Below, in pieces: positions 1 to 64,000 of a stretch of 64,000 nt of DNA. Origin of the DNA: Streptomyces camelliae (GTDB lineage Bacteria; Actinomycetota; Actinomycetes; Streptomycetales; Streptomycetaceae); contig NZ_CP115300.1 of the NCBI RefSeq assembly GCF_027625935.1, positions 9,238,001 through 9,302,000 of the forward strand, given 5' to 3'. Made by a program: the position numbers and the translations under genes. The notes under the pieces are model-generated. The model had not been told where the DNA came from and did no database searches. It saw nothing but the letters and a program-made list of their open reading frames with translations. Each line of letters begins with the position of its first letter. Positions within the stretch are counted from its first letter, which is position 1.

Positions 1-819
1 GTCCTCGTGGCACCCGGAGCCGGTGCACACCCGGGGGTGGAGCCGGCCGTGGACAAGGTCCAGGAGCTGTGGCCGGCGGCGGTGGTCACGGTGGTGGACG
101 AGGCAGTGGCCGCACTGGCCGGTGCCGGCCTGGACCCGGAGCCGGCCGCGTGTGTCGTGGTGCACCAGGACGGGCTACGCACCTCGGTCGCTGTCGTCGC
201 CGGGCGCGAGGCGATCGCCGGTGGTCTGGTGGCCGGTGGCACGCGAGGTCTGGCCCAGGCGGTGGTCGAGCACCTGCGGGCCGAGCACCGGCTCGACGCC
301 GGCCTGGAGTCGGCGTGGGCCGCCGTCGTTCACGGCGGCGTGTTCGCGCCATCGTCAACGGTGCCCACCCCCGGGCCTGTCTACGGATCGATGATCACCG
401 AGGATCGTGTCTTCCCTCGGCAGCCGGGCGAGGTGACCTTGTCGCCGACCGAACTGCGCGCCGTCGTGGCCCCTGCCTACCAGCCGGTGGTGGGCCTCGT
501 GGAGCAGGTGCTGCGTGAAGCGCCGCCGGAGACCGTCCGGCAGGCGACCGCCGGCGGGCTGCTGCTGACCGGCCCGCACCTGCCCGGAGCGGAGGACCAC
601 CTGACGGATCTGACCGGGCTGCCCGCTCGTCGGGTGGTCGAACCGACGGCAGGGTTTCACGATCCCCAGGTCCTCCTCGACGGGGTGGCCCGTCTGCTCG
701 CCGAGAAGCCGCCTGCCCCCGTCATCGTCGAGCACCGCATTGACCTTTCAGAGAAGTTGCAATTGCTGGAGAAGCTCGGCCTGCGGCTACCACGTGATCT
801 GAACGCCGACGACGGGTAA
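1..819 (+). CDS. MreB/Hsp70-like actin-fold protein, 5' truncated by window
   Basis: The reading frame is open from the first base, so the true start lies outside the window; a GTG at position 7 is only the first start codon visible. About 270 residues remain. The segment GGLVAGGTRGLA followed by a stretch on helices and later GGLLLTGPHLPGAEDHL..TGLPARRVVEP resembles the C-terminal half of MreB/FtsA/Hsp70 actin-fold ATPases (the adenosine and phosphate-2 region, where MreB has GIVLTGGG). The strictly glycine-rich TGGG is reduced to TGPH, so nucleotide binding may be weakened. Family assignment is by resemblance only; role in cell shape or partition is not shown by the neighbours. Confidence 0.5.
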   Translation, partial: VLVAPGAGAHPGVEPAVDKVQELWPAAVVTVVDEAVAALAGAGLDPEPAACVVVHQDGLRTSVAVVAGREAIAGGLVAGGTRGLAQAVVEHLRAEHRLDAGLESAWAAVVHGGVFAPSSTVPTPGPVYGSMITEDRVFPRQPGEVTLSPTELRAVVAPAYQPVVGLVEQVLREAPPETVRQATAGGLLLTGPHLPGAEDHLTDLTGLPARRVVEPTAGFHDPQVLLDGVARLLAEKPPAPVIVEHRIDLSEKLQLLEKLGLRLPRDLNADDG

Positions 820-921
820 ACCCCATGCGGAGCGTTCCGGGCCAGGACTCGTGCGGCTTTCGCGGGGCGATCACCACACCAAGGGTGGGCATCACACCGG
901 AACAGACTTGGGGAGGAACCG

Positions 922-1590
922 GTGAGCACTACCGGGCGGAGATGGCTCGTGCGGTTTTCGTGGGTGGCACTCGCGGTGCCGGCGAGCGCGATGCTGACGG
1001 CGATTGCGTTCGGCCTCGTCTACGGTGCGTCGCTGACGCCCGTCGGATGGCGGAACACGTTCGTCATGGGCTTCGTCGGGGTGGTGTTGGTGGGTGGTCT
1101 GATCGGGTTGGCGTTCGTCCTGTACGACTTTCGGACGGAGAACACGGAGGAGAGCGCGCGGATACGGGAGATCGCGGTGGCCGTCTGCGTCGCTGTGACC
1201 ATGTTTGTGGGGTGGATCGTTCTGAAGGACCAGGCGTTGCACGAGCGTGGCCGACCCGTCCCGGCGGTCGTGACGGCTCTGCAGGGCAGCGCCAGCCCGT
1301 TCGACGCCGGAACGGAAGCGATCCTGGCGGACGCCTCCCACCACCAGCCGCTCGGCGCCATCGGCGCGGGGGACCTCGCTGTCGGTGACCACATCACCGT
1401 CACCGTCGATCCCCGGGGCAGGTACGGCGTCAGTGCCGGCCCGCCGCCCGCCAATCCCGAATGGCTCTGGACGCTGTCCGCCCTGATCGCCGTGGTTCAG
1501 GCCCTGCTCGTCGCCTCGATCGGTTTCAGCGCGGCCAGGGCGCGGGAGCACTGGCCGGCCTGGAAGAGGCTTACGGAGCCCTCCTTGTGA
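922..1590 (+). CDS. Hypothetical integral membrane protein
   Basis: GTG start at 922 is preceded by a good ribosome site (GGGAGGAA, about 6 nt upstream). The 222-residue product has hydrophobic segments near residues 10-33, 46-67, 87-106 and 178-200, so probably four membrane spans. The loop between spans three and four (about residues 110-175) has a beta-rich look with an ITVTVDPRGRYGV stretch, consistent with an extracytoplasmic domain. I do not recognise the family. It follows the actin-fold gene by about 100 nt on the same strand and could be co-transcribed. Confidence 0.65.
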   Translation: MSTTGRRWLVRFSWVALAVPASAMLTAIAFGLVYGASLTPVGWRNTFVMGFVGVVLVGGLIGLAFVLYDFRTENTEESARIREIAVAVCVAVTMFVGWIVLKDQALHERGRPVPAVVTALQGSASPFDAGTEAILADASHHQPLGAIGAGDLAVGDHITVTVDPRGRYGVSAGPPPANPEWLWTLSALIAVVQALLVASIGFSAARAREHWPAWKRLTEPSL

Positions 1591-1681
1591 TCGTGCTGCA
1601 CGAGAGCGGCCGGTTACCCCGACGCGGCCATGTCGGTGGTGATCGGCGATCCGATCCCGTGCACCGCGGTCGCCGTCAACA

Positions 1682-1816
1682 TCACGCAGCTACCGTGGTG
1701 GTGAACGCGTCGACTCCGCCGAGGCGGTCACAAGGCAGCTTCTCCTTGCAGGCGGCCAGGACCTTGTCCAGGGCGGGGTCCTGGGCTGCGGATGCCGCGT
1801 TGACCGGATCGTTCAT
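1682..1816 (-). CDS. Small 44-residue protein, two cysteines
   Basis: Reading leftward, an ATG at 1816 sits 7 nt after AAGGAG, a strong ribosome site that argues for real translation. The product is acidic at the start and contains DKVLAACKEKLPCDRLGG and a threonine-rich tail ending TTTVAA. The Cys-x5-Cys pair and the GG before the tail faintly recall a ribosomally made peptide precursor, but there is no modifying enzyme nearby. It is too short to assign. It lies downstream of a TniB-like remnant on the same strand. Confidence 0.4.
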   Translation of the reverse strand: MNDPVNAASAAQDPALDKVLAACKEKLPCDRLGGVDAFTTTVAA

Positions 1817-2009
1817 GCGTACTCCTTGGCCTGCTCCCGGAGTGCACGCTATCGGCGCTGGAGAACACCGTTGGGATACTTGCGCGAGCCGGTAGGCGCG
1901 GCTGCTGTCTGCCGACACAGGGCCTGGTGCGGGGCCGCGCCACCCGCGCCCGCTGCGGGTCTGTGGTCGCGACAATGCCCGGCTGCAGCCTGGCGCCGGG
2001 CCCTTGCTG

Positions 2010-2380
2010 TCTTGCTTCGTCCTGGTGACGGGTGGTTGTGCGGGTGGCGCGGTTGGTGCTGGTGGGTTTGTGGGTGATGGTGCGGGGGCGGTAGTGCTGT
2101 TCGGCGAGGTGGTCCAGGGTGATGGTGTCCAGGGCGGGGCCGGTGGTCTTCTCGGTGCCGTCGAGGATGGCGGTGATGGCGGCGCGTCGTAGGAGGCGGG
2201 AGAGGCTGCCGATGCGGCTGGCGGTGTGCTGGTGGAGGTAGGGGGCCAGGCGTACCAGGCTGCCGGAGCGGTGGTGGTCGAGGTCGAGGGCGTTCTCGAT
2301 TGCGGCGACGGTCTCGCGGAACGGATGGGCGACCGCGGCCGAGCCGCTCTTCCCGCCGCCCGCGGCTTCCTCGCTCGTGC
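2010..2380 (-). pseudogene. TniB/TnsC-like AAA ATPase, C-terminal remnant
   Basis: In one leftward frame the DNA encodes an HPFRETVAAIENAL..LVRLAPYLHQHT segment followed by GSLSRLLRRAAITAILDGTE and a DTITLDHLAEQHYRPRT end. This is the sensor-2/lid helical tail of transposition AAA ATPases of the TniB/TnsC type found in many Streptomyces Tn5053/Tn7-like elements. The Walker motifs are absent and the region upstream (2400-2600) is unrelated scrambled DNA, so only about the last 100 codons remain. It marks an old transposon that has otherwise been lost. Confidence 0.5.
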
Positions 2381-2589
2381 GAATGCCCGTGCTGGTGGTG
2401 GTGTTCGCGCGGTCGGTGCCAGTGTGGGGGCGGCGCGCTGTGCCTGCCAGACCGCCTTGCCACGTGCCCGCTGGTCCGCTGCGCTCTCGTCGGGCCGCGC
2501 GCTTCGCGTTCTCACGCGCTGCGGGATGTGCCAGCCGGTCTCAGTGCGCTTCGCGCTGGCCGACGCCTTGCCTTCGGCGCTCCGCACCC

Positions 2590-2967
2590 GCGGGGACCGT
2601 CGACCGCCCCGGTCAGGGGACCGGCCCCTGCCGTCCACTGCTGTTCGGCGAATTTGTCGATGCGCTGGCGGAGGAGGTCGGCGTGGTCGTTGTGCCGCGC
2701 GTATTCCTCGATCATGTGGGTGAGGATGTAGCGGAGAGAGAAGACGTCGTCTCGGTACCGCCCGGTGGTGTCGGGGGACTGGGCGGCATCGACGATGCCG
2801 CGGGATCGGGCGCATTCCTCGTGCCAGATCGCGAACGCCTCGGATGGGTCTGCGGTGTCGACGTCTGGCTTTGTAGGTGAGTTTTGGGTTCTGGCGCAGA
2901 TCTTGGGGAGTGGTTGCAGAGGGTGACAGGTTTGTTCGATTGCAGGGAGGGGCTCGATCCCAGGCAC
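2590..2967 (-). pseudogene. Mini-DinB (DUF664) family fragment
   Basis: The leftward frame carries DPSEAFAIWHEECARSR and then the diagnostic C-terminal helix of DUF664/DinB-like proteins (SLRYILTHMIEEYARHN followed by HADLLRQRID). Proteins of this family are four-helix bundles of about 170 residues, often thiol-dependent metal-binding enzymes. Here the first half is missing: the sequence upstream of the match is an unrelated stretch that overlaps an ISL3-type terminal repeat at 2886. The frame also runs past the normal end into unrelated sequence. Broken gene, probably truncated by an insertion-sequence event. Confidence 0.55.
2886..2913 (+). repeat. Solitary ISL3-type terminal inverted repeat
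   Basis: The 28 nt here are the reverse complement, with one mismatch, of the outer end of the decayed ISL3 element at 6687-6714 (shared core CAGATCTTGGGGAGTGGT). No transposase lies directly beside it, so it is a leftover end of a second copy, or the original end of the present element before rearrangement. It coincides with the break point of the mini-DinB fragment. Confidence 0.6.
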
Positions 2968-2969
2968 AG

Positions 2970-3380
2970 TTAGCGTTCACGCATTCTGGTCCACCACCAG
3001 CACATCGTCGCCCACTCGCTGTAGTTGGGCTCTGGCAAGGTGCGGCGCTCGAATTCCTCATCGATACGCGTGATCAATCGGCCCAAGTCCCGTTTGGCTC
3101 CGGGCGGAAGGTACAGCATCGCCCACTCCAGGTCATCGCGGGCGTCTCCCAGCCCGGGCGAATCAAAGGCGGAGGCGTCCAGGTAGCGTCCGGGCTGCTC
3201 AAAAGCCCACTCGAAGCACGAGAGTGCCTTGGCGACCGCGTTGGGCCACAGCTCCTGGTCTTCCACCCGGCGGATCGCTGCACGAGTCCGCGCGGAGACA
3301 CCGGGGACCTTCAGGACCGGATACTGCCATCGTGGCCGCCACCGCTCTGCACGGACGGCCTTGGGACGCCTACGCGGCAT
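2970..3380 (-). CDS. Hypothetical protein
   Basis: 136 residues starting MPRRRPKAVRAERW. The codon pattern is typical for the genome (third positions G/C) and the frame is intact. The protein is helical, with a DDLEWAMLYLPPGAKRDLGRLI segment and a tryptophan-rich end (MCWWWTRMRER). I do not recognise the family; similar small proteins with DLxxAMLYLPP stretches are common in streptomycetes without known function. It is followed immediately on its left by the solitary ISL3 end, and on its right by the IS256 element. Confidence 0.55.
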   Translation of the reverse strand: MPRRRPKAVRAERWRPRWQYPVLKVPGVSARTRAAIRRVEDQELWPNAVAKALSCFEWAFEQPGRYLDASAFDSPGLGDARDDLEWAMLYLPPGAKRDLGRLITRIDEEFERRTLPEPNYSEWATMCWWWTRMRER

Positions 3381-3460
3381 CGTCCTTTCGGATCAACATG
3401 AGGCCATCCTGCCACGACTGGGCACCTGTATGTACTGGCTAGACGCCCGCCGCAGATGAG

Positions 3461-3468
3461 GTTCCTAC
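3461..3468. repeat. Left 8-bp target duplication of the IS256-type element
   Basis: GTTCCTAC directly precedes the left terminal inverted repeat, and the same eight bases follow the right terminal repeat at 4897-4904. Eight to nine base duplications are what IS256-family transposition makes, so the element arrived recently and moved as a unit. Confidence 0.85.
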
Positions 3469-4896
3469 GGTTGCGTCCTGGGAAGTGGTGTACGGGTTCG
3501 ACCTGATCCGGGGGTTTGCTCCCGCGTCGGGGTGACGCCCGCATAGATGAACGGCCACCGGCTGATCTTCGAGATGTCGAGTCACGAAGGAGATCAGCAC
3601 GATGACCGCACCCGACAGTCTGCCCCTGCACGCCCTCGCGGAGGACAACCTCGCAGCGGCGAGTCCCGATCTGCTGCGCGCGATGGTCAAGACGTTCGCG
3701 GACGCGCTCATGTCCGCCGAGGCCGATGCCCTCTGCAATGCTGAATACGGGCAGGTCAGCGACGAGCGAGTCAACCATCGCAACGGGTATCGCCTTCGCG
3801 AGTGGGACACCCGCGCGGGCACCGTCGAACTCGCCGTTCCCAAGCTGCGTCAGGGCAGTTACTTCCCGCACTGGCTGCTGGAGCGTCGCCGCCGGGCTGA
3901 GCAGGCCCTCATCAGCGTGGTCGCCACCGCCTATCTGCTCGGCGTCTCCACCCGCCGAGTGGAGAAGCTCGCCGAGAGCCTGGGCGTCACCCAGCTGTCG
4001 AAGTCCCAGGTCAGCGCCATGGCCAAGCATCTCGACGAACAGGTCGCCGCGTTCCGCAACCGGCCCCTGGACGCCGGCCCCTACGCGTTCGTCTGGGTGG
4101 ACGCGCTCACGCAGAAGGTTCGCGAGGGCGGCCGCATCATCAACGTCCACGCGCTGATCGCGGTCGGCGTCAACGCCGATGGGCACCGTGAGATTCTCGG
4201 CCTGGACGTGGCCACTGCCGAGGACGGCGCCGGCTGGCTGGCCTTCCTGCGCTCCCTGATCGCCCGCGGCCTATCGGGCGTCCAACTGGTCATCTCAGAC
4301 GCGCACATGGGCCTGGTCAACGCGATCGGGGCCACCCTGCCCGGCGCGAGCTGGCAGCGATGTCGTACTCACTACGCCCGCGCGTTGCTGAGCCAGGTGC
4401 CCAAGTCGGCCCAGCCGTGGGTGGCCACGCTGCTGCGGACCGTCTTCGAACAACCCGACATCGATGCAGTCCAGTCCCAGATGCGGCACGTCCTGGACGC
4501 ATTGGAGGCCAAGTTCCCCAAGGCGGCAGCCCACTTGGACGCCGCTCAGGGCGATGTGCTGGCGTTCACCGCGTTCCCGCGCGAGATCTGGCGGCAGATC
4601 TGGTCGAACAATCCGCAGGAACGGCTCAACAAGGAGATCCGCCGCCGCACCGACGTGGTCGGCATCTTCCCCGACCGCACCGCCCTGATCCGCCTGGTCG
4701 GCGCGGTGCTGGCCGAGCAGAACGACGAGTGGACCGAAGCCCGCCGCTACATGGGACTCGACCTGCTGGCCAAGGCCCGCCTCCACCCGATCGAGTCAGA
4801 AACCGACGACACAGTCATCCCGACGGAACTCACCGCATAGCCTCAAAGAAGAGATCACCGAGTGGCCGTCGATACACCACTCCCGCGGACGTGACC
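3469..4896 (+). mobile_element. IS256-family insertion sequence, complete
   Basis: A 1428-bp element with imperfect terminal inverted repeats of about 24-28 bp (left 3469-3496, right 4873-4896; shared inner core AGTGGTGTA). It is flanked by the direct repeat GTTCCTAC on both sides. One transposase gene fills it. The right end stops 13 bp short of the left repeat of the neighbouring ISL3 element, so the IS256 copy landed just outside that older element. Confidence 0.85.
3602..4840 (+). CDS. IS256-family (mutator-type) transposase
   Basis: 412 residues, the usual length for IS256/Mutator DDE transposases. The family signature is plain: HRNGYRLREWDTRAGTVEL near residue 60, the first catalytic Asp in FVWVDALTQKVR near 165, the second in LVISDAHMGL near 240, and the third (Glu) in NNPQERLNKEIRRR near 340, with the CRTHYARALL helix after the second. 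ATG 3602 follows a GGAGATCAGC ribosome site. No frameshift or stop is seen, so the enzyme should be active. Acts on its own ends. Confidence 0.95.
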   Translation: MTAPDSLPLHALAEDNLAAASPDLLRAMVKTFADALMSAEADALCNAEYGQVSDERVNHRNGYRLREWDTRAGTVELAVPKLRQGSYFPHWLLERRRRAEQALISVVATAYLLGVSTRRVEKLAESLGVTQLSKSQVSAMAKHLDEQVAAFRNRPLDAGPYAFVWVDALTQKVREGGRIINVHALIAVGVNADGHREILGLDVATAEDGAGWLAFLRSLIARGLSGVQLVISDAHMGLVNAIGATLPGASWQRCRTHYARALLSQVPKSAQPWVATLLRTVFEQPDIDAVQSQMRHVLDALEAKFPKAAAHLDAAQGDVLAFTAFPREIWRQIWSNNPQERLNKEIRRRTDVVGIFPDRTALIRLVGAVLAEQNDEWTEARRYMGLDLLAKARLHPIESETDDTVIPTELTA

Positions 4897-4909
4897 GTTC
4901 CTACTATCC

Positions 4910-6714
4910 GGTTCTCGCGCAGCTCTTGAGGAGCGTCTCGAAGTGCTATTGGTGAAGGATCATCTTGCGGAGTAGTTCGAATCCGGCTCGGCCGTAGAGC
5001 TGCCTCTTGATCTTCTTGATGCGGTTCACGGCGCCTTCGATACTGCCGGAACTCCATTCCAGGGTGAGGCCGGCTATCACGGCGTCGAGGTCCCGGAGCA
5101 GGTGGAGTGCGAAGCCGGTAAGGCCGGACAGTTGACTGGCGTCGACTGCGTCGATCCTGGTAGGGAGCCTGGAGCCGAGGCGACCCGTGAGTATCTCGCC
5201 AAAGTCGCGGACATGCCCGGCGGCCGCGTCCAGTTCGGGGCAGCGGGCCAGAACACCTTCAGGTCGGCATGGTCGTCCTCGCTCAGCGCGGTGGGGTGTC
5301 GGGTGAGCCAGCCTGTCACCTGGCGCACCGTCGGAGGCCGGTCTGGTGTGCCGACCGGAGACTCGCGGAGGGTGGCGATGTGGGCGCGGACCATCTGGTA
5401 GGTGACGGGCGCGTTGACGGCAACGAGTTCGTTGTAGAGGTGGGTGACGCTGGTGCATCCTGCGGCGAAGCGTCGCTCCACGTAGGGCTTGTAGGGGTCC
5501 AGCCTGCTGGGTCGGGGCCGGTTGTCGCGGATGGTGTCCTGCCAGCGTGCGGCGTTTGCCTACCGGAGGACGGTGTTGAGGCCCCAGCCCAGGTGTCGGG
5601 CGATCGCCCGGCGTGAATGGCCTTGGGCAAGCAGCTCGTGGACCAGTGCGTATGCTGCCTTCTTCCGCTCGGCCCGTCGGCCGACGGGCTCCGAGTCGTC
5701 CTGGGGCCGTCCTGAAAGCAGTCCGGTGGCCCCCGGTAGCAGGCTGCTGGGCGAGGGACTGCGCAGGCAGTCGCGGTGGGCGGCGACGCAGGTCTCGACG
5801 GCTCGGCCGAGGCCCTGCCACAGATGGAACCGGTCGGCGACCTGCAAAAAGCATCGGGGGCACCGCGGCGGGCGCCTTCGGCGTAGGCGCTGGCGCGGTC
5901 TCGGCAGATGATCTCCACACCGGGGTGGCGGATCAGCCAGGCGGCCAGCGGCCCGGCTTCGCGAGTCGGGAACACATCGACCGCGCGATGGTCTTCGACA
6001 CTGGTCAAGACGTTGGAGTAGGTCTGGCCGCGGCGGATCGCGAAGTCGTCCACGCCCAGCACACGCGGCGTGCTGGACCGTGGATCGGACAATGCCATGA
6101 CCCTGCGTAACAAGGTCATCCTTCCCGCGCCGAAGCCCAGCTCGGCAGCCAGCCGAGCACCGGCCCGTCCGGCCAGCGCGAGCCCAACTCGCTCCAGGAC
6201 GTGGTTGAGCCGAGTGGTGAACCGTGCGTGCGGGGCGGCCAGCCGCGAGAACGGCTCGGCGAACGTCCGACGCGGGCAGTCTACCGACCCACAGATGAAG
6301 CGCCGGACCCTCAGCCGGATCAGAAAGCCCTGGTCGGCGAGCGGAAGGTCTCTCAGCCTGCGCAGATAGCGGCCGTGGACTCGATCCGAGAAGCGGCCGC
6401 AGGCCGGACACGCCGCCCCGGCCGCGCGACCGTTCGCCACCACCTCGACCGTGCCGAATGCAGCCGTAACCGCCTCGACATCCACATCGTCGATCCCATC
6501 GAAGACCAGCGACTCCCAGAACGGTGCATCGGTCTGCATGACCAGCACCATCACTGTCCACAGCCGTCCACAGCAGCCGCCAGCAGATATCTGATGGAGC
6601 GTCACTTCCGGCTTTGGGGCGACAAGGCGTACGCGGTCTCACGCGAAATGTCCCCTCGCAATCGAACATCGAGGTAACACTCCGCGACCACTCCCCAAGA
6701 TCTGTGCCAGAACC
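4910..6714 (-). mobile_element. ISL3-family insertion sequence, decayed
   Basis: The transposase remnant is bracketed by related terminal repeats of 28 bp: 4910-4937 (GGTTCTCGCGCAGCTCTTGA core) and, inverted, 6687-6714 (CCCCAAGATCTGTGCCAGAACC region). The left end has drifted more. Because the transposase carries several frameshifts, the element is immobile unless helped in trans. A solitary end like its right end occurs at 2886. Confidence 0.7.
4946..6605 (-). pseudogene. ISL3-family transposase, frameshifted
   Basis: Reading leftward from 6605 the product has the ISL3 zinc-binding start (CPACGRFSDRVHGRYLRRL, then CGSVDCPRRTFAE), the DDE start VLGVDDFAIRRGQTYSNVL, and CRDRASAYAEGAR. The frame then breaks near 5860, after which QVADRFHLWQGLGRAVE is found one frame over. 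It breaks again near 5560 and 5250, with the C-terminal end (TLEWSSGSIEGAVNRIKKIK and FELLRKMILHQ) in a third frame. At least three frame changes exclude a programmed frameshift; ISL3 transposases are normally one open frame of about 540 residues. Confidence 0.85.
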
Positions 6715-6820
6715 AGATCGGGTTCTGGCTCGCTTTCCGTGAAGCGGTCACACACTGTTCAGTGACGTCGGTCACTGAGATGATCGATGCTCACCTATAG
6801 CTGAGGAGTCGGGGCCCCAG

Positions 6821-7174
6821 ATGAGTAGCTGGTCGCCAGAGGTAGATGAGGTGTTGGAGGCGTTGGGATGGACGCCTGGACGGAAGGTAGACACGGCCCG
6901 CTGGCGATCCATGTTCGAAGCGGTGGGCCTCCCCATGCACGACACTGCGGAGGCCTTCCTGCAAGAGTTCGGCGGTTTGACTGTGAACGTCAGCGGACCG
7001 GGGATCAGCTGTGCACGCACGCCATTCGAGCTGGACCCCGCGCCGTGGGGGCAATCCCGGTGGTTGCCGCCCTCCGTTTTGGACCGTGGCCGACGTCACG
7101 GCCAAAAAGGGCAAACGGTGCCACTATCGATGTCGTGCAAGATTCAACCATCGTGGTGGAGCGTACGGCGCTGA
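6821..7174 (+). pseudogene. SUKH-3-like immunity protein, truncated
   Basis: ATG 6821 opens a product whose first 75 residues match the SUKH-3 immunity family: LGWTPGRKVDTARW, then HDTAEAFLQEFGGLTVNVSG and PFELDP. After PFELDPAPW the family similarity stops abruptly and the frame runs 40 more codons into sequence upstream of the next gene. SUKH proteins are normally about 150-180 residues and neutralise secreted polymorphic toxins. The C-terminal half is gone, so this is a dead remnant; the junction is near 7050. Confidence 0.65.
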
Positions 7175-8295
7175 CGGTCAGCGCACCGGTACGCGCCCTC
7201 GCCCGCCAGCTCCAAGGCAAGCGCGCCGATCATGTGGTGCACGGGGTCAAGACGGTCATCGCGGCCCTGCTGACCTGGGCAGTCGTCGCCCCGTGGGTCC
7301 CCCAGAACCAGCCTTACCTCGCCGTCGCCACAGCCGTGCTCATGGTCAATGCCTCCACGGTGTACGAGTCGGTAAGGAAAGCGACGCAGAGCGTAGGGGC
7401 GAGGATCGCCGGCCTGATCCTCGCCCTCGCGGCCGCACGGCTTCTCGGACCGACCGCCGGCGCCGTCACGGTCATCGCTCTCATCGCGGTCCTGGCCGGT
7501 CCCCGCCGCACCGCCGACGACCGTCTCCAGATCGCTTCGACGGCGGTGATCGCATTGACCGCTACCGCGACCGATCCCATGGGTCACCTCCTCTACCCCG
7601 TACTGCAGACGCTCACCGGCGCGGTCGCGGGCATCACGGTGAACGCCGTGGTGCTGCCTCCGCTGTATCTGAACGAGTCCGACTCCGCTCTGCGTGACCT
7701 CGCCGAGGCCCTGGGCTCACTGCTGCACGACATGGGATCCGGCCTCGCCCGGCGACAGCTCTCCTCGAAGGGCTACGGCTGGCTGCACCAGGCCCGCGCC
7801 CTGGACAAGCGGCTCACGCACGCGGAGCAGCAGGTACAGCAGGCCGACGAGAGCCTGCGCTGGAACACGCGCTGCGTCGCGCACACGCGACGCAGGAACA
7901 CGGCGCACACGGACAGCGATGCGTTCAAGGTGCTGCGCGGCATAGCGATCCAAGTCCGCGGAATCGCCCGCACCCTGGCCGACAGCGCCCACGACGGGCA
8001 CACCGATCACCATCTGGGGCAACAGTTCCTCGACCGGTACTCCCAGGCCCTGCACCTGGCCGCCGCGGCCGTCCAGGGGTCCGTCGAAACCCACCTGATC
8101 GCAGACCCCTCCGAAGCCTCCCCTCGCGAACGGCTGCGTACAGCGATCGACGAGACCCTCACCTGGCACCATGCCATGACCGACATGATCGGCCTGGGAC
8201 GACTCACCAAACCAGGCGCATGGCACGTCTACGGCTCACTCATGACAGACCTGGAAAGGCTGCTGAGCGACCTGGACCACGCACACAAGCACTGA
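7135..8295 (+). CDS. FUSC-family (aromatic acid exporter type) membrane protein
   Basis: The frame encodes about 386 residues from GTG 7135; starts a little up- or downstream cannot be excluded because no clear ribosome site is seen. The N-terminal half has about six hydrophobic spans (roughly residues 37-54, 60-76, 85-125 as two, 135-150 and 155-178) with the family's HGVKTVIAALLTW and PYLAVATAVLMV stretches. The C-terminal half is a soluble helical region rich in Q and H (LDKRLTHAEQQVQQADE). FUSC proteins are inner-membrane exporters or p-hydroxybenzoate efflux components. It directly follows the SUKH remnant. Confidence 0.8.
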   Translation: MQDSTIVVERTALTVSAPVRALARQLQGKRADHVVHGVKTVIAALLTWAVVAPWVPQNQPYLAVATAVLMVNASTVYESVRKATQSVGARIAGLILALAAARLLGPTAGAVTVIALIAVLAGPRRTADDRLQIASTAVIALTATATDPMGHLLYPVLQTLTGAVAGITVNAVVLPPLYLNESDSALRDLAEALGSLLHDMGSGLARRQLSSKGYGWLHQARALDKRLTHAEQQVQQADESLRWNTRCVAHTRRRNTAHTDSDAFKVLRGIAIQVRGIARTLADSAHDGHTDHHLGQQFLDRYSQALHLAAAAVQGSVETHLIADPSEASPRERLRTAIDETLTWHHAMTDMIGLGRLTKPGAWHVYGSLMTDLERLLSDLDHAHKH

Positions 8296-8452
8296 CCCAG
8301 CCCGCCCCGGATGACAGCCCCGGGCCAGGTGCTCCCCACCCACCCAGACGTCAACACAGAGGACGGGCGCGGCGCGGTGGGCATCGGTGGCACGACAACA
8401 GCCGGCAACCCGCGCGAAGCGCAAGCTGGAGGTCGCAGCGCAGACGCGTCGG

Positions 8453-8791
8453 TCACGTCTCTCCCAGCAGCCGTTGCATGGAGGCGAGGTCCTCGTCGAC
8501 GATCTCGCGATGTGCACGAGGTCCGCACGCGCGCAGCAGGCGGCTGAAGTCGGCGGCGGCAGCGGTGATGCGTTCTCCCAGGGCGCCTGTCCGGGCGCCG
8601 AAGTCGCTGGTCGCGGCGTAGACAGGCCGGGGCGAGACGATCGCGTGCAGGTACGAGAACATTGGCCGCAGGGCATGTTCGAGCACCAGAGAGTGCCGCT
8701 CGGTGCCGCCGGTCGCGCCGATGAGGACGGGCATGTACGCCAGGGCCCGTTGCGGCATCACGTCGGTCGACTGGCTCCACGAAGCCAGCAT
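8453..8791 (-). pseudogene. NADPH-dependent FMN reductase, C-terminal fragment
   Basis: The leftward frame contains LAYMPVLIGATGGTERHSL and VLEHALRPMFSYLHAIVSP, then VYAATSDFG, the C-terminal third of FMN reductases of the CE1759/msuE type (flavodoxin-like fold supplying reduced flavin to a monooxygenase). The N-terminal FMN-binding GSLRxxS part is absent. The fragment begins at a junction near 8765 with the acetyltransferase remnant that runs the other way. Dead gene. Confidence 0.7.
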
Positions 8792-8951
8792 CCACTACAT
8801 CCAACTGCACGCCAGCGAGGCCGGAAAGCCGGTCTACGAAGCTGCGGGCTTCGTCATCGGCCGCTACCCAGGCATGGACCTGATCACGACATCCCCCGCC
8901 AGATGGCCCCTGATGGAACCGATCAGGGGAAGTTCAGAGATGGGTTCTTAG
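8780..8951 (+). pseudogene. GNAT acetyltransferase, C-terminal fragment
   Basis: SIHYIQLHASEAGKPVYEAA followed by GFVIGRYPGMDL is the last beta strand and helix of a GNAT N-acetyltransferase (the family's xxLHAS..GxxLYExxGF end). No acetyl-CoA binding Q/RxxGxG/A motif lies upstream, since the DNA there belongs to the flavin reductase fragment on the other strand. Only about 55 codons of the original gene survive. Confidence 0.6.
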
Positions 8952-9012
8952 CGGGAAGCCATCTGGCCGCGAATGTCACGGTGCATAGTCGTCAACGGGG
9001 TGGCTGCCCGGC

Positions 9013-9570
9013 TCAAATCGTCGGCCGTTCGCCTTCCCTCTGCGGGGTTTCGATCGGGAAGTGGATCGGACTGAGCAGGTATTGCGCCCGCTCAGGGCCG
9101 GGCGAGTTCGCCAGCCTTGGCACGATGGCCGCGCGTAGCTCGGTGATCAGCTCCGTCAGTTCCGCCGGGCTGAGCCAGAGGGCGTGCTGCCGGTAGCCCA
9201 CCTGGTCGGCCACGGGGTCCGCCTCCTCACGGTCGAGATAGGCGTCGAATTCGGCGAGCAGGGCGGTCATGGCGGTGGCGAATGCCTGCCGATGGTCATC
9301 GGGGGTGAGCGTGCGGACCGCCTCGGCTCCGATGACGGCCCGGTCCTGGCGTAGTCGGTAGTGCCGCTCCACTGCCCCACGCACCCTGTGCTCCTCGGCC
9401 ACTTCCAGGATCCCGCCGCTCACCAGCAGATCGATGTGCCGGTAGACGGTGGCCTTGGAGGCTTCCGGGATGCGCGCGCACAGCTGAGCAGTGGTCAGCA
9501 GTCTTCCACCACCCATCGCGTGCACGATCCGCAGCCGGATGGGGTGGGCGAGGAGTTTCAGGGAGTCCAT
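9013..9570 (-). CDS. ArsR-like winged-helix transcriptional regulator
   Basis: About 185 residues. ATG 9570 (start of MDSLKLLAHPIRLRI) follows GAGAAGG at proper spacing, preferred over an upstream TTG. The first 80 residues form a winged helix of the ArsR/HTH_20 type: LLAHPIRLRIVHAMGGG, ATVYRHIDLLVSGGILEV, then HYRL. The C-terminal part is helical (FATAMTALLAEFDAYLDREE) and ends in a variable tail. It is transcribed divergently from the alpha/beta hydrolase, only 36 bp away, so it most likely controls itself and that gene. Confidence 0.8.
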   Translation of the reverse strand: MDSLKLLAHPIRLRIVHAMGGGRLLTTAQLCARIPEASKATVYRHIDLLVSGGILEVAEEHRVRGAVERHYRLRQDRAVIGAEAVRTLTPDDHRQAFATAMTALLAEFDAYLDREEADPVADQVGYRQHALWLSPAELTELITELRAAIVPRLANSPGPERAQYLLSPIHFPIETPQREGERPTI

Positions 9571-9606
9571 ACTCAAACCTTCTCACAACTGCTACCGTTC
9601 TCAATT
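9571..9606. promoter_or_regulatory. Divergent promoter/operator between regulator and hydrolase
   Basis: Only 36 bp separate the two start codons. The stretch contains TTCTCA twice, 20 bp apart, a possible pair of half-sites for the winged-helix regulator. Promoters must overlap or the transcripts be leaderless. The assignment rests on arrangement, not on a known consensus. Confidence 0.4.
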
Positions 9607-10869
9607 ATGCGAATGGATGAGGCTGGGGTACTGGATGTGGCACGCGGCTTCGCCGCACTGTTGCGGGAAGAGCGTTTTGACCGGATCACGGAACTCTTCG
9701 CGCCCCCGCTGCGGGCCGCGGTCTCCATCGAGACGTTGCGAGTGGCCTGGGCGACCGAAGCTGCCGGCCACGGCGGCATCCGGGAGATCCAGGAACCGGA
9801 GATCGAAGCCGGCGAGGCCGATCCGGTCCGGGCACGCATCGCGATCACCTGCGTCAACGGGCGTTTCACCGTGGTCACGTCCGTCGGCGGCGACGGCCTG
9901 CTGCACGGGCTGCGCCTGGATCCCCACGGTGGCACCATCTGGCAGCCACCGCTCTACGCGCAACAGGACCGGTTCACCGAGCGGGAAGTCCTGCTCGGGA
10001 CCGGGCCACTCGCCGTGCCCGGCACACTCACCCTGCCCAAGGGGCGCGGACCGTGGCCCGCCGTGGTCCTGCTCGCCGGCGGAGGGCCGTTCGACCGGGA
10101 CGAGACCAGCGGCCCGAACAAGCCGCTCAAGGACCTCGCCTGGGGACTCGCCTCCCGCCAAGTGGCCGTGCTGCGCTTCGACAAGCCGACCTTCGCCCAC
10201 CCGGACCGCTTGCCCTGCGACTTCACGATGGCCGACGAGTACCTGCCGCCCGCACTCGCCGCCGTCCAACTGCTCCTGCAGCAACCCGAGGTGGCCCCGG
10301 ACCGGATCCATCTGCTCGGCCACAGCATGGGTGGCAAGGCGGCGCCTCGGATCGCCGCCGCCGACCCGACGATCGCAGGCCTGGTGCTTCTCGCCGCGGA
10401 CGCGGAGCCGATGCACCAGGCGGCCGTCCGGACGGCCCGCTATCTCGCGACGCTCGCCCCCGGCCCGAGCGCCGACCAGGCGGTGGCCGCACTCACCCGG
10501 CAAGCCGAGTTGGTGGCAGGCCCCCACCTCGCACCCGACACGCCCCCGGAACTTCTGCCTCTGGGGTTCTCCGCCGCCTACTGGCTCGACCTGCGTGCCT
10601 ACGACCCGGTGGCCACGGCTGCCAAACTGGCCTGCCAGATGCTGATCCTGCAAGGCGGGCGGGACTACCAAGTGACCGTCGCTGACGATCTGGCACTCTG
10701 GCAACGCGCCCTGGCACACCGAACCGGGGTGACGATCCGGATCCACCAGAACGCCAACCACCTCTTCTTCCCCGGCAGTGGCCATCCCGCCCCAGCCGAA
10801 TACGCCCGACCGGGACATGTCGCCTCGACCGTGGTCGACGAGATCGCGACGTGGCTGGCACCGCAGTAG
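9607..10869 (+). CDS. Alpha/beta hydrolase with N-terminal DUF3887-like domain
   Basis: 420 residues from ATG 9607. Residues 1-100 resemble the DUF3887 domain (GVLDVARGFAALLREERFDRI, a cone-like fold that often precedes lipases). The rest is an alpha/beta hydrolase: VVLLAGGGPFDRDET oxyanion region, nucleophile Ser in GHSMGGKAAP near residue 239, acid residue in LQGGRDYQV near 355, and His in NANHLFF near 385. All three catalytic positions are present, so it should be an active cytoplasmic esterase or peptidase-like enzyme; substrate unknown. Probably regulated by the divergent winged-helix gene. Confidence 0.85.
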   Translation: MRMDEAGVLDVARGFAALLREERFDRITELFAPPLRAAVSIETLRVAWATEAAGHGGIREIQEPEIEAGEADPVRARIAITCVNGRFTVVTSVGGDGLLHGLRLDPHGGTIWQPPLYAQQDRFTEREVLLGTGPLAVPGTLTLPKGRGPWPAVVLLAGGGPFDRDETSGPNKPLKDLAWGLASRQVAVLRFDKPTFAHPDRLPCDFTMADEYLPPALAAVQLLLQQPEVAPDRIHLLGHSMGGKAAPRIAAADPTIAGLVLLAADAEPMHQAAVRTARYLATLAPGPSADQAVAALTRQAELVAGPHLAPDTPPELLPLGFSAAYWLDLRAYDPVATAAKLACQMLILQGGRDYQVTVADDLALWQRALAHRTGVTIRIHQNANHLFFPGSGHPAPAEYARPGHVASTVVDEIATWLAPQ

Positions 10870-11015
10870 GGAGGGCAAGGCCCCGCCACCAGGCCAATGC
10901 CGTCGAGCCCACAGCATCACCGTCGGTTACACCGCAACTGGCCGTCCGTGGGGAATTCCTGGTGGCTGCTGTCACCCGATCCCGGGCCTTTCCGGGGTTC
11001 CGGGGGACCCAAGGC

Positions 11016-11044
11016 GTCGTCCCCGCACCCGCGGGGGTTGCTCG
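11016..11044 (+). repeat. Solitary type I-E-like CRISPR repeat
   Basis: A 29-nt block with the arrangement of actinobacterial type I-E repeats: GTCGTCCCCG, CACC, then CGCGGGGGTTG and CTCG. The inner CCCCG/CGGGG arms pair around a short loop. There is only one copy and no cas gene in the window. It may be the last relic of an eroded array or an ectopic copy. It differs entirely from the 37-nt repeats at 50.6 kb. Confidence 0.45.
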
Positions 11045-11049
11045 GAGGA

Positions 11050-11455
11050 TCAGGACCTCTCCTGCCCGGAGTCATCGTGGCGCCCGAGTACGGACACGCC
11101 GGAGAACGGCTGTGGCCGGTCCTGGAGGACCTCGTTGAGCTGGCGGTGGTGCCCGGTGTCCCACACCTCGTCACGCAGTTCACCGACTGAGGGCGTACGG
11201 ACGGCGTACAGGGTGCGGCCGCCGGAGTCCAGGGCAAGGCCGATAACGGCTACGGCGGAGTCGCGGGTCGCCAGGTCCCAGGGTGGTACGGACGCGGTGG
11301 TGGGCCATGTCCCAGAGCGTGATCCGCTGGGGGGCCTCGTAGCCGGCGGCGGAGATGCCGTAGGCGAGTGTGCCGCCGTCGGGGCCGAACGCCATCAGGG
11401 GCGTGCCCTGGCAGTACGTCGACATGCAGAACAATTGGAGCGCGTACAGCCAGCA
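11050..11455 (-). pseudogene. WD40-repeat protein fragment, frameshifted
   Basis: Leftward from about 11450 the DNA encodes LMAFGPDGGTLAYGIS and QRITLWDMAHHRVRTTL, a beta-propeller blade. After a one-base shift near 11270 it encodes DSAVAVIGLALDSGGRTLYAV and EVWDTGHHRQLNEVLQD, the next blade. Both ends are missing. Such WD40 blades usually form the C-terminal sensor of large NB-ARC or serine/threonine-kinase proteins in streptomycetes; the rest of that gene is not in the window. Confidence 0.65.
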
Positions 11456-11468
11456 TTTCAATGATTAG

Positions 11469-11630
11469 CTGAGCCGGAAGCAGAGCGAGGCCCCCTCGCA
11501 GGCCCTCTGGGTCTGGTGGTACATCAAGAAGAAGGGCCAGTGGATCAAGATCCACCTGAACGACCCGAAGACGTACGCCGCATACTGCCTGATGATCGCC
11601 CTGGGGAAGTACGTGCCCAAGAAGGGCTGA
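11469..11630 (+). pseudogene. Unidentified C-terminal fragment (WWYIKKKG)
   Basis: An open stretch of 53 codons with no ATG or GTG start, directly after an in-frame TAG. It ends in YVPKKG and a stop at 11630. The product is strongly basic and aromatic (LWVWWYIKKKGQWIKIHLND). It has the look of a genuine protein tail, and a good terminator hairpin follows 25 bp later. The missing front was probably removed at the junction near 11465. Family unknown. Confidence 0.35.
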
Positions 11631-11654
11631 GACGGACCCGATGACCTGATGCCG

Positions 11655-11681
11655 ACGCCCGCCGGACGACCCGGCGGGCGT
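11655..11681. terminator. GC-rich terminator hairpin
   Basis: Perfect 10-bp arms CGCCCGCCGG (11656-11665) and CCGGCGGGCG (11671-11680), extended by an A-T pair, around a 5-nt loop. It lies 25 bp after the stop of the WWYIKKKG fragment and 55 bp before the end of the converging transposase gene. Without a long T-run it fits the actinobacterial type of terminator and can act on both strands. Confidence 0.6.
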
Positions 11682-11735
11682 TGATCAGTTAAGTCCCGAC
11701 CTGAACGAGAAGACTAGATGATCTATTCCAAGGGG

Positions 11736-12650
11736 TCAGTGATCGTAGGCGATCAGTGAGCGCAGGACGAGCTGGCCGGTGTGATCGTTGTGCCAGATCG
11801 CGGCGGTCAGCGCGAGGATGCGCTGCATGACGCGGGCGATCACGCCGCTTGGTGTGCGGCCTCGGTGCTGTTCGAGGTTGAGCTGGCCCTTGAAGGTCTC
11901 GTTGACCGACTCGATGACCTGCCGCAACGGCTTGAACAGCGGGGCGCCGGGCCGGTCCGGCTCGCCCTTGCGGGCTGGCCGCAGCAGCTGGATGTCCTGC
12001 TCCGCCAGCTGGTGCTCGAAGTCGCGGCCGAAGTAGTTCTTGTCGCCGATCAGCGTCTGTCCGGGCCGGGAAGCGACGAGGTGCGGTTCGGCGGCGAGCA
12101 GGTCCAGCAGGGTCTCGCGTTCGTCGGCCTTGGCCCCGGTCAGGGCGAAGGCGATCGGCAGGCCCTGCAGGGTGCACGCCAGGTGCAGGCGCAGGCCCCA
12201 GAAGAAGCGGCTGTGGCTGGCGCAGTACCCGTACTCGGCCCATCCGGCCAGGTCGGAGCGTTTGACGGTCTCGCGGGAGCGTCCGCACTCCACCGGCGTG
12301 GAATCCACGATCCACACGTCGTCGCTCCATACCGAGGTGTCGGTGGCCAACAGCCGGGTCACCCGCCGCAGCAGTTCGGCCGCCTTGCGCAGGCGCTTGT
12401 TGTAGCCGGACTGCTTGGGCAGGTAGGGGAACAGGTACCGCAGGTGGGCATGAGCGTGCCGCAGCCACCGCGCTTCGGAGGTGAAGCCGAGCATGGCCTG
12501 CATCATCGCCAGGGTCACCAACTCGGCATCGCTGAGCTGCGGCGCAATGCCCACGGCTGGCCGCCATGGCCCGAACTGCGGCGAACCCTTCAACAGATCA
12601 TCGGTCTTCACGTAGAGCACGGTCGCGAGGGAGTCCAAGTCTGTCTTCAC
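11736..12650 (-). CDS. IS982-family transposase
   Basis: 304 residues from GTG 12650 (start MKTDLDSLATVLYVKTDDLL, the standard IS982 opening). It has the DDE signature of the family: IVDSTPVECGRSRETVKRSD with the first Asp, IAFALTGAKADERETLLDLL, LIGDKNYFGRDFE with the second Asp, and VIESVNETFKGQLNLEQH with the Glu. Length is normal and no frame break is seen, so it is probably active. The gene is read towards the left end of the unit. Confidence 0.93.
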   Translation of the reverse strand: MKTDLDSLATVLYVKTDDLLKGSPQFGPWRPAVGIAPQLSDAELVTLAMMQAMLGFTSEARWLRHAHAHLRYLFPYLPKQSGYNKRLRKAAELLRRVTRLLATDTSVWSDDVWIVDSTPVECGRSRETVKRSDLAGWAEYGYCASHSRFFWGLRLHLACTLQGLPIAFALTGAKADERETLLDLLAAEPHLVASRPGQTLIGDKNYFGRDFEHQLAEQDIQLLRPARKGEPDRPGAPLFKPLRQVIESVNETFKGQLNLEQHRGRTPSGVIARVMQRILALTAAIWHNDHTGQLVLRSLIAYDH

Positions 12651-12673
12651 GCACCGACATTGGACTCCCTCGC
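12625..12673. repeat. 14-bp inverted repeat over the IS982 transposase start
   Basis: GCGAGGGAGTCCAA at 12625-12638 pairs perfectly with TTGGACTCCCTCGC at 12660-12673. The left arm is inside codons 3-8 of the transposase and the right arm lies just upstream of its start. In the mRNA the start codon would sit in the loop, so a hairpin could limit transposase translation. Alternatively it is a duplicated 5' end. Confidence 0.5.
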
Positions 12674-12720
12674 CTCGACTGCGCAGGGGATCGCGGCAAT
12701 CCCGGCGTGGATACCTTCGA

Positions 12721-13695
12721 CTACGGTGTCAGCACGATCCTCCCGAAGACCTCACCCGCGGCCATCTTCTGGTGCGCCAGCACGGCTTTGTCCAGTGGCA
12801 GCGCCTCGTGCACCACTGTTTCGATCTCGCCGCGACTGGCTGCGGCGAAGTGCTCGCTGCGCACGGCACGCAAGTCGGCTTGGGCGACGGTGGCTGCGCT
12901 GAAAGCGGCGAAGGACATCGACTTCTGGAACGCCGCCATGATCTTCGTGCCGAAGTCCGCGGGCGGCCGGCCTGCGACAGCCCCAACGGCCACAATGCGG
13001 CCGTTGGGGTTGAGCCTGTCGAAGAACGACGGCATGTCCTTGCCGGCCACAATGTCGATGATGACGTCATAGCCCACTGGAGCCTCCTTCTCTCCGTGGC
13101 CGGAGCGATCCAGCACGTGGGTCGCGCCGAGACGGCGCAGCCGCTCGCCGCGCTCGGCCGACGATGTCGTGACCGCCACCGCGGCGGCACCACCGCGAGC
13201 CGCGAGCTGCACTGCCATGATCCCGATGCTGCCGGCCGCGCCGCGTACCAAGACCGTCTCCCCGGGAGCGAAATGGGCGTGGCGAAGCCCGAAGTGGGCC
13301 ACCGCACCGGCACTGCCGAGCGTCACCGCGGCGACCGCGGACAGGCTGCTGGGTAGGGGAAGGATCTGCTCGATCGGCGCGACGGCCTGTTCGACGTAGC
13401 CTCCGCCGGTGCCGGTGAAGCCCCACACCCGCTGGCCGATCCACGACGCGTCGACGCGGTCACCGACCGTGGTCACGGTGCCCGCCACCTCGCCACCCGG
13501 GATGAAACCCTCCTTGAAGCCGTAGGCGGCCAGAGCCCCGCTTCGGATCACGGTGTCGACACCACCGACGCCCACCGCCTCAACGGCAATCAGTACCTGC
13601 CCGGCGGCAGGTGTGGGTACCGGCAGGTCGACAACAGCCAGACCTTCAGGACCCCCGAACGTCTGAATCGCGATTGCCTTCAATGTCGTCTCCAC
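12721..13695 (-). CDS. Zinc-independent quinone oxidoreductase / MDR-family NADP oxidoreductase
   Basis: About 324 residues counted from GTG 13695 (METTLKAIAIQTFGG); an in-frame start 7 codons upstream is also possible. Medium-chain dehydrogenase/reductase fold: GroES-like N-terminal domain with IPGGEVAGTVTTVGDRVD and a Rossmann domain with VLVRGAAGSIGIMAVQLAARGGA (NADPH loop). No catalytic zinc cysteine/histidine set, as expected for quinone oxidoreductases (QOR). Ends GEVFGRIVLTP, the normal terminus. Divergent from a TetR gene across a clear palindrome, so probably induced by an electrophile or quinone sensed by that regulator. Confidence 0.85.
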   Translation of the reverse strand: METTLKAIAIQTFGGPEGLAVVDLPVPTPAAGQVLIAVEAVGVGGVDTVIRSGALAAYGFKEGFIPGGEVAGTVTTVGDRVDASWIGQRVWGFTGTGGGYVEQAVAPIEQILPLPSSLSAVAAVTLGSAGAVAHFGLRHAHFAPGETVLVRGAAGSIGIMAVQLAARGGAAAVAVTTSSAERGERLRRLGATHVLDRSGHGEKEAPVGYDVIIDIVAGKDMPSFFDRLNPNGRIVAVGAVAGRPPADFGTKIMAAFQKSMSFAAFSAATVAQADLRAVRSEHFAAASRGEIETVVHEALPLDKAVLAHQKMAAGEVFGRIVLTP

Positions 13696-13839
13696 GTTCT
13701 CGGACCGCTCAAGCACGATCCTGCTCCATACCCGCCACCGATCGCCGCCTGGCGGGAAGAGGCTTCACGCCGCGGCCCGGGATCGGTCCCCGTCCTGTGC
13801 GCCCCGATGATCTCGGCGAGCTTCTACGTCTTGGACGGT

Positions 13840-13859
13840 AACGGACGCCCCCGTCCGTT
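13840..13859. promoter_or_regulatory. TetR-type operator palindrome
   Basis: AACGGAC, six bases, GTCCGTT: perfect 7-bp arms in the space between the oxidoreductase and the TetR gene. It sits just upstream of the TetR start. A 20-bp palindrome in a divergent TetR/enzyme spacer is the standard place for the autoregulatory operator. Confidence 0.65.
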
Positions 13860-13875
13860 TAGGTAAAGTGAGAGA

Positions 13876-14505
13876 GTGATCGACCATTTGCCTCATAGTC
13901 TGCGTTCCGACGCGATGGACAACCGCGACCGCATCCTCGACGCGGCCCGAGCGCTGCTCTCGGCCGAGGGCCTGGACGTGCCGATGCGGGAGATCGCGCG
14001 GCGTGCCGGGGTGGGACCTGCCACCTTGTACCGTCACTTCCCGACCAAGCAGATGCTGGTCGCCGAAGCCTTCGCGGACCAGCTGCGCGCATGTCGCACC
14101 ATCGTCGACGAGGGGTGCGCAGATCCTGATCCGTGGCGTGGCCTCTGCCTGGTGATCGAGAAGATCTGTGAGCTACACGCACGCGATCGGGGCTTCACCG
14201 AAGCCTTCCTGTCGACCCTCCCGGGGGCGCCGGATGTCGCGGGACGCGAGTACACGGTGAAAGCAGTCGCCGGACTGGCCCAGCGAGCCAAGGACGCAGG
14301 GCACCTGAGGCCCGACTTCGTTCTGGACGACCTCATTCTCGTACTCATGGCCAACAAGGGGATCCACGCCACATCTACCGCCACCCAGGTCATGGCCTCC
14401 CGACGCTTCGCAGGGCTAGCGATCCAGGCGTTCGAAGCCTGCCCTCACCATGCACGGCTACCACCAGCGGCACGACTGGCATCCGCAGCACCGGCCAGCG
14501 CCTGA
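13876..14505 (+). CDS. TetR-family transcriptional repressor
   Basis: 209 residues from GTG 13876, or about 196 from ATG 13915 (MDNRDRILDAARALL), which is the more typical opening. The DNA-binding domain is standard: ILDAARALLSAEGLDVPMREIARRAGV then GPATLYRHFPTKQMLVAEAF. The C-terminal ligand domain is of the SBI type seen next to short-chain reductases (FTEAFLSTLPGAPDVAG). Divergent from the quinone oxidoreductase, with a 20-bp palindrome between them, so it very likely represses both. The C-terminal tail is proline/alanine-rich and may be altered by the nearby inverted-repeat junction. Confidence 0.88.
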   Translation: MIDHLPHSLRSDAMDNRDRILDAARALLSAEGLDVPMREIARRAGVGPATLYRHFPTKQMLVAEAFADQLRACRTIVDEGCADPDPWRGLCLVIEKICELHARDRGFTEAFLSTLPGAPDVAGREYTVKAVAGLAQRAKDAGHLRPDFVLDDLILVLMANKGIHATSTATQVMASRRFAGLAIQAFEACPHHARLPPAARLASAAPASA

Positions 14506-14546
14506 CCGTGGGCGAGCGGTATCCACGCTCGACGCGCGAACCACTG

Positions 14547-14577
14547 AACCCCTTGGAATAGATCGTCTAGGGAAGCA
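14547..14577. repeat. Inverted copy of the IS982-unit left end
   Basis: Matches 11712-11740 in reverse orientation (CCTTGGAATAGATCGTCTAG against CTAGATGATCTATTCCAAGG). It overlaps the last codons and stop of the LuxR-type gene, so the insertion point was the 3' end of that gene. Confidence 0.6.
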
Positions 14578-15427
14578 GGCCCTGGCGGCGCGCGGTGACC
14601 ACCGCCTCGAAGCGGGTGCTTGCTCCCAGTTTGCGCATCGCGCTGCGCAGATACGCCTTGACGGTTTCGGGCAGCAGCGACAGCCTGCGCCCGGTTTCGG
14701 CGTTGTTGCAGCCCAGCGCCACCTGCGCCAGGACGTCGAGTTCCCGGGGCGTAAGCCGCGGGCCCGGCCTGGAGGGCGCGGTGGACTGTCCCGCCAGCCG
14801 CCCGGCCATATCCAGCAGCCGTCCGCGCAGGTCCTCGTCAGGCACCTGCTGTGCTACGCGCCGCAACTCGGCGTGCACCTGGCGTAGTTCTTCCAGTGGC
14901 ACGCCCTGTTGCCTCTCGCCGGCGCTGCCCCGCGTGGCGTCCAGCAGGCGCAGGCGGTGGTCCACCTCGTCACGGATGGCAAGCTCGGCGGCCAGTCGCC
15001 GGGAGGCGTCGGCGACCGCGTCGGCCGCCCGGTCCCCGAGCGGGTCTGGGCCACGACTGGCCCCGTAGAGCACCGCCCGCACTGCACCGGACACCACGAC
15101 CGGCACGGCGACGACGGAGCGGATCCCCTCTGTCAGCACGGGACGGTCGTAGTCGTGCGTGATCGAGCGGGCCGACCTGTAGTCGCTCACCTTGGCCGGC
15201 CGCCCCGTGATGAGGACCCGGCCACCCAGCCCGGTCTCAGCGCGCACCCTGAGGCCGCGCAGACCGGCCGTCCGCACACCGATGAACTGCGACAGGCTCA
15301 GCAGCCTGTTCTCCACCTGTCCGCCGAACAAGACGGGGATGTCGGAGCGGTCGTAGAGCTGGCGGAGCGCCTGCCGGAGCGCGTCGCGGTCATCGGGCCG
15401 CAGAAGGGCGTCGGGGCTGGAGTGCAT
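14567..15427 (-). CDS. LuxR-type regulator with N-terminal GAF-like domain
   Basis: About 286 residues from ATG 15427 (MHSSPDALL), which follows AAAGGGG; longer in-frame starts exist but lack ribosome sites. The first 150 residues form a GAF-like sensor (LSQFIGVRTAGLRGLRV, GLGGRVLITGRPAKVSDY, VAVPVVVSGAVRAVLYGA). The last 65 are a LuxR/FixJ helix-turn-helix (LTPRELDVLAQVALGCNNAE, LLPETVKAYLRSAMRKLGA). This architecture is common next to acyl-CoA catabolic operons in actinobacteria. Here the gene is divergent, about 100 bp away, from the acyl-CoA ligase operon, so it likely controls that operon. Confidence 0.85.
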   Translation of the reverse strand: MHSSPDALLRPDDRDALRQALRQLYDRSDIPVLFGGQVENRLLSLSQFIGVRTAGLRGLRVRAETGLGGRVLITGRPAKVSDYRSARSITHDYDRPVLTEGIRSVVAVPVVVSGAVRAVLYGASRGPDPLGDRAADAVADASRRLAAELAIRDEVDHRLRLLDATRGSAGERQQGVPLEELRQVHAELRRVAQQVPDEDLRGRLLDMAGRLAGQSTAPSRPGPRLTPRELDVLAQVALGCNNAETGRRLSLLPETVKAYLRSAMRKLGASTRFEAVVTARRQGLLP

Positions 15428-15532
15428 CACCCGTACCCCTTTCCGGGGGTAGTACGCCGTCGTCGTGATGCGGAGCATAAACCGCCGTAACACCCCTGCC
15501 ATAGAGCGGCAGCGGAATCGACAGGAGATGAC

Positions 15533-17254
15533 GTGGCCATGAACGAAGGATCGTCCTCGGTGGTGACCGCGACCGCCGACGGACCGCCGACAGACCGGGT
15601 GCGGGAGTTGCTCGACCTCTTCGGCGTGCCGGACGCCTGCGCCGCCGGACTGCTATGCGACCGGCATCCCGCGGACTCGGTGGCCTTCACTGTGGTCGAG
15701 AAGGACCTGACGGCCACCGACCTCACCTACGGAGAGCTGCGCCGCGACTCGGCCCGGTTCGCCGCCGCACTCGCCGACCTGGAGGTCGGGCCCGGCGACG
15801 CGGTCGCCACCCTGATGGGCAAGTCCGCCGATCTGGTCGTGGCCCTGCTGGGCATCTGGCGCCGCGGAGCGGTGCACGTGCCGCTGTTCACCGCCTTCGC
15901 GCCGTCCGCGGTGGCCCTGCGGCTCGGCGCGAGCGGAGCGAAGGCCGTCGTGGTCGAAGCGGACCAGCGGGGCAAGCTCGCCCCCAGTGAGGACATACCC
16001 GCCGACCGGCCCTGGCGGACCGTGGTCGCCGGAGGCGCCCCCGAGGGCGCGGAGCTGTCCTTCGGTGAACTGCTCTCCCGGTACTCCGGTGACGAGCCGC
16101 AGGGCCGCCCGGTCGCGACGGGCGCGGAGGCCCCGCTGATCCTGCTGTTCACCTCGGGCACCACCGGCGCCCCCAAGGGCGTCCCGATTCCCGTCAAGGC
16201 GCTGGCCTCGTTCCAGGCCTACCTGGAGTTCGGCCTCGACGTCCGCGATGACGACGTGTTCTGGAACGCCGCCGACCCCGGATGGGCGTACGGCCTCTAC
16301 TACGCGATCCTCGGCCCGCTGGCCGCCGGACGCCGCAGCCTGCTGCTGCACGCCGGCTTCAGCCCCGCGCTGACCTGGCAAGTCATGAGGGACTTCGGCG
16401 TCACCAACTTCGCGGCCGCGCCGACGGTCTACCGCAGCCTGCGGGCCGCGACCGACCCGGTCCCCGACGGGCTACGGCTGCGGCGGGCCTCCTCCGCCGG
16501 GGAGCCGCTCACCCCGGAGGTAGTCGGCTGGTCGGAGCAGGCCCTGGGCGTGGCCGTGCGCGACCACTACGGGCAGACCGAGCACGGCATGGTCGTCGCC
16601 GCCGCCTGGGCCGACGGAGTCCGTACGCCGGTGCCGCCCGGCTCGATGGGCCGGCCGCTGCCCGGCTGGTCCGCCGAGGTGCTGTACGAAGAGCGGGACG
16701 AACCCGCCCCACCCGGCACCCTCGGCCGGGTGGCCCTCAGCGTGACGGACAGTCCGCTGCTGTGGTTCTCCGGCTACGCGGACGCGCCGGAGAAGACGGC
16801 CGAGCGTTTCACCGCCGACGGCCGCTGGTACCTCACTGGCGACGCCGGCCTCAGGGACGACAGCGGCTGCTTCTTCTTCTCCTCCCGCGACGACGACGTG
16901 ATCATCATGGCCGGGTACCGCATCGGCCCCTTCGACGTCGAGAGCGTGCTCGTACAGCACGAGTCCGTGCTGGAGGCGGCCGTCATCGGTGTCCCCGACG
17001 CCCTGCGCGGCGAGGTGCTGGAGGCATACGTCGTGCTGCGCCCCGGGACACCCCCCGACGAGGACCTCGTGACGGAGCTCCAGGAGCTCGTCAAGCGGAG
17101 GTTCGCCGCCCACGCCTACCCGCGCGCGGTGCACTTCACCGACCAGCTGCCCAAGACACCCAGCGGGAAGATCCAGCGCTTCCTGCTGCGCCGGCAGCGC
17201 GCGCAGGCAACCGACCGGCCGCAGACCGGCCCGACCCGAGAGACGAACTCATGA
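15533..17254 (+). CDS. AMP-forming acyl-CoA synthetase
   Basis: About 573 residues, cytoplasmic, makes acyl-CoA from a carboxylic acid, ATP and CoA. The adenylation motifs are all present: LLFTSGTTGAPKGV (P-loop, near residue 203), DHYGQTEHGM (A5, substrate/acyl-AMP), WYLTGDAG, DDDVIIMAGYRIGPFDVESV hinge, and PKTPSGKIQRF with the catalytic Lys near the C-terminus. GTG 15533 has AGGAG five bases upstream; ATG 15539 is an alternative. The YGQTE form and overall layout resemble acetyl-CoA/medium-chain acyl synthetases. First gene of a three-gene coupled operon, overlapping the next by ATGA. Confidence 0.92.
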   Translation: MAMNEGSSSVVTATADGPPTDRVRELLDLFGVPDACAAGLLCDRHPADSVAFTVVEKDLTATDLTYGELRRDSARFAAALADLEVGPGDAVATLMGKSADLVVALLGIWRRGAVHVPLFTAFAPSAVALRLGASGAKAVVVEADQRGKLAPSEDIPADRPWRTVVAGGAPEGAELSFGELLSRYSGDEPQGRPVATGAEAPLILLFTSGTTGAPKGVPIPVKALASFQAYLEFGLDVRDDDVFWNAADPGWAYGLYYAILGPLAAGRRSLLLHAGFSPALTWQVMRDFGVTNFAAAPTVYRSLRAATDPVPDGLRLRRASSAGEPLTPEVVGWSEQALGVAVRDHYGQTEHGMVVAAAWADGVRTPVPPGSMGRPLPGWSAEVLYEERDEPAPPGTLGRVALSVTDSPLLWFSGYADAPEKTAERFTADGRWYLTGDAGLRDDSGCFFFSSRDDDVIIMAGYRIGPFDVESVLVQHESVLEAAVIGVPDALRGEVLEAYVVLRPGTPPDEDLVTELQELVKRRFAAHAYPRAVHFTDQLPKTPSGKIQRFLLRRQRAQATDRPQTGPTRETNS

Positions 17255-18456
17255 CGACGACCGTGTCCCGCCTGCTGCCCAGCGAGGAAGCGGCCGAACT
17301 GCTCGACCTGACCAGGGAGATCGCCGACGGAGCCCTCGCACCCCGGGCCGCCGCCGACGAGGCCGCCGAACGCTTCCCGCGCGACGTCTTCCGCACGCTG
17401 GGGCAGTCGGGGCTGCTCAGCCTCCCCTATCCCGAGGAGTACGGGGGCGGCGGTCAACCCTACGAGGTCTACCTTCAGGTCGTCGAGGAGATCTCGGCCC
17501 GCTGGGCGAGCGTGGGAGTCGGGCTGAGCGTGCACACGCTGTCCTGCTTCGCCCTGGCCGAGTACGGCACCGACGAGCAGCGCGGTAGGTGGCTGGCCGA
17601 CATGCTCGGCGGTGAACTGCTCGGCGCCTACTGCCTGTCCGAGCCGCACGCCGGCTCCGACCCGACCGCGATGCGCACCCGTGCCCGGCGGGACGGCGAC
17701 GCCTACCTCCTGCGGGGCGAGAAGGCCTGGACGACCCACGGCGGCCAGGCGGACTTCTACCAGGTGATGGCCCGCACCTCCGATCACCGCACCCGCGGAG
17801 TCTCCTGCTTCCTCGTCCCCGCCGAGTCGGCCGGGCTGTCGGCCGACCCGCCAGAGCGCAAGATGGGGCTCACCGGATCCGCCACGGCGACCGTCCGGTT
17901 CGACGACGTCCGCGTCCCCGAAGGCCGGCGTATCGGCGAAGAGGGGCAGGGCCTGCCGATCGCCCTCGCCGGACTTGACGCGGGCCGACTCGGCATCGCC
18001 GCCGTCGCCGTCGGTCTGGCCCAGGGCGCGCTCAACGACGCGCTCGCCTACGCCAAACAGCGCGAGACCTTCGGGAAACCGATCATCGGCCATCAGGGAG
18101 TCGCGTTTCTGCTCGCCGACATGGAGGCCGCCGTGGACTCCGCCCGGGCCACCGTCTTGGCGGCGGCCCGGCGCAAGGACGCCGGATTGCCGTACGGCCG
18201 TCAGGCCAGCATCGCCAAGCTCGTCGCAACCGAGGCGGCGATGCGGGTCACCACCGATGCCGTCCAGGTCTTCGGAGGCGCGGGCTACACCCGGGACTTC
18301 CCCGTCGAGCGCTACATGCGCGAGGCCAAGGTCATGCAGATCTTCGAGGGCACCAACCAGATCCAGCGCCTCGTCATCAGCCGCCACCTGGCCGGTGCCC
18401 GCACCGAACCCTCCCACCACGTTCTGCGCGCCGCGCCCAAGGAGCCCAAGGCATGA
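17251..18456 (+). CDS. Acyl-CoA dehydrogenase
   Basis: About 401 residues, FAD enzyme doing the alpha,beta-dehydrogenation of acyl-CoA. ATG 17251 overlaps the ligase stop (ATGA), giving translational coupling. Family marks: YCLSEPHAGSDPTAM and EKAWTTHGG in the FAD/substrate domain, RETFGKPIIGHQGV, QVFGGAGYTRDFPVERYMRE, and QIFEGTNQIQRLVI with the catalytic base Glu in the position used by short/branched-chain enzymes. Normal length, no breaks. Electrons would go to an ETF that is not in the window. Confidence 0.95.
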   Translation: MTTTVSRLLPSEEAAELLDLTREIADGALAPRAAADEAAERFPRDVFRTLGQSGLLSLPYPEEYGGGGQPYEVYLQVVEEISARWASVGVGLSVHTLSCFALAEYGTDEQRGRWLADMLGGELLGAYCLSEPHAGSDPTAMRTRARRDGDAYLLRGEKAWTTHGGQADFYQVMARTSDHRTRGVSCFLVPAESAGLSADPPERKMGLTGSATATVRFDDVRVPEGRRIGEEGQGLPIALAGLDAGRLGIAAVAVGLAQGALNDALAYAKQRETFGKPIIGHQGVAFLLADMEAAVDSARATVLAAARRKDAGLPYGRQASIAKLVATEAAMRVTTDAVQVFGGAGYTRDFPVERYMREAKVMQIFEGTNQIQRLVISRHLAGARTEPSHHVLRAAPKEPKA

Positions 18457-19223
18457 AACTCACCGGATCCGCCGCCCTGGTCACCGGCGGCGCCAGCGGC
18501 CTCGGTCACGCCACCGCCACCACCTTGCTGCACGCCGGCGCCCATGTAGTCATCGCCGACCTGCCGTCCTCACCCGGGGCCGCCGTCGCCAAGGAGCTCG
18601 CGGACGTCGGCCCGCGCGTCCGCTTCGTCCCCTGCGACGTCACCGACCCCGCCGCCGTTCAGGCCGCGGTGGACGCGGCGAGCAAACCGGGCCCGCTGCG
18701 CGTCGCGATCAGCTGCGCGGGCGTCGCGACGCCCGGCCGCATGCTGTCCCGCAGCGGACCACTGGACCTGGACGCCTTCGCCCGGGTCGTCGGCGTCAAC
18801 CTCATCGGCACCTTCAACGTCTTCCGGCTCGCCGCACAGCGCATCAGCGAAGCCGAGCCCGTGGACGGCGAGCGCGGCGTCCTCGTGGCCACCTCCTCGG
18901 TCGCCGCCTACGACGGCCAGATCGGCCAGGCCGCCTACGCCGCCTCCAAGGGCGGGGTGGCCGCCCTCACCCTCCCCGCAGCCCGGGAACTCGCCCAGCA
19001 CCTCATCCGTGTCGTCTCGATCGCACCCGGCCTCTTCGACACCCCGCTCATGGCAGGACTGCCCCAGGAGGCCCGCGACTCCCTCGGCCGACAGGTCCCC
19101 CACCCCGCACGCCTGGGCGACCCGTCCGAGTTCGCCGCCCTGGTACGTCACATCGCCGAGAATCCCATGCTCAACGGCGAGGTCATCCGCCTCGACGGAG
19201 CCATCCGCATGGCACCGCGCTGA
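18453..19223 (+). CDS. Short-chain dehydrogenase, 3-hydroxyacyl-CoA dehydrogenase type
   Basis: 256 residues; ATG 18453 overlaps the acyl-CoA dehydrogenase stop by ATGA. Classical SDR: TGGASGLG cofactor loop at residue 11, an NAD-preferring Asp in VIADLP, CDVTD, catalytic Ser in VATSSVAAYD and Tyr/Lys in QAAYAASKGG. The NLIGTFNVFRLAAQRI helix and the KLTGSAALVTGG start are those of HSD17B10-type 3-hydroxyacyl-CoA dehydrogenases. With the ligase and dehydrogenase it would form a beta-oxidation-like path; a hydratase and a thiolase are lacking here, perhaps lost with the truncated fourth gene. Confidence 0.9.
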   Translation: MKLTGSAALVTGGASGLGHATATTLLHAGAHVVIADLPSSPGAAVAKELADVGPRVRFVPCDVTDPAAVQAAVDAASKPGPLRVAISCAGVATPGRMLSRSGPLDLDAFARVVGVNLIGTFNVFRLAAQRISEAEPVDGERGVLVATSSVAAYDGQIGQAAYAASKGGVAALTLPAARELAQHLIRVVSIAPGLFDTPLMAGLPQEARDSLGRQVPHPARLGDPSEFAALVRHIAENPMLNGEVIRLDGAIRMAPR

Positions 19224-19260
19224 TCGTCCCCGCATTCCCACCCCACAAGGAGAACCGACT

Positions 19261-19488
19261 ATGCCCGGCCCGCTGACCGGCCTGAATGGCGATCATGGAC
19301 TCGTCTTCGGGAGCGACGGCGGCGGCAATCTCTTCGCTCTCGCGGCCAACGGCACGGTCCACAAGTCCAGGACTGCTTCCTGGAACGACGCGTTCTATGC
19401 CGTGGCCGCCAGTCTGTGCGACTTCCTTGAGCAACTTCGCGATGTCATTGATCAGTTCGCTGCCACAGGCCACCCCGGGGCTTTCTGA
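19261..19488 (+). CDS. Chimeric ORF: CoA-transferase start fused to SMI1/KNR4 tail
   Basis: The start is excellent: AAGGAG then ATG 19261, in the normal place for the fourth gene of the acyl-CoA operon. The first nine residues MPGPLTGLN match the usual N-terminus of CaiB/BaiF CoA-transferases (alpha-methylacyl-CoA racemase type). From codon 10 onward the product changes to GLVFGSDGGGNLFALAANG and an LCDFLEQLRDVIDQF helix, the C-terminal end of an SMI1/KNR4 (SUKH) protein. So a recombination near 19288 joined the operon to the tail of an immunity-type gene. The 75-residue product is probably nonfunctional. Confidence 0.55.
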   Translation: MPGPLTGLNGDHGLVFGSDGGGNLFALAANGTVHKSRTASWNDAFYAVAASLCDFLEQLRDVIDQFAATGHPGAF

Positions 19489-19527
19489 ACTTCACGCACC
19501 GCCTGTCCACACGCGTCCTTCGTGGGT

Positions 19528-19578
19528 TCACGGAACTGCGGCCAGAGCCAATCTGGCTCTGGCCGCAGTTCCGTGAAG
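19528..19578. repeat. Perfect 24-bp inverted repeat with 3-bp loop
   Basis: TTCACGGAACTGCGGCCAGA continuing to 19551 is matched exactly by its complement at 19555-19578 (ending GCAGTTCCGTGAA), separated by ATC. It could work as a terminator for the acyl-CoA operon. The outer sequence (CCGTGAAG preceded by GGCTCTGGC) also resembles ISL3-type ends, so it may be two insertion-sequence ends lying head to head after a deletion. Confidence 0.7.
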
Positions 19579-19652
19579 CTCAGCGCCTGGTGCGTCAGCA
19601 GAGACAGATACGCCGATCGCCCCGTCTCTCGACCGTAGGGCATGCTGTTGCG

Positions 19653-20417
19653 GTGAGTGATCCTCAACAAGCATGGCTGGGATGGCTGAACAGCCTGGAC
19701 GTGCCACGGAAGACAGCCGCGGAGTCGCTGCGTGCCCAGTTCAGCGCCCTCGGCGTGACCAATCCTGTTGACCTGATCAAGTCGGAGGTCATGGAAGATC
19801 TTCCGCAGCTCGCGCGATTCGTACTGCTTCGGAGCCTGTGGCACGGTGTGATCAACGGCTGGACCGAGCCGGGCTCGCTCGATCAACTGCCAGCCGCGCA
19901 ACGCCTTCTTGCCGCTGGCTCGGACCGGGAGGATCTTGTTCGCCTGGTCCGAGCCGTTGCCTATGAGGCGGTGTTCGCGACGCTCGACGAGCTGGACGTC
20001 GGCGGCGATGTGAACGTGTCGGGTGTGGAGGCCGGCTGGGTGGTCACACGCTTCGCCGATGCCCGGGGTCTCAAGGCGTATGCGGGCTCGTCACCGATCA
20101 CCCGGGCTTCCGGCAAGAAGTCCAGCGTCACCCGCCGACGCGTGAAGAACGACCGGCTCAACCATGCCGGCTACCTGTGGGCGTTCGCCGCACTGACCGC
20201 GTCACCCGGAGCCAAGGGCCGCTACCGCCGACGACGTGATAAGCACGGCGACTGGCACGCCTCCGCATTGCGCAATCTGTTCAATCGCATGGTCGGCCAG
20301 CTCTATCACTGCCTGCAGCACGGCGAGCACTACGACGAAGCACAGGCCTTCCCGTCCCCGCTGGAAGGGCTCGAAGCAACTGCCCGCCGCCTGAGCCCAA
20401 CTCCTACTCCGGGATGA
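19653..20417 (+). CDS. Chimeric ORF: unknown N-terminal domain plus IS110 transposase C-terminus
   Basis: From GTG 19653 the first ~130 residues are an unrecognised helical protein (AWLGWLNSLDVPRKTAAESL, LPQLARFVLLRSLWHGVI). From about residue 132 the product becomes the end of an IS110-family transposase: RFADARGLKAYAGSSPITRA, SGKKSSVTRRRVKNDRLNHA, LRNLFNRMVGQLYHCLQ. That part holds the Transposase_20 domain with its catalytic Ser region but lacks the DEDD N-terminal domain. The fusion is in frame, at about 20046, so one continuous protein could be made. It marks a deletion that removed the front of an IS110 copy. Confidence 0.6.
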   Translation: MSDPQQAWLGWLNSLDVPRKTAAESLRAQFSALGVTNPVDLIKSEVMEDLPQLARFVLLRSLWHGVINGWTEPGSLDQLPAAQRLLAAGSDREDLVRLVRAVAYEAVFATLDELDVGGDVNVSGVEAGWVVTRFADARGLKAYAGSSPITRASGKKSSVTRRRVKNDRLNHAGYLWAFAALTASPGAKGRYRRRRDKHGDWHASALRNLFNRMVGQLYHCLQHGEHYDEAQAFPSPLEGLEATARRLSPTPTPG

Positions 20418-20631
20418 CCAGGCCGAACTCGCGCAGGCGGGGCAAACAGGCATCCAGGCAGGCCTCCACGGACACGGCATCCGTGCGCACCAGGAGATCT
20501 TCGTGGAACGGGTTCCCGCTCGCCACGAACGTCCACGGCTTCACGCCGTCACGCATGCGCTCGGCATCGGCCTTGAACAACACCGTGACCCCCTGCTCGG
20601 CCAACGCTTCCATCACCCGCACCACGTCCAC
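20404..20631 (-). CDS. Small hypothetical protein
   Basis: 75 residues from GTG 20631. The product (VVRVMEALAEQGVTVLFKADA, then KPWTFVASG and LDACLPRLREFGLVIPE) has a compact alpha/beta pattern and typical codon use. Upstream codons GHKGAS continue in frame, so the start may be earlier. Similar 80-90-residue proteins of unknown role occur widely in streptomycetes. Converges with the IS110 chimera, overlapping its end by 14 bp. Confidence 0.5.
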   Translation of the reverse strand: MDVVRVMEALAEQGVTVLFKADAERMRDGVKPWTFVASGNPFHEDLLVRTDAVSVEACLDACLPRLREFGLVIPE

Positions 20632-20781
20632 CGAAGCCCCCTTGTGTCCGTAATCGAACAGGCAGCTAAACTACACGGGCATCTCAGCAACCGACTTGAC
20701 GGCTTGGGGGCGTGAGGCGTCTACGCCGAGGCCAGCCCCGTCCCTGCCCGGCGTCGTGCGCAGCCGGCGGAGGGTGAGCGG

Positions 20782-21150
20782 TTGGTGGAGTTGAGGCCGG
20801 CGGAGATGGACGCGCTGCGGGTGTATGTGGGTGCCGCGGAGCGGCTGCGGGTGCCGCCGGCGGAGGGCCTTCTGGAGCGGGTGCGTACGGCGACGTTCGA
20901 CGGTCCCGCCAACCGCTGGTCGCTGTGTCTCACCGAGAAGCAGATGGAGTCGGTGGCGTACGCGTTCTACCTGCGGGCGCTGTGCGGGTCGGTGGCGGAG
21001 GCCATCCGGTTCGCCCGGGAGTACGGCGTCGTCGTGCACGGGGACCGGTCGACGGGCAGCCTGCAGCCGGCCCGGCTGTACTGGCCGGATGGATTGCTGC
21101 TCAGCGAGGTGTGCGCTGGGGGCGATATCCGGCCATCTCTTGTCGGTTGA
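20782..21150 (+). CDS. Hypothetical protein
   Basis: About 122 residues from GTG 20782, or 114 from ATG 20806. The product ERLRVPPAEGLLERVRTATF, then LCLTEKQMESVAYAFYLRAL and EYGVVVHGD is mostly helical and has good codon bias in this frame. No family recognised. The last 20 residues after about 21110 look unrelated, because the same place opens onto low-quality sequence with no gene up to 21350, so the C-terminus may be truncated. Confidence 0.45.
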   Translation: MVELRPAEMDALRVYVGAAERLRVPPAEGLLERVRTATFDGPANRWSLCLTEKQMESVAYAFYLRALCGSVAEAIRFAREYGVVVHGDRSTGSLQPARLYWPDGLLLSEVCAGGDIRPSLVG

Positions 21151-21349
21151 TGGCTCCGCTTTTCCATCCATGTACACAGGGGCTACACAAGAGGATCGCG
21201 GGATCTCCTCTTGGGGCTGGGTTCTTCCCGCCCTCTTCGGGGGCTGGCTGGTGCGGCGACTTCGGGCCAGCATCCCCACATGTCCGGAAGTGAACATCTG
21301 TACGAGCCCACCCGTGTATGCGTAAGGCAAAGCCGCGCATGACCGGATC

Positions 21350-22042
21350 ATGACCAATCCGCGTCTGGGCGCACGCACATCACTCAGCGACCGGGGGAAC
21401 GCCGTCGCTCACGGGGAGGGGTTGCTTCGCCATGCCGTCGGGGAGCGCCCCCTGCCGCCAGAGCATCAGCTCACCCCTGACCAGCGCCGGACGCGTTATC
21501 AGGCTCAGGTGGCCCGCACGGAGTTGCGGCGTATGCTCGCCGACGGAGAGGCTGGCGACATCGTGGTCATCGACTCCGGCCGCCGCTCCCGGGTTATCGG
21601 AGTACCCGTCGACTACACCCTCATGGTCCGGCGGAAGCAGCCCGGCGACTGGAAGGACCTGTCGGACTCGGTACCGTTTCCCCGGCTTGCACCGCGCCAG
21701 GCAGCGAGGCGTCTGGCGGACGGGATCGCTGAGGCGCCTGCAGGGCCGTGGGCGCTCGTCATCACCGAAGCACACCCGGACGACGTCATGGACCGCGACT
21801 ACTTCAACGTCGTGGGCAGCGAGCTGCGCGGCCTGGGCATGACCGGACTGGACGACGTCATCGCCGTTCCCCACCACGAGGACTTGCGTAACTGGCAGAC
21901 GCCGCTGCGCTTGCGTCCCCACCTCCCCGAGTACGGTGGCCCGGTCAACGCCTTCCGCCCCGAAGGGTTCCTCGCCGACGGCCTGGACGACCTGCTGAAC
22001 ACCGTGACCCGCGCACTGCACAACCGCACTCAACCCCACTGA
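21350..22042 (+). CDS. Hypothetical protein
   Basis: 230 residues, ATG 21350. Intact frame with typical third-position G/C. Contains RTRYQAQVARTELRRMLADGEAGDIVVIDSG split around residue 60, YTLMVRRKQPGDWKDLSDSV, and ALVITEAHPDDVMDRDYFNVV. I do not recognise a family; the protein looks soluble. It is followed on the right by an IS5 remnant pointing towards it. Confidence 0.55.
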   Translation: MTNPRLGARTSLSDRGNAVAHGEGLLRHAVGERPLPPEHQLTPDQRRTRYQAQVARTELRRMLADGEAGDIVVIDSGRRSRVIGVPVDYTLMVRRKQPGDWKDLSDSVPFPRLAPRQAARRLADGIAEAPAGPWALVITEAHPDDVMDRDYFNVVGSELRGLGMTGLDDVIAVPHHEDLRNWQTPLRLRPHLPEYGGPVNAFRPEGFLADGLDDLLNTVTRALHNRTQPH

Positions 22043-22072
22043 CCAGCGAACTTCATTATCGGCAGATGCTGG

Positions 22073-22215
22073 TCACAGCCACTCATTGATGGCCGCTACG
22101 AGGACGGTCGCCTCGTAGCGGACTGCCAACTTGTCGTACCGCGTCGCCACGGCCCGGTATCTTTTGAGGCGGTTTATGCCGCACTCGACGGCGCGGCGTT
22201 CCCGGTAGTCCACCG
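22073..22215 (-). pseudogene. IS5-family transposase, C-terminal fragment
   Basis: About 45 codons: [20 protein letters not shown] then [20 protein letters not shown] and INEWL, the unmistakable end of IS5/IS1647-type transposases (with the catalytic Glu in [10 protein letters not shown]). The rest of the gene is missing; the DNA further right belongs to a different protein in a different frame. Dead fragment. Confidence 0.8.
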
Positions 22216-22470
22216 GGTCGCCTCCCCGGCCAGCTCCTCCGTCTCCAGCGTCTCCGGGTGCAGTTGTACCCGGACCCAGGCAACGCCCTCGTGTCTCTCG
22301 ACAGCGCGAAGGCGTTCGGCCGGTACCGCAAGAGCAGGCCTCCCATAGCCCCACTGGTTCGGCGCAATGCATCCTTCGTTGTCGTTGCCGTCGAAGAACT
22401 CGCCCAGGGTGAGCAACGGCATCACGCCATCGTCACCAGCACGGTTGACCACTTGCTCGACTGAGATCAC
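22174..22470 (-). pseudogene. Hypothetical protein fused at its end to IS5 remnant
   Basis: Leftward from GTG 22470 ([19 protein letters not shown]) the product has [21 protein letters not shown] and [20 protein letters not shown], a pattern I associate with a common Streptomyces small protein of unknown role ([20 protein letters not shown]). Near 22215 the frame enters the IS5 fragment and ends in unrelated residues. The C-terminus was therefore cut by the insertion sequence. The frame stays open further upstream, so the start is uncertain. Confidence 0.45.
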
Positions 22471-22780
22471 GGTCGAGTACCCCTCCGATCGCCTCCATGG
22501 GCCCCGCAGGCGCCGCAGCAACGAGGCGGAGAGAATCCCGGCCGCCGTAACAGGGATCCTCCGGGACACCCCATCGGAATCATCCTCCGTCCGGTCGGCC
22601 CGGACGACCGACCGCTCGGGACGCCACCAGGCCGGAACCCCGACTCCACGCCGTTCAAATTCCGCGGTCCGCCACCGCCACCACAACCCATCCGTTCCGG
22701 CCACACCGACAGACACAGTATTGGAGCAGATTCCAACTGTGGAAGAGATGTAAGATCTTGGGGTTCTGTAAAGTCGCCCT

Positions 22781-23401
22781 GTGGCAGCGAACGAGACTTC
22801 CCGAACGGCCCGCCGGGCCGCCGCGACGCGGCAGTCGATCATCGAAGCGGCGGAGGCGATCCTCGTCGCAGGCGGGCCCACGGCCCTGACCCTGGAGGCA
22901 GTCGCCGAACGCGCCGACGTGGCCGTGCAGACGGTCTACAACCGGGTGGGTGGGAGATCCGCTGTCCTCGTCGCGGTGGCCGAGCGGGCCTTCCGGGAGA
23001 ACCGGGAGTACATGGACGCCGCGTATGCCACCCCCGGCACCCCGCGCGAGCGCATCCTGCTGGCCGCCGACGCCTACGCGCGTTTCGCCCTGGAACGCCC
23101 GCACCACTTCCGGCTGCTCGCCGAACCCCCCGCCGACGCCGGGTCACTGAAGGGCATTGCCGACCTCGTCGACGAACAGAACGCCAAACTCACCGCCGCA
23201 CTGCGCGACGGCATTGCCGACGGCTCCTTCAACGCCGACCTGGACCCCAGGGCCGCGGCCTACGCCCTGTGGGCCGCCATGAACGGCATCCTCGCCCTGA
23301 GCTGGCGCGCCGACCGCCTCCATGTCGACCCGCAGGACATGGGCCCCGTACTTGACACCATCCTCACCGTGATCACCCGGGGCCTCGACGCACGGACCTG
23401 A
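22781..23401 (+). CDS. TetR-family transcriptional regulator
   Basis: 206 residues from GTG 22781. N-terminal DNA-binding domain: TRQSIIEAAEAILVAGGPTA, TLEAVAERADVAVQTVYNRV. The C-terminal domain is of the WHG type (YARFALERPHHFRLLAEPPA). A TTGGA-N6-TCCAA palindrome lies at 22721-22736, about 45 bp upstream, and may be its operator. The next gene right is on the opposite strand, so its target other than itself is not evident. Confidence 0.85.
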   Translation: MAANETSRTARRAAATRQSIIEAAEAILVAGGPTALTLEAVAERADVAVQTVYNRVGGRSAVLVAVAERAFRENREYMDAAYATPGTPRERILLAADAYARFALERPHHFRLLAEPPADAGSLKGIADLVDEQNAKLTAALRDGIADGSFNADLDPRAAAYALWAAMNGILALSWRADRLHVDPQDMGPVLDTILTVITRGLDART

Positions 23402-23680
23402 CCCTACGCATGCAACCATCAGGTGTTCCGGAGTGATTCCTTCGCGAAGACTCCGGCGTCGAATGCGAGGTACGGGGACGACTCCACCAGCACCTCGTCG
23501 GCCGAGGACTACCTTTGGAGGGCATCGGACGGCATCAGATGACGGTTCAGTCGTCGACCGCCGTCAAGGTCCTGGTCGTGGTGCGCTCGCCCTCGCGCTG
23601 CTCTGCAGACTTTCGTAGACGGGACAGGTCGGCAGGTTGTCGGGGGAGAAGCTGCAGGCGGAGTACGGCGACCCTCGGGT

Positions 23681-24178
23681 CTACCGCTTGGCGGCCCCGT
23701 CGTCTCGCATAGCTGCTTCGACTGCCCCAACTCGTAGGCCGCTGCTGGAGAGTTCTGGCAGTGTTCCGCACTTCGCGCTCTCCTCGCCTTGAACCGCGTC
23801 AGTCCTGGTCGGTTCGGCCCCCGCACGGCCTGTGTCGTCCGTGTCGGGCAACACATAGCCCTCGGATTCGTCCCACGGGAGGTCCACGTCGTCCAGGTGC
23901 ACGTGCCATTCGCCGTCGAGGGTGCGACGCAGGTGGGTGAGGGAGCCCAGGATGTGGGTGATCACCGGAAGCAGCCGCTCGGGATCGAGTGGCAGTTTGC
24001 TGGATCCGGCGAGGATCTCGTCCGGGTCGGTTCTGTCTGCGCTGTAGAGGAACAGTTGTTCTTCGTCCGCATACGGGAACGAGGCTGCATGGGCGGCGAC
24101 GATGCGCTGGAGGGCGGCCGTCTCGACCTCGGTCAGCGGCTCCGCCCGGCTCGCGTGGTAGTAGAGGGAGATACTCAC
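23681..24178 (-). CDS. Hypothetical protein
   Basis: About 165 residues from GTG 24178 (SISLYYHASRAEPLTEVETA). Contains LQRIVAAHAASFPYADEEQL, LAGSSKLPLDPERLLPVITH and LRRTLDGEWHVHLDDVDLPW, typical of small cytoplasmic proteins found next to SMI1/SUKH and leucine-repeat genes in streptomycetes. The stretch after VLPDTDD is of lower complexity. Lies 112 nt downstream of the SUKH-like gene on the same strand, so it may be the last gene of that operon. Confidence 0.6.
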   Translation of the reverse strand: MSISLYYHASRAEPLTEVETAALQRIVAAHAASFPYADEEQLFLYSADRTDPDEILAGSSKLPLDPERLLPVITHILGSLTHLRRTLDGEWHVHLDDVDLPWDESEGYVLPDTDDTGRAGAEPTRTDAVQGEESAKCGTLPELSSSGLRVGAVEAAMRDDGAAKR

Positions 24179-24290
24179 GGCGCGAGCGTACGGTCGGGGT
24201 GTGACAGCGCGTTCTGGGGGCGAGCGGCCGGACCGGCCGCCGTCTTGTCGCCTGGCGCGCGCGTCGCGGTGGTGGCGGGTCATGGCGACG

Positions 24291-25367
24291 TCATCCGTCG
24301 AAGGACGACCAGTCGATGCCCAACTCACCGAACGGCCGCATCGCACCGCGGTGCCGTGCGCCGATCGTGATCTCGAACATGCCGTCGCCCAGGTCACTGG
24401 CGCATGCGATGAGGCCGGGGGCGACGTGGAACGTCGTCGGGTCGGCCGGCCACTGCCACGGCCGGAGCGGCACGGGGCGCAACCGGTCGGTGAGGTCCTG
24501 TACGAGCGGCTCTGGCACCGGGGTGTACCAGGCTTGGGCTTGGTACGGTGCAGCGGTCATCGCCTCGAACAACGAGAACTGCATCAGGAAGCCGCTGAGC
24601 GGCTCGCGTTCGGCTCTGTCCTCCGCCGCTGTCAGCCAGACGACGGGGTCGGTCTCGGCCCGGTCCAGCTCCCAGCGGAAGCAGAGTTGGTTCTCCTCGC
24701 CGAAGACGACCCGTCGCGGATCCACGCCCGGGCGCAGCTCGGTGGCTGGCAGGATCCGGTTCTGCCTGCCCAGCATCTCGGGCCGCTGGTGGGCGAGCCG
24801 GTAGAACTCCCGCAGGGCCTGCGGCAGGTCGGCGGGCACCGCACCGGGCGCGACGGGGGCGGACCCCGTCCGCGGGTACCAACCCGTGGCGAAGTGTCCC
24901 AGCGCCCTGACGGGATCCTCGCCGAGCTGCGTGAGCCAGTCCAGGCTCGGCGTGTGCGGTGACGGACCGGTGGGCCGCACCTCGTCCAGGACCTGGGGCG
25001 CAAGCGGGGGCTCGATCCTCAGGTCGCACTGGAGCAGTTCGCCGTCGGCACAGGACGAATAAACCGGCCGGCCCGCACCCAGATAGCGGCAGCCCCCGAA
25101 GACGCGTACGAAAAGATGTACGGGGAGTGGGCCGTCCGACTCGTCCACCAACCGTGCTCGCACCACGGCCGACGCCGGACCCATCAGCCGGTACAGCTCA
25201 CCGCTCCACACCCCGCTGGCCCCCGGCTCGTCCACGGCGTCGGAAAGAATCACCGACGCGTCGGCGCCGATCACCACCCGGGCACCGCCCGCCATCGACG
25301 AACGCGCATGGACTCCGGCGAGCGAACACGCAGCCTCCTCGCCCACTATGTCCAATTGTTCGATCAC
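24291..25367 (-). CDS. SUKH/SMI1-like hypothetical protein
   Basis: 358 residues from GTG 25367, which overlaps the stop of the preceding frame by GTGA. The middle (LREFYRLAHQRPEMLGRQNRI, then VVFGEENQLCFRWELDRA and DPVVWLTAAED) follows the SMI1/KNR4 pattern of a WxG-less helix, an LxxxNxLLxP turn and an ENQxxxxWxV strand. This fold supplies many immunity proteins against secreted toxins; large versions are also found singly. The N-terminal 130 residues (VVIGADASVILSDAVDE) are a separate beta-rich region. No toxin gene is seen beside it. Confidence 0.55.
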   Translation of the reverse strand: MIEQLDIVGEEAACSLAGVHARSSMAGGARVVIGADASVILSDAVDEPGASGVWSGELYRLMGPASAVVRARLVDESDGPLPVHLFVRVFGGCRYLGAGRPVYSSCADGELLQCDLRIEPPLAPQVLDEVRPTGPSPHTPSLDWLTQLGEDPVRALGHFATGWYPRTGSAPVAPGAVPADLPQALREFYRLAHQRPEMLGRQNRILPATELRPGVDPRRVVFGEENQLCFRWELDRAETDPVVWLTAAEDRAEREPLSGFLMQFSLFEAMTAAPYQAQAWYTPVPEPLVQDLTDRLRPVPLRPWQWPADPTTFHVAPGLIACASDLGDGMFEITIGARHRGAMRPFGELGIDWSSFDG

Positions 25368-25817
25368 GTGTGGGTCTCCCGCTGCAACGACTCGTCCACT
25401 ACCTCAGACTCCTGCCCCGCCGGACGTAGGCCAGGCCCGCCGGCACCGCACGTCCCGTACGCCGCGCCTGGTACCTCGCGTGTGAACATGAACTTCTCCA
25501 AGACCGCCACGAGTGCGGGGCGACTCCGCGTCGTCCAGGTGCCGAGCAGTACCCCGGCACCCACCGCGCCGTCCCGGCGTCGATCCAGGCGCAGGAAGTC
25601 CACGTTGTAACACCCCTGGGGATCGCCTTCCGGCTCCCAGCGCGTGTCGAAGCACAAGTCCCGTACCCGCGTGGTCAGCGCTGATCAGCACGGACCCGTA
25701 CAGCCAGTCGATGGTGTCGGGCCCCGGGTCCACTTCGTAGAGGCTGTTCCAGCTCATCGTCCAGCCGACGGGGACGCGCAACGGCTGTGTCTTCCGCCAT
25801 GCCTCGCCCACGGTCAT
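25364..25817 (-). pseudogene. Hypothetical protein, frameshifted
   Basis: Starts at ATG 25817, overlapping the stop of the upstream gene by ATGA. The front (MTVGEAWRKTQPLRVPVGWT, NSLYEVDPGPDTIDWL) and the rear (FDTRWEPEGDPQGCYNVDFL, ALVAVLEKFMFTREVPG) are in different frames that join near 25665. Both halves keep normal codon use and the rear ends exactly at the overlap with the next gene. One inserted or deleted base, real or a sequencing error, splits it. Family not recognised. Confidence 0.6.
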
Positions 25818-26313
25818 GAGGCGAGATCACTGCGCGGTACGCCAGAGCCGTCCTTGACCAGAGTTTGCCCGGTGTCCACCGCCTTCAGCCGGTCGGCGGC
25901 GAAGCGGGCCCGCCTGGTGGGCAGGGTCAGCACGAGGTCTCCTCTACGCCGCGGTGTGCTCGTATCCCCAGAGATCTGCCGGGCCTCGGCAGAGCCCGGC
26001 ATGCGACGGGCGGCGATGACGGCGCGAACGGTGTCGGGGAGTTCCGGGTTGGCGAGAGCTCGTGGTCGCAGTCTCCGCGAGCGGCCCGGGCCGGCTGGAT
26101 TTCTTGCGGCAGCGCGGGGTTGGCGCCGAGGCCCTCCACATGGCTGGGGATCGGTGCCGTGTCGGCTCTGCGGGTGTAGTCGGCCAACACCTCGGGCGTG
26201 GTCGTGTGCCGAGCCACGGTGATCGCCGCTCGGCCAGCCTCCTCGGTCTCGCCGTCGAGGGGCTTCGAGCGGGAATCACCGCATGACATCGCCTTGCTGA
26301 GCATCGAAGACAA
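25814..26313 (-). pseudogene. Leucine-rich-repeat-variant-like protein, frameshifted
   Basis: Leftward from about 26250 the DNA encodes helical repeats of the LRV/HEAT-like kind: RAAITVARHTTTPEVLADYT, SHVEGLGANPALPQEI. After a shift near 26060 it continues LANPELPDTVRAVIAARR and MPGSAEARQISG, ending at the overlap with the next start. Repeated NPxLP/TPEVL motifs are the hallmark. A single indel breaks the frame. First gene of the coupled run leading to the SUKH-like gene. Confidence 0.5.
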
Positions 26314-26686
26314 TCACACCCTCTATCTCTTCAAGGTAGACCATAAGGTCGACGACCTGGTTCGTGTACTCGCGGGCATCGTCGTCCCCGAAAACGACCC
26401 GGACCCGTCTTGCGACAGCCGAGAGATCAAAAGGCACCGATCCTCCGATCAACCGGTGCACGAAGCGCGCATCCTCTGCCACAGTCTCGCTTTCTTCGTA
26501 AGCGACGCGCGTCAGCCATGCCCCCCATCTGAGGGCGAGCGTAGAGCCCTTGGAGAAGGGAGGCCGCTCCCACTGCAGCGTGAAGCCTGCTGCGTCTTCG
26601 AAGAGCTCGCGCAGGTCAGCGGCCAGTGATTCGTTGGATATCTCCGGGGAGTCGGGACCGAGAAAAGCATGGAGCGCAAAAGTCAT
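26276..26686 (-). CDS. Hypothetical protein
   Basis: 136 residues from ATG 26686 (MTFALHAFLGPDSPEISNES). Intact and acidic, with DLRELFEDAAGFTLQWERPP, LALRWGAWLTRVAYEESETV and EYTNQVVDLMVYLEEIEGVI, an alpha/beta pattern of about the size of an immunity protein. It overlaps the start region of the leucine-repeat pseudogene. No family assigned. Confidence 0.6.
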   Translation of the reverse strand: MTFALHAFLGPDSPEISNESLAADLRELFEDAAGFTLQWERPPFSKGSTLALRWGAWLTRVAYEESETVAEDARFVHRLIGGSVPFDLSAVARRVRVVFGDDDAREYTNQVVDLMVYLEEIEGVIVFDAQQGDVMR

Positions 26687-27060
26687 TGTCGCTGTTCAGT
26701 CATCCGAGAGCAGTGGAATCAGGGTCGACATGAGTCCGATCAGGCGCCGCTCCGCTTTGCGTACTCCGGCACCAGACCTTGCGTGGCGATGGCATTGACG
26801 AGCGGCAGCCGGCCACGCGATCGGAGGTGGCTGAATCGGCCTACGGAGGGATCCGTCGGTGCCTTCGTTGAAGCAACTTCAGCGGCGAGCGTGACCGGCG
26901 GAGCCGCTGTCCGGCCACAGAGCCCCGTGGTCGCCGTAGGGCCGACGGACAGTCCGGTCCGCTCTCGGGGGCCTCTCCAGAGGGCGCAGCCGCGGCTGCT
27001 CTGCTCGGCCAACGCCCTGCTCGCGACGGGTTCGGGTCTCTCACGAAGACGGGATCCTAC
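26687..27060. other. Gap without a convincing gene
   Basis: Several overlapping open stretches exist on both strands but none has a consistent third-position bias or a recognisable product. The minus-strand end PLVNAIATQGLVPEYAKRSG near 26750-26810 looks protein-like and may be the tail of a lost gene. I see no promoter or RNA signal I can support. Confidence 0.4.
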
Positions 27061-27297
27061 TTGAGCACACCCCAATCATGGAATGCCTTCCATGATTGGG
27101 TCGAAGTTCATTACGCTGCCGTGGGTGTCGACTGTGCAGAAGGAGCTCTCACCGGCGACGTACACGGGCTGCCCGCGGAGGTGTGCTGCAACGCGCTGGT
27201 TTGCGGTAGCCGGGACGAGCTGAAGTTGTGCGTCCTTCGGGCCGAGCGGACCTGGGCCGCCGCGGTGGCAGCGGCCGGATGGACAACATCGACGTGA
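27061..27297 (+). CDS. Possible small protein or C-terminal fragment
   Basis: 78 codons whose middle (VGVDCAEGALTGDVHGLPAE, VCCNALVCGSRDELKLCVLR, WAAAVAAAGW) looks like real protein and has normal codon bias. The start TTG/ATG choice is unclear and the first codons lie within a 30-bp palindrome, so this is more likely the tail of a gene than a full one. Confidence 0.3.
   Translation: MSTPQSWNAFHDWVEVHYAAVGVDCAEGALTGDVHGLPAEVCCNALVCGSRDELKLCVLRAERTWAAAVAAAGWTTST
27071..27100. promoter_or_regulatory. Perfect 13-bp inverted repeat, 4-bp loop
   Basis: CCCAATCATGGAA (27071-27083) pairs exactly with TTCCATGATTGGG (27088-27100). It is A/T-richer than the surroundings, which suits an operator more than a terminator. 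It lies about 290 bp upstream of the TPR operon and about 385 bp from the minus-strand gene at 26686; which one it serves is unknown. Confidence 0.5.
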
Positions 27298-27387
27298 TCG
27301 CCACCAACACACTCGGACCCGCCCAATGTCCTCAGTGAGGAACCGGCTTGAACCGGCCGTCCGTACACGCGAATCAAAGGAACAGCC

Positions 27388-27831
27388 ATGCCCCTGCCCG
27401 ACGACCTCTCCGCCGAGATCGACGGCTTGTGCCGTCGCGGCGACACCCTGGCCGAAGCGGGCCGACTCGACGAGGCCAAGGCGCTGTACGTCGAGGCCCT
27501 GCGACTGCTGCCGGATGATCCGAGCGACTGGGCGGCCTCGACCTGGATCTACGTGGCGATCGGTGACGTCCATTTTCGGCAGGGTGTCTTCGACAGGGCG
27601 TACCGGTGCTTCCACAACGCCGTCCGGTGCCCCGACGGACTGGGCAACCCGTTCATCCATCTCCGCCTGGGCCAGAGCGCCTTGGAGCTCGGCGACCACG
27701 ACCGCGCGGCGGACGAGTTGATGCGGGCCTACATGGGCGGCGGTCCTGACATCTTCGACGAGGACGACCCCAAGTACCTCGCCTTCCTGCGGACCCGCGC
27801 CGACCTCGGCCATGCCCAGAGTTCGGGATGA
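27388..27831 (+). CDS. Tetratricopeptide-repeat protein
   Basis: 147 residues; ATG 27388 follows AAAGGAAC. Three TPR-like helix pairs are visible: RRGDTLAEAGRLDEAKALYV, IGDVHFRQGVFDRAYRCFHN and RLGQSALELGDHDRAADELM, then a YMGGGPDIFDEDDPKYLAFL end. Small TPR proteins of this exact ending are frequent in streptomycete immunity-gene clusters. First gene of a three-gene run coupled by ATGA overlaps. Confidence 0.8.
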   Translation: MPLPDDLSAEIDGLCRRGDTLAEAGRLDEAKALYVEALRLLPDDPSDWAASTWIYVAIGDVHFRQGVFDRAYRCFHNAVRCPDGLGNPFIHLRLGQSALELGDHDRAADELMRAYMGGGPDIFDEDDPKYLAFLRTRADLGHAQSSG

Positions 27832-28424
27832 GCGCCGGGCGAACCCGTGCGTGCCATCCCGAGGAAACTCCCGCCGCACCCCAAAGCGAAACGCCGCTGA
27901 CCATGCTGCTGCCTGCCGCACGATCAGCCTTCACCCGCCTCGCGGAGGGGCTCGGCGGCACGGAGTGCTGCGGATACGCGCTGTACTCCGATGCGGCGGC
28001 GATGACGGTCTGCTGCGCGGTCAACACACGGGATCATCTGGCCCGCAGCCAGGCCGCCGATCCCGACGACGCGGAGTACTACCGGTGGAGCCCGGCCGAA
28101 TGGGCGCACGAGGGGGTGGGCCACGAGTACTTCACCGAGGTGAACCGGCACCTGCTCACACGCTCCATCACTCTCGGCGGCCTGGAGCTGTGCCAGTGGC
28201 GCGACAGTGTGTACGAGGCGTGCGTGGTGACCTTGGAGACACTGTTGGCGGAGGACATCCTCGAGCGGGACGACGACACCGTCGTGGTATTCGCCGTCTC
28301 CGACCACACGGACGCGGAACGGGAGGCGGGCTGGATCCGCCGTCTCAACCCGCCGCACCAGACCCGGCGTTTCACCCGCTGGTCAGCTGCGCCCCATTAC
28401 GCTCTGTCATGCTTCGGGGAATGA
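27828..28424 (+). CDS. DUF4303 family protein
   Basis: 198 residues; ATG 27828 overlaps the TPR stop by ATGA. The body (SAFTRLAEGLGGTECCGYAL, AMTVCCAVNTRDHL, YYRWSPAEWAHEGVGHEYFT) follows the DUF4303 pattern of a beta sheet with a YxLYSD and VNT motif. The family is of unknown biochemical function and often sits beside SUKH and TPR genes. Coupled to the next gene by another ATGA. Confidence 0.65.
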   Translation: MSAGRTRACHPEETPAAPQSETPLTMLLPAARSAFTRLAEGLGGTECCGYALYSDAAAMTVCCAVNTRDHLARSQAADPDDAEYYRWSPAEWAHEGVGHEYFTEVNRHLLTRSITLGGLELCQWRDSVYEACVVTLETLLAEDILERDDDTVVVFAVSDHTDAEREAGWIRRLNPPHQTRRFTRWSAAPHYALSCFGE

Positions 28425-29203
28425 GGCATCAGCAGATCCTGGACAAGCTCGCGGCTCGGGGAATCGTCCAGGCGATGAATGAGGATGTGGCTCGGTGGAC
28501 CAGCGAGCAGATGTCATACCGCGGCCGGTCGCATACAGAGGTCCAGAAGACGGTGATACCGCCGCTCCTCACACGTTGGCGTTGCCTGCTCGACGCCGCT
28601 GACGCCACAGCGGCGGCCAAGGACGTCGGGTGGGTGGCGCTGGCCACCTTGCTGCACAAGTACGGATTCCACGACAGCGCCATCACCGCGAGAGCCTTGA
28701 CCTCCATCGACGAACTCAACCATCACGTCGTCCTGTCCGACGCGTTCGAAAGACAGTCCCCGGCGATTAGAGCACTGCTGCGGTCGGCGCCGACACCACT
28801 GACGCGTCGGCCGCGCAATCCCAGAACAGTCACCTTCCTACGCCCCGGCGATGTCGTCTCCATCCAACTCGCCAACCGCTTCCACGCCGCCTTCGTCCAC
28901 GGGCTGCACGGCGCGAATGAATTCCCGGTAATCGAGTTCTACGCCGGCTCCTTCACCCAGCCGCCCACCATGGCACAGCTAGCAGGCCGGCCAGCGGCCC
29001 GAGCAGGCGCTCGTGCCCGCTTCGGGGTCGTGGGCCTGACCTACCTGCCCGACCCTGCCCATCAAGTGGTGGCACTGGCCTCGCAGCACTCCAAGGCACC
29101 GCCCGGAGGCGATCCCCAGGCAGGCGGCGGCCTGTGGAGCTTGACTGACATCATCGCCTTGCCAATGACCACGGCGGCACTCTTCGACGGCGACCGGGAG
29201 TAG
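28421..29203 (+). CDS. Hypothetical protein of coupled TPR/DUF4303 operon
   Basis: 260 residues from ATG 28421, chosen because it overlaps the DUF4303 stop as ATGA; an ATG four codons upstream is also in frame. Contains VIPPLLTRWRCLLDAADATA, LATLLHKYGFHDSAITARAL, then a beta-rich part FLRPGDVVSIQLANRFHAAF and VIEFYAGSFTQPP. No family recognised. The coupling suggests its product is needed with the TPR and DUF4303 proteins. Confidence 0.65.
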   Translation: MRHQQILDKLAARGIVQAMNEDVARWTSEQMSYRGRSHTEVQKTVIPPLLTRWRCLLDAADATAAAKDVGWVALATLLHKYGFHDSAITARALTSIDELNHHVVLSDAFERQSPAIRALLRSAPTPLTRRPRNPRTVTFLRPGDVVSIQLANRFHAAFVHGLHGANEFPVIEFYAGSFTQPPTMAQLAGRPAARAGARARFGVVGLTYLPDPAHQVVALASQHSKAPPGGDPQAGGGLWSLTDIIALPMTTAALFDGDRE

Positions 29204-29386
29204 TACCTCCAAATCGGCGGTCGGGTCTCATGCTGCAGGGTCGGTACGGTGAGGCGCGAGGACCTCCAGCACGGGTATCGGCATGCCCGCGACCAGCAAC
29301 GATCACCCAACCGAGACTTCCGTTCGACGAGCACGGCCCAAGATCGGAAAGACAACAACCTCTCAAGCTCACTCAGAGCAAGGCCG

Positions 29387-30259
29387 TCACCGGGTAGCCG
29401 TGAGGACGTCCAGGAATCGCGCGTGGTCGACCGAGACCGAGATCCGTGTCCGGGTGCCGGCCGCCGGGCGTGCACCCCAGGCGCCGCGCTCGCGGTATAC
29501 CTCGACCTCGCGGAACGCGCAGATGGATTCGTCGAGCGCCACGGCCGCCGCGAGCGGGTCATGGAAGGCCTTGCCGGCGCGGCGCTTGGCCAGGTAGACC
29601 TCCATGCCCTCCCGCACGAGCGCCATCCCGGGTGTGAGCCGCCGCGCCGACAGGGCGGCGTGCATCGCGCCGTCGTAGACAACGCCGTGGCAGACGTTCT
29701 TCGAGACGAGCACCCGCTCACCGACGTGGGGCGACTCCAGCAGCTTCAACGCCGCCTGCGGAGCGCCGTTGAAGTTGTACGTCCCGCAGGTCTCGCGTCC
29801 TTCGAACTTGGGGAGCCGGTGTTCGGGCGGGACGACGGAGTCGCCGGCGAAGCCGCCCTGCGCGACCCAGCGGGCGATGCGCACGTCCGGTTTCCGTTCC
29901 AGGAGCATGCCGGGATTCTTCAGCGGCGCCCCCGTGAGCAGCGTCGCGTCCTCGCTGGCGAAGGTGTCCCGGAGCAACTGCCAGGCCTCGGCGTCGGGTT
30001 CGCGGGGCGGAACTTTCCCAAGCCATCGGCGATGAAAGCCCGACACCGGCTTCACGTCAGCACCGGGCCGGTACGCGCCGACCGGTACGGTCACCCCAAG
30101 GCGCCCGAGGAGGTGCTTGACGATACCGACCTGCTCATCCGATCCAGGCATGACCGTCACGGCCACCAGGCGCGCCCACGGATGGGTCGCGAGGGCACAC
30201 AGGGTGAAGACGTCGTCGGGGTCGCCGGTCTCCATGTCGAACGCGATCGGGATTGCCAT
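29387..30259 (-). CDS. Nucleoside hydrolase-like protein
   Basis: About 290 residues from ATG 30259 (MAIPIAFDMETGDPDDVFTL); a longer start 12 codons upstream is less likely. The opening DMETGDPDD is the calcium-binding aspartate cluster of the IU-nucleoside hydrolase fold (normally DxDxGxDD). Further family-like parts are VTVMPGSDEQVGIVKHLLGR, FAGDSVVP and NFNGAPQAALKLL, and FHDPLAAAVALDES near the end carries the second metal Asp. It should cleave an N-glycosidic bond, with the exact substrate unknown. Stands alone between opposite-strand genes. Confidence 0.8.
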   Translation of the reverse strand: MAIPIAFDMETGDPDDVFTLCALATHPWARLVAVTVMPGSDEQVGIVKHLLGRLGVTVPVGAYRPGADVKPVSGFHRRWLGKVPPREPDAEAWQLLRDTFASEDATLLTGAPLKNPGMLLERKPDVRIARWVAQGGFAGDSVVPPEHRLPKFEGRETCGTYNFNGAPQAALKLLESPHVGERVLVSKNVCHGVVYDGAMHAALSARRLTPGMALVREGMEVYLAKRRAGKAFHDPLAAAVALDESICAFREVEVYRERGAWGARPAAGTRTRISVSVDHARFLDVLTATR

Positions 30260-30448
30260 TCCCGCGACCATACCGATCCGACGGAACGTGTCCAACGGAA
30301 TATCGGCGAGACAGGCACGCTCGGCCGGTCAGCAGCCGCCACCTCAGGCGGCGCAGTTGAGTGAGGTCATCCCTCATCAAGGTCTCCTTGGGGGAAAATT
30401 CGCAATGCCGCGCCCGCAACACGGCGGGCGCGGCACTGGTGGTGGTGA

Positions 30449-30646
30449 TCAGGGCTGGGCGGTGTCGTCGACGACCACGAGGAACTGATCAGTGCCGAGG
30501 TCCATGACGACCTGGGCGCGCAGTCCCTGCTGTCGCCGGGCGGCGGCGTATTCGTCGGCCGGCCGGGAGCCTCGGGGGTGGCCGGCGGGGAAGCGCTCCA
30601 GCACCGTGCGCTGCTGGTGGTCAGAGGTCGGGGTCGGCGTGGTCAC
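30449..30646 (-). CDS. Small hypothetical protein
   Basis: 65 residues from GTG/ATG 30646, overlapping the stop of the upstream fragment by ATGA. The product is hydrophilic, with RTVLERFPAGHPRGSRPADE and LRAQVVMDLGTDQFLVVVDD. The coupling to the upstream fragment shows the two belonged to one operon. No family recognised. Confidence 0.5.
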   Translation of the reverse strand: MTTPTPTSDHQQRTVLERFPAGHPRGSRPADEYAAARRQQGLRAQVVMDLGTDQFLVVVDDTAQP

Positions 30647-30830
30647 GGCTCTGGGTCCTCAGGGCCGGGGACGTCGCCGAACACGTCGTCCATCGCCTGT
30701 GTGACAGCGGGCCGGTTTTCGGGCCGGGCCGCGTTGGGGACCGCGTTGGTGAGGTCGATCAGGTCGACGTCCTCGAACAACTCGGTCAGGTCCGCGATGG
30801 TCTCCGGGTCCAGGACGACGTCGTCGCTCC
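30643..30830 (-). pseudogene. C-terminal fragment coupled to small protein
   Basis: The frame DDVVLDPETIADLTELFEDV, then LTNAVPNAARPENRPAVTQA and DDVFGDVPGPEDPEP ends in an ATGA overlap with the 65-residue gene. Upstream it runs directly into the IS701-type transposase fragment in another frame, so the front of the gene was lost by that insertion. Confidence 0.5.
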
Positions 30831-30834
30831 GCGC

Positions 30835-31221
30835 TGGTTGGCGCGTCGGGGCGGAGCCAGTTGCTGACGTCGACGGCCAGGACCAGGCGCCCGTCGGCGG
30901 CCCGCGGCATCGGCAGACCGGCCAGCACCTGCCGCAACCGAGGCACATCCACGCTCCCGCGGTTCAACGCCTCGTACATCGCGCCGTGCCCACGCCGGTG
31001 CTCGGCCACCAGCGTGAGGTCCACCGGCGAGGTTACGGACCGTCCAAGCACAGCAGCGCGTCGGCCAGCTCGAACAGTTCGTCCCCGCGGGCGGTCAGGC
31101 AGTCGACGAAGTCGACCCGGAAGCGTGACGCTTCGGCGAACGCCTCCCCAGGACCGGTATCAGGCGGCAGACTCACCCTCACGGCCTTCGTCTCGATCGG
31201 TGCACCTTGGTCGGAGCACAT
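30835..31221 (-). pseudogene. IS701-type transposase, N-terminal fragment
   Basis: Leftward: EAFAEASRFRVDFVDCLTAR, GDELFELADALLCLDG, then one frame over LTLVAEHRRGHGAMYEALNR and AVDVSNWLRPDAPTS. This is the first ~125 residues of the large IS701-like transposases (NF041680-like) common in Streptomyces; the DDE core is missing. One frameshift near 31040 and the truncation make it inactive. Confidence 0.75.
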
Positions 31222-31321
31222 GATCAGGCGAAGGCCGCTTCAATGTCCGGCAAATGCCCAGGTGAGTGATCCAGTTCGAGATGTCGTTCGATGCCAGGAG
31301 CCAGGCACGGGCGCTGATGAC

Positions 31322-32104
31322 TCAGCTAGCGAGCAGGGCTTGCATCCACTGGTCTTCGCGTTGCTCGATGTATTCGGCGTCGTTTCGCCAAGCGTCGCCG
31401 TGGCCTTCAGCCCACAGCCTTGCCCAGGGCTGGGCTCCTTGGGCTGCCTGGTCGCGCAGGAAGTCGTGCATGGAACGCGTACGGCGCCCCAGCAGAGGCA
31501 CCAACCGACGGCGTTCGGACTCAGCCAGACCGTAGGCGTCGGCGAAGACTCGCAGTCGGTCCGCCGCGTCCGCGCTCTGCCAGTCCGGATGCGCGGACAG
31601 CGGGATGAACCCGTGAATGGCGTATGCGACATCCCACAGGCGCGAGCCGGGACCTGCAGCGTCCCAGTCGATGAAGGCCCACCGCGCCTCGTCTGCGACC
31701 ACGAGGTTCCAGGGGGCCAGGTCGTTATGGGCGATGATGTCACTGTCCTCAGCGGGGATCAGTGTCTGCCACCGCGCATCGGAGGGCGCCGTGAAGTCCT
31801 GCACGGCGTCGTGGAAGTCCCGGATCAGCCGTGCCACGCGAGCCAGTTGTCGAGCGGGTTCCATCAGCGAGAACCGGCCGGGCCAGACCACATCTCCCAG
31901 CATGAAGGTCAGGACCTCACGCCCCTGATCGTCAATGCCGAGCGGACGAGGCGCCGCGCCGAAGCCCACCTCGTGCAGGTGGGCAAGCAGGGCATGCACA
32001 GCGGGAGTCCATGGTCCGGTCGGACGGCGAACGGTGTCCCCGACGCGAACGACACCATCACTGACGTTGCCACCGGACAAAGGCTGTTCATCATCGTGCC
32101 GCAT
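31322..32104 (-). CDS. Aminoglycoside phosphotransferase (APH)-family protein
   Basis: 260 residues from ATG 32104. Kinase-like fold: LTFMLGDVVWPGRFS hinge region, catalytic loop in IIAHNDLAPWNLVV near residue 145 (HxDxxxxN with the catalytic Asp), and metal-binding Asp in WAFIDWDAAGPG near 170. The N-terminal glycine loop is short, as in the choline-kinase/HSK2-like branch. It could phosphorylate an antibiotic or a metabolite; in streptomycetes most members are of unknown substrate. No linked resistance gene. Confidence 0.85.
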   Translation of the reverse strand: MRHDDEQPLSGGNVSDGVVRVGDTVRRPTGPWTPAVHALLAHLHEVGFGAAPRPLGIDDQGREVLTFMLGDVVWPGRFSLMEPARQLARVARLIRDFHDAVQDFTAPSDARWQTLIPAEDSDIIAHNDLAPWNLVVADEARWAFIDWDAAGPGSRLWDVAYAIHGFIPLSAHPDWQSADAADRLRVFADAYGLAESERRRLVPLLGRRTRSMHDFLRDQAAQGAQPWARLWAEGHGDAWRNDAEYIEQREDQWMQALLAS

Positions 32105-32405
32105 CGAACCAGTGTGTCGGATCAGCTCGTCGTGATCACCCCATTAAGGGGGAGCGTCAGAGTAGGGACGGAGGTTAAAAAACAAGGTTAGTGCCCGTTC
32201 CTGAACCTCAAAGCCATATGCCAGACCACGAATATCCGAAAAGAGAGGCTCGTGAAAGCGTTCGCCGAGAGGTCACGGCGACCGTTTTCGCGGGCCGCCG
32301 CACGCTCACAGTCTCCATACGGGTGAACGGCTCCGCGTTGATGGATCATGGCTGCGGTGGGGCCGGTTGACTAGTGGGTACGTCACGCCTTCCAGGAGGA
32401 CCGCC
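32105..32405. other. Intergenic region between phosphotransferase and chagasin-like gene
   Basis: Divergent spacer of about 300 bp with locally lower G/C around 32150-32240 (AAAAAACAAGG, CCATATGCCAG). It must hold the promoters of both neighbours. I see no coding signal and no obvious palindrome. Confidence 0.4.
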
Positions 32406-32816
32406 ATGCTTGGCCGGACTGTGCTCGCCGCCACCGCACTTGCCGCTAGCGTGCTGACCACACCAGCAGTACTCACTGACGCCCACGCGGCAGCAGTCGG
32501 CCCCGTAGGCCTGACCAACGCCGACAACGGCAGGACAGTCACCGTCAAATCCGGCGGCGCGGTCAACGTGCACCTCAAAGCCGTCCCGGGTAGCGGGGTG
32601 AAGTGGGTGTGGGACGAGCCCACGGCCTCCGACGACCAGGTTCTGTCACGGTCTTCTGGCCGCACGGTTGCCAGCGGCGACGCCGAAGCCACCTTCGCCG
32701 CCGAAGCGGACGGGCACAGCACCATCACCGCGCACCGCCGCTGCGTCGTCACGGCTCCTGGGCATAGCTGCCCCTCCGTCGTATCCCTCTGGAAGACCAC
32801 CGTCGACGTCAGCTGA
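32406..32816 (+). CDS. Secreted chagasin-like (I42) protease inhibitor
   Basis: 136 residues; ATG 32406 follows CCAGGAGGACC. A signal peptide covers residues 1-28 (LGRTVLAATALAASVLTTPA, cleavage around AHA-AA). The mature part has GLTNADNGRTVTVKSGGAVN, VHLKAVPGSGVKWVWDEPTA and a final W-x-TV strand, the immunoglobulin-like pattern of chagasin/I42 inhibitors of papain-type proteases. Two cysteines (RRCVVTAPGHSC) could form a disulfide in the exported protein. Stands alone; family assignment is by pattern. Confidence 0.65.
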   Translation: MLGRTVLAATALAASVLTTPAVLTDAHAAAVGPVGLTNADNGRTVTVKSGGAVNVHLKAVPGSGVKWVWDEPTASDDQVLSRSSGRTVASGDAEATFAAEADGHSTITAHRRCVVTAPGHSCPSVVSLWKTTVDVS

Positions 32817-32986
32817 CGGCTTGCCTCCGCCAGCCTCCAGGGTGCCGTTCGCCGAACGGCCACCGTGACCGCACCGGTGCGGCCCGGCGCCGGTCGGGCC
32901 GCGAGTGAGCAATCGTCAAGACCTGTGGATGAGCTGAAGGAAATCGGGTTGTCGTTCACGTGTAGCAGGCCGAACGATCGCGCCTT

Positions 32987-33175
32987 GTGACGACTGCTGA
33001 TGAGAAGCCGCTGTTCGATGGCGCCAGGCCGGTCGCGTTGGTGACCGGCGTCGGCCGGTCCATCGGAATCGGTGCGGGGATCGCCCGCCGACTGGCCGAA
33101 GCGGGCTGGAACGTCGCCTTCACGTACTGGACGTCGTACGACGCGCGTATGGCCCGGTGTGACGAAGAGCGATAG
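32987..33175 (+). pseudogene. Short-chain dehydrogenase, N-terminal fragment
   Basis: GTG 32987 opens PVALVTGVGRSIGIGAGIAR then RLAEAGWNVAFTYWTSYD, a perfect SDR (3-oxoacyl-ACP reductase type) cofactor-binding start with TGxxxxxGIG. The frame then reaches a stop at 33175, after only 62 codons, where about 250 are normal. The following 250 bp (33176-33423) hold nothing recognisable. Truncated by deletion. Confidence 0.75.
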
Positions 33176-33423
33176 ATGGTCTCGCAACATTCAGTAGCCG
33201 GTGGTCAGCAGCTTGCGAAGAAGGGTTGTTGGCCCCGATGGCGGACGACAGGTGGCCCCGAAGGGCATCGGCTGGTCCTGCTATGGGGGCCGGCCACAGC
33301 CCGACCGCCGACAAGGCCATGCGGCCACGGTTACCGGTCAGAACGCTCAAGGCCGGCGCGCCCACTGATCTGCTCTGTGGCTGGCGTTCGGACGAAACGG
33401 CGCGGAACAGGGTCGAGTCCTGA

Positions 33424-34029
33424 CTACGGCCTGGCCGTGCCGGTGGAGTCTCCGGAGGGACAGGTGACGGCCCAGGCCGCCTCGATCATCTGAAAGATCT
33501 CGCCCACCGTGGCCTGCGGATCGGCCGCCTCACGGGCCAGCGAATAGGCGTCGATCACGAACCTCGCGATCGCCCGGCAGGCCGTTGGGGTCCCTGACAG
33601 GTCGGGATCGGCGGCGATGGCCGTTGCCAACGACTCCGCGTGGCGCAGCCGCATCGACTCTTCGTACTCCCGCAGGGCGGGTGATGCGTCGATCATGCGC
33701 CAGATCGGGGCGGCGCTGTCCGCTGTGCAGTGTCGCACCAGGGACTGGATCTCGCGGCGCAGCGCGGGGACGAGCGGCTCGTGCGGCGCCCGGTCGGTGA
33801 CCGCCCGCGTGAGGCGCTGCTCGAAGTCTTCGTCCTGTTCGAAGACCAGGGCCTCTTTCGAGGCGAAGTGGGAGAACAGCGTGGTAACGGCCACGTCGGC
33901 CTCGGCGGCCACGTCACGGATGCCCACCGCGTCGTACCCGTGCTCCAGGAAGAGCCGCAGGGCGGTGTCAGCGATCTTCTGGCGGGTCGCGGCCTTCTTG
34001 CGCTCACGGCGTCCGGTCGGCACAGTCAT
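33424..34029 (-). CDS. TetR-family transcriptional repressor
   Basis: 201 residues from ATG 34029. RKKAATRQKIADTALRLFLE, GIRDVAAEADVAVTTLFSHF and ASKEALVFEQDEDF give a clear TetR domain; the C-terminal half (TACRAIARFVIDAYSLAREA) is a typical ligand domain. Divergent from an NADP oxidoreductase 69 bp away with a palindrome between them, the same layout as at 13.7 kb, so it very likely represses that enzyme and itself. Confidence 0.9.
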   Translation of the reverse strand: MTVPTGRRERKKAATRQKIADTALRLFLEHGYDAVGIRDVAAEADVAVTTLFSHFASKEALVFEQDEDFEQRLTRAVTDRAPHEPLVPALRREIQSLVRHCTADSAAPIWRMIDASPALREYEESMRLRHAESLATAIAADPDLSGTPTACRAIARFVIDAYSLAREAADPQATVGEIFQMIEAAWAVTCPSGDSTGTARP

Positions 34030-34075
34030 GCCTTCACACTATCAGGTACAAATCCATAACGAATTCAAAATCCTA

Positions 34076-34092
34076 ACCGTTAGTGTTACGGT
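34076..34092. promoter_or_regulatory. Putative TetR operator
   Basis: ACCGT-N7-ACGGT in the divergent spacer, ending 6 bp before the oxidoreductase start. The spacer is also unusually A/T-rich for this genome (AATTCAAAATCC), fitting a promoter. The arms are short, so this is a modest call. Confidence 0.5.
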
Positions 34093-34098
34093 CGCCGC

Positions 34099-34992
34099 AT
34101 GAAGAAGGTGACTTTCGCCGAGTTCGGCGGTCCGGACGTTCTGCAACTCATAGATGCCGAGGATCCCCACGCGGGCCCCGGCCAGATCCGCATCGCCGTA
34201 CGGGCGGCAGGCGTGAACCCCGTCGACTGGAGGCTCCGTGAAGGCCAGGTCCTGGGGGCCCATCCGATCGAGTTGCCCGCCGGAGTCGGGCAGGACGCCG
34301 CCGGGGTGGTGGACGAGGTCGGTGAAGGCGTCGAAGAAGTCGAGGTCGGCGACCGCGTCTTCGGCGAAGGCGCAAGCACGTATGCCGAGTTCGCCGTGCT
34401 GTCGGCCTGGGCCCGTATGCCCAAGGGCCTGACGTTCGAAGAGGCGGCCGGCTACCCCTCCGTGATGGAGACCGCGCTGCGCATCATCCGCGAGGTCGGT
34501 GTGCGCTCCGGGCAGACGCTGCTGGTCAGCGGCGCGTCCGGGGGAGTCGGATCAGCGGTGCTGCAGATCGCCCGCGACCGCGGCATCACGGTGATCGGGA
34601 CCGCTGGGGCGGCCAACCAGGGCTATCTGCGCAGCCTGGGCGCCCTCGCCACGACATACGGCGAAGGGTGGGTCGAGCGGGTGCGGCAGCTCGGCCATGT
34701 CGACACAGCCCTCGACCTGGCCGGCTCGGGCGTGATCCGCGAGCTCGTCGAACTGACCGGGGACCCGCAGAAGGTGGTCTCCATCGCCGATCTCGGTGCG
34801 CCGGAGCTCGGTGTCCGATTCTCCGGCGTCGCCGGGAGCATGCCAGAAGCGCTCGCCGAAGCCGTCGACCTCATCTCGCGGGGAAAGCTCCACATCCCGG
34901 TCGAGAAGTCGTACACGCTTGCCGAGGCCGCGGCGGCGCACATCGACAGCCAGGCCGGTCACACACGCGGGCGACGGGTCCTGGTTATCTGA
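34099..34992 (+). CDS. NADP-dependent oxidoreductase (MDR family, QOR-like)
   Basis: 297 residues from ATG 34099 (MKKVTFAEFGGPDVLQLIDA). GroES-like front (AGVNPVDWRLREGQVLG, LPAGVGQDAAGVVDEVGEGV) and Rossmann NADPH loop LLVSGASGGVGSAVLQIARD; ends RGRRVLVI. No structural or catalytic zinc ligands, as in quinone/enone reductases. Reduces activated C=C or quinones in the cytoplasm; substrate unknown. Under the divergent TetR. A strong hairpin follows 11 bp after the stop. Confidence 0.9.
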   Translation: MKKVTFAEFGGPDVLQLIDAEDPHAGPGQIRIAVRAAGVNPVDWRLREGQVLGAHPIELPAGVGQDAAGVVDEVGEGVEEVEVGDRVFGEGASTYAEFAVLSAWARMPKGLTFEEAAGYPSVMETALRIIREVGVRSGQTLLVSGASGGVGSAVLQIARDRGITVIGTAGAANQGYLRSLGALATTYGEGWVERVRQLGHVDTALDLAGSGVIRELVELTGDPQKVVSIADLGAPELGVRFSGVAGSMPEALAEAVDLISRGKLHIPVEKSYTLAEAAAAHIDSQAGHTRGRRVLVI

Positions 34993-35003
34993 AAACCAGC
35001 TGC

Positions 35004-35036
35004 GCGTCGTCCTCAAGCAGAAATTGAGGACGACGC
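35004..35036 (+). terminator. Terminator hairpin after oxidoreductase
   Basis: Perfect 13-bp stem: GCGTCGTCCTCAA (35004-35016) with TTGAGGACGACGC (35024-35036) and a 7-nt loop. It starts 11 bp after the oxidoreductase stop. No T-run follows, which is normal for high-GC actinobacteria. Confidence 0.75.
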
Positions 35037-35248
35037 CGGCCAGGATCCCGCTACTTGATCGGAAGACAGCGGGCCCACGTCGCAGCGGGGCCAACAACCG
35101 ATCGGAAGGGCCAACTACCGGTCGACGTCATAATTCGCACCATCCGTTCAGGGAGGGAGAGTTCTCCGTCCTCTGTCCACAGGCCAGTCCGCCGACCATG
35201 CGGGAACGACGCCGCGAGTCGCGCGGCGTCCTTCGAGCGGAGAACTTG

Positions 35249-35445
35249 ATGCCGTACCTGATCCCGTCCCGTACACCGCTGACGCCCGAACAGGTGGAGC
35301 GGGCTTCGACTACCTCCTGGCACTGCAGATGGGTGGCGGTGCCGCTGTCGCCGGGCGGGCGGAAGCGGACCCGGAGCTGGCGTTCATCCTGCTACGGCTG
35401 GCCGAGGACATCGTCCGGCCCGTCACGGCCGTGGACGATGCCGCG
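35249..35445 (+). pseudogene. Hypothetical protein fragment cut by IS5
   Basis: ATG 35249 opens MPYLIPSRTPLTPEQVER, and after a one-base shift near 35305 the product continues FDYLLALQMGGGAAVAGRAE and LAFILLRLAEDIVRPVTAV, a coherent helical protein. It ends at about 35445 where the reversed IS5 transposase sequence begins. Front of a gene broken both by an indel and by the insertion. Confidence 0.45.
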
Positions 35446-36056
35446 CCGTCGCAGCCAGGTGCGGATGGCTTTGGAGCTGTAGCCCTTGTCACCCAGTACA
35501 TGGGCGGGCCGCACACGGGGTCGTCCCGGGCCGATGCGGGGCACCCGTATCGCTTCCATCACGGCGGTGAACTGGGTGCAGTCGTTGGTGTTGCCGCCCG
35601 TCACGGTGAACGCGAGCGGGCGGCCGAAGGCGTCGCAGGCGAGATGAATTTTGCTGGTCAGGCCGCCTCGGGAGCGTCCGAGACCGGGGCTGCGAAGCCC
35701 CCTTTTCGGGCCCCGGCGGCGTGCTGGTGGGCGCGGACGATGGTGGAGTCGACCGACACCAGCCAGTCGACATCCCCCACTGCGTCCGCCTGCGCCTGGG
35801 CGGCCTTGAGCATCCGCTCGAAGGTGCCGTCCGCCGCCCACCGGCGGAAGTGGGTATGCAGCGTGGCCCACGGCCCGTACCGCTCGGGCACATCCCGCCA
35901 GGCCGTCCCGGTGCGGAACTTCCACACGATCCCGTTGAGGACCCTTCGGTCGTCCAACCTCTTGCGTCCCCGCAAGGACGCGGGCAGCAGCGGCCGAACG
36001 AACTCCCACTCGGCATCGGACAGTTCATGGCGACGTATCACCCAACCATGATCCAC
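35392..36056 (-). pseudogene. IS5-family transposase, two frames, C-terminus missing
   Basis: OrfA part, leftward from 36056: HELSDAEWEFVRPLLPASLR, VWKFRTGTAWRDVPERYGPW, DSTIVRAHQHAAGARKGG (first catalytic Asp). Near 35690 the reading moves one frame to GLTSKIHLACDAFGRPLAF, GGNTNDCTQF and LGDKGYSSKAIRTWLRRRGI (second Asp). In the IS427 subgroup such a shift is programmed. After RRRGI the product departs from the family and ends, lacking the last ~80 residues with the catalytic Glu, so the copy is dead. Left end lost at 35445. Confidence 0.75.
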
Positions 36057-36082
36057 TACTCAAGATCATTTGAAGACACGAC

Positions 36083-37521
36083 CTAGGACTCTGCCTTCTT
36101 TTGCTGGCGAGTAGTTCGCTGGAGCCGCAGACAGCGCTCAGTGTGGGCAAGCGCCGCGAGGGTCAGTGCGGTGGCTTCGCCGCCGTCCTCGTCGATATCG
36201 CGGTAGACGACCGCGGCGGCGCTGTGGACGGTGATGGCGTCGTCGAATCGACGCGCCGCCCACAAGGCGCCGCCGAGCATGTTCAATGCGTGGGCTTCGC
36301 GGTGTTGGTCGCCGATCTTGCGGTAGATGGCGGCGGCCTGGGTATGGGTTTCGATCGCCTCAGTGAACTGCTGCACCGCCTGCTGGGCGAGGGCGAGGTT
36401 GTGCAGCGCTACGCCTTCGCCGTGCCGGTCACCGATCTCACGGCAGATGGCCAAGGACTGAGTGTGGGCGTCGATCGCCTTAGCGAACCGGCGCTCGTCA
36501 TGGAGGGCACTGCCGAGGTTACTCAAAGCATGGGCTTCGTTCGGCCGGTCGCCGGTCTCGCGCATGATCGTCAGGGCTGTAGCGGTGACATTGATCAAGT
36601 CGGTAAATGCGCGGCGCTGGCTGAGGTACTGGGCAAGAGTGAAAGCCAGTTTCGCGCTGGTGATGGGATGCCCGAGGCTGTGGGCTGTCGTGGCGGTGGC
36701 GATGAGATTGTCGCGTTCGGCGTCCAACCAAACCAGTGCGTCCGCCCGGCCCGTGAAGCGCGGTGTGCCCGTCCCGGGCCCGGTGGACAGATGGGTGTTG
36801 GCGGCCTGGGCGGTTTCTTCGTAGTGACCGAAGAGGCGGGCTTGGGCGTGGTCGCGCCAGTCTTTGTCCCCGCAAGCGTGCCCTTGGTCGTCGGCGTAGA
36901 GGCGGACCAGGTCGTGCAGCCGCCATCTTCCCCAGATCTGTCCGGGTTCGACGAGGTGGGCGCGGGCCAAGTCCTGCAGCACCACTTCCACGTTGGTTTC
37001 GTCCGCGTTGGTGCCGGTGAGGTGAGTGGCGGCTTCGGTGGAGATGTCGGGGCGGGTTGAGCGGCAGGAGCCGGAACAGGCGGGCGTGGGCGTCGGCAAG
37101 GTGCTGGTAGGACAGGTCGAAGACCTTGCGGACCGCGTCTTCTTCGCGGCGTAGCCGATCCACCCTTGAATGCTGGTCCTGGAGGGCCTTGGCGAGGGAG
37201 GCGAGGGGGCGGGTGGGGGTGTCGGCGAGGAGGGCGGAGGCGATCTGCAGCGCCAGCGGCAGCCCCGCGCACAGCTGAGCGATCTCCCGGGCCGCGTCCG
37301 GCTGCTCGTCCACCCGGACGTCGGCGCTGCCGCGGGCGTACCGGAGCGCCCGGCGGAGCAGATCGACCGAAGCTGTCTCGTCGAGGACGTTCAAGTCGTG
37401 CAGGCGGGCGCCCAGGGCGAGGTTGTGGCGCGAGGTAATCAGCGCCGCGGTGGCACCGTCGGTCGGCAGCAGAGGGCGCGCCTGTTCAGCAGTGGAGGCG
37501 TTGTCGATGACGACCAGGATG
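36083..37521 (-). pseudogene. NB-ARC/TPR (AfsR-like STAND) protein, C-terminal part
   Basis: Leftward from the IS21-like end at 37521: HILVVIDNASTAEQARPLLP (Walker B), LITSRHNLALGARL (sensor RxxxL), LCAGLPLALQIASALLADTP (GLPL motif), RLFRLLPLNPP. After one frameshift near 37060 it continues RWRLHDLVRLYADDQ and then five TPR units (such as ALSNLGSALHDERRFAKAID and ALHNLALAQQAVQQFTEAIE). The P-loop is not on this side. The N-terminus of the same gene is found on the far side of the insertion at 45.2-45.35 kb. Interrupted gene. Confidence 0.8.
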
Positions 37522-37829
37522 TGTCGACGGTCAAACAATTCCCCACGATCTGCATGATCGGCGTCAGCCAATTCCCCACCCCTGTGGTCACGACTCCCCA
37601 TGGGGACGCTGACCGTCGATGGTGCCGCTGAACACGCTCGAACTAGCCTGATGTTCCCTGTTTCGGGTGGTTTGCGAAACTTCTAGATCTTCCTTGCGAA
37701 TCGGTCGGGTTCCCCATGGGCATGCCGGTGCCCGGGTTGAGGGTCCTGGCCTCTCGGAGCCGCCGCGGTCCCTCGATCTGCGAGCCGAGAGGCCGACGGA
37801 CGCACCGGATGGCAAGGAGAACATTCACC

Positions 37830-39422
37830 GTGGTCGACATCGTCGAGATCTACGTGCACTGGTACGCGGGCCGGTCCAAGAGCCAGGTGTCCGCCTCGCT
37901 GGGAGTGGACCGCAAGACGATCAGGAAGTACCTGGCGCCGGCGGAGGCGGCCGGGATCACTCCGGGAGGGCCGCCGATGAGCGAGGCGGACTGGGCCAAA
38001 CTGCTCAAGAGCTGGTTCCCGGAGCTGGCCAGCCGGAGGCTGAACCAGGTGCGGTGGGCAGAGATCGAGCCGCACCGGGACTACGTCAAGAGGCTGCTGG
38101 AGACCACGACGGTCACCACGATCCACCAACGGCTCCGGGACGAGGGCAAGTTGAAGGTGTCGCTGTCGACTTTCCGCCGCTGGGTGCACGAGAACCTGCC
38201 CGAGGAGGCCGCCCGCTCGAAGGTCACGGTGCTGCGGGAGAACGTCGAGCCGGGCTCGGAGGCCCAGATCGACTACGGGTTCCTGGGGCAGTGGATCAAC
38301 CCGGCGACCGGGAAGCGGCACCGGATCTGGGCGTTCGTGATGGTGCTGCCTGCCTCGCGTCACATGTTCGTCCGCCCGGTGGCCCACATGGACCAGCACG
38401 CCTGGACCGAAGCGCACGCGGAAGCCTTCCGCTTCTTCGGCGGCATCCCGCGGCGTCTGGTGCCGGACAACCTCAAGACCGGGGTGGACAAGCCGGACCT
38501 CTACGACCCGCAGATCAACAAGTCGTACGCCGAACTCGCCTCCTACTACGGCACGTTGGTGGATCCGGCTCGCGCCGCGAAGCCGAAGGACAAGCCCAGA
38601 GTGGAGCGGCCCATGCCCTATGTCCGCGACTCGTTCTGGAGCGGGCGGACGTTCACCTCACTGGAGCACATGCAGGCCGAGGCCCTGCGCTGGGCGAGAA
38701 ACGTCGCCGGTCAGCGGCAGTGCCGGCCGCTGGACGGTGCGAAGCCGCTGTGCGTGTTCGAGGCGGTGGAGGCCGAGGCCCTGCTGCCGCTGCCGGAGGA
38801 GCCGTTCGTGCTGGCCAGATGGTCGAAGGCGACGGTCGGCCCGGACATCCACATCAAGGTCGGCCGCACCCTCTACTCGGTGCCCTGGAAACTGATCGGA
38901 CGCCGCGTCGATGTCCGCTCCACCGCTGCCACGGTGCAGGTCTTCCACGAGGGCGAGCTGGTCAAGACCCATGCCGCCCTGGAGCAGGGCAAACGCACTG
39001 ACAAGAACGACTACCCGCCCGAGAAGATCGCTTTCCAGATGCGGACGCCGATCTGGTGCCGCGGCCAGGCATCCCAGGTCGGGGACGCCTGCCGGGAGGT
39101 GATCGACCAGCTCCTGGAGGTCAACGCCCTCTACCGGCTCCGCGCAGCCCAAGGGGTCCTGGGCTTGCGCAAGAAGTACGGCGACGTCCGGCTGGAGGCC
39201 GCCTGCCGCAAGGCGATCGCGGTCGGCGACCCGTCTTACCGCACCGTCAAGGGCATCCTGGTCGCCGGCACCGAGACCGATCCGGAACCCGAGACCGGCG
39301 ACGCCGGAGCCGCGGCCTTCCTGCACGGGCCCGAGGGGCTGTTCGCCGCCACCGTCCCCACCCAGACGCCCGGCAGCGTCCACGACGACCAGGGCCACGG
39401 TGGACGCCGCGGAGGCCGCCCG
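37830..39422 (+). CDS. istA: IS21-family transposase IstA
   Basis: About 531 residues from GTG 37830, which follows AAGGAG by 10 nt (ATG 37809 is an alternative). HTH front VDIVEIYVHWYAGRSKSQVS and KTIRKYLAPAEAAG; integrase-core DDE: EAQIDYGFLGQW (first Asp), RRLVPDNLKTGVDKPD (second Asp), and a Glu downstream in the RPMPYVRDSFWSGRTF region. The C-terminal MuA-like beta-barrel (GRTLYSVPWKLIGRRVDVRS) is present. There is no stop before istB: the frame runs straight through the istB start at 39423, so istA and istB form one open frame here. Confidence 0.9.
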
Positions 39423-39752
39423 ATGAGCGTGATGACCACCGCCCTGCGCGATTCCCTCAAGGCCCTGCGGCTGTCCGGCATGCTCGAAACCCTCGACGCC
39501 CGCCTCACCCAGGCCCAGAAAGGCGAACTCGGACACCTCGACTTCCTTCAGGTCCTCTGTCACGACGAGATCACCCGACGCGAGAGCGTCGCGCTCGAAC
39601 GCCGCCTGCGCAAAGCCAAGTTCGAGCAGCAGGCCACCCTGGAGGGCTTCGACTTCAACGCCTCCCCGAAACTGCCCGCCGCCCAGATCCGCGACCTCGC
39701 GGCCCTGCGCTGGCTCCACTCTGGCGAGTCCGTCATTCTGTTCGGGCCTGTC
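39423..39752 (+). pseudogene. istB: IstB ATPase, N-terminal part (interrupted)
   Basis: ATG 39423 opens the IstB helical domain: ALRDSLKALRLSGMLETLDA, FLQVLCHDEITRRESVALER and LRWLHSGESVILFGPV. The sequence stops after the first residues of the Walker A motif, GPV. The Tn554-like element begins at 39753, and the frame ends 18 codons inside it at 39806. The continuation GVGKT starts at 44245. Confidence 0.9.
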
Positions 39753-39873
39753 GTTATCAACGGGGCCTCATCCGCTCTCTTCTATGTCAATGACGAGCGT
39801 GACTGAGCTGTCGTTGCCTCGTTGTTGAAGTGCTATCAGCGGGAGTTCTACAACGAGATGTGACGGCAGCATA

Positions 39874-41061
39874 GTGGCGTACAGCTTGGCGGTCCGGCCA
39901 TCGAGCGGGCAGCGGACGTGGACCGTGGTCGACGAGAAGTACCGGACGGTGGCACCGGTCGAGGACTGGCTGGAGGCCCACCGGCAGCTGTGGTCACCGA
40001 ACACCGTCCGTGGGTATTCCACCTCGCTGGCCCAGTGGTGGACGTTCCTGGAACAGCGCGGTGAGAGCGCGAAGTGGGCCGATCTCGGAGTCCCAGCCGT
40101 GGCCGGGTTCCTGTCCTGGCTGCGCAACGGCCGCTCCGTCGAGCAGGCCCTGGTCGAACCTGTCGAGGCTCCGGCAGCGGAGACGTTGGAGGCCAGGCTC
40201 GCCGCGCTGATCTCTTTCTACCGCTGGCAGGAGGCAGTCTTCTCCGTGCCGGTCGCGGGCCGGCTGATGCGCGGGGCGCCACGCCGGGCTCCGGCCCGGG
40301 GACTGCTTGCGCACCTGGATACCCGGAACGCGCCCGGCCCGTCCTCGCTGGTCCGCGTCCGCCGACACCGACACCGTGGGCGGCCGCCCCTGCTGCTGCC
40401 GACCGAGATTCAGGCGATCCTGGACGGCTGCGCGAGGCCGGATGCCTCGGTCGGCGAGTGGGCGGGGAACCTGCGGGACCGACTGCTGTTCGCGCTCCTC
40501 GCGGAGACCGGGATGCGCCTGGGCGAGGCCCTCGGATTGCGGATCAGTGACTTTGTCATGGGCCGCGGTGGCACTCCCTACGTCGAGATCGTCCCGCGCG
40601 AGGACAACCCGAACGGGGCGAGGGTGAAGATGATGCGCCCTCGCCGGGTCCATGTCGGCAACGATCTGGAGCGACTGTTCGCCGACTACCTGACCCATCT
40701 GGCCTGCCGAGCTGCCGAGTTGGGCATGGAGATCAGTACGGATTCACCGTTACTGGTGAATCTGACCCGGCCGCCATTGCTGGCCTCGCTGCGGGAGGGG
40801 ACGGTGCGGGACAAGACCGCCGCGCTGCGCAAGAAGCGTCTGGGACCGGCCGGGTGGACGCCGCACTGGTTCCGGCACAGCCACGCGACTGCGCTGCTGC
40901 TGGCTGGAACCCCTGAGTGGGTGGTCTCCCGCCGTCTGGGTCACACACACGTGCAGACCACGCTTGACCTCTATGGCTGGGTCCGTGAGGACGAGGCCCT
41001 GCGGGCAGCAGCGAACTGGAAGTCGTATGCCGCCGGATGGCAGGTGACCGATGGCCGGTGA
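39874..41061 (+). CDS. tnpA: Tyrosine recombinase TnpA of Tn554-like element
   Basis: 395 residues. Core-binding domain at the front (VAPVEDWLEAHRQLWSPNTV, then STSLAQWWTFLEQRG). Catalytic domain shows ETGMRLGEALGLRISDF (first Arg), HWFRHSHATALLLAG (HxxR) and RRLGHTHVQTTLDLYGW (His and the nucleophile Tyr). The start is GTG 39874. It overlaps TnpB by 11 nt, so the two are co-translated. Cuts and joins element ends and target together with TnpB. Confidence 0.92.
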   Translation: MAYSLAVRPSSGQRTWTVVDEKYRTVAPVEDWLEAHRQLWSPNTVRGYSTSLAQWWTFLEQRGESAKWADLGVPAVAGFLSWLRNGRSVEQALVEPVEAPAAETLEARLAALISFYRWQEAVFSVPVAGRLMRGAPRRAPARGLLAHLDTRNAPGPSSLVRVRRHRHRGRPPLLLPTEIQAILDGCARPDASVGEWAGNLRDRLLFALLAETGMRLGEALGLRISDFVMGRGGTPYVEIVPREDNPNGARVKMMRPRRVHVGNDLERLFADYLTHLACRAAELGMEISTDSPLLVNLTRPPLLASLREGTVRDKTAALRKKRLGPAGWTPHWFRHSHATALLLAGTPEWVVSRRLGHTHVQTTLDLYGWVREDEALRAAANWKSYAAGWQVTDGR

Positions 41062-43207
41062 CCGCCACCTCCGCCCCGCCCAGGAAGCTGATCCCGTCTG
41101 GCGGCTCTGGCAGGGGCTGCCGCCCGAGTGGCGTGGGCCGGTGATTGGCCCGGGCATCGCGGACTGGGACAAGTACACGGAGAACGACGACCGCCGCGTG
41201 AACCTGGTCGGTCTGCCGGAGGTGATGATCGCCGAGCTGGCGTGGATGGCCCACTGGCAGGCGATGGACGGCACTCGCTCCTCTGTGCTTGCGACGAACC
41301 AGCTGGCCAACATCGTGCGCCGGGCGATGCGGGAGAACCGCCCCTTCCCTTCCTCCATCCGTCAGATGGACTGGCAGACCGCGTTCGCCCTGCAGGGCTG
41401 GTTCTATGCCACCCGGTGGGGGCGGCTCGCCCCGCCGGACGCCCGAGCCCGGCTGAGGGTCATCTTCCGCTTCGCCCGCCTCGCGCTGATCGCCCGCTGC
41501 CACGACGGCCCCTGCTGGGAACTGGACGACTGGAACCCTCGGTGCGATCCCAGGATCCCGCTCACGGACAGGGAACCGCTGGGGAATTACGGATGCTCAC
41601 CCGGGCATATCACCACCGAGTGGCTGCGGCCCGCGGTCAAGTGGTGCCTGGGAACCCAGCTGGAGGCCGGCACTCTGCGGTGGACCACCGTGAGCCAGCA
41701 ACGCCTGAAGTGCCTGCGGCGCTTCGACAACTGGCTGACCGCCGCCTTCACCGACCCCGCCGAGGCTCTTGGCGACCCTGCGGCCGCCGCCGGGCAGGCA
41801 GCCGCCTTCCGCCGGTGGGTCAGCGACCCCCGCAACCGGATGACCCGCGAGTCAGACAGCCGTCACTTCGACAAGCGCATCCATCCCCGCCAGCTCAACG
41901 ACGACCTACGGGCCGTGGCCGAGCTGTTCGCGTTCGCTGCCGCCGATCCCGCCCAGACCCAGGCCGTGCTGGGCCCCGGCCCCTGGGACCGCGTCACCGA
42001 CACCCACGCTGCCGCCTGGCTGCGACAGGTCACCCGGATCCCGCACCAGCGCGAGCTCAATGACGAGCACTACGTCGATGACCACGCCCTTACCCAGATC
42101 CCGGCCGCGCTGCCCCTGCTTGCTCTGCCTCGCGACCAGCAGATGCCCATCACCCGGGGCGACAGGAGCGAGGTTTTGGCCCACGGTTTCGACGACCCGC
42201 AGGCTATGCGCATGATCCTGCTGCAGGTCCTCACCGGCCGACGGTCCAGCGAGATCCGCACCTGTCGATTCGACTGCCTCTCCGCGGTCCCCGGCGCAAC
42301 AGTCGACGCCGCCGAGAACGAGCAGATCGCCCGCTTCCACTACGCCCAAAGCAAGATCGACATCGCGCCGGACAACATCCTCGTCGACCGGGAAGTCGTC
42401 GCTGTGATCGAAGAACAGCAACAGTGGGTCCGGGAGTCCTTCCCCGGCATCACTCCGTCCCACCTGTTCCTGCAGCGAACCGGAAACCGCCAGGGCGACA
42501 AGCCCTACCCATCGGGGACCTACACCTTCATGCTCCGCGAGTTCAGCAAGGTCGTGCAGATCACCGACAGCAAGGGCAGGCCCGTCAGCCTCAGCCACAC
42601 CCACCGCTTCCGCCACACGAAACTGACCCGGCTTGCCGAACTCGGCCTGCCTGTCCACGTGTTGATGCGCTATGCCGGACATGCCACCCCGTCCATGACG
42701 ATGCACTACATCGCCGCCCGGCAGGAGCATGCCGAGCAGGCGTTCTTGGCCACCACCAAGCTCAAGGCCGACGGCACCCGCATCGTCTTCTCCCACGACG
42801 ACCACGACAGCCTCCACCTGTTCAACCGCGCCGACCGGTTCCTGCCCCACGGCTGGTGCCTGCTGCCGCCCCTGCAGACCTGCGACAAGGGAAACGCCTG
42901 CCTGACCTGCTCGGTCTTCGTCACCGACGCCTCCCACCAACCCGCCCTAGAACGTCAACTCAGCGAGACGCAAGCACTAATCGACCGCGCTGACGCCACC
43001 TTCCAGGAGCGTCACGGTCACCCGATGCCCGAGGACAACGTCTGGCTCCTCCAGCGCCGGGCCGAGCACCATGCGTTGACCCGGCTGCTGGACACCATCC
43101 GGGCCAAGCCCGGCCGCGCGGTCCAGGGCGCCGGCTGCGGCACCACCCTCACCGGCCCCGTCCCCGTCGCCCTCGATCTCGACCACCACCGAAGGATCCG
43201 GCCGTGA
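41051..43207 (+). CDS. tnpB: Large tyrosine recombinase TnpB of Tn554-like element
   Basis: 718 residues, the size of Tn554 TnpB-type recombinases. The long front (WRLWQGLPPEWRGPVIG, MDWQTAFALQGWFYATRWG) is followed by a catalytic core with LTGRRSSEIRTCRFDCL (Arg), SHTHRFRHTKLTRLAELG (HxxR) and MRYAGHATPSMTMHYIAARQ (His, Tyr). Near the end LQTCDKGNACLTCSVF is a Cys-rich, possibly zinc-binding stretch, followed by a coiled coil. Start overlaps tnpA, end overlaps tnpC by ATGA-like GTGA. Confidence 0.92.
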   Translation: MAGDRHLRPAQEADPVWRLWQGLPPEWRGPVIGPGIADWDKYTENDDRRVNLVGLPEVMIAELAWMAHWQAMDGTRSSVLATNQLANIVRRAMRENRPFPSSIRQMDWQTAFALQGWFYATRWGRLAPPDARARLRVIFRFARLALIARCHDGPCWELDDWNPRCDPRIPLTDREPLGNYGCSPGHITTEWLRPAVKWCLGTQLEAGTLRWTTVSQQRLKCLRRFDNWLTAAFTDPAEALGDPAAAAGQAAAFRRWVSDPRNRMTRESDSRHFDKRIHPRQLNDDLRAVAELFAFAAADPAQTQAVLGPGPWDRVTDTHAAAWLRQVTRIPHQRELNDEHYVDDHALTQIPAALPLLALPRDQQMPITRGDRSEVLAHGFDDPQAMRMILLQVLTGRRSSEIRTCRFDCLSAVPGATVDAAENEQIARFHYAQSKIDIAPDNILVDREVVAVIEEQQQWVRESFPGITPSHLFLQRTGNRQGDKPYPSGTYTFMLREFSKVVQITDSKGRPVSLSHTHRFRHTKLTRLAELGLPVHVLMRYAGHATPSMTMHYIAARQEHAEQAFLATTKLKADGTRIVFSHDDHDSLHLFNRADRFLPHGWCLLPPLQTCDKGNACLTCSVFVTDASHQPALERQLSETQALIDRADATFQERHGHPMPEDNVWLLQRRAEHHALTRLLDTIRAKPGRAVQGAGCGTTLTGPVPVALDLDHHRRIRP

Positions 43208-43632
43208 CCGATGCCCACATCAAGCGCACCCAAGCACTCACCGCCGCGGCGAAGGCAAAGTCGCAGGCCAAGACTCAAGCCGCCGAACAGGCCATCCGGC
43301 GGCTGATCAAGCGCGGCGAGGCGATCACTTTCCAGGCCGTCCAGCGCGAGGCCGGCGTGTCCCACGCCTTCCTTTACAACCACCCTGACCTGCGCGGACG
43401 CATCGAACGTCTGCGGGCCCAGTCCCGGCCGATCCCCGCACCAACCAGGCCGGCAGACGCAGAGAACACGCTCGTTCTGGCACTGACCAGCCAGATCACC
43501 CGGCTGAAGCAGCAACACCGCCAGGAGGTCCAGGCTCTGCGGGATGCGCTGGAGCAGGCCCACGGCGAGAACCTCGATCTCCGCCGCGAGCTCGACCGCC
43601 GCGGCTTGCCTGGACAGGTCCAGGCAAACTGA
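43204..43632 (+). CDS. tnpC: DUF6262 / TnpC-like small transposition protein
   Basis: 142 residues starting GTG 43204 over the tnpB stop. Front half: AAKAKSQAKTQAAEQAIRRL then ITFQAVQREAGVSHAFLYNH, a helix-turn-helix; back half: a coiled coil (ITRLKQQHRQEVQALRDALE). This matches TnpC/DUF6262 proteins that aid the paired recombinases of Tn554-type elements in orientation or efficiency. Confidence 0.85.
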   Translation: MTDAHIKRTQALTAAAKAKSQAKTQAAEQAIRRLIKRGEAITFQAVQREAGVSHAFLYNHPDLRGRIERLRAQSRPIPAPTRPADAENTLVLALTSQITRLKQQHRQEVQALRDALEQAHGENLDLRRELDRRGLPGQVQAN

Positions 43633-43708
43633 AATGCTCTTGAATACCCCGTGTCAGCAGGGCTAGCGTTCTTGCACCTGCCAACACCGGCACCTTCAGG
43701 AAGTCCAC

Positions 43709-44119
43709 ATGCCTCGCCGGACACCGGGCGAGATCAGGTCCCAGCTGCCGCTGCGGGACACCAGGCACTTCAGGCGAACCGTCATCAGAGGACTGTCGGC
43801 TTCCACGAACCGGCAAATCGCCCAGTTCGAGCGCGAGCGACGCCTACCCAGAGGCGATATCGCGCTTGCCTTCCGCCGCTGGGCTCAGCGAGCCGGGCGC
43901 CGTCGCAACGCAGAAGAGTGGCACTACGGATACTCCGACGTCGCCACCGGACACATCCGCACGCTACTCGAAGTTGCCAGTTGCAACCTCCGTCCCCGCG
44001 CTCGAAGGGAACTACAGGCGGCGTTGGCGCCGATCGACGCACGCGTTCTGAAGCGCACCGTCAACGATCCATTCGCTCCACAGCACCTGCCCTGGTGGCA
44101 ACGGCGCATCGAGGTCTGA
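43709..44119 (+). CDS. Passenger protein of Tn554-like element
   Basis: 136 residues, ATG 43709 after CAGGAAG. Very basic and helical (RDTRHFRRTVIRGLSASTNR, LAFRRWAQRAGRRRNAEEWH, ASCNLRPRARRELQAALAPI) with a tryptophan end HLPWWQRRIEV. It lies between tnpC and the right end of the element, the usual passenger slot. I do not recognise a function; positive charge suggests nucleic-acid binding. Confidence 0.65.
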   Translation: MPRRTPGEIRSQLPLRDTRHFRRTVIRGLSASTNRQIAQFERERRLPRGDIALAFRRWAQRAGRRRNAEEWHYGYSDVATGHIRTLLEVASCNLRPRARRELQAALAPIDARVLKRTVNDPFAPQHLPWWQRRIEV

Positions 44120-44240
44120 CCCGGGCCCGACACCAGGGTGGGGCCAGAGATCGCTCGTGCAGCCACCTGTCCTTGCTTCTATGTCTTCGTCGTCGCTACA
44201 AGGGCGATCGCCCGAACCGAGAACTTCATCCCCAGATAAC

Positions 44241-44688
44241 TGTCGGCGTCGGGAAGACGCACGTCGCCCAGGCCCTCGGCCACCAGGCCGTCCGCCAGGG
44301 CGCGAACGTCCGCTTCGCCAAGACCAGCCGCATCCTCGCCGAGCTCGCCGGCGGCCACGCGGACCGCACCTGGGACAGGCGCATGCGCGAACTCATCCGC
44401 CCCGACCTGCTCATCCTCGACGACTTCGCCATGCGCCAGCTGTCCGCCGCCCAGGCCGACGACCTCTACGAACTCGTCTCCGAGCGGCAGGGCCGGTCCC
44501 TGATCATCACCAGCAACAGGGCGCCCAGCGACTGGTATCCCCTCTTCCCCAACCCGGTCGTCGCCGAGTCGCTGCTGGACCGGCTGATCAACTCCAGCCA
44601 CCAGGTCATCATGAACGGCCCCAGCTACCGGCCCAACAAGCGGCCCAAGGGCCCCACCGAGAAGCCGGGCACACCCGCAAACGGCTGA
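44241..44688 (+). pseudogene. istB: IstB ATPase, C-terminal part (interrupted)
   Basis: Resumes exactly where the N-terminal part stopped: GVGKTHVAQALGHQAVRQGA (rest of Walker A), LLILDDFAMRQLSAAQADDL (Walker B) and SLIITSNRAPSDWYPLFPNP (sensor 1), VIMNGPSYRPNKR at the end. With the insert removed, IstB would be about 258 residues, normal for the family. As it stands, the ATPase cannot be made in one piece, so the IS21-like element should be immobile unless the Tn554-like element leaves. Confidence 0.92.
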
Positions 44689-44756
44689 TGCGATCCCGAT
44701 CCGCCACTGTCACAGGTCCTCGCTACTCTCACCGCGTCGAGATCAAGGAGGAGCAG

Positions 44757-45125
44757 GTGCTTGAAGGCGTGCTGATCGCGGAAAGTCTGCGGCTGGGAAC
44801 GGAGTTGGCCGGAGTCCCGCTGCACATCACCAAGATCGCCAGAGTGGAGGTGAACAACGCGGCAGCCGAGCAGCCGCAGCAATGGACTCTCCTGGACTTC
44901 GCCGCCGAAGAGGCCGACGCAGAGCGTCTGGCCGAGCAGCTGGCCGCCTGCCTGGCCCCGACCGGGGGCTGGTATGTCAACTACAACACCACGGCGGAGG
45001 CGTTCGTGGTCTTCGCGGACAAGATCTTCCGCTATCCGCGCAAGGAGGCAGAAGGCCGTCGGCAGGCGCAGGACTACGCGCGCTCCATCGGTATCCCCGA
45101 GCCACAGCTGGACTGGCAGGACTGA
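44757..45125 (+). CDS. Passenger gene of IS21-like element
   Basis: 122 residues from GTG 44757, directly after a very strong AAGGAGG site; an upstream ATG overlapping the istB stop at 44688 is possible but less supported. Contains VLIAESLRLGTELAGVPLHI, EQPQQWTLLDFAAEEADAER and GGWYVNYNTTAEAFVVFADK, then FRYPRKEAEGRRQAQDYARS. Compact alpha/beta protein, unknown family. It ends 78 bp inside the right terminal repeat, so it travels with the element. Confidence 0.7.
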   Translation: MLEGVLIAESLRLGTELAGVPLHITKIARVEVNNAAAEQPQQWTLLDFAAEEADAERLAEQLAACLAPTGGWYVNYNTTAEAFVVFADKIFRYPRKEAEGRRQAQDYARSIGIPEPQLDWQD

Positions 45126-45227
45126 CCTGTCGGGCCCCGCCTCACCAGTGGGGCCCGACCGCTGCTACGGCCACCATCTGGGGAATTACGTGAACACGGG
45201 GGGTGGGGAATCGACTGACCGTCGACA

Positions 45228-45352
45228 GGCAACCGCACCGTGATATCCCGGCCCTGGACCACCGCATGGAAGAAGACACCCCCGTCGATTCGGCTCGACG
45301 TACCCGCACCCGGCTCGTGCTTGGGGGTCTCGGTCCTGGTCACGCGGCTCAC
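45228..45352 (-). pseudogene. N-terminal fragment of the interrupted NB-ARC gene
   Basis: GTG/ATG 45352 overlaps the stop of the preceding gene (ATGA) and encodes a short leader with DGGVFFHAVVQGRDITVRLP. Leaders of this kind (VQGRDITV) stand just before the NB-ARC domain in Streptomyces STAND proteins. The IS21-like end cuts it at 45227. The ATPase core up to Walker B, about 100 codons, is missing on both sides, so part was deleted. Confidence 0.6.
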
Positions 45353-45828
45353 TCCTGCCTCGGCGGCGTGTCGCCGTCCTCAGAAACCGCCGACGCAACG
45401 GGCGGAGGCGAGGTGGTGAAAGTGAAGCCGGAGAAGTCGCGGCCCTGCAGCACCGGCCCGTACTGGGTGCCCCCGCTGACCGTGTTCCGCGTGTCACCCT
45501 CCTCTGCTTGCGTCAGCATCGCCTGCTCGTGCCACCGCTCCAGGCCGCCCCGGAACTCCCCGTCGATCGCCGCCCGCACCGCCAGCGCCGTACTTAACGC
45601 CTGCGCCCGCCCCTCATCAGCCGGGGCCTGCTGCAATGCCACCAGCTCCGGCGCGCCGGAACTCACGACCGGCACCTGACCCGTGTCCGCACCGCACCGG
45701 AACGGCCGCTGCACCAAGGCACTCAGCCCCGACCACGCCTGCCGCCCCAACTCACCGCCGGCGCCGCCCGCCACCGCCACCAGCAACCCAACCGACACTG
45801 GATCCATCAGGATCACCCCCGTACACAC
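45349..45828 (-). CDS. STAND-associated hypothetical protein
   Basis: 159 residues from 45828, or about 152 from ATG 45807 (MDPVSVGLLVAVAGGAGGEL), the more likely start. A hydrophobic glycine-rich N-terminal helix (possible membrane or oligomer helix), then PFRCGADTGQVPVVSSGAPE, ALSTALAVRAAIDGEFRGGL, and NTVSGGTQYGPVLQGRDFSG at the end. This protein type stands directly before NB-ARC/TPR proteins in many streptomycetes and shares the QGRD motif with them. Its partner is destroyed by the IS21-like insertion. Confidence 0.7.
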   Translation of the reverse strand: MCTGVILMDPVSVGLLVAVAGGAGGELGRQAWSGLSALVQRPFRCGADTGQVPVVSSGAPELVALQQAPADEGRAQALSTALAVRAAIDGEFRGGLERWHEQAMLTQAEEGDTRNTVSGGTQYGPVLQGRDFSGFTFTTSPPPVASAVSEDGDTPPRQE

Positions 45829-46061
45829 GCGTTCACTGGAGGGGACACGTTACGAGAAGCCGCGGTTCCCACAAGGTCAATCAGGCCACGGCCCAGACTC
45901 TCTCCTGCTTCCAGTGCAGGGCACGGTGTGTGGGTCGACGGCGTATGGGGTGGGAGCTGGGGGGAGAGCGGTGGGTTGAGGTGGTACGACGGCGCGGGAG
46001 CACAACGTTCGCATGCGTCGCCATCGCGCTGCCAGTCACTGTGGACGGCTACAGGAGGACT

Positions 46062-46550
46062 TCACTCTTCGTGGTCCGAGAGCGTAGCGGTGGGTCTTTC
46101 GCCTCTCTGAGCTTGCTGGATGCGCGCTGCCTCCATGCGTGCCAGGGAGAACAGCATGTGCGGATCGGCCTTGTCCTTGTGGGTGTAAACCACTTCAGCG
46201 GCCACGGTGCCGACGCGCATCACAACGGCAGTGAACGGATCTCCGGTCCACTTGTTGAACCCGGTACGCGCGACGCTGGTATCGCCGACCGTGGGCATCG
46301 AGATCTGGCGGTAACTCGTGTCATTGCTAGAGACGCTTCTGCTCTGATACCCAGCCCGAGCGATCTCCGTGTTCTCGTACGCGGTGATTTCCAAGTAGAC
46401 GTTGCCCGTGTTGTCCGCATTGTTGTACTGCACGTCCGCACGGCTCGTCACTCCCGCACAGGTCGACCCTGGGGGCTTACGGCACGGTGCGTTCTTGGGC
46501 ACGTCGCGGCCGTTGAGGGTTTGCACGCCAGGCTTCCAGCCGATGGGCGG
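46062..46550 (-). pseudogene. Lipoprotein gene, C-terminal part (split by IS3)
   Basis: Leftward from the IS3 end: PIGWKPGVQTLNGRDVPKNA, CRKPPGSTCAGVTSRADVQY, GNVYLEITAYENTEIARAGY and GTVAAEVVYTHKDKADPHML. The pattern of a beta-rich exported protein with a cysteine pair fits the tail of a lipoprotein. Its signal sequence and lipobox are on the other side of the IS3 element at about 47.8-47.9 kb. Confidence 0.7.
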
Positions 46551-46580
46551 GTCTGATGCAGGTTTGGGTGACAGGTTCGG

Positions 46581-47423
46581 TTACGCAGCCTGGAGGGCCG
46601 GTGTGGTCATGACGGTTTCGTATTCGACAGGTGTCAGCCAGCCGAGCGAGGCCTGTCGGCGGCGTCGGTGGTAGGTCCTCTCGATCCAGGTCACGATCGC
46701 GATCCGCAACTCCTCGCGGGTGGTCCAGCTCCGGCGGTCGAGGACGTTCTTCTGCAGCAGACTGAAGAAGGACTCCATGGCCGCGTTGTCGCCGGCCGCC
46801 CCGACTCTCCCTATCGATCCGACCATCCGGTGGCGATCGAGGGCCCGGACGAACTTCCGGGACCGGAACTGCGAGCCGCGATCGCTGTGCAGGATGCACC
46901 CGTCGACGTGTTCCCGTCGGGCCACGGCGTTGTCCAGGGCGGTCACGGCCAGGCGGGACTTCATCCGCGCGTCGATGGAGTAGCCCACGATCCTGTTGCT
47001 GAAGACATCCTTGATCGCGCAGAGGTACAACTTGCCTTCGGCGGTGGCGTGTTCGGTGATGTCGGCGAGCCACAGCCGGTTCGGGCCGGTCGCGGTGAAG
47101 CTGCGGCTCACGAGATCGTCGTGCACCGGCGGGCCGGCCTTCCTGCCCCGGCCACGCTTCTTGCCGAACACGCTCCACCAGTTGTTGTCCCGGCAGATCC
47201 GCCACGCGGTCCGGTCCGCCATCCGAGCCCCGGCACTACGCGCTTCATCGGCCAGGAAGCGGTAGCCGAATTCCGGGTCCTCGCGGTGAGCGTCGAACAG
47301 TGCGTTCGCGCGGTACGCCTCCTCCAGTACGGCGTCGGCCATCGGCTTGTCGAGCCAGCGGTAGTAGGGCTGTCTGGCGAGCTTCAGCACCCGGCACGTC
47401 ACCGTGACGGGCACCCCGTCCAC
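46581..47423 (-). CDS. IS3-family transposase OrfB (integrase core)
   Basis: About 280 residues as an independent frame. Helical front LKLARQPYYRWLDKPMADAV, then HTH_21 (FGYRFLADEARSAGARMADR). The rve integrase core has RLWLADITEHATAEGKLYL (first Asp), CILHSDRGSQFRSRKF (second Asp) and AAGDNAAMESFFSLLQKNVL (Glu). The frame is open upstream to the slippery GGGAAAAGG near 47455, so the working enzyme is an OrfA-OrfB fusion made by -1 frameshift. Confidence 0.93.
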   Translation of the reverse strand: MDGVPVTVTCRVLKLARQPYYRWLDKPMADAVLEEAYRANALFDAHREDPEFGYRFLADEARSAGARMADRTAWRICRDNNWWSVFGKKRGRGRKAGPPVHDDLVSRSFTATGPNRLWLADITEHATAEGKLYLCAIKDVFSNRIVGYSIDARMKSRLAVTALDNAVARREHVDGCILHSDRGSQFRSRKFVRALDRHRMVGSIGRVGAAGDNAAMESFFSLLQKNVLDRRSWTTREELRIAIVTWIERTYHRRRRQASLGWLTPVEYETVMTTPALQAA

Positions 47424-47434
47424 GGCCAGCTCTT

Positions 47435-47776
47435 TTACGAGCGGGTAGATCCTTTTCCCGGCAGATGCGCCTGCGAGAGATATGCCGCGGCCCGGCGCAG
47501 GACCTCGTTCTCCTGCTCCAGCAGCTTGATCCGCCGACGCGCTTCCCGCAGTTCCGCGCTCTCGTGGCTGGTCACCCCGGGCTTGGGCCCGTCATCGATG
47601 TCCGCCCGGCGCATCCACTTCCACAACGTCATCGGGTGGACCCCGAAATCGGTGGCCACCTGCTCGACCGTGACACCCGGGCCGCGGTTCCTCGCGACTC
47701 GCACGACGTCTTGGCGGAACTCTTCCGGATAGGGCTTGGGCACAGCGACATCCTTCCCACCCGCCCTGCAGGGCAA
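47435..47776 (-). CDS. IS3-family OrfA (HTH)
   Basis: About 103-113 residues; the likely start is GTG 47746 (VPKPYPEEFRQDVVRVARNR). Helix-turn-helix GVTVEQVATDFGVHPMTLWK and a leucine zipper (LREARRRIKLLEQENEVLRR). The end overlaps OrfB around the A-rich slippery site (GGGAAAAGG, near 47455), the usual IS3 programmed -1 frameshift. Confidence 0.9.
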   Translation of the reverse strand: MPCRAGGKDVAVPKPYPEEFRQDVVRVARNRGPGVTVEQVATDFGVHPMTLWKWMRRADIDDGPKPGVTSHESAELREARRRIKLLEQENEVLRRAAAYLSQAHLPGKGSTRS

Positions 47777-47810
47777 GCCAGTTCAGATGTCACCCGATCG
47801 TGCATCAGAC

Positions 47811-47914
47811 CCGACCGGTGCCGTGCCACTGCCGCTACAGCCAACCATCGACAGTCCCACAGCGACCAGCATCACCGACGCCCGCACACCTGTCATCATT
47901 AGCTTGCGGTGCAC
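47811..47914 (-). pseudogene. Lipoprotein gene, N-terminal part (split by IS3)
   Basis: GTG 47914 opens a basic start (VHRKLMMTGVR), a hydrophobic run ASVMLVAVGLSMV and GCSGSG with the lipobox Cys, so a secreted lipoprotein. After GTAPVGSD the IS3 element begins. The remaining body of the gene is at 46062-46550. Confidence 0.7.
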
Positions 47915-48019
47915 CCGCTGGCCCTCCCCGTACGCCGTTTCCTCCAGAGCATAGATGTCGATCACAGGAGTCCGGGAGGGATCACTCAGCCAACGAAAGC
48001 GGTCTGCCCCTCCAGGGTG

Positions 48020-49087
48020 TCAAACCGTCGGAGGCCGGCTGGTGCGTGCAATGAACGCGGCACGTCCTTCACCCGGCGCACTGCCCCCTGTCTGCGCACT
48101 TGCCGCGGAGACCCAGCAGCGCAGTGACAGGTCGGCCAAGCTCTCGATGAAGTACCGGTCCGCAAGTACGGAGCCCGGAGGATGCACCTCCCGGGCGCTC
48201 ATCCATTCCACCAGCAGCCCGGCAGCGCCCTGCGCCTGGCGGGGCTCGTTCATGGGAGCCCGGGTTTGCCGGCAGCGCGTTGCCCGGGTCCACATTTGAT
48301 CGATGTGATTGAGGACTTCGTCGCGAAGGGCGGTCAGTTCCTCGAAGCTGATGCGAACGAGCTTGTCGAGCCGTTCCTCGGGGGAGGTTTCCTGGTAGCG
48401 GGCCATCTGCGAGGCGTGGCAGACGGCCGCGTAATCCCATACGGCCAGGCAGTCCTCTCCGCCGTCGCAGTCGAGGTCCAGGGCGGCGGCCAGGTCGGCC
48501 ATGAGCGCATGGTCGTCTTCTGGAAGTGCCAGCCTTTCCAGGCCGATCAGGACCGCCAATAGGCGGGCGTTCACCTCTGCGCGCGGCGCGTCCGCGAGGT
48601 CCGGCAGACGCCGGAGGTTGATTCGCATCTGGCGCACTGCCCTGCCGTTCTCGGACAGCGTGATTTTGGCCCTCGCCTCGGCGTTCTCGTACTCGGCGTC
48701 CATCTCAGCAGCCCATTGCGGTGGCACTGCGGCGGCCTCTCGCGCCATGCGATCCTCATGTGTGAAGCGGCGGTCGAAGTACGTGCGCGCGAGAGCGACT
48801 TTCAGTGCGCTTTCCGGGATGTCCGCGCCACTGAAGAAGGCAAGCAGAGCCAGGTCGTCGTACGAGCGCCCGGGACTGGTGTGCCGGGCCAAGGCACAGA
48901 CCAGGTCGCCGGTGCCGGGCGGGTAGACCGCCTCGGTTCCCGCGCCCCCCACGCGCTGGATGTCGGGTCGCGGGATCAGGCCGTGGCGGCGCCAGCGTTC
49001 TAGCTGGTACGCGCTCACCGGGTGGCCGGACGACGCGGCCAGAGACATCAGCTTGAGATCGGCACGACTGGGTGCACTTCGTGACAT
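48020..49087 (-). CDS. MerR-like HTH protein of unknown function
   Basis: 355 residues from ATG 49087. Near residue 20-60 a MerR-type helix-turn-helix and wing is visible (VSAYQLERWRRHGLIPRPDI, then YPPGTGDLVCALAR). The remaining 290 residues are helical (DLALLAFFSGADIPESALKV, LLAVLIGLERLALPEDDHAL, ISFEELTALRDEVLNHIDQM) with no known enzyme motif. Much longer than normal MerR regulators, so probably a regulator with its own large sensor or an HTH-fused effector. It follows the ParA-like gene by 94 nt on the same strand and could form an operon with it, next to the CRISPR array. Confidence 0.6.
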   Translation of the reverse strand: MSRSAPSRADLKLMSLAASSGHPVSAYQLERWRRHGLIPRPDIQRVGGAGTEAVYPPGTGDLVCALARHTSPGRSYDDLALLAFFSGADIPESALKVALARTYFDRRFTHEDRMAREAAAVPPQWAAEMDAEYENAEARAKITLSENGRAVRQMRINLRRLPDLADAPRAEVNARLLAVLIGLERLALPEDDHALMADLAAALDLDCDGGEDCLAVWDYAAVCHASQMARYQETSPEERLDKLVRISFEELTALRDEVLNHIDQMWTRATRCRQTRAPMNEPRQAQGAAGLLVEWMSAREVHPPGSVLADRYFIESLADLSLRCWVSAASAQTGGSAPGEGRAAFIARTSRPPTV

Positions 49088-49181
49088 GAGGAAACGCTAG
49101 CCAGCAGGGCGTTGAAGCTCTCGGGCTCGGCGTGCGGGGGTCAGGGTGTACGAGGAGGACGGAGCCTTGGCTGGTACCTGG

Positions 49182-50114
49182 CTAGCACCAGCGGTCAGTG
49201 ATGGCCTTCGCGGCCTGTTCGACGCCGGGATCCAGTGGGGAATTGGCTAGGGCTTCGGTGTCGTGTGTGCGGTGGTGATGCGTGGCGAGGTCGTAGTCGC
49301 CGACGCGGATGTGTCCCAGGAGAGGGATGCCGGCGGCGGCCATGTCGACCTCGACGAGGCGACTAAAACCTGACACGGGTTCCGCAGCGGGTTGCTTCCG
49401 GCTGCCGGTGATCATCCCGAGGAATGCGGTCGGACGGTGGTAGAGGAACTTCAGGTGCCGCTCGCGCAGGAGCGCCGCGCTCTGCTCCGGCGTGAGGGGG
49501 CGGTCGATGCGTTCCTCCGGTACGGCGCCGTGGCCAAGGGTTTCGGCGACGGGAACGCCGTTGCTCGCGGCGAGCACCACGAAGTGGTCCACAAGATCGC
49601 GTCGCGGCCAAGTCGGTTGGCCCATCAGTACGAGGGCGTCGAAATGGCGGCGTCCCAGCTGCAGGGCGTCCTGCAGTGGGCCTTCGTCAAGGGAGGGACG
49701 ACGAGGATCGGTCGGCGGGTGTGACCACGGCGTGTGCTGCTCCACCAGCAGACCGCCCCGCCCGCGGTCCCTGATGTCGGCCCGCAGCAGGGTGCTGCGG
49801 TGCCCAGGCCACGCCCGCTGCCGCTCTTCGGCTGCCTTGCGTTCCCTGGCCTTGCGCGAGTACAGCCGCAGGTCGGATCCATACGGCTTGTACTTGTGCA
49901 CGAGAAGAACCCGCAGGCCCTGCTGCGCCCATGCGGACGCGATCTGCACCGTGAGCGTGCCCAGTTCGCATTGCTCATCGAAAAGGAACTGCACCACCCG
50001 GCCGTGCCGCGAAGCCGGCACCATGCGGCGACGGACCTGCGTGTAGCGCACACCAGCGGCGTCCTGAGTCTTGCGGGCACGCGCCTTCGGACCGCTTGCA
50101 CCGGATTTGGTCAT
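49182..50114 (-). CDS. ParA/MinD-like protein with degenerate Walker A
   Basis: 310 residues from ATG 50114. The region VVQFLFDEQCELGTLTVQIA, then SAWAQQGLRVLLVHKYKP has the layout of the ParA/MinD deviant Walker A (normally KGGVGKTT before NLA and RVLLIDxDP), but GGVGKT is replaced by EQCELG and the Asp of the switch by HKYKP. Later DALVLMGQPTWPRRDLVDHF and VSGFSRLVEVDMAAAGIPLLG match the ParA fold's Walker B side and GxxIPxxxxV end. It is thus a ParA-fold protein that probably does not bind or cleave ATP. First of two minus-strand genes beside the CRISPR array. Confidence 0.5.
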   Translation of the reverse strand: MTKSGASGPKARARKTQDAAGVRYTQVRRRMVPASRHGRVVQFLFDEQCELGTLTVQIASAWAQQGLRVLLVHKYKPYGSDLRLYSRKARERKAAEERQRAWPGHRSTLLRADIRDRGRGGLLVEQHTPWSHPPTDPRRPSLDEGPLQDALQLGRRHFDALVLMGQPTWPRRDLVDHFVVLAASNGVPVAETLGHGAVPEERIDRPLTPEQSAALLRERHLKFLYHRPTAFLGMITGSRKQPAAEPVSGFSRLVEVDMAAAGIPLLGHIRVGDYDLATHHHRTHDTEALANSPLDPGVEQAAKAITDRWC

Positions 50115-50484
50115 GATGATCGATCTCCGCACCAGGGCCCCCGCTGCCCCGCAGAGTCGATAACGCGCGGGCATGAAAGAAAGGTGCGGGACCATCCCTG
50201 AACCCCACGGGCCCGGTGTCCTTCGCCTGCTGCACGCCGACGCGGGGCACCGGACACAGGCTCACGGCGTGCGCAACCTGCCGCGACCACAACGATAGTG
50301 CTGCCGCATCCCAGCCGGCCTGCGCAACGCCGTACGCCCTGCACGGGGCAGGGGTAGATGGTGTGGTGTCCCGCATCGCTCGGGGCGCTGAGTGGGCGGC
50401 TCGGCCGGGCCCGTACTCTCATCCGGCGGACGTCCTTCGGGGCGATGTCGTGTGAGCTGGGGACGGGGTAGAGGGATGTGCGTG
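50115..50484. other. Spacer upstream of the CRISPR array
   Basis: No well-supported gene. A 79-codon plus-strand frame (50216-50455) with a CxxC pair (LTACATCRDHND) is possible but has no ribosome site. The 3' part, next to the first repeat, would be the array leader if the array is read rightward; it is not A/T-rich. Confidence 0.35.
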
Positions 50485-50623
50485 ATGGATGCGGCGGCCA
50501 AGGAGGCTGCGGTCGCTCGGTTCCTCCGCGAGTACCCGCAGGTAGAGCAAGCTGAATGCGACCACCCCGCACTGATGGGCTGCGCCGATGTCGCCTGGTC
50601 GCAGATTCCTTGCCGGAGGAGTA
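50485..50623 (+). CDS. Possible small ORF running into the CRISPR array
   Basis: ATG 50485, 9 nt after GAGGG, opens DAAAKEAAVARFLREYPQVE, QAECDHPALMGCADVAW, a protein-like sequence with good codon bias. The frame continues into the repeats and ends at 50694, so either the array sits on the 3' end of a gene or the frame is fortuitous within the leader. Confidence 0.3.
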
Positions 50624-51377
50624 GTGGCGGTCGCCCTCCGGGGCGACCGAGGATCGCAACGTCCCGGCCGGGTGGATCAAGACATCCGCGATGATGTGGC
50701 GGTCGCCCTCCGGAGCGACCGAGGATCGCAACGACCGCAAGGGAGCCTGATCAGTGCAGCAGGTGCCCTGTGGCGGTCGCCATTCGGGACGACCGAGGAT
50801 CACAGCGCCTCGACCACGCGGCCGTTGGGCGGCTTCGACCCCGTGGCGGTCGCTCTCCGGAGCGGCCGAGGATCGCAACTCGGGGGAGCAGATGGCGGCG
50901 ACCGACGCGAACGTTTGTGGCGGTCGACCTCCGGGGCGACCGAGGATCGCAACGACGATCAGGAACTCGCTGACCTCATCAAGGCCAAGCTGTGGCGGTC
51001 GCTCTTCGGTGCGGCCGAGGATCGCAACACGACCGAGAGCAGGACCATGCGCACAGGGGAGTGGTGGCGTTCGCCCTCCGGGCGACCGAGGATCGAAACG
51101 CGCTGTACCCGGTCCGTCCCGCCCGCCCGCAGGTAGTGGCGGTCACCCTCCGGGGCGACCGAGGATCGCAACTACTTCGAGAACGCGCCGGGCCACGGCT
51201 TCAAGGCCGGGTGGCGGTCGCCCTCTGGGGCGACCGAGGATCGCAACGTCCGGGACTACGCCGCGCAGTGGACACACCCCCTGGAGTGGCGGTCGCCCTC
51301 CGGGGCGACCGAGGATCGCAACCGGGGCGTGGAGTAGCGCAGGGACGCCGAGGACAACGTGGCGGTCGCCCTCCCGG
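50624..51377 (+). CRISPR. CRISPR array, ten repeats plus a truncated eleventh, no adjacent cas
   Basis: Repeats are 37 nt (one of 36): they start GTGGC, contain GGTCGCCC-TCCG-GGGCGACC (perfect 8-bp stem, 4-nt loop) and end GAGGATCGCAAC. Repeat starts: 50624, 50696, 50770, 50843, 50917, 50992, 51064, 51136, 51211, 51286; the last, at 51359, breaks off after about 18 nt. Spacers are 35, 37, 36, 37, 38, 35, 36, 38, 38 and 36 nt and all differ. The 3' handle (ATCGCAAC, once ATCGAAAC) resembles the ATTGAAAC end of type I/III repeats and sets the direction rightward, with the cut repeat at the trailing end. Repeats 2-9 carry substitutions, several still able to pair. Confidence 0.9.
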
Positions 51378-51751
51378 GAGGGAGGAGAGGGGCGGAACGG
51401 CAGCCCTGCCCTCACGTGGTCGAGGGACGCGCACGCCCCCAGGAGGACACCCGCGCACCGCGCCCCTAGCATGAAATTGCTGTAGGTTCGCATTCGGAGT
51501 GTCCCGTTCCGTTGCAACGACCTGGGTGTTGTCGGGTTGTCTCAGTAATGGGCCACGCCGTCGCGTCTCACAGTCCTGGCCCACCGCATGGTTACAGCCA
51601 CTGCCAGCGGCGGCGCCTGGGTGGGACCGAATCGACGGTGGCGGCGCACGGGTGGTCGCGCACGGCGGAGGAGGCACTCAGCGTCGCCCGAGAACGCTTC
51701 GCCGTTCGCGTACGAGTTCTTCAAACAGCAATGCCCTGAGGTTCGGCGGTG
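51378..51751. other. Spacer between CRISPR array and RNAP-like gene
   Basis: No frame with convincing codon bias or recognisable product on either strand. The part at 51460-51500 is locally A/T-richer (AGCATGAAATTGCTGTAGG) and could hold a promoter. It contains the 3' ends of both the array and the converging RNAP-like operon, but I see no strong terminator hairpin. Confidence 0.4.
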
Positions 51752-54700
51752 TCACCTTCGCCCTGGCTCATCCAGCCGGTGTTCGCCAGTGCGCTCGGCG
51801 AGCCATGTGGGGTCGCACAGGAGCAAGCCGTCGTCTGGCTTGAGGGGCAACGAGCCGGTGGTCAGTGCCGCGTCGGCGATGTGGTTGCCGAGATCCCCGC
51901 AGGGCAGATCGAAGAAGGAGTTCGGCGTCGTGGGTTGGCGTGGGGAAGTTGCCCTGCGCAGAGTGTCGACCGTCAGCAGGCCGGTCGCCTCCCTGATCGC
52001 CTCGGTGGTCAGGACGCTGAAGATACGTACCGTCTCGCCCAGATTCTTCCAACCGACAAGGTCAAGTAGCCCGGGCTGCACCTGCAGGGCTGGAACCTCG
52101 GCCGCCTGAACACGGAGGGCCACCATTGGCCAGGGCCCGTGGGGCAAGGCGACCAGGATCAGGGCCTGGTTGCACACCGCGTCGAGCAGCCGCATGGCTT
52201 CCTCGGCATGTTCCTTGATCATCGCCCGCGCTTCCCACCCTTGCCGGGCCGTAGCGGTGGAGATGAGCGCGTGTACGAGCAACGGCTCGACGAGATGAAG
52301 AGCCAGGTCTCGGGCCAGGAAGACGGTGTCCGGGTCGGGAACGGAATCTTTGTCGCCGGAGTTCGCCAGCTTGGCGATCACCAGTCGGGCGCGGGCGCTG
52401 TAGTCCACGGGCCGACGCAGGAAGCCGTCACGCAGTGTGCCGGTGGAGCTCGGGCGGGCCATGAGCGAGTCCGCGAGGCTGACGAGCTTTCTCCCGTTGT
52501 CGTCCCGTGTCGGTTCCGGCCGGCGGCCGTTGTCCAGCAGCGCGCTGACCTTGTGTTGGAGTAGGCGGCGTGCGCCCATCAGCACGTCCAAGGGGGCGCC
52601 GAGGTCGTCCAGGCGGCGGAGTTGGGCGGACTTGGAGAGCACCGCGCTGTAGAGGCTGTTGAGGTCGCTCCCGAGCGTCCGATGATCCTCGATGACGTGT
52701 GGTCGTAGATCCGGAGGCAGGACCGGCAGCAGCCGAAAGGTGACGGTGTCCGGGGACAGGCCGGCCGGGATAGCACCGGTGGCTTGACGTAGAAGGATCT
52801 TCACCGCCTGTCCGCCCGTCACGGCTGTGGCTTGGGCTCGACCGGAGGTGTCGCCCCACTCCTTGACACTCAGCAACTGCCCCGTGGTCAGCGCCGTGGG
52901 GCCTGGTTCGGTGACCAGGACCAGCTCGCAGTCGGCGATCTGTTGGAGCTCCTGCTCGGTCAGCTGCAGCGAGCGTGCGAGCCGGGCGCCGGCCGGGCCG
53001 CTGAGGCACCAGCTGTGGACCACCGGCACGGGGAGTTCGATGTGGCCGAACCGACGGCCGCGCTCGTGAGGCATGGTCAGCGTGCGTCCGCAAGCGCCGC
53101 ATGTCGCGCCGGCGTCCCAGGTGCGGCGGCGCTCCCCGCAGACGCACTCGTCCTCGCGGTCCGGGCCGAAGATCTGCTGGCAGAAGAGCCCGCCCGGCCA
53201 CGGGCGTCTGGTCCGAACGTTGTAGAAGACTTCGCTCACCACTTCGCCGTGCGAGAGGCGCGCCACGTCGGCTTCGGCCATCGGACGCAGGCCGATCCGA
53301 TCGGCTTCGAGCCGCGGCATGATGCGGGCAGCGCGCAGTGTCAGGTCGAGCCGACGGACGGCGTGGGCCGGCGAGTCGAGCAGAGCGATGGACCGGTCGC
53401 GGGGTGGGCCGAGACCTCTGCCGCCCTTCTCCAGTGAGGTGCGCAGGTCGTTGCGCCAGTGCGGACAGTCCCCACGCGGTCCGTAGATCTCCATCGCCAG
53501 GTGTCGGGCTCCGTGCGTGACGAGCCATTGGAACTCCTTGGGCTCGATCATCTGGGCGCTGTCGCTGGCTCCGCTTGCCAGCGGCTGGTGGAGGACCAAG
53601 GAGTAGCCGCCTGTGGACCAGGCGCCGGTATCGGGCCCGGCTAGGCCGTGGGCGGCGAGGCGGATCCGGATGGTGTGGCTGGCTTCGCCCGGTGGCGGGG
53701 CCCAGGGGTGGTCGGGCGCCACGACCAGGTCCGGTTCGTCGAGACTGCCCGCGAGGCGCCTGAGCGAGGGTCCGCCCGCGAGACCGCATACGACTGCGAA
53801 GGCGCCGGACTCGTCGTCCAGCGTGTCGCCGTGCTGCACTGGCTGGTCGACAGCGACGGTGACGGTGATGCGCGTCCCGGACCCGCCACCCCGCAGGTGT
53901 CGACCGGGTGTTGCCGGGATCGCGTCGGTCGCCAGGGCGCCGCTGATCCGCTGCGCCAGGACGTGGCCGGGCAGCCGTCCGGGCATCATTAGGGACCTGT
54001 TCCGCAGCGCCCTCCACAGCGCCGCGTCACCGAAGAGGGCGTACAGCAGGCGCTCCTCGGGGGTGCGTCGCGTTTCCTCATCCGCTACGGGCGAGGCAGC
54101 CCCCACCAGGAGCTGTCCGGGTCGCACTGGCCTACCCGGGGTGATCAGGCCGTACTTGTCAAGGCTCGATGCCTGCTCGGCGGACACGGTCGGCGGTCTT
54201 GAGGTGAGGACGGCGCCGTCGGGCAGCGTCGTGCTCAGCTGGACCAGTGTGGGGATCGACAGCGCATCCGGGTCTGCCAGCCGCTCGTTGACCAGCGCCG
54301 CTCTGCCCTGCAGGCTCGGTGAGGCGACGACGGTGCACTGCGCGGACACCGCACCGCGGCTCACCAGATCGCCGAGTGCGAGATCCCGCACGGTCACGCG
54401 TTGCAGCCGGCTCCAGAACCCGCGCGTGTACTCGGAACTGCTCCGATACTCGGAGCCGGTCAAAGGCCGCCGTCTGAGGGGATGAGTCTGCCCGGAGGGC
54501 CCTGCGATCATGTCCTGCCGCAGTTCATCGGTGAACCGGGCGTACCCGTTGCGGTACCCCAGCAGGGTGCGGCGCAGCAGGGCTTCGAGGATGGGCCGGA
54601 GCTGGGTCCGGCCGTCGTAGCGAAGTGTGTCCTTTAGGCCGAGGAAACGGTCCCTCTGGGACCACCGGTGCCGCGGCTCCGCGTTCGCACTCGTCCAGAA

Positions 54701-55567
54701 GACGGTGGGGGTGTCGAAGACGATCTCTCCGTTCCGTTCCCGCAGGCCGATGGGGAGCGGCAGATGCATCAGCAGGTGGCGCGCCCGCTTGATCGGCCCC
54801 TGCTCGTCCTCGAGGACGAGGTCCAGGGTGAGCGGTACCAGGAAGTCGTCGGGGCCGACTGCGCCTCGTCGCACCTGCCAGAGGTTCGCCAGGGTCACCC
54901 TGGTCCGGCAGGTGGGGCAGACGACGTAGTCGACGGACCCGGTGCAGGTGGGGTCCGGGCAGGTGGGTGTCGTTTCGGTGATCCTGCCGTGCCCCGAGAC
55001 GGCCGTGCAGGGGCAGGTGTGGTCGTAGCGTCTGGCGAGGCCGGTCGTCCGGCCGCAGGAGCAGCTCCATTCACCGAGCTCGTACCCGGCCAGTCGCAGT
55101 CCGGTGGCGGAGGTGTCGGTGAAGAATCGCCCCAGAACCTTGTGCAGGCCGGTGTCGAGCCGCTCGTGCGGGAGCCGGTCGACCTGGAGGAACTCGGCGA
55201 ACTCGTGGCAGTGCTGCTGCTGGACATGCATGTTCTCGGGGGTGCCGAAGGGGCGCTGCTCCAGGAGGAGTACCTGCACATACCTGATCAGATCGGGTCG
55301 GCGCATCAGGGAGTACGTGCGCGCGATGTGCAGATCGGCCCGCAGCGCGTTGACACCGAACATGCGCTGTCGCAGATGCCGAAACCTCTCGTCGAGGATC
55401 GTGTCGTGGAGGTCGTCGCCGCGTCCCTCGTCCGCCGCCAGCCGGATGGCGTTCTCAATGGTGTAAGGCGTGGGGCACTGACGCCAGTTCCGCACATGGT
55501 CCGAGAGATCGGCACGGGTGCGCCCGCTGGACACCAGCGCACTGACCTCGTCGCGAATGGACCGCAT
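51752..55567 (-). CDS. RNA polymerase beta-beta'-like fusion protein, active-site residues lost
   Basis: 1271 residues from ATG 55567. Residues 1-160 are unlike any polymerase. C169xC171/C185xC187 and C203/C208/C217xxC220 look like two zinc sites. Residues ~410-640 follow beta: DKYGLITPGRPVRPGQLLVG, TPEERLLYALFGD, and TVAVDQPVQHGDT where beta has AVKRRIQPGDK. Residues ~680-700 recall the beta C-terminus; from 760 on it follows the beta' start: SHGEVVSEVFYNVRT, GLFCQQIFGP, zinc C808xC810/C823xxC826, FGHIELPVPVVHSW, DLGAPLDVLMGARRLLQHKV with ALLDNGRR (clamp helices), RRPVDYSARARLVI. The catalytic DFDGD is KNLGE (1174-1178); the beta lysines are D574 and T582. It ends before bridge helix and trigger loop, so no polymerase activity is expected. 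Starts 3 nt after the STAND gene. Confidence 0.85.
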   Translation of the reverse strand: MRSIRDEVSALVSSGRTRADLSDHVRNWRQCPTPYTIENAIRLAADEGRGDDLHDTILDERFRHLRQRMFGVNALRADLHIARTYSLMRRPDLIRYVQVLLLEQRPFGTPENMHVQQQHCHEFAEFLQVDRLPHERLDTGLHKVLGRFFTDTSATGLRLAGYELGEWSCSCGRTTGLARRYDHTCPCTAVSGHGRITETTPTCPDPTCTGSVDYVVCPTCRTRVTLANLWQVRRGAVGPDDFLVPLTLDLVLEDEQGPIKRARHLLMHLPLPIGLRERNGEIVFDTPTVFWTSANAEPRHRWSQRDRFLGLKDTLRYDGRTQLRPILEALLRRTLLGYRNGYARFTDELRQDMIAGPSGQTHPLRRRPLTGSEYRSSSEYTRGFWSRLQRVTVRDLALGDLVSRGAVSAQCTVVASPSLQGRAALVNERLADPDALSIPTLVQLSTTLPDGAVLTSRPPTVSAEQASSLDKYGLITPGRPVRPGQLLVGAASPVADEETRRTPEERLLYALFGDAALWRALRNRSLMMPGRLPGHVLAQRISGALATDAIPATPGRHLRGGGSGTRITVTVAVDQPVQHGDTLDDESGAFAVVCGLAGGPSLRRLAGSLDEPDLVVAPDHPWAPPPGEASHTIRIRLAAHGLAGPDTGAWSTGGYSLVLHQPLASGASDSAQMIEPKEFQWLVTHGARHLAMEIYGPRGDCPHWRNDLRTSLEKGGRGLGPPRDRSIALLDSPAHAVRRLDLTLRAARIMPRLEADRIGLRPMAEADVARLSHGEVVSEVFYNVRTRRPWPGGLFCQQIFGPDREDECVCGERRRTWDAGATCGACGRTLTMPHERGRRFGHIELPVPVVHSWCLSGPAGARLARSLQLTEQELQQIADCELVLVTEPGPTALTTGQLLSVKEWGDTSGRAQATAVTGGQAVKILLRQATGAIPAGLSPDTVTFRLLPVLPPDLRPHVIEDHRTLGSDLNSLYSAVLSKSAQLRRLDDLGAPLDVLMGARRLLQHKVSALLDNGRRPEPTRDDNGRKLVSLADSLMARPSSTGTLRDGFLRRPVDYSARARLVIAKLANSGDKDSVPDPDTVFLARDLALHLVEPLLVHALISTATARQGWEARAMIKEHAEEAMRLLDAVCNQALILVALPHGPWPMVALRVQAAEVPALQVQPGLLDLVGWKNLGETVRIFSVLTTEAIREATGLLTVDTLRRATSPRQPTTPNSFFDLPCGDLGNHIADAALTTGSLPLKPDDGLLLCDPTWLAERTGEHRLDEPGRR

Positions 55568-55570
55568 CCG

Positions 55571-56941
55571 CTATCCGATCCCGGCGCGGCCCCGGAAGTA
55601 CTGCCGGAACCGGTCGTGGCAGAAGCTGTACTCCTCGCTGCCCCTGTGCCCCTGCACGCCTGGCACGGCCCGCCGGTGAACAAGTAGGAAGCGGTGGATC
55701 TCCCGCAGGATGGTGTCGAAGTTCAGCCAGGTCAGCCCTTCGACCAGGTTGTACAGGTCGAACGCGGAGAGCGTGCCGGCTTCCAGGAGGAACCCCAGGA
55801 TCTCGACGTGCTCGGTACGGTGGGCGCTGCGGTTGAGCTGCTCCAACTGCTGGTCCAGGTAGCTTTCGAGGCCGGTGGGGGTGCGGTCGACGTTGTCGCG
55901 GGTGAGCATGCCGACGGCCGCGTCCTCCACCAGGAAGCGCACATAAAAAGGGTCGCCCGCGGAGACACGGTGCATCTCGGCGACGAAGTCGGCATCCTTT
56001 GCCAGTCCCGCCGCCGCACCGCCCGCCATCCGGAGCAGGTCCACGAGCGCGGCCTCGTCCAGGCCCTCCAACCGCAGGTGCAGGCCCAGGTCCGCAGGGG
56101 ACAGCGCGATGTCGCTGAGACAGGACCGATCGCCCTGGGCGCGGCCCGAGAGTACGAGCACCAAGCCGTGCGGCAGCTGCCCCGGCAGCAGGGTACGGAG
56201 CTGGTCCGGTGGATCCAGTTCGTCGACGGCGTCCAGTACGACGACCGTCGGCTTCTGCGGCGGACGGGTCATGAGGCCGCGGAACTGCCGCTCCAGGTTC
56301 TTCAGCCCTCCGCCGCGCACATGGGCAGGGTCCAACTGCTCGCAGAGGCACTCCAGTACGTCCTCGGGGCTGGTGGGGTCGAAACCGCCGCCCCTGCGCC
56401 GGTACGCCTGGCTGATGAAGTGGTAGCGGAACTCGGGGTTCTGCCTGACCAGATCCGCGAGGAGGGAGGTCTTGCCGTATCCCGAGAGCGCCTCCACGAA
56501 GACGTAGCCGGAGGCGCGATCCCGTATGAACTCCTTGATCCGTGTCCTCTCGGCCTGCCGCCCCGCGAACAACTGCGTGTGTTTCTCGATGAGATCACGG
56601 AAGAAGTCCCGTGTCGGGGGCTCCTGCCACGTACCTTGGCGGCCGGCTTCCACCGCCTGGTCCCACAGGTGCAGCAGCGGATCCGGATCCATTTTCAGGG
56701 CATTCGCCAGCGCGATCACGGTTGCCCTGGTCGGAATGTTCGGTCCGTTGAGTGCCTTGCTGACGGTGGTGTGCCCCAGGCCCGTCAGCCTTTCCAGGGC
56801 GAGCATCTTGACGCCGCGCGCATCCCGCCGATCCCGTAAGCGCTGTTGGAGCTGAGCCAACACGGCATCGCCGTCGGGTTTGCCCTCCAGGGATCGCACC
56901 GGACCTCCTTGACGGTCAGTCATATCGATGAGCGATCCCAT
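55571..56941 (-). CDS. XRE-HTH/NACHT STAND NTPase
   Basis: About 456 residues from ATG 56941 (MGSLID); ATG 56923 (MTDRQGG) is also possible. Residues ~25-90 are a Cro/XRE helix-turn-helix (LQQRLRDRRDARGVKMLALE, TGLGHTTVSKALNGPNIP, ALANALKMDPDPLL). A STAND ATPase follows: ERTRIKEFIRD then Walker A EALSGYGKTSLL near 150-161, Walker B PTVVVLDAVDELDP near 232-245, LVLVLSGRAQGD sensor, and a winged-helix part ending YSFCHDRFRQYFRG. Unlike most STAND proteins it has no C-terminal repeat sensor; instead the RNAP-like gene follows after 3 nt on the same strand, so that protein may provide the sensing or effector part. Divergent from a small membrane protein. Confidence 0.88.
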   Translation of the reverse strand: MGSLIDMTDRQGGPVRSLEGKPDGDAVLAQLQQRLRDRRDARGVKMLALERLTGLGHTTVSKALNGPNIPTRATVIALANALKMDPDPLLHLWDQAVEAGRQGTWQEPPTRDFFRDLIEKHTQLFAGRQAERTRIKEFIRDRASGYVFVEALSGYGKTSLLADLVRQNPEFRYHFISQAYRRRGGGFDPTSPEDVLECLCEQLDPAHVRGGGLKNLERQFRGLMTRPPQKPTVVVLDAVDELDPPDQLRTLLPGQLPHGLVLVLSGRAQGDRSCLSDIALSPADLGLHLRLEGLDEAALVDLLRMAGGAAAGLAKDADFVAEMHRVSAGDPFYVRFLVEDAAVGMLTRDNVDRTPTGLESYLDQQLEQLNRSAHRTEHVEILGFLLEAGTLSAFDLYNLVEGLTWLNFDTILREIHRFLLVHRRAVPGVQGHRGSEEYSFCHDRFRQYFRGRAGIG

Positions 56942-57029
56942 ACAGATTCGTTCGCCCGTACGCCAGCGTACGGGGACCTCGGCATCTTCGTTCCCGGACA
57001 ATAGCCCTTCAGGGAACGGAGAAAGACCC

Positions 57030-57254
57030 ATGTTCGTCTCACTGGCCTCGCCGCCCGTGCGCGCCCTCACTGTCATTGCCGCGGTCCTCACTGCGGCCCT
57101 TCTCGCACTCCTGGCCGCGATCTCCGCAGGGTTCCTCGCCCGTTGGGACGGAGCGTCCCTCCCCGGCGCCCTCCTTCATGCAGGCACAGTTTTCGGCGCC
57201 ACCCTCACCCTGCTCTGCAGCCTCATCGCACTCGGGGTCGCCACGCTGACCTGA
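57030..57254 (+). CDS. Small two-span membrane protein
   Basis: 74 residues; ATG 57030 follows GGAACGGAGAAAG. Two hydrophobic helices (VRALTVIAAVLTAALLALLA and LHAGTVFGATLTLLCSLIAL) separated by FLARWDGASLP. No enzyme motif. Divergent from the STAND/RNAP-like operon, about 90 bp away, so it shares its promoter region; a small membrane protein beside a STAND gene could be an effector or accessory part, but small membrane proteins of this kind also occur alone in streptomycetes. Confidence 0.65.
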   Translation: MFVSLASPPVRALTVIAAVLTAALLALLAAISAGFLARWDGASLPGALLHAGTVFGATLTLLCSLIALGVATLT

Positions 57255-57539
57255 CGTCACACCCTCATGGTGAGTCCGAAGGGTCAAGGACGGACTCGGT
57301 CCGCTACCGGCTGAGTTGACCCCACGGTCACACTCGAGAGGCTCCCGCCGAGATCGGACAGGACCTTGCCTCGTTGCTGGCGTGCTCGTCGAGGCGGCTG
57401 GCGTGGCTCACGGGGCGATTTCGATACCTGTCAGTGGCGGGTGCCACATCGGGGCGAATCTTGGTAGGCGGTCGGAGCGCGTCCAACTGTGGCTTGCGTA
57501 TCGCACCATCGAGGTCATCATCCTCGACACGATGGGCCC

Positions 57540-57800
57540 TGCCAATGGGCGTCGGCGTGCTCATCGGCGGCGTCGGTGGCTGTGCTTCAGGCGTTTACCG
57601 CGCCCTGAACATCCCGTCCGACATGATGCGAGCCGCGAGCCCGAAAAGCACCCTGCACACCGATCGCGCCGCCACCCTCGCGCGCAGCGCGATCGCCGCC
57701 GTCCTCGCGGGCGGAGTCTGCCTAGTGCTGGCCTCCTTGCTGGGCGCGCGCGGCTACTGCGGACGCCGGCGGCATCGGGGCGCGCCGCGAGCCGTCCTCC
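57540..57800 (+). pseudogene. Membrane-protein C-terminal fragment
   Basis: The frame has MGVGVLIGGVGGCASGVYRA, SPKSTLHTDRAATLARSAIA and AAVLAGGVCLVLASLLGA, a pattern I know from the transmembrane ends of large NACHT/STAND proteins in streptomycetes (SPRSTLRxDRxAxL then a hydrophobic helix). No start or front domain is present; the region upstream (57255-57540) is scrambled. Remnant of another STAND gene. Confidence 0.4.
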
Positions 57801-58001
57801 GTTCCGTGAGCCGTCGCAGCACTTCGATGCCCAAGTGCAAGCCGCCGGAACTCATAGGCATCGACCCCCAGCGGAAGCCGGGCGTCCGGGGTCCCGAGAG
57901 ACGAGCGGTGCTGGGTTCCACCATCAAAGCCACATGCATTGAGATTTGTTCACGGGATCTGAGATCCCACAATTGCAGGTCACGAGGGGGAGGGCAGGAG
58001 T

Positions 58002-58085
58002 ATGCCCGGTCCCGTCATCTGGAGCGGTCACATCGTGTTCGGCATGGTCACTTCTCTGAACTACTTCGTCTTCAGGCCCCGATGA
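58002..58085 (+). pseudogene. Possible Ku N-terminal remnant, 27 codons
   Basis: ATG 58002 follows GGCAGGAG. The product MPGPVIWSGHIVFGMVTSLN resembles the opening of bacterial Ku (MxRxIWxGxIxFGLVxIPVKL), then departs and stops. If so, only the first strand remains of this end-joining protein. Short, so uncertain. Confidence 0.3.
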
Positions 58086-58226
58086 CTCTGACGACTTCGG
58101 TCTGCCCGAAGACCATGTAAGCGGGGGCCCTCTGCGGACGCGGGGGATGAGCTGCCCGCTTCGTTGGACTGTGCCCCACCCGCTCCGTCCTGTGCTCGGC
58201 CGTTGTGGGCGAGCTGACTTTCCCGG

Positions 58227-58883
58227 TCAGTTGCTGCTGGGCGGGTCCGTGTGGGTTGCGGGCTCGGGCAGGGGTTCGGTGTTGTGACTCCTGAGCCCGT
58301 CGAGGGAGATGCGTAGGAGGCGGCGCCACTGGCCCGGTTGGCTGTCGACGGTCGCCAGGACGGTCTGGCTCAGGGTGGTGCTGAGCAGGACCAGATCAGC
58401 GGTCGTGAGCCCGTGCCGCAGGAGGCCGGCGTTCACACAGCGGGTGCGCAGCTCGTCCATGACGGCGTAGCAGTGCTGGGCACATGACTCCGTGGGGCCG
58501 CCAGCGGCGGTGTAGCTCTCGACGAGGGCGCGGTTGCGGCCCTGCTTGGCGAGCATCTGCTCGAAGAAGCCGGTCAGCGCCTGCCAGGGGTCTTCGACGG
58601 CGGTGGCCTGCTGGTGGGCGTCGGTGAGCCAGGAGGAGAACTCCTGTCCCAGGACGGTGGCGAGCAGGTCGTCCTTGGTGGGGAAGTGGCGGTAGAGGGT
58701 GCCCATGCCGACGCCGCTGCGCCGGGCGATCTCGCGGACGTCGACGGTGCCGCCCTGCTCGGCGAAGACGACGCCGGCCGCCTCGATGATCGCGGCACGG
58801 TTGCGCTCGGCGTCGGCGCGGCGGCCGCGCTGGGCGGCCTGACCGGGTGCGGGTGTGGCGGCGGTCTGGTCGGCGAGGGTCAT
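58227..58883 (-). CDS. TetR-family transcriptional regulator
   Basis: 218 residues from ATG 58883 (MTLADQTAATPAPGQAAQRG). DNA-binding domain RAAIIEAAGVVFAEQGGTVD, VREIARRSGVGMGTLYRHFP then TKDDLLATVL; the C-terminal ligand domain has SSWLTDAHQQATAVEDPWQA and the helix GFFEQMLAKQGRNRALVESY of the SBP_bac/TetR_C_33-like group. Divergent from the reductase at 59074 with two identical-core palindromes in the spacer, so it should repress both directions. Confidence 0.9.
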   Translation of the reverse strand: MTLADQTAATPAPGQAAQRGRRADAERNRAAIIEAAGVVFAEQGGTVDVREIARRSGVGMGTLYRHFPTKDDLLATVLGQEFSSWLTDAHQQATAVEDPWQALTGFFEQMLAKQGRNRALVESYTAAGGPTESCAQHCYAVMDELRTRCVNAGLLRHGLTTADLVLLSTTLSQTVLATVDSQPGQWRRLLRISLDGLRSHNTEPLPEPATHTDPPSSN

Positions 58884-58915
58884 GGCATTCAGGGTACAGC
58901 GAACTCCACCTTTGC

Positions 58916-58969
58916 GGAGCACTTGCTCCGCTTGTGCTACTTTCAAGGGGAGCACTTGCTCCGGTTGTG
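58916..58969. promoter_or_regulatory. Paired TetR operators
   Basis: Two 21-bp direct repeats, 20 of 21 bases equal, begin at 58916 and 58949. Each contains the near-palindrome GGAGCA-CT-TGCTCC followed by GCTTGTG or GGTTGTG. The 33-bp spacing puts them on the same face of the helix, three turns apart, fitting cooperative binding by two dimers. They lie between the TetR gene and the reductase it faces. Confidence 0.75.
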
Positions 58970-59073
58970 GCGGGAAGGGTCTTTTGGCCTTCGCCTGCCT
59001 GTACCCGCCTGAGCCCGGCTCGCCTGCAGAACTTCGGCGGACGGCACGGTCCGCGAGACAAGGAGATCCCCCC

Positions 59074-59844
59074 ATGGCAACACTTGGCTTCATAGGCAGC
59101 GGCAATATCGGCACGGCTGTGGCCCGGCTCGCGGTCGCGGCGGGCATCGACGTCGTCCTGTCCAACTCCCGCGGTCCTGAGACCCTGGCGGAGACGGTGG
59201 CACAGCTCGGCGATCGGGCCCGCGCCGCGACGCCCGAGGAGGCGGCCCGGGCGGGTGATTGGGTGGTGGTGAGCGTCCCGCTGTCCGCCTACCGGCAGCT
59301 GCCCGCCGCCGCGCTGGCGGGCAAGGTCGTGCTCGACACGAGCAACTACTACCCGATGCGCGACGGGCACATCGAGGTCCTCGACTCGGGCAAGACCACC
59401 ACCAGCGAACTCGTCCAGGAGCACCTGGCCGGCGCGAAGCTGGTCAAGGCGTTCAACAGCATCATGGACTTTCACATCCCGGCACTCGCCCGTCCTCAAG
59501 GCGCCGCCGACCGCAGCGCTCTGCCCATCGCCGGTGACGACCCGCAGGCCAAGGCCAGTGCCGCCGACCTGATCAGCCGGCTGGGTTTCGACACCGTCGA
59601 CGCCGGTCCCCTGGCTGAGGGCTGGCGTTTCGAGCCCGAGACCGACCCCTACACGGCGCCGTACTTCACCGACCCCGACGCCGTGCGCGCCGGCTGGGCC
59701 CAGCTCGCCGAAGCCATCCGCTCCGGCGCCCCGGCGCAGATGCCGCCCTCCGACGACCCGGGCGTCCCGCTGCCCGCGGCGCGGCTGCGCGCCCTGCTCG
59801 CCGAAACCCCCCGCAAGCTCACCGCCGACCGCGCACTCGCCTGA
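59074..59844 (+). CDS. NADPH-dependent F420 reductase-like (Fno-type) oxidoreductase
   Basis: 256 residues; ATG 59074 follows AAGGAGA. Rossmann start LGFIGSGNIGTAVARLAVAA with VVLSNSRGPETL right after, the NADP-binding arrangement of F420H2:NADP oxidoreductase-like proteins (IGxGxxG, then SNSRGP). Further on VVVSVPLSAYRQLP, KVVLDTSNYYPMRDGHIEVL, AKLVKAFNSI. Members of this group act as NAD(P)H dehydrogenases with F420 or as plain NADP-dependent reductases; which one applies cannot be told. Controlled by the divergent TetR through paired operators. A short inverted repeat (ACGCCC/GGGCGT) follows the stop. Confidence 0.85.
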   Translation: MATLGFIGSGNIGTAVARLAVAAGIDVVLSNSRGPETLAETVAQLGDRARAATPEEAARAGDWVVVSVPLSAYRQLPAAALAGKVVLDTSNYYPMRDGHIEVLDSGKTTTSELVQEHLAGAKLVKAFNSIMDFHIPALARPQGAADRSALPIAGDDPQAKASAADLISRLGFDTVDAGPLAEGWRFEPETDPYTAPYFTDPDAVRAGWAQLAEAIRSGAPAQMPPSDDPGVPLPAARLRALLAETPRKLTADRALA

Positions 59845-59975
59845 CGCCCTGAGGGCGTTCCGGCCGGGCGCGGCCGCCCTTTCACCGGGCCGGAATCTCA
59901 AGGCGGCAGGCAGCGACCGTCGCTACCGACGGCAGACATCCGAATGCAAGTCCACTTTCACGTAGGGAAAAGCTC

Positions 59976-60905
59976 ATGCGAGCAGCTGTACACCGTTCCG
60001 TAGGAAGCCCGGAGTCCGTCGAGGTCCTCGACGTCGACAAGCCGGAGCCGGGTTACTCCCAGATCCGCATCAAGGTGCAGGCGGCCACCCTCAACCCGGT
60101 CGACATGGGCAACTGGCTCGGCGTCTTCCCGGCTCCGCCGGAGGGCAACACCCACGGTCTCGGCTGGGACATCGCCGGCGTCGTGGACGCAGTGGGCGAC
60201 GCTGTGGTGTGGGAGCCCGGCCAGCCGGTGATCGCCCTCAGCCGCGCCTTCACGGGCATGAATAGGGCGCAGGCCGAATACGTCGTCGTCCCCAGTGAAG
60301 CGATCGCCCACGCACCCGCGGGCATCGACCCTGTGCACGCGGCGACCATCCCCCTGAACGGCCTGACCGCCGCCCAGTCCGTCGAGCTCTTGGGCCTTCA
60401 GACGGGTCAGACGGTTCTCATCACCGGCGCGGAAGGAGCGGTCGGCGGCTACGCCGTGCAACTCGCCAAGCGCCGGGGACTCGTGGTCATCGCCAGCGAC
60501 CTGTCCGCCGAAGGCGAGTTCGCCACCAAGGTGGCCGGCGCCGACGCCTACGTACCCGGCGGCGGGGACCTGGTCGGGGCCGTCCGTGCACTGCATCCCG
60601 AAGGTGTGGACGCCGTTCTGGACACGGCCACGCTCGGGCAGGCCGTCATCGGGGCGATCTCGGACGGCGGCACCTTCGTGACCACACGGCCCGACGCCAT
60701 GCCCGAGGCCGAGCGCGGTATCCGCTTGCGGGTGACGCAGGTCGGCGCGGACGGCGCCACGCTGACGACCCTGTCCGACCTGGCCGCCGCCGGAGAGCTG
60801 GCACTGCGTGTGGCCGAGACCTACCCGCTGGAGGAGGCCGCGAAGGCGCACGCACGCCTGGCGGCCGGTGGGCTCCGCGGCCGCATTGTCCTCACCATGG
60901 AATGA
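59976..60905 (+). CDS. NADP-dependent oxidoreductase (MDR family)
   Basis: 309 residues from ATG 59976 with AGGGAAAAG upstream. GroES-like domain (YSQIRIKVQAATLNPVDMGN, GWDIAGVVDAVGDAV) and Rossmann loop VLITGAEGAVGGYAVQLAKR; ends GLRGRIVLTME. No zinc-binding residues, so of the quinone/enone reductase type. It lies 130 bp behind the F420-type reductase on the same strand and is probably co-regulated. The third such oxidoreductase beside a TetR gene in this window (others at 12.7 and 34.1 kb). Confidence 0.9.
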   Translation: MRAAVHRSVGSPESVEVLDVDKPEPGYSQIRIKVQAATLNPVDMGNWLGVFPAPPEGNTHGLGWDIAGVVDAVGDAVVWEPGQPVIALSRAFTGMNRAQAEYVVVPSEAIAHAPAGIDPVHAATIPLNGLTAAQSVELLGLQTGQTVLITGAEGAVGGYAVQLAKRRGLVVIASDLSAEGEFATKVAGADAYVPGGGDLVGAVRALHPEGVDAVLDTATLGQAVIGAISDGGTFVTTRPDAMPEAERGIRLRVTQVGADGATLTTLSDLAAAGELALRVAETYPLEEAAKAHARLAAGGLRGRIVLTME

Positions 60906-61178
60906 CAACGCGCATCCTCGCCTTGTCGCGCTGATGACCTGCCCGTCTTCCCGGTCCCGAACCGGGCGGCACCATCGTCAGCACCTGCCACCCGGCCTGA
61001 TGGACACCGTTCTTGCCGCCGGCCGGGTGGTCAAACGCGACACGGCGGCCTGATGGACGTCGACCTGCTGGCAGCGAGGACCCGACTGCTCGCATCACAC
61101 GACCGGATTGCGGTGGCCCTGGCACTCCCGTCGACGGTACATGCCGCCCACAACCGGAAATGGAGCAAAAGCACGCTT

Positions 61179-63638
61179 CTACCCGGGCCGTAGGGGCGAG
61201 GCGCTGTGACGGCCAGCGACATTCCGAAAGGTCGGGATGCCGAGGTCCACAGCGGCGCTGCGGCGGGTCTGTTCCGCATCCAACTGGGCGAGCTTGTCCT
61301 GGGCTCCGGCGAGGCTGACCTCAAGTCCTTCCAACTCGCCGAGCCAGCCTTCGCGTTCGGCCTCGGTGATGCGGGCGAGGAGGTTGTCGCGGATCTCGAC
61401 CAGGCGGCCGCGCTGGTCGGGGTCGGGGCGGAGCATCGAGCAGCGGACGCAGGCGTGTTCGTGGATGCACGCGGTGCCGAACGCGCGGGCGCAGATGCCG
61501 ATGGAAAGCTTGCGGCGCTCGAAGTGGCCAAGGAAGGCATCCCACTCCTCCGCGGTGGGCGTCCGGTACTCCTCACTGGGGCGTAGAGAGCGTCGGCGGG
61601 CGATGAACGCGCGGTGGGCCTCGATGGCTTCGGCCGGGTAGATGGCGTTGTAGCCCATGGTGGTGTTGATGTCGGCGTGTCCGGCGATGACCTGGGCGAT
61701 GTGGGGTGGCAGGCCGCTGCGGATGGCGTCGGTGATGAAGATCCGCCTGAAGTCGTGCGGGTCGAAATCCAAGGGGAGGCCGCTGGCGTCGGTCAGGCCG
61801 GTCGCGTCCAGGACGTCGTTGAGGCATGCGCGCAGGAACTCGCCGGTCATGTGGGAGGGCTCGCCGCTGCGGTCGTACTGGAACAGCAGCGGCATCGGCG
61901 GATTCCATACGCGCTCGTTGTAGTCGTAGGCGACGACGCGGGGGACGGCTCCGGTCCGCGGGTCGCGGATGCGGGTGATGATGGTGCTCAGCACGTCGGC
62001 AAGTTCGGGGCTGACCAGCAGGACACGCTCCTGATCGGTCTTGGAGGGTGCGATCTGCAGCAGCGGCACCACCTCCCCGGTCGTAGGCAGCCGGTACTGG
62101 ATCAGACTATGGTGGCTGGCCTCCAGCATTTCCTCGATCCGGGCTCCGGTGTGCTGGAGGAACTCGATCGTCGCCCACCCCCAAAACGCCCGGTGCTCGC
62201 GTTTGGCCATGTCCCGGCGGCCCCCGGCGTGGTCGTAGGCCCAGGTGGATCCGGGCCTCTTCGCGCGGGTGAAGGTCTCGCCGAGCACCTCGAACCGGGC
62301 GCCAGCCGGCGCCTCGCGGACTGCGTCCAGGCGAAGGCGGGCCTGGTCCAAAAGTTCCTTGGCCGTGCGGACGACCGTGGGCAGGGCGGGCAGTCGCTCC
62401 CGGGTGCGCTGGTCCATGCGGGCCTTGACCCGCTGGCTGGTCTTCTTCAGGTTGAGATCGGCCTCGCTGATGGGGCAGGGGGCCACCCATGGGCCCCATC
62501 GGGCCGGCTCCTCGCTGGCCCACTGGGCCAGGTCCAGATACAGGGCGCGCACCGCGATCATCAAGGTGGCCGAGTCCAGGCGGGGGGTGACGACGTCGTA
62601 CATGGTGCCGTCGCTGCGGCGGCGCCGCTCGGTCTTCGTCCTGGCGCGTTGCTTCCACTGGGTGGCAACGTCCGGTGGCAGGCGCAGAGAGTCGATCCCG
62701 GGATGATGGGCCTCCAGGTCGGCCCAGAAGGAGCGGGCCAGGAACCGGGAGATGTTGTCCAGCGTCGCGTAGTCCAGGCCGGGCTGGCGCTCTTTGAGAT
62801 AGTCCACCAGCAGATCTCGCACCGGCTGGCACTGCAGGTGGTAGCGGTCGACGAGTTGCTCCACACTCACCTGGCCGGTGGCTCTCGACAGGTTGCGCAG
62901 GGTCGCCGGAGCGTCGTCCGGCAGGGTGCCCAGCGCGCGGAGCCAGGCGTAGAAGAGGGTGTGGCCTGCTGATTGGCTGTGGTGGGCGCGCAGCGCGTCC
63001 AGGTATTCCAGCGCGTCGCCGACCGCGATGTCGGCGAGCGTTCCGCCCTTCGCGACCATAATCCTGATCAGGGCGTTCAGGGCCTGGCGCCCTGTGAGCG
63101 AGGCCCATCGCTCAGGTCCGGCCAACGCCTCCAGCCGGGCGAAGCCGTCGGGATCGCGCATCGCGGGCAACCGGTCCTGCAGGTTCATCGCCCGCCGCGT
63201 CAACTGCCATTCCAGAGACGGCCGCACCACGTCGGCCAGCACCAACGCGACCAGGCCCGAGCTGACGATCGGGCCGGTGACCGGCCCTGTGGCACCCACC
63301 CACTCGGTTGCCCGGCGACACCACTCCTGGCCCGAGGCCGCCGCCGGGCTGGCGTTCCACCGCTGCTGCCAGGTCTCACCGGGGAACGTCTGCAGCCAGC
63401 CGAGGATCTGCCGGGCACCGGTGACGCGGCACCACTGGGTATGTGGCACCCGCTCCCGCAACGGCGCAGCCCGCAGACGAGCAACGATGCCGTCGGCGCC
63501 GTCCTGCGTGGCCGGCCACGTCTCGATCGCGGGCCGCGGCACAAACCGTTCCCTGATCACCTTCAGTGCCTCGCCCGACAGCCGCACCGTCTTCGAGCCA
63601 TGCACCGCCACACCAGCGGTCGCGGACACGACGCTCAC
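61179..63638 (-). CDS. Large tyrosine recombinase (TnpB-like)
   Basis: 819 residues from ATG/GTG 63638. A long helical front is followed by the catalytic core: LQHTGARIEEMLEASHHSLI (Arg), DFDPHDFRRIFITDAIRSGL (HxxR) and AQVIAGHADINTTMGYNAIY (His and Tyr). Near the end IHEHACVRCSMLRPD is a Cys-rich stretch followed by a coiled coil (LLARITEAEREGWLGELEGL), the same arrangement as TnpB of the Tn554-like element at 41-43 kb. It overlaps the upstream recombinase by ATGA. Likely belongs to a second multi-recombinase element whose other end is outside the window. Confidence 0.9.
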   Translation of the reverse strand: MSVVSATAGVAVHGSKTVRLSGEALKVIRERFVPRPAIETWPATQDGADGIVARLRAAPLRERVPHTQWCRVTGARQILGWLQTFPGETWQQRWNASPAAASGQEWCRRATEWVGATGPVTGPIVSSGLVALVLADVVRPSLEWQLTRRAMNLQDRLPAMRDPDGFARLEALAGPERWASLTGRQALNALIRIMVAKGGTLADIAVGDALEYLDALRAHHSQSAGHTLFYAWLRALGTLPDDAPATLRNLSRATGQVSVEQLVDRYHLQCQPVRDLLVDYLKERQPGLDYATLDNISRFLARSFWADLEAHHPGIDSLRLPPDVATQWKQRARTKTERRRRSDGTMYDVVTPRLDSATLMIAVRALYLDLAQWASEEPARWGPWVAPCPISEADLNLKKTSQRVKARMDQRTRERLPALPTVVRTAKELLDQARLRLDAVREAPAGARFEVLGETFTRAKRPGSTWAYDHAGGRRDMAKREHRAFWGWATIEFLQHTGARIEEMLEASHHSLIQYRLPTTGEVVPLLQIAPSKTDQERVLLVSPELADVLSTIITRIRDPRTGAVPRVVAYDYNERVWNPPMPLLFQYDRSGEPSHMTGEFLRACLNDVLDATGLTDASGLPLDFDPHDFRRIFITDAIRSGLPPHIAQVIAGHADINTTMGYNAIYPAEAIEAHRAFIARRRSLRPSEEYRTPTAEEWDAFLGHFERRKLSIGICARAFGTACIHEHACVRCSMLRPDPDQRGRLVEIRDNLLARITEAEREGWLGELEGLEVSLAGAQDKLAQLDAEQTRRSAAVDLGIPTFRNVAGRHSASPLRPG

Positions 63639-64000
63639 TTGACCTTCCCGAAGAGTGTGCGCAGGCTCTCGGGGCTGTAGCCCGGCGCGGGCACCACCGG
63701 TCGCTGTGCGGCATCGGACTGACGAGCGTGATGGGCCCGGACTGTCTCGATCACCTCATCGGCGCCCGCCTCCAGGTATGTCTGCGTGGTGGACAGATGC
63801 GCGTGAGCGAGCACCCACTGCACGTCCGTCAGCGACACCTTCGGGTCCCGCGCCATCCTGTAGGCCGCGGTATGACGCAGGTCGTGCAGCGTCCAGTTCG
63901 CACCAAGCAGGTCGTTGGCCCGTACGAACATCGCTCGGGCCGCGTGATAGGTCAGGGGGCGCCACGGACGGCGCAGCGTCCACCACAGCGCCTCGTCGGC
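63635..64000 (-). CDS. Tyrosine recombinase, 5' part beyond window
   Basis: Only the C-terminal ~121 codons are inside the window. They hold WTLHDLRHTAAYRMARDPKV (HxxR), VQWVLAHAHLSTTQTYLEAG (His and nucleophile Tyr) and end SLRTLFGKVK. The stop overlaps the start of the 819-residue recombinase by ATGA, so the two are made together as a recombinase pair. The left boundary of the element should lie between 60905 and 61179. Confidence 0.88.
   Translation of the reverse strand, partial: ADEALWWTLRRPWRPLTYHAARAMFVRANDLLGANWTLHDLRHTAAYRMARDPKVSLTDVQWVLAHAHLSTTQTYLEAGADEVIETVRAHHARQSDAAQRPVVPAPGYSPESLRTLFGKVK

Follow-up and report, generated by a model that had tools for sequence, protein, structure and literature searches.

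The window analysed here, a 64,000-nucleotide stretch of the Streptomyces camelliae genome, contains two genes on the reverse strand that encode an RNA polymerase (RNAP)-like protein, hereafter the mimic, and a STAND/NACHT-type NTPase. The mimic gene is one uninterrupted ORF with an ATG start and no internal stop, and encodes the 1271-residue protein P0001. The NTPase gene, which was overlooked in the original prediction, lies upstream, with 3 bases between its stop codon and the ATG of the mimic; its own start codon is uncertain, as 442-residue homologues begin about 60 codons into the ORF. Features of the locus are as follows.

55571..57091, reverse strand: XRE-HTH plus STAND/NACHT-type NTPase (ORF calls, Pfam, homologue alignment)
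51752..55567, reverse strand: RNAP beta-beta' mimic, 1271 amino acids (ORF, Pfam, phmmer, profile alignment)
55238..55567, reverse strand: helical N-terminal domain of the mimic, residues 1-110 (no RNAP match in the searches made)
54377..55228, reverse strand: predicted beta1 (protrusion) domain, residues 114-397
54908..55063, reverse strand: Cys-rich insertion, residues 169-220 (conserved cysteines in alignment)
53846..54256, reverse strand: predicted beta flap domain, residues 438-574
53798..53824, reverse strand: sites of the lost lysines beta K1065 (T582) and K1073 (F590), residues 582-590 (alignment)
51965..53302, reverse strand: beta'-like part, residues 756-1201 (profile and structure alignment)
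53090..53146, reverse strand: beta' zinc ribbon, CxC-12-CxxC, residues 808-826 (alignment)
52535..52669, reverse strand: beta' clamp helices, the coiled coil on which sigma docks in RNAP, residues 967-1011 (alignment)
52034..52054, reverse strand: GWKNLGE replacing NADFDGD, residues 1172-1178 (alignment)

The mimic is a single-chain homologue of RNAP beta and beta' that lacks the catalytic residues. Pfam matches are to RNA_pol_Rpb1_1 (2e-32) and, under its cut-off, Rpb2_6 (9.5e-4), and the best phmmer match to PDB beta' chains has an E value of 3e-50. Profile alignments place residues 422-715 onto host beta 745-1120 (E 5e-18) and residues 756-1201 onto host beta' 10-564 (E 2e-55), in agreement with the original description of a fused beta-beta'-like protein. 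Membership by descent is indicated by significant similarity in sequence and fold to both subunits. The gene is single-copy in the genome, where three further matches correspond to the ordinary rpoC/rpoB locus, and its product scores far below RpoB/RpoC cut-offs (rpoC_TIGR, 189.5 vs 963.5 bits). As in fusions of cellular RpoB and RpoC (NCBIfam PRK09603 and PRK14844), beta precedes beta' in one chain. The mimic shares with cellular RNAP the beta' zinc ribbon, lid, clamp helices, and switch-2 strand as well as beta1, flap, and C-terminal beta regions, but lacks the Mg ligands, the catalytic lysines, most of beta 1-744, and beta' past about 577, and has added helical and Cys-rich parts.

Folds of the beta1, flap, and beta' clamp/zinc-ribbon regions are predicted from structure models (residues 1-735, mean pLDDT 80.3, dropping mostly under 50 across residues 645-735, and pTM 0.79; residues 72-1271, mean pLDDT 72 and pTM 0.50). 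Among the structures that the models match are those of beta1 determined together with Mfd and CarD and of the flap determined together with phage gp33 and gp39. The models also align over the double-psi beta-barrel regions, a comparison made at the level of whole regions. Foldseek gives the beta half low TM-scores (query-normalised 0.28 in its first match) because separate domains match. The N-terminus is assigned to beta on the basis of the structure model; from sequence alone the assignment is weak (probability 7%), and its match to RpoB, found among 145 proteins of which one is RpoB, has an E value of 2e-8. The zinc finger has the exact spacing originally claimed (C808-x-C810-12-C823-xx-C826), with each cysteine present in all 42 members covering it. 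In the Cys-rich insertion, C169, C171, C185, C187, C208, C217, and C220 are invariant in 44 rows and C203 is conserved in at least 90%, a pattern that points to probable zinc sites.

Catalytic positions are lost across the family. GWKNLGE stands where beta' has NADFDGD, with K1174, L1176, and E1178 at the places of D460, D462, and D464 as first reported. In the 42 of 44 members in which the Mg triad was counted (fragments P0137 and P0144 were left out of the catalytic columns), D462 is always replaced (L in 40, V in one, I in one), whereas D occurs at the D460 column in 10 and at the D464 column in one. P0135 has D at both outer columns but V at D462. The DxDGD motif is found in none of the 42 members covering the site, the window's own included. 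Lysine is present at the K1065 column in 0 of 44 aligned members and at the K1073 column in one (P0125), and never at both. The original prediction was thus right about the loss of both lysines, but its register was off by eight residues; the positions are T582 and F590, not D574 and T582. Neither is this a decaying gene. The mimic has 42 homologues in databases, its codons are biased (GC of 0.71, 0.52, and 0.84 by position), and dN/dS is 0.37 relative to a homologue of 74% identity, all of which bears out the earlier view of an open, maintained pseudoenzyme whose relatives share the loss of DFDGD; no homologue keeps that motif and both lysines.

The end of the chain is more complex than first described. 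The sequence alignment, whose last stretch is of low confidence, ends at E. coli beta' 577 and leaves the bridge helix and trigger loop outside, consistent with the claim that the chain stops before them, but the structure alignment differs, placing the last residues on the C-terminal segment of beta' (about 1364-1376 of E. coli). A profile test of the tail (residues 1195-1271) against RpoC gave no match. Because of where the structure alignment places the tail, the apparent early end may be an internal deletion.

Surfaces of the mimic are unequally preserved. Identity to host RNAP was computed for the family consensus and, as control, for E. coli RNAP; consensus figures are used because fragments leave per-member means undefined in many regions. 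Identity is 0.60 in the clamp helices (control 0.91), 0.55 in the lid (0.77), 0.52 in the zinc ribbon (0.68), and 0.50 in the distal flap (0.70). It falls to 0.25 in the beta' barrel (0.72), 0.21 in the beta lysine barrel (0.72), and 0.10 in the catalytic loop (0.85). The proximal flap is less well kept (0.33 vs 0.64), and switch 2/rudder, which is not a phage target known to us, is as well kept as some docking parts (0.47 vs 0.82). The consensus comparison suggests that the surfaces gripped by transcription factors, namely flap, zinc ribbon, lid, and clamp helices, are the best preserved in the mimic; its catalytic centre is lost. In RNAP, the RNA exit path runs along lid, zinc ribbon, and flap. 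The flap is described as a point on which phage factors converge (PMC3985653).

The partner's NTPase core contains the Walker A sequence GYGKTS and an LDAxDE motif, and residues G154, G156-S159, D237, D240, and E241 are invariant in 30 aligned sequences. No C-terminal sensor repeats are found in the NTPase family; chains end right after the core, just past a winged-helix-like segment (with weak HTH_TANC1 matches in relatives), which supports a sensor in trans. Thirteen of 65 NTPase homologues carry N-terminal enzyme modules (TIR, SIR2, trypsin-like, metallophosphatase (phosphoesterase), or PNP; nine of these were checked by hmmscan and all were confirmed) and 22 carry an HTH. One SIR2-NTPase, P0103, continues into a segment that matches mimic-family residues 2-111 (E 1e-31). 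It is a single metagenomic protein with a frame disturbance and the sole case that pairs a mimic with an enzyme effector. Other mimic partners seen have an HTH, an uncharacterised N-terminus (P0069 and P0094), or no extra N-terminal domain (P0073 and P0079). In P0103 the counterpart of mimic residues 1-110 directly follows the SIR2-STAND part, and we infer that this helical domain links the mimic to the NTPase.

Mimic and NTPase are paired and have diverged together. Their genes are adjacent in all four loci read as DNA, with gaps of 3 nt in the window, in L024, and in plasmid L039 and of 0 nt in G013. By eye, 14 of 42 mimic homologues have a longest-contig size identical to that of an NTPase homologue among the 65 rows, a comparison by which the remaining 28 are not judgeable, and mimic P0019 and NTPase P0073 have neighbouring locus tags. 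Distances within the two families correlate at 0.956 over 16 pairs, a set without P0137/P0075 and the truncated L039 pair, and 0 of 5000 permutations were as high. The spread among Streptomyces and related bacteria is patchy, with occurrence in 2 of 131 genomes of the genus, its own included, and likewise in 2 of 131 genomes of the family.

We see an even chance that the mimic serves as sensor in a predicted anti-phage system of two genes, where it would be a decoy of host RNAP. Phage proteins that seize host RNAP, such as antiterminators, sigma appropriators, or co-activators on the flap or RNA-exit side, would bind the mimic, and its N-terminal helical domain would relay binding to the NTPase. 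The NTPase would then assemble on ATP and fire its N-terminal module, which is TIR, SIR2, or protease in relatives and XRE-HTH in the window. We hold with somewhat less than even confidence the broader picture of a putative bacterial immunity that guards transcription, in which a dead RNAP copy serves as bait coupled to a STAND switch whose killers are interchangeable, such that a phage protein seizing RNAP also seizes the tripwire.

Relations to known systems are partial. Single-chain and jumbo-phage RNAPs (phiKZ, AR9, and YonO types) are, like the mimic, distant fused or split beta/beta' proteins, but those enzymes are catalytically active and have retained the Mg motif. Plant NLRs have integrated decoys and Panoptes reportedly uses decoy nucleotides in immunity; both present host bait on which the parasite's weapon reveals itself, as proposed here, where the bait would be a mimic of a whole transcription machine. 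Avs (AVAST) and other STAND/NACHT anti-phage proteins have the same NTPase core and, as in relatives of the window NTPase, N-terminal TIR, SIR2, or protease, but their sensor repeats are in the same chain, whereas here C-terminal repeats are absent and an RNAP-like protein, encoded separately, is the candidate sensor. Avs5, for example, is described as a SIR2-STAND protein whose C-terminal repeat domain is essential (PMC12931631). PADLOC gives weak matches to the window NTPase (best 2.3e-5) and no match to the mimic, and with PADLOC/NCBIfam the G013 NTPase weakly matches Avs1b. EAD10 Gre/GreB-C-PIN proteins are predicted to counter invaders by dealing with hijacked RNAP, acting on the real RNAP through a Gre domain (Kaur et al. 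2021; PMC8195603), whereas the mimic is itself RNAP-like.

The mimic could instead be the effector, which upon NTPase activation would shut down or redirect transcription by sequestering sigma, NusA/NusG-type factors, or nascent RNA. Clamp helices, lid, zinc ribbon, and distal flap, the parts kept best, bind host factors too, and most partners seen beside a mimic carry an HTH alone or none of the known enzyme domains, so that such loci may lack an effector. But 13 of 65 NTPase homologues bring their own enzyme effectors, in P0103 followed by the start of a mimic, and clamp-helix columns that contact sigma vary (R at the R275 column in 10 and E at the E295 column in 13 of 42 members covering the region), and we consider this role unlikely. 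Doubtful to a greater degree is a housekeeping or regulatory device, in which an HTH-NTPase transcription regulator that is not immune uses the pseudo-core. An XRE-HTH on the window NTPase and on a third of homologues fits such a device, but the HTH is not universal (P0073, whose locus tag is next to the one of mimic P0019, begins directly with the NTPase domain), there are versions with TIR, SIR2, or protease, and occurrence in genus and family is sparse. Less probable again is a mimic that detects not phage proteins but nucleic acid, such as nascent viral RNA or an RNA-DNA hybrid, through its exit-channel face and extra Cys-rich sites. Retention of lid, zinc ribbon, and flap and of eight conserved N-terminal cysteines would suit this role, but the hybrid-holding barrels are the most eroded parts and several DNA-contact positions, among them K334 and R346, are altered. 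A decayed or still active polymerase copy has next to no probability: the sequence is plainly RNAP-derived and P0135 has two of three Mg ligands, but the replacement of D462, the absence of paired lysines, an alignment without bridge helix or trigger loop, the open frames, and the dN/dS all argue against it.

If the decoy reading is true, bacteria can directly sense when phages take over host transcription, as they do almost universally, and the mimic is a ready bait for finding unknown phage proteins that bind RNAP, in actinophages first. We know of no other RNAP pseudoenzyme family; this would be the first, and would parallel, in prokaryotes, the integrated decoys of plant immune receptors. 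Multisubunit RNAP is among life's most conserved enzymes, and a maintained, catalytically dead family with persisting docking surfaces would be a natural dissection of the other uses of the fold.

A CRISPR array adjoins the mimic gene. CRISPR as part of the system was rejected, as Cas1 and Cse1, the two Cas families searched, are absent from the S. camelliae genome, array-like repeats are present neither in L024 nor around the G013 copy, and megablast of the array against phage records gave no match. A viral origin of the mimic was likewise rejected; searches of IMG/VR with three alignments gave no relative, and phage-record matches are short pieces of beta'-like proteins, the annotated ones being RNAP. 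No phage link is seen, as viral contigs and phage records yielded no copy of the mimic family. Matches in PHROGs are to two families without assigned function. Among the best 20 of 24 matches in a plasmid search with a TIR-type NTPase, only the already-known Streptomyces plasmid matches over the NTPase core, and the remaining matches listed are TIR domains.

The RNA polymerase (RNAP) beta-beta'-like gene of the window and its partner are arranged as follows:

51752-55567, minus strand: ORF of the single-chain beta-beta'-like protein P0001 (the mimic), with an ATG start, 1271 codons and no stop inside
55571-57091, minus strand, upstream of the mimic: gene of the partner NTPase, an XRE-type HTH joined to an NTPase of the STAND/NACHT kind (Pfam)

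The stop-free ORF bears out the earlier reading of a frame open over 3.8 kb. The mimic gene is single copy, located ∼26 kb from the end of a 9.32-Mb contig (genome 9.6 Mb), and an ordinary rpoB-rpoC locus is present elsewhere in the genome. Pfam, PDB-sequence and NCBIfam searches with the mimic all return RNAP subunits, with NCBIfam scores far under the RpoC cut-off, and profile alignment places a beta part (422-715) before a beta' part (756-1201). Clostridial and Vibrio chains lead the PDB matches. In the same search, the mimic is no closer to actinobacterial RpoC than to other RpoC, indicating that it did not arise by recent duplication of host genes.

Both catalytic centers are erased. In alignments to E. 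coli K-12 RpoB and RpoC, which serve as numbering references, beta' D460/D462/D464 correspond to K1174/L1176/E1178 of the mimic, precisely the replacements originally predicted. Beta K1065/K1073 correspond to T582/F590; the original prediction was right that the lysines are absent but its register was eight residues off. Two protein searches yielded 42 homologues (20 + 22), which among the matches listed carry either a hypothetical annotation or none that names a working polymerase; one listed homologue names Rpb1/Rpb2 domains and one UniRef name is "DNA-directed RNA polymerase subunit". Together with the mimic and the copy in a second genome with the pair (G013), they form an alignment of 44 members. 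Loss of DFDGD is shared across the family, as DxDGD occurs in none of the 42 members that reach the catalytic loop and D462 is lost in all of them, with Asp retained at D460 in ten and at D464 in one (P0135). Lysine is found in 0 of 44 members at K1065 and in 1 of 44 at K1073. Glycine G463 is retained in 42 members and a novel tryptophan, W1173, is present in 40 of 42, indicating that the catalytic loop was rebuilt and not just worn. Protein P0135 has Asp at two of three Mg-ligand positions and Val at D462, and possibly represents an early stage of ligand loss.

Identity between the family consensus and host RNAP varies among regions (control in parentheses, E. coli versus host). It is 0.60 (0.91) in the clamp helices, 0.55 (0.77) in the lid, 0.52 (0.68) in the beta' zinc ribbon, 0.50 (0.70) in the distal flap, 0.47 (0.82) in the rudder/switch 2, 0.44 (0.60) in beta' 99-143, 0.41 (0.62) in the N-terminal zipper, 0.33 (0.64) in the proximal flap, 0.31 (0.79) in the beta C-terminal clamp, 0.25 (0.72) in the beta' barrel, 0.21 (0.72) in the beta barrel with the lysine positions, 0.17 (0.41) in beta' 144-235, and 0.10 (0.85) in the catalytic loop. 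The order of conservation is therefore reversed, with the center worst kept in the mimic and among the best kept in working RNAP. Better-conserved regions are on the RNA-exit and sigma-docking side, but a simple docking-surface reading is countered by a moderately kept proximal flap, a fairly well-kept switch 2, and variable sigma-contact columns.

Relative to its 74% identical counterpart in S. musisoli, the mimic has a dN/dS of 0.37 and the partner NTPase one of 0.24; these values come from the S. musisoli pair alone, as comparisons with more distant members are near saturation and were left out. With GC by codon position of 0.71/0.52/0.84 in the mimic, they uphold the prediction of a maintained pseudoenzyme over a decayed gene. 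That the mimic is a maintained RNAP homologue lacking catalytic residues is close to certain.

The mimic and NTPase very likely constitute a two-gene unit. The intergenic gap is 3 nt in the window, in S. musisoli, and in a Streptomyces plasmid copy, and 0 in G013. By eye, 14 of 42 mimic homologues match one of 65 listed NTPase homologues by an identical length of the longest contig; sharing a contig is not equivalent to gene adjacency (P0016 is on a whole chromosome). These mimic/NTPase pairs are P0002/P0060, P0004/P0062, P0008/P0068, P0012/P0065, P0014/P0066, P0016/P0069, P0019/P0073, P0020/P0076, P0127/P0113, P0132/P0109, P0137/P0075, P0139/P0079, P0142/P0094, and P0143/P0090. Locus tags of P0019 and P0073 are neighbors (ACFV0O_28700 and ACFV0O_28705). 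Mimic and NTPase distances correlate over 16 pairs (r 0.956; 0 of 5000 permutations as high), although shared descent alone would also raise r. In the plasmid copy (NZ_CP109439.1, 1.56 Mb, linear; mimic at 8001-9356 of locus L039), the mimic is broken off after 451 codons and followed by integrase/transposase-like ORFs, and the NTPase is intact.

N-terminal modules of the NTPases are exchangeable. Precomputed Pfam annotations assign an HTH to 22 of 65 homologues and an enzyme-type domain to 13 (six TIR/SEFIR, three SIR2, two trypsin-like, one calcineurin-type phosphoesterase, and one PNP); all nine of the 13 that were rescanned were confirmed. In P0087, P0092, and P0094, an uncharacterized N-terminal domain of ∼200 residues replaces the HTH or known effector. 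C-terminal repeats past the NTPase core were found in 0 of 30 aligned NTPases. In P0103, a metagenomic SIR2-NTPase, the NTPase frame is lost near the end and followed by a stretch matching mimic family residues 2-111 (E 1e-31), 104 residues of which align with P0139 at 50% identity, so the start of a mimic follows the SIR2-NTPase there. We consider this junction the key hint that the mimic is constant while the effector varies, as expected of a sensor.

The beta flap and adjoining surfaces are a convergence point of phage regulators. According to PMC3985653, the contact between sigma region 4 and the flap is exploited by phages, P7 binds the beta' N-terminus and flap, and lambda N, lambda Q, and P23-45 gp39 contact the flap, which is termed a nexus of regulation there. 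Structures of flap-gp33 and flap-gp39 are listed in PMC4496699. We propose a decoy sensor because the mimic displays phage-targeted surfaces, should be unable to transcribe, and is tied to a STAND NTPase without its own sensor. A phage takeover protein would bind the mimic, which via residues 1-110 would release or drive the NTPase, and the NTPase would then assemble and fire its N-terminal module. A role of the pair in conflict or defense is likely, and the mimic being the sensor is rather plausible; that it is a decoy for phage RNAP-takeover proteins is tentative, at best evenly balanced. The weakest point of the proposal is the HTH on the window's NTPase.

To our knowledge, a conserved RNAP family without catalytic residues is undescribed. 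We found no description of a mimic-NTPase system in the open-access literature; PADLOC includes no mimic model and yields only weak matches for the NTPases. NTP-dependent conflict systems are the subject of two papers in eLife; in the passages found, RNAP is unmentioned in PMC7159879 and the mimic system is not described in PMC8195603. The latter presents a system of the Gre-PIN type, predicted to target RNAP that has been hijacked, but this differs in kind from the mimic-NTPase pair, which we file as a variant of STAND conflict systems.

The pair is rare. The mimic query is positive in 2 of 101 genomes of the genus. The NTPase query is positive in two genomes each among 131 from the genus, 131 from the family, and 100 from the phylum (samples overlap). 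Positive genomes are the same in every survey, this one and G013, and both have both genes; the G013 copy is 75 kb from the start of its contig. Named mimic homologues are from Streptomyces, Kitasatospora, Saccharothrix, and Plantactinospora, and no relatives were found in viral contigs.

Adjoining the mimic gene is a CRISPR-like array (50624-51398; ten ∼37-nt repeats and one degenerate, spaced 71-75 nt). The genome lacks Cas1 and Cse1, and no phage match to the array was found. Beyond it, ORFs 48020-49087 and 49182-50195 (minus strand) have no Pfam, PADLOC, or NCBIfam match. An IS21-type istA-istB unit (37716-44688) is apparently split by tyrosine-recombinase ORFs 39874-41061 and 41051-43207; IstB positions 3-101 match the first istB ORF, and positions 101-235 match the ORF past the recombinases.
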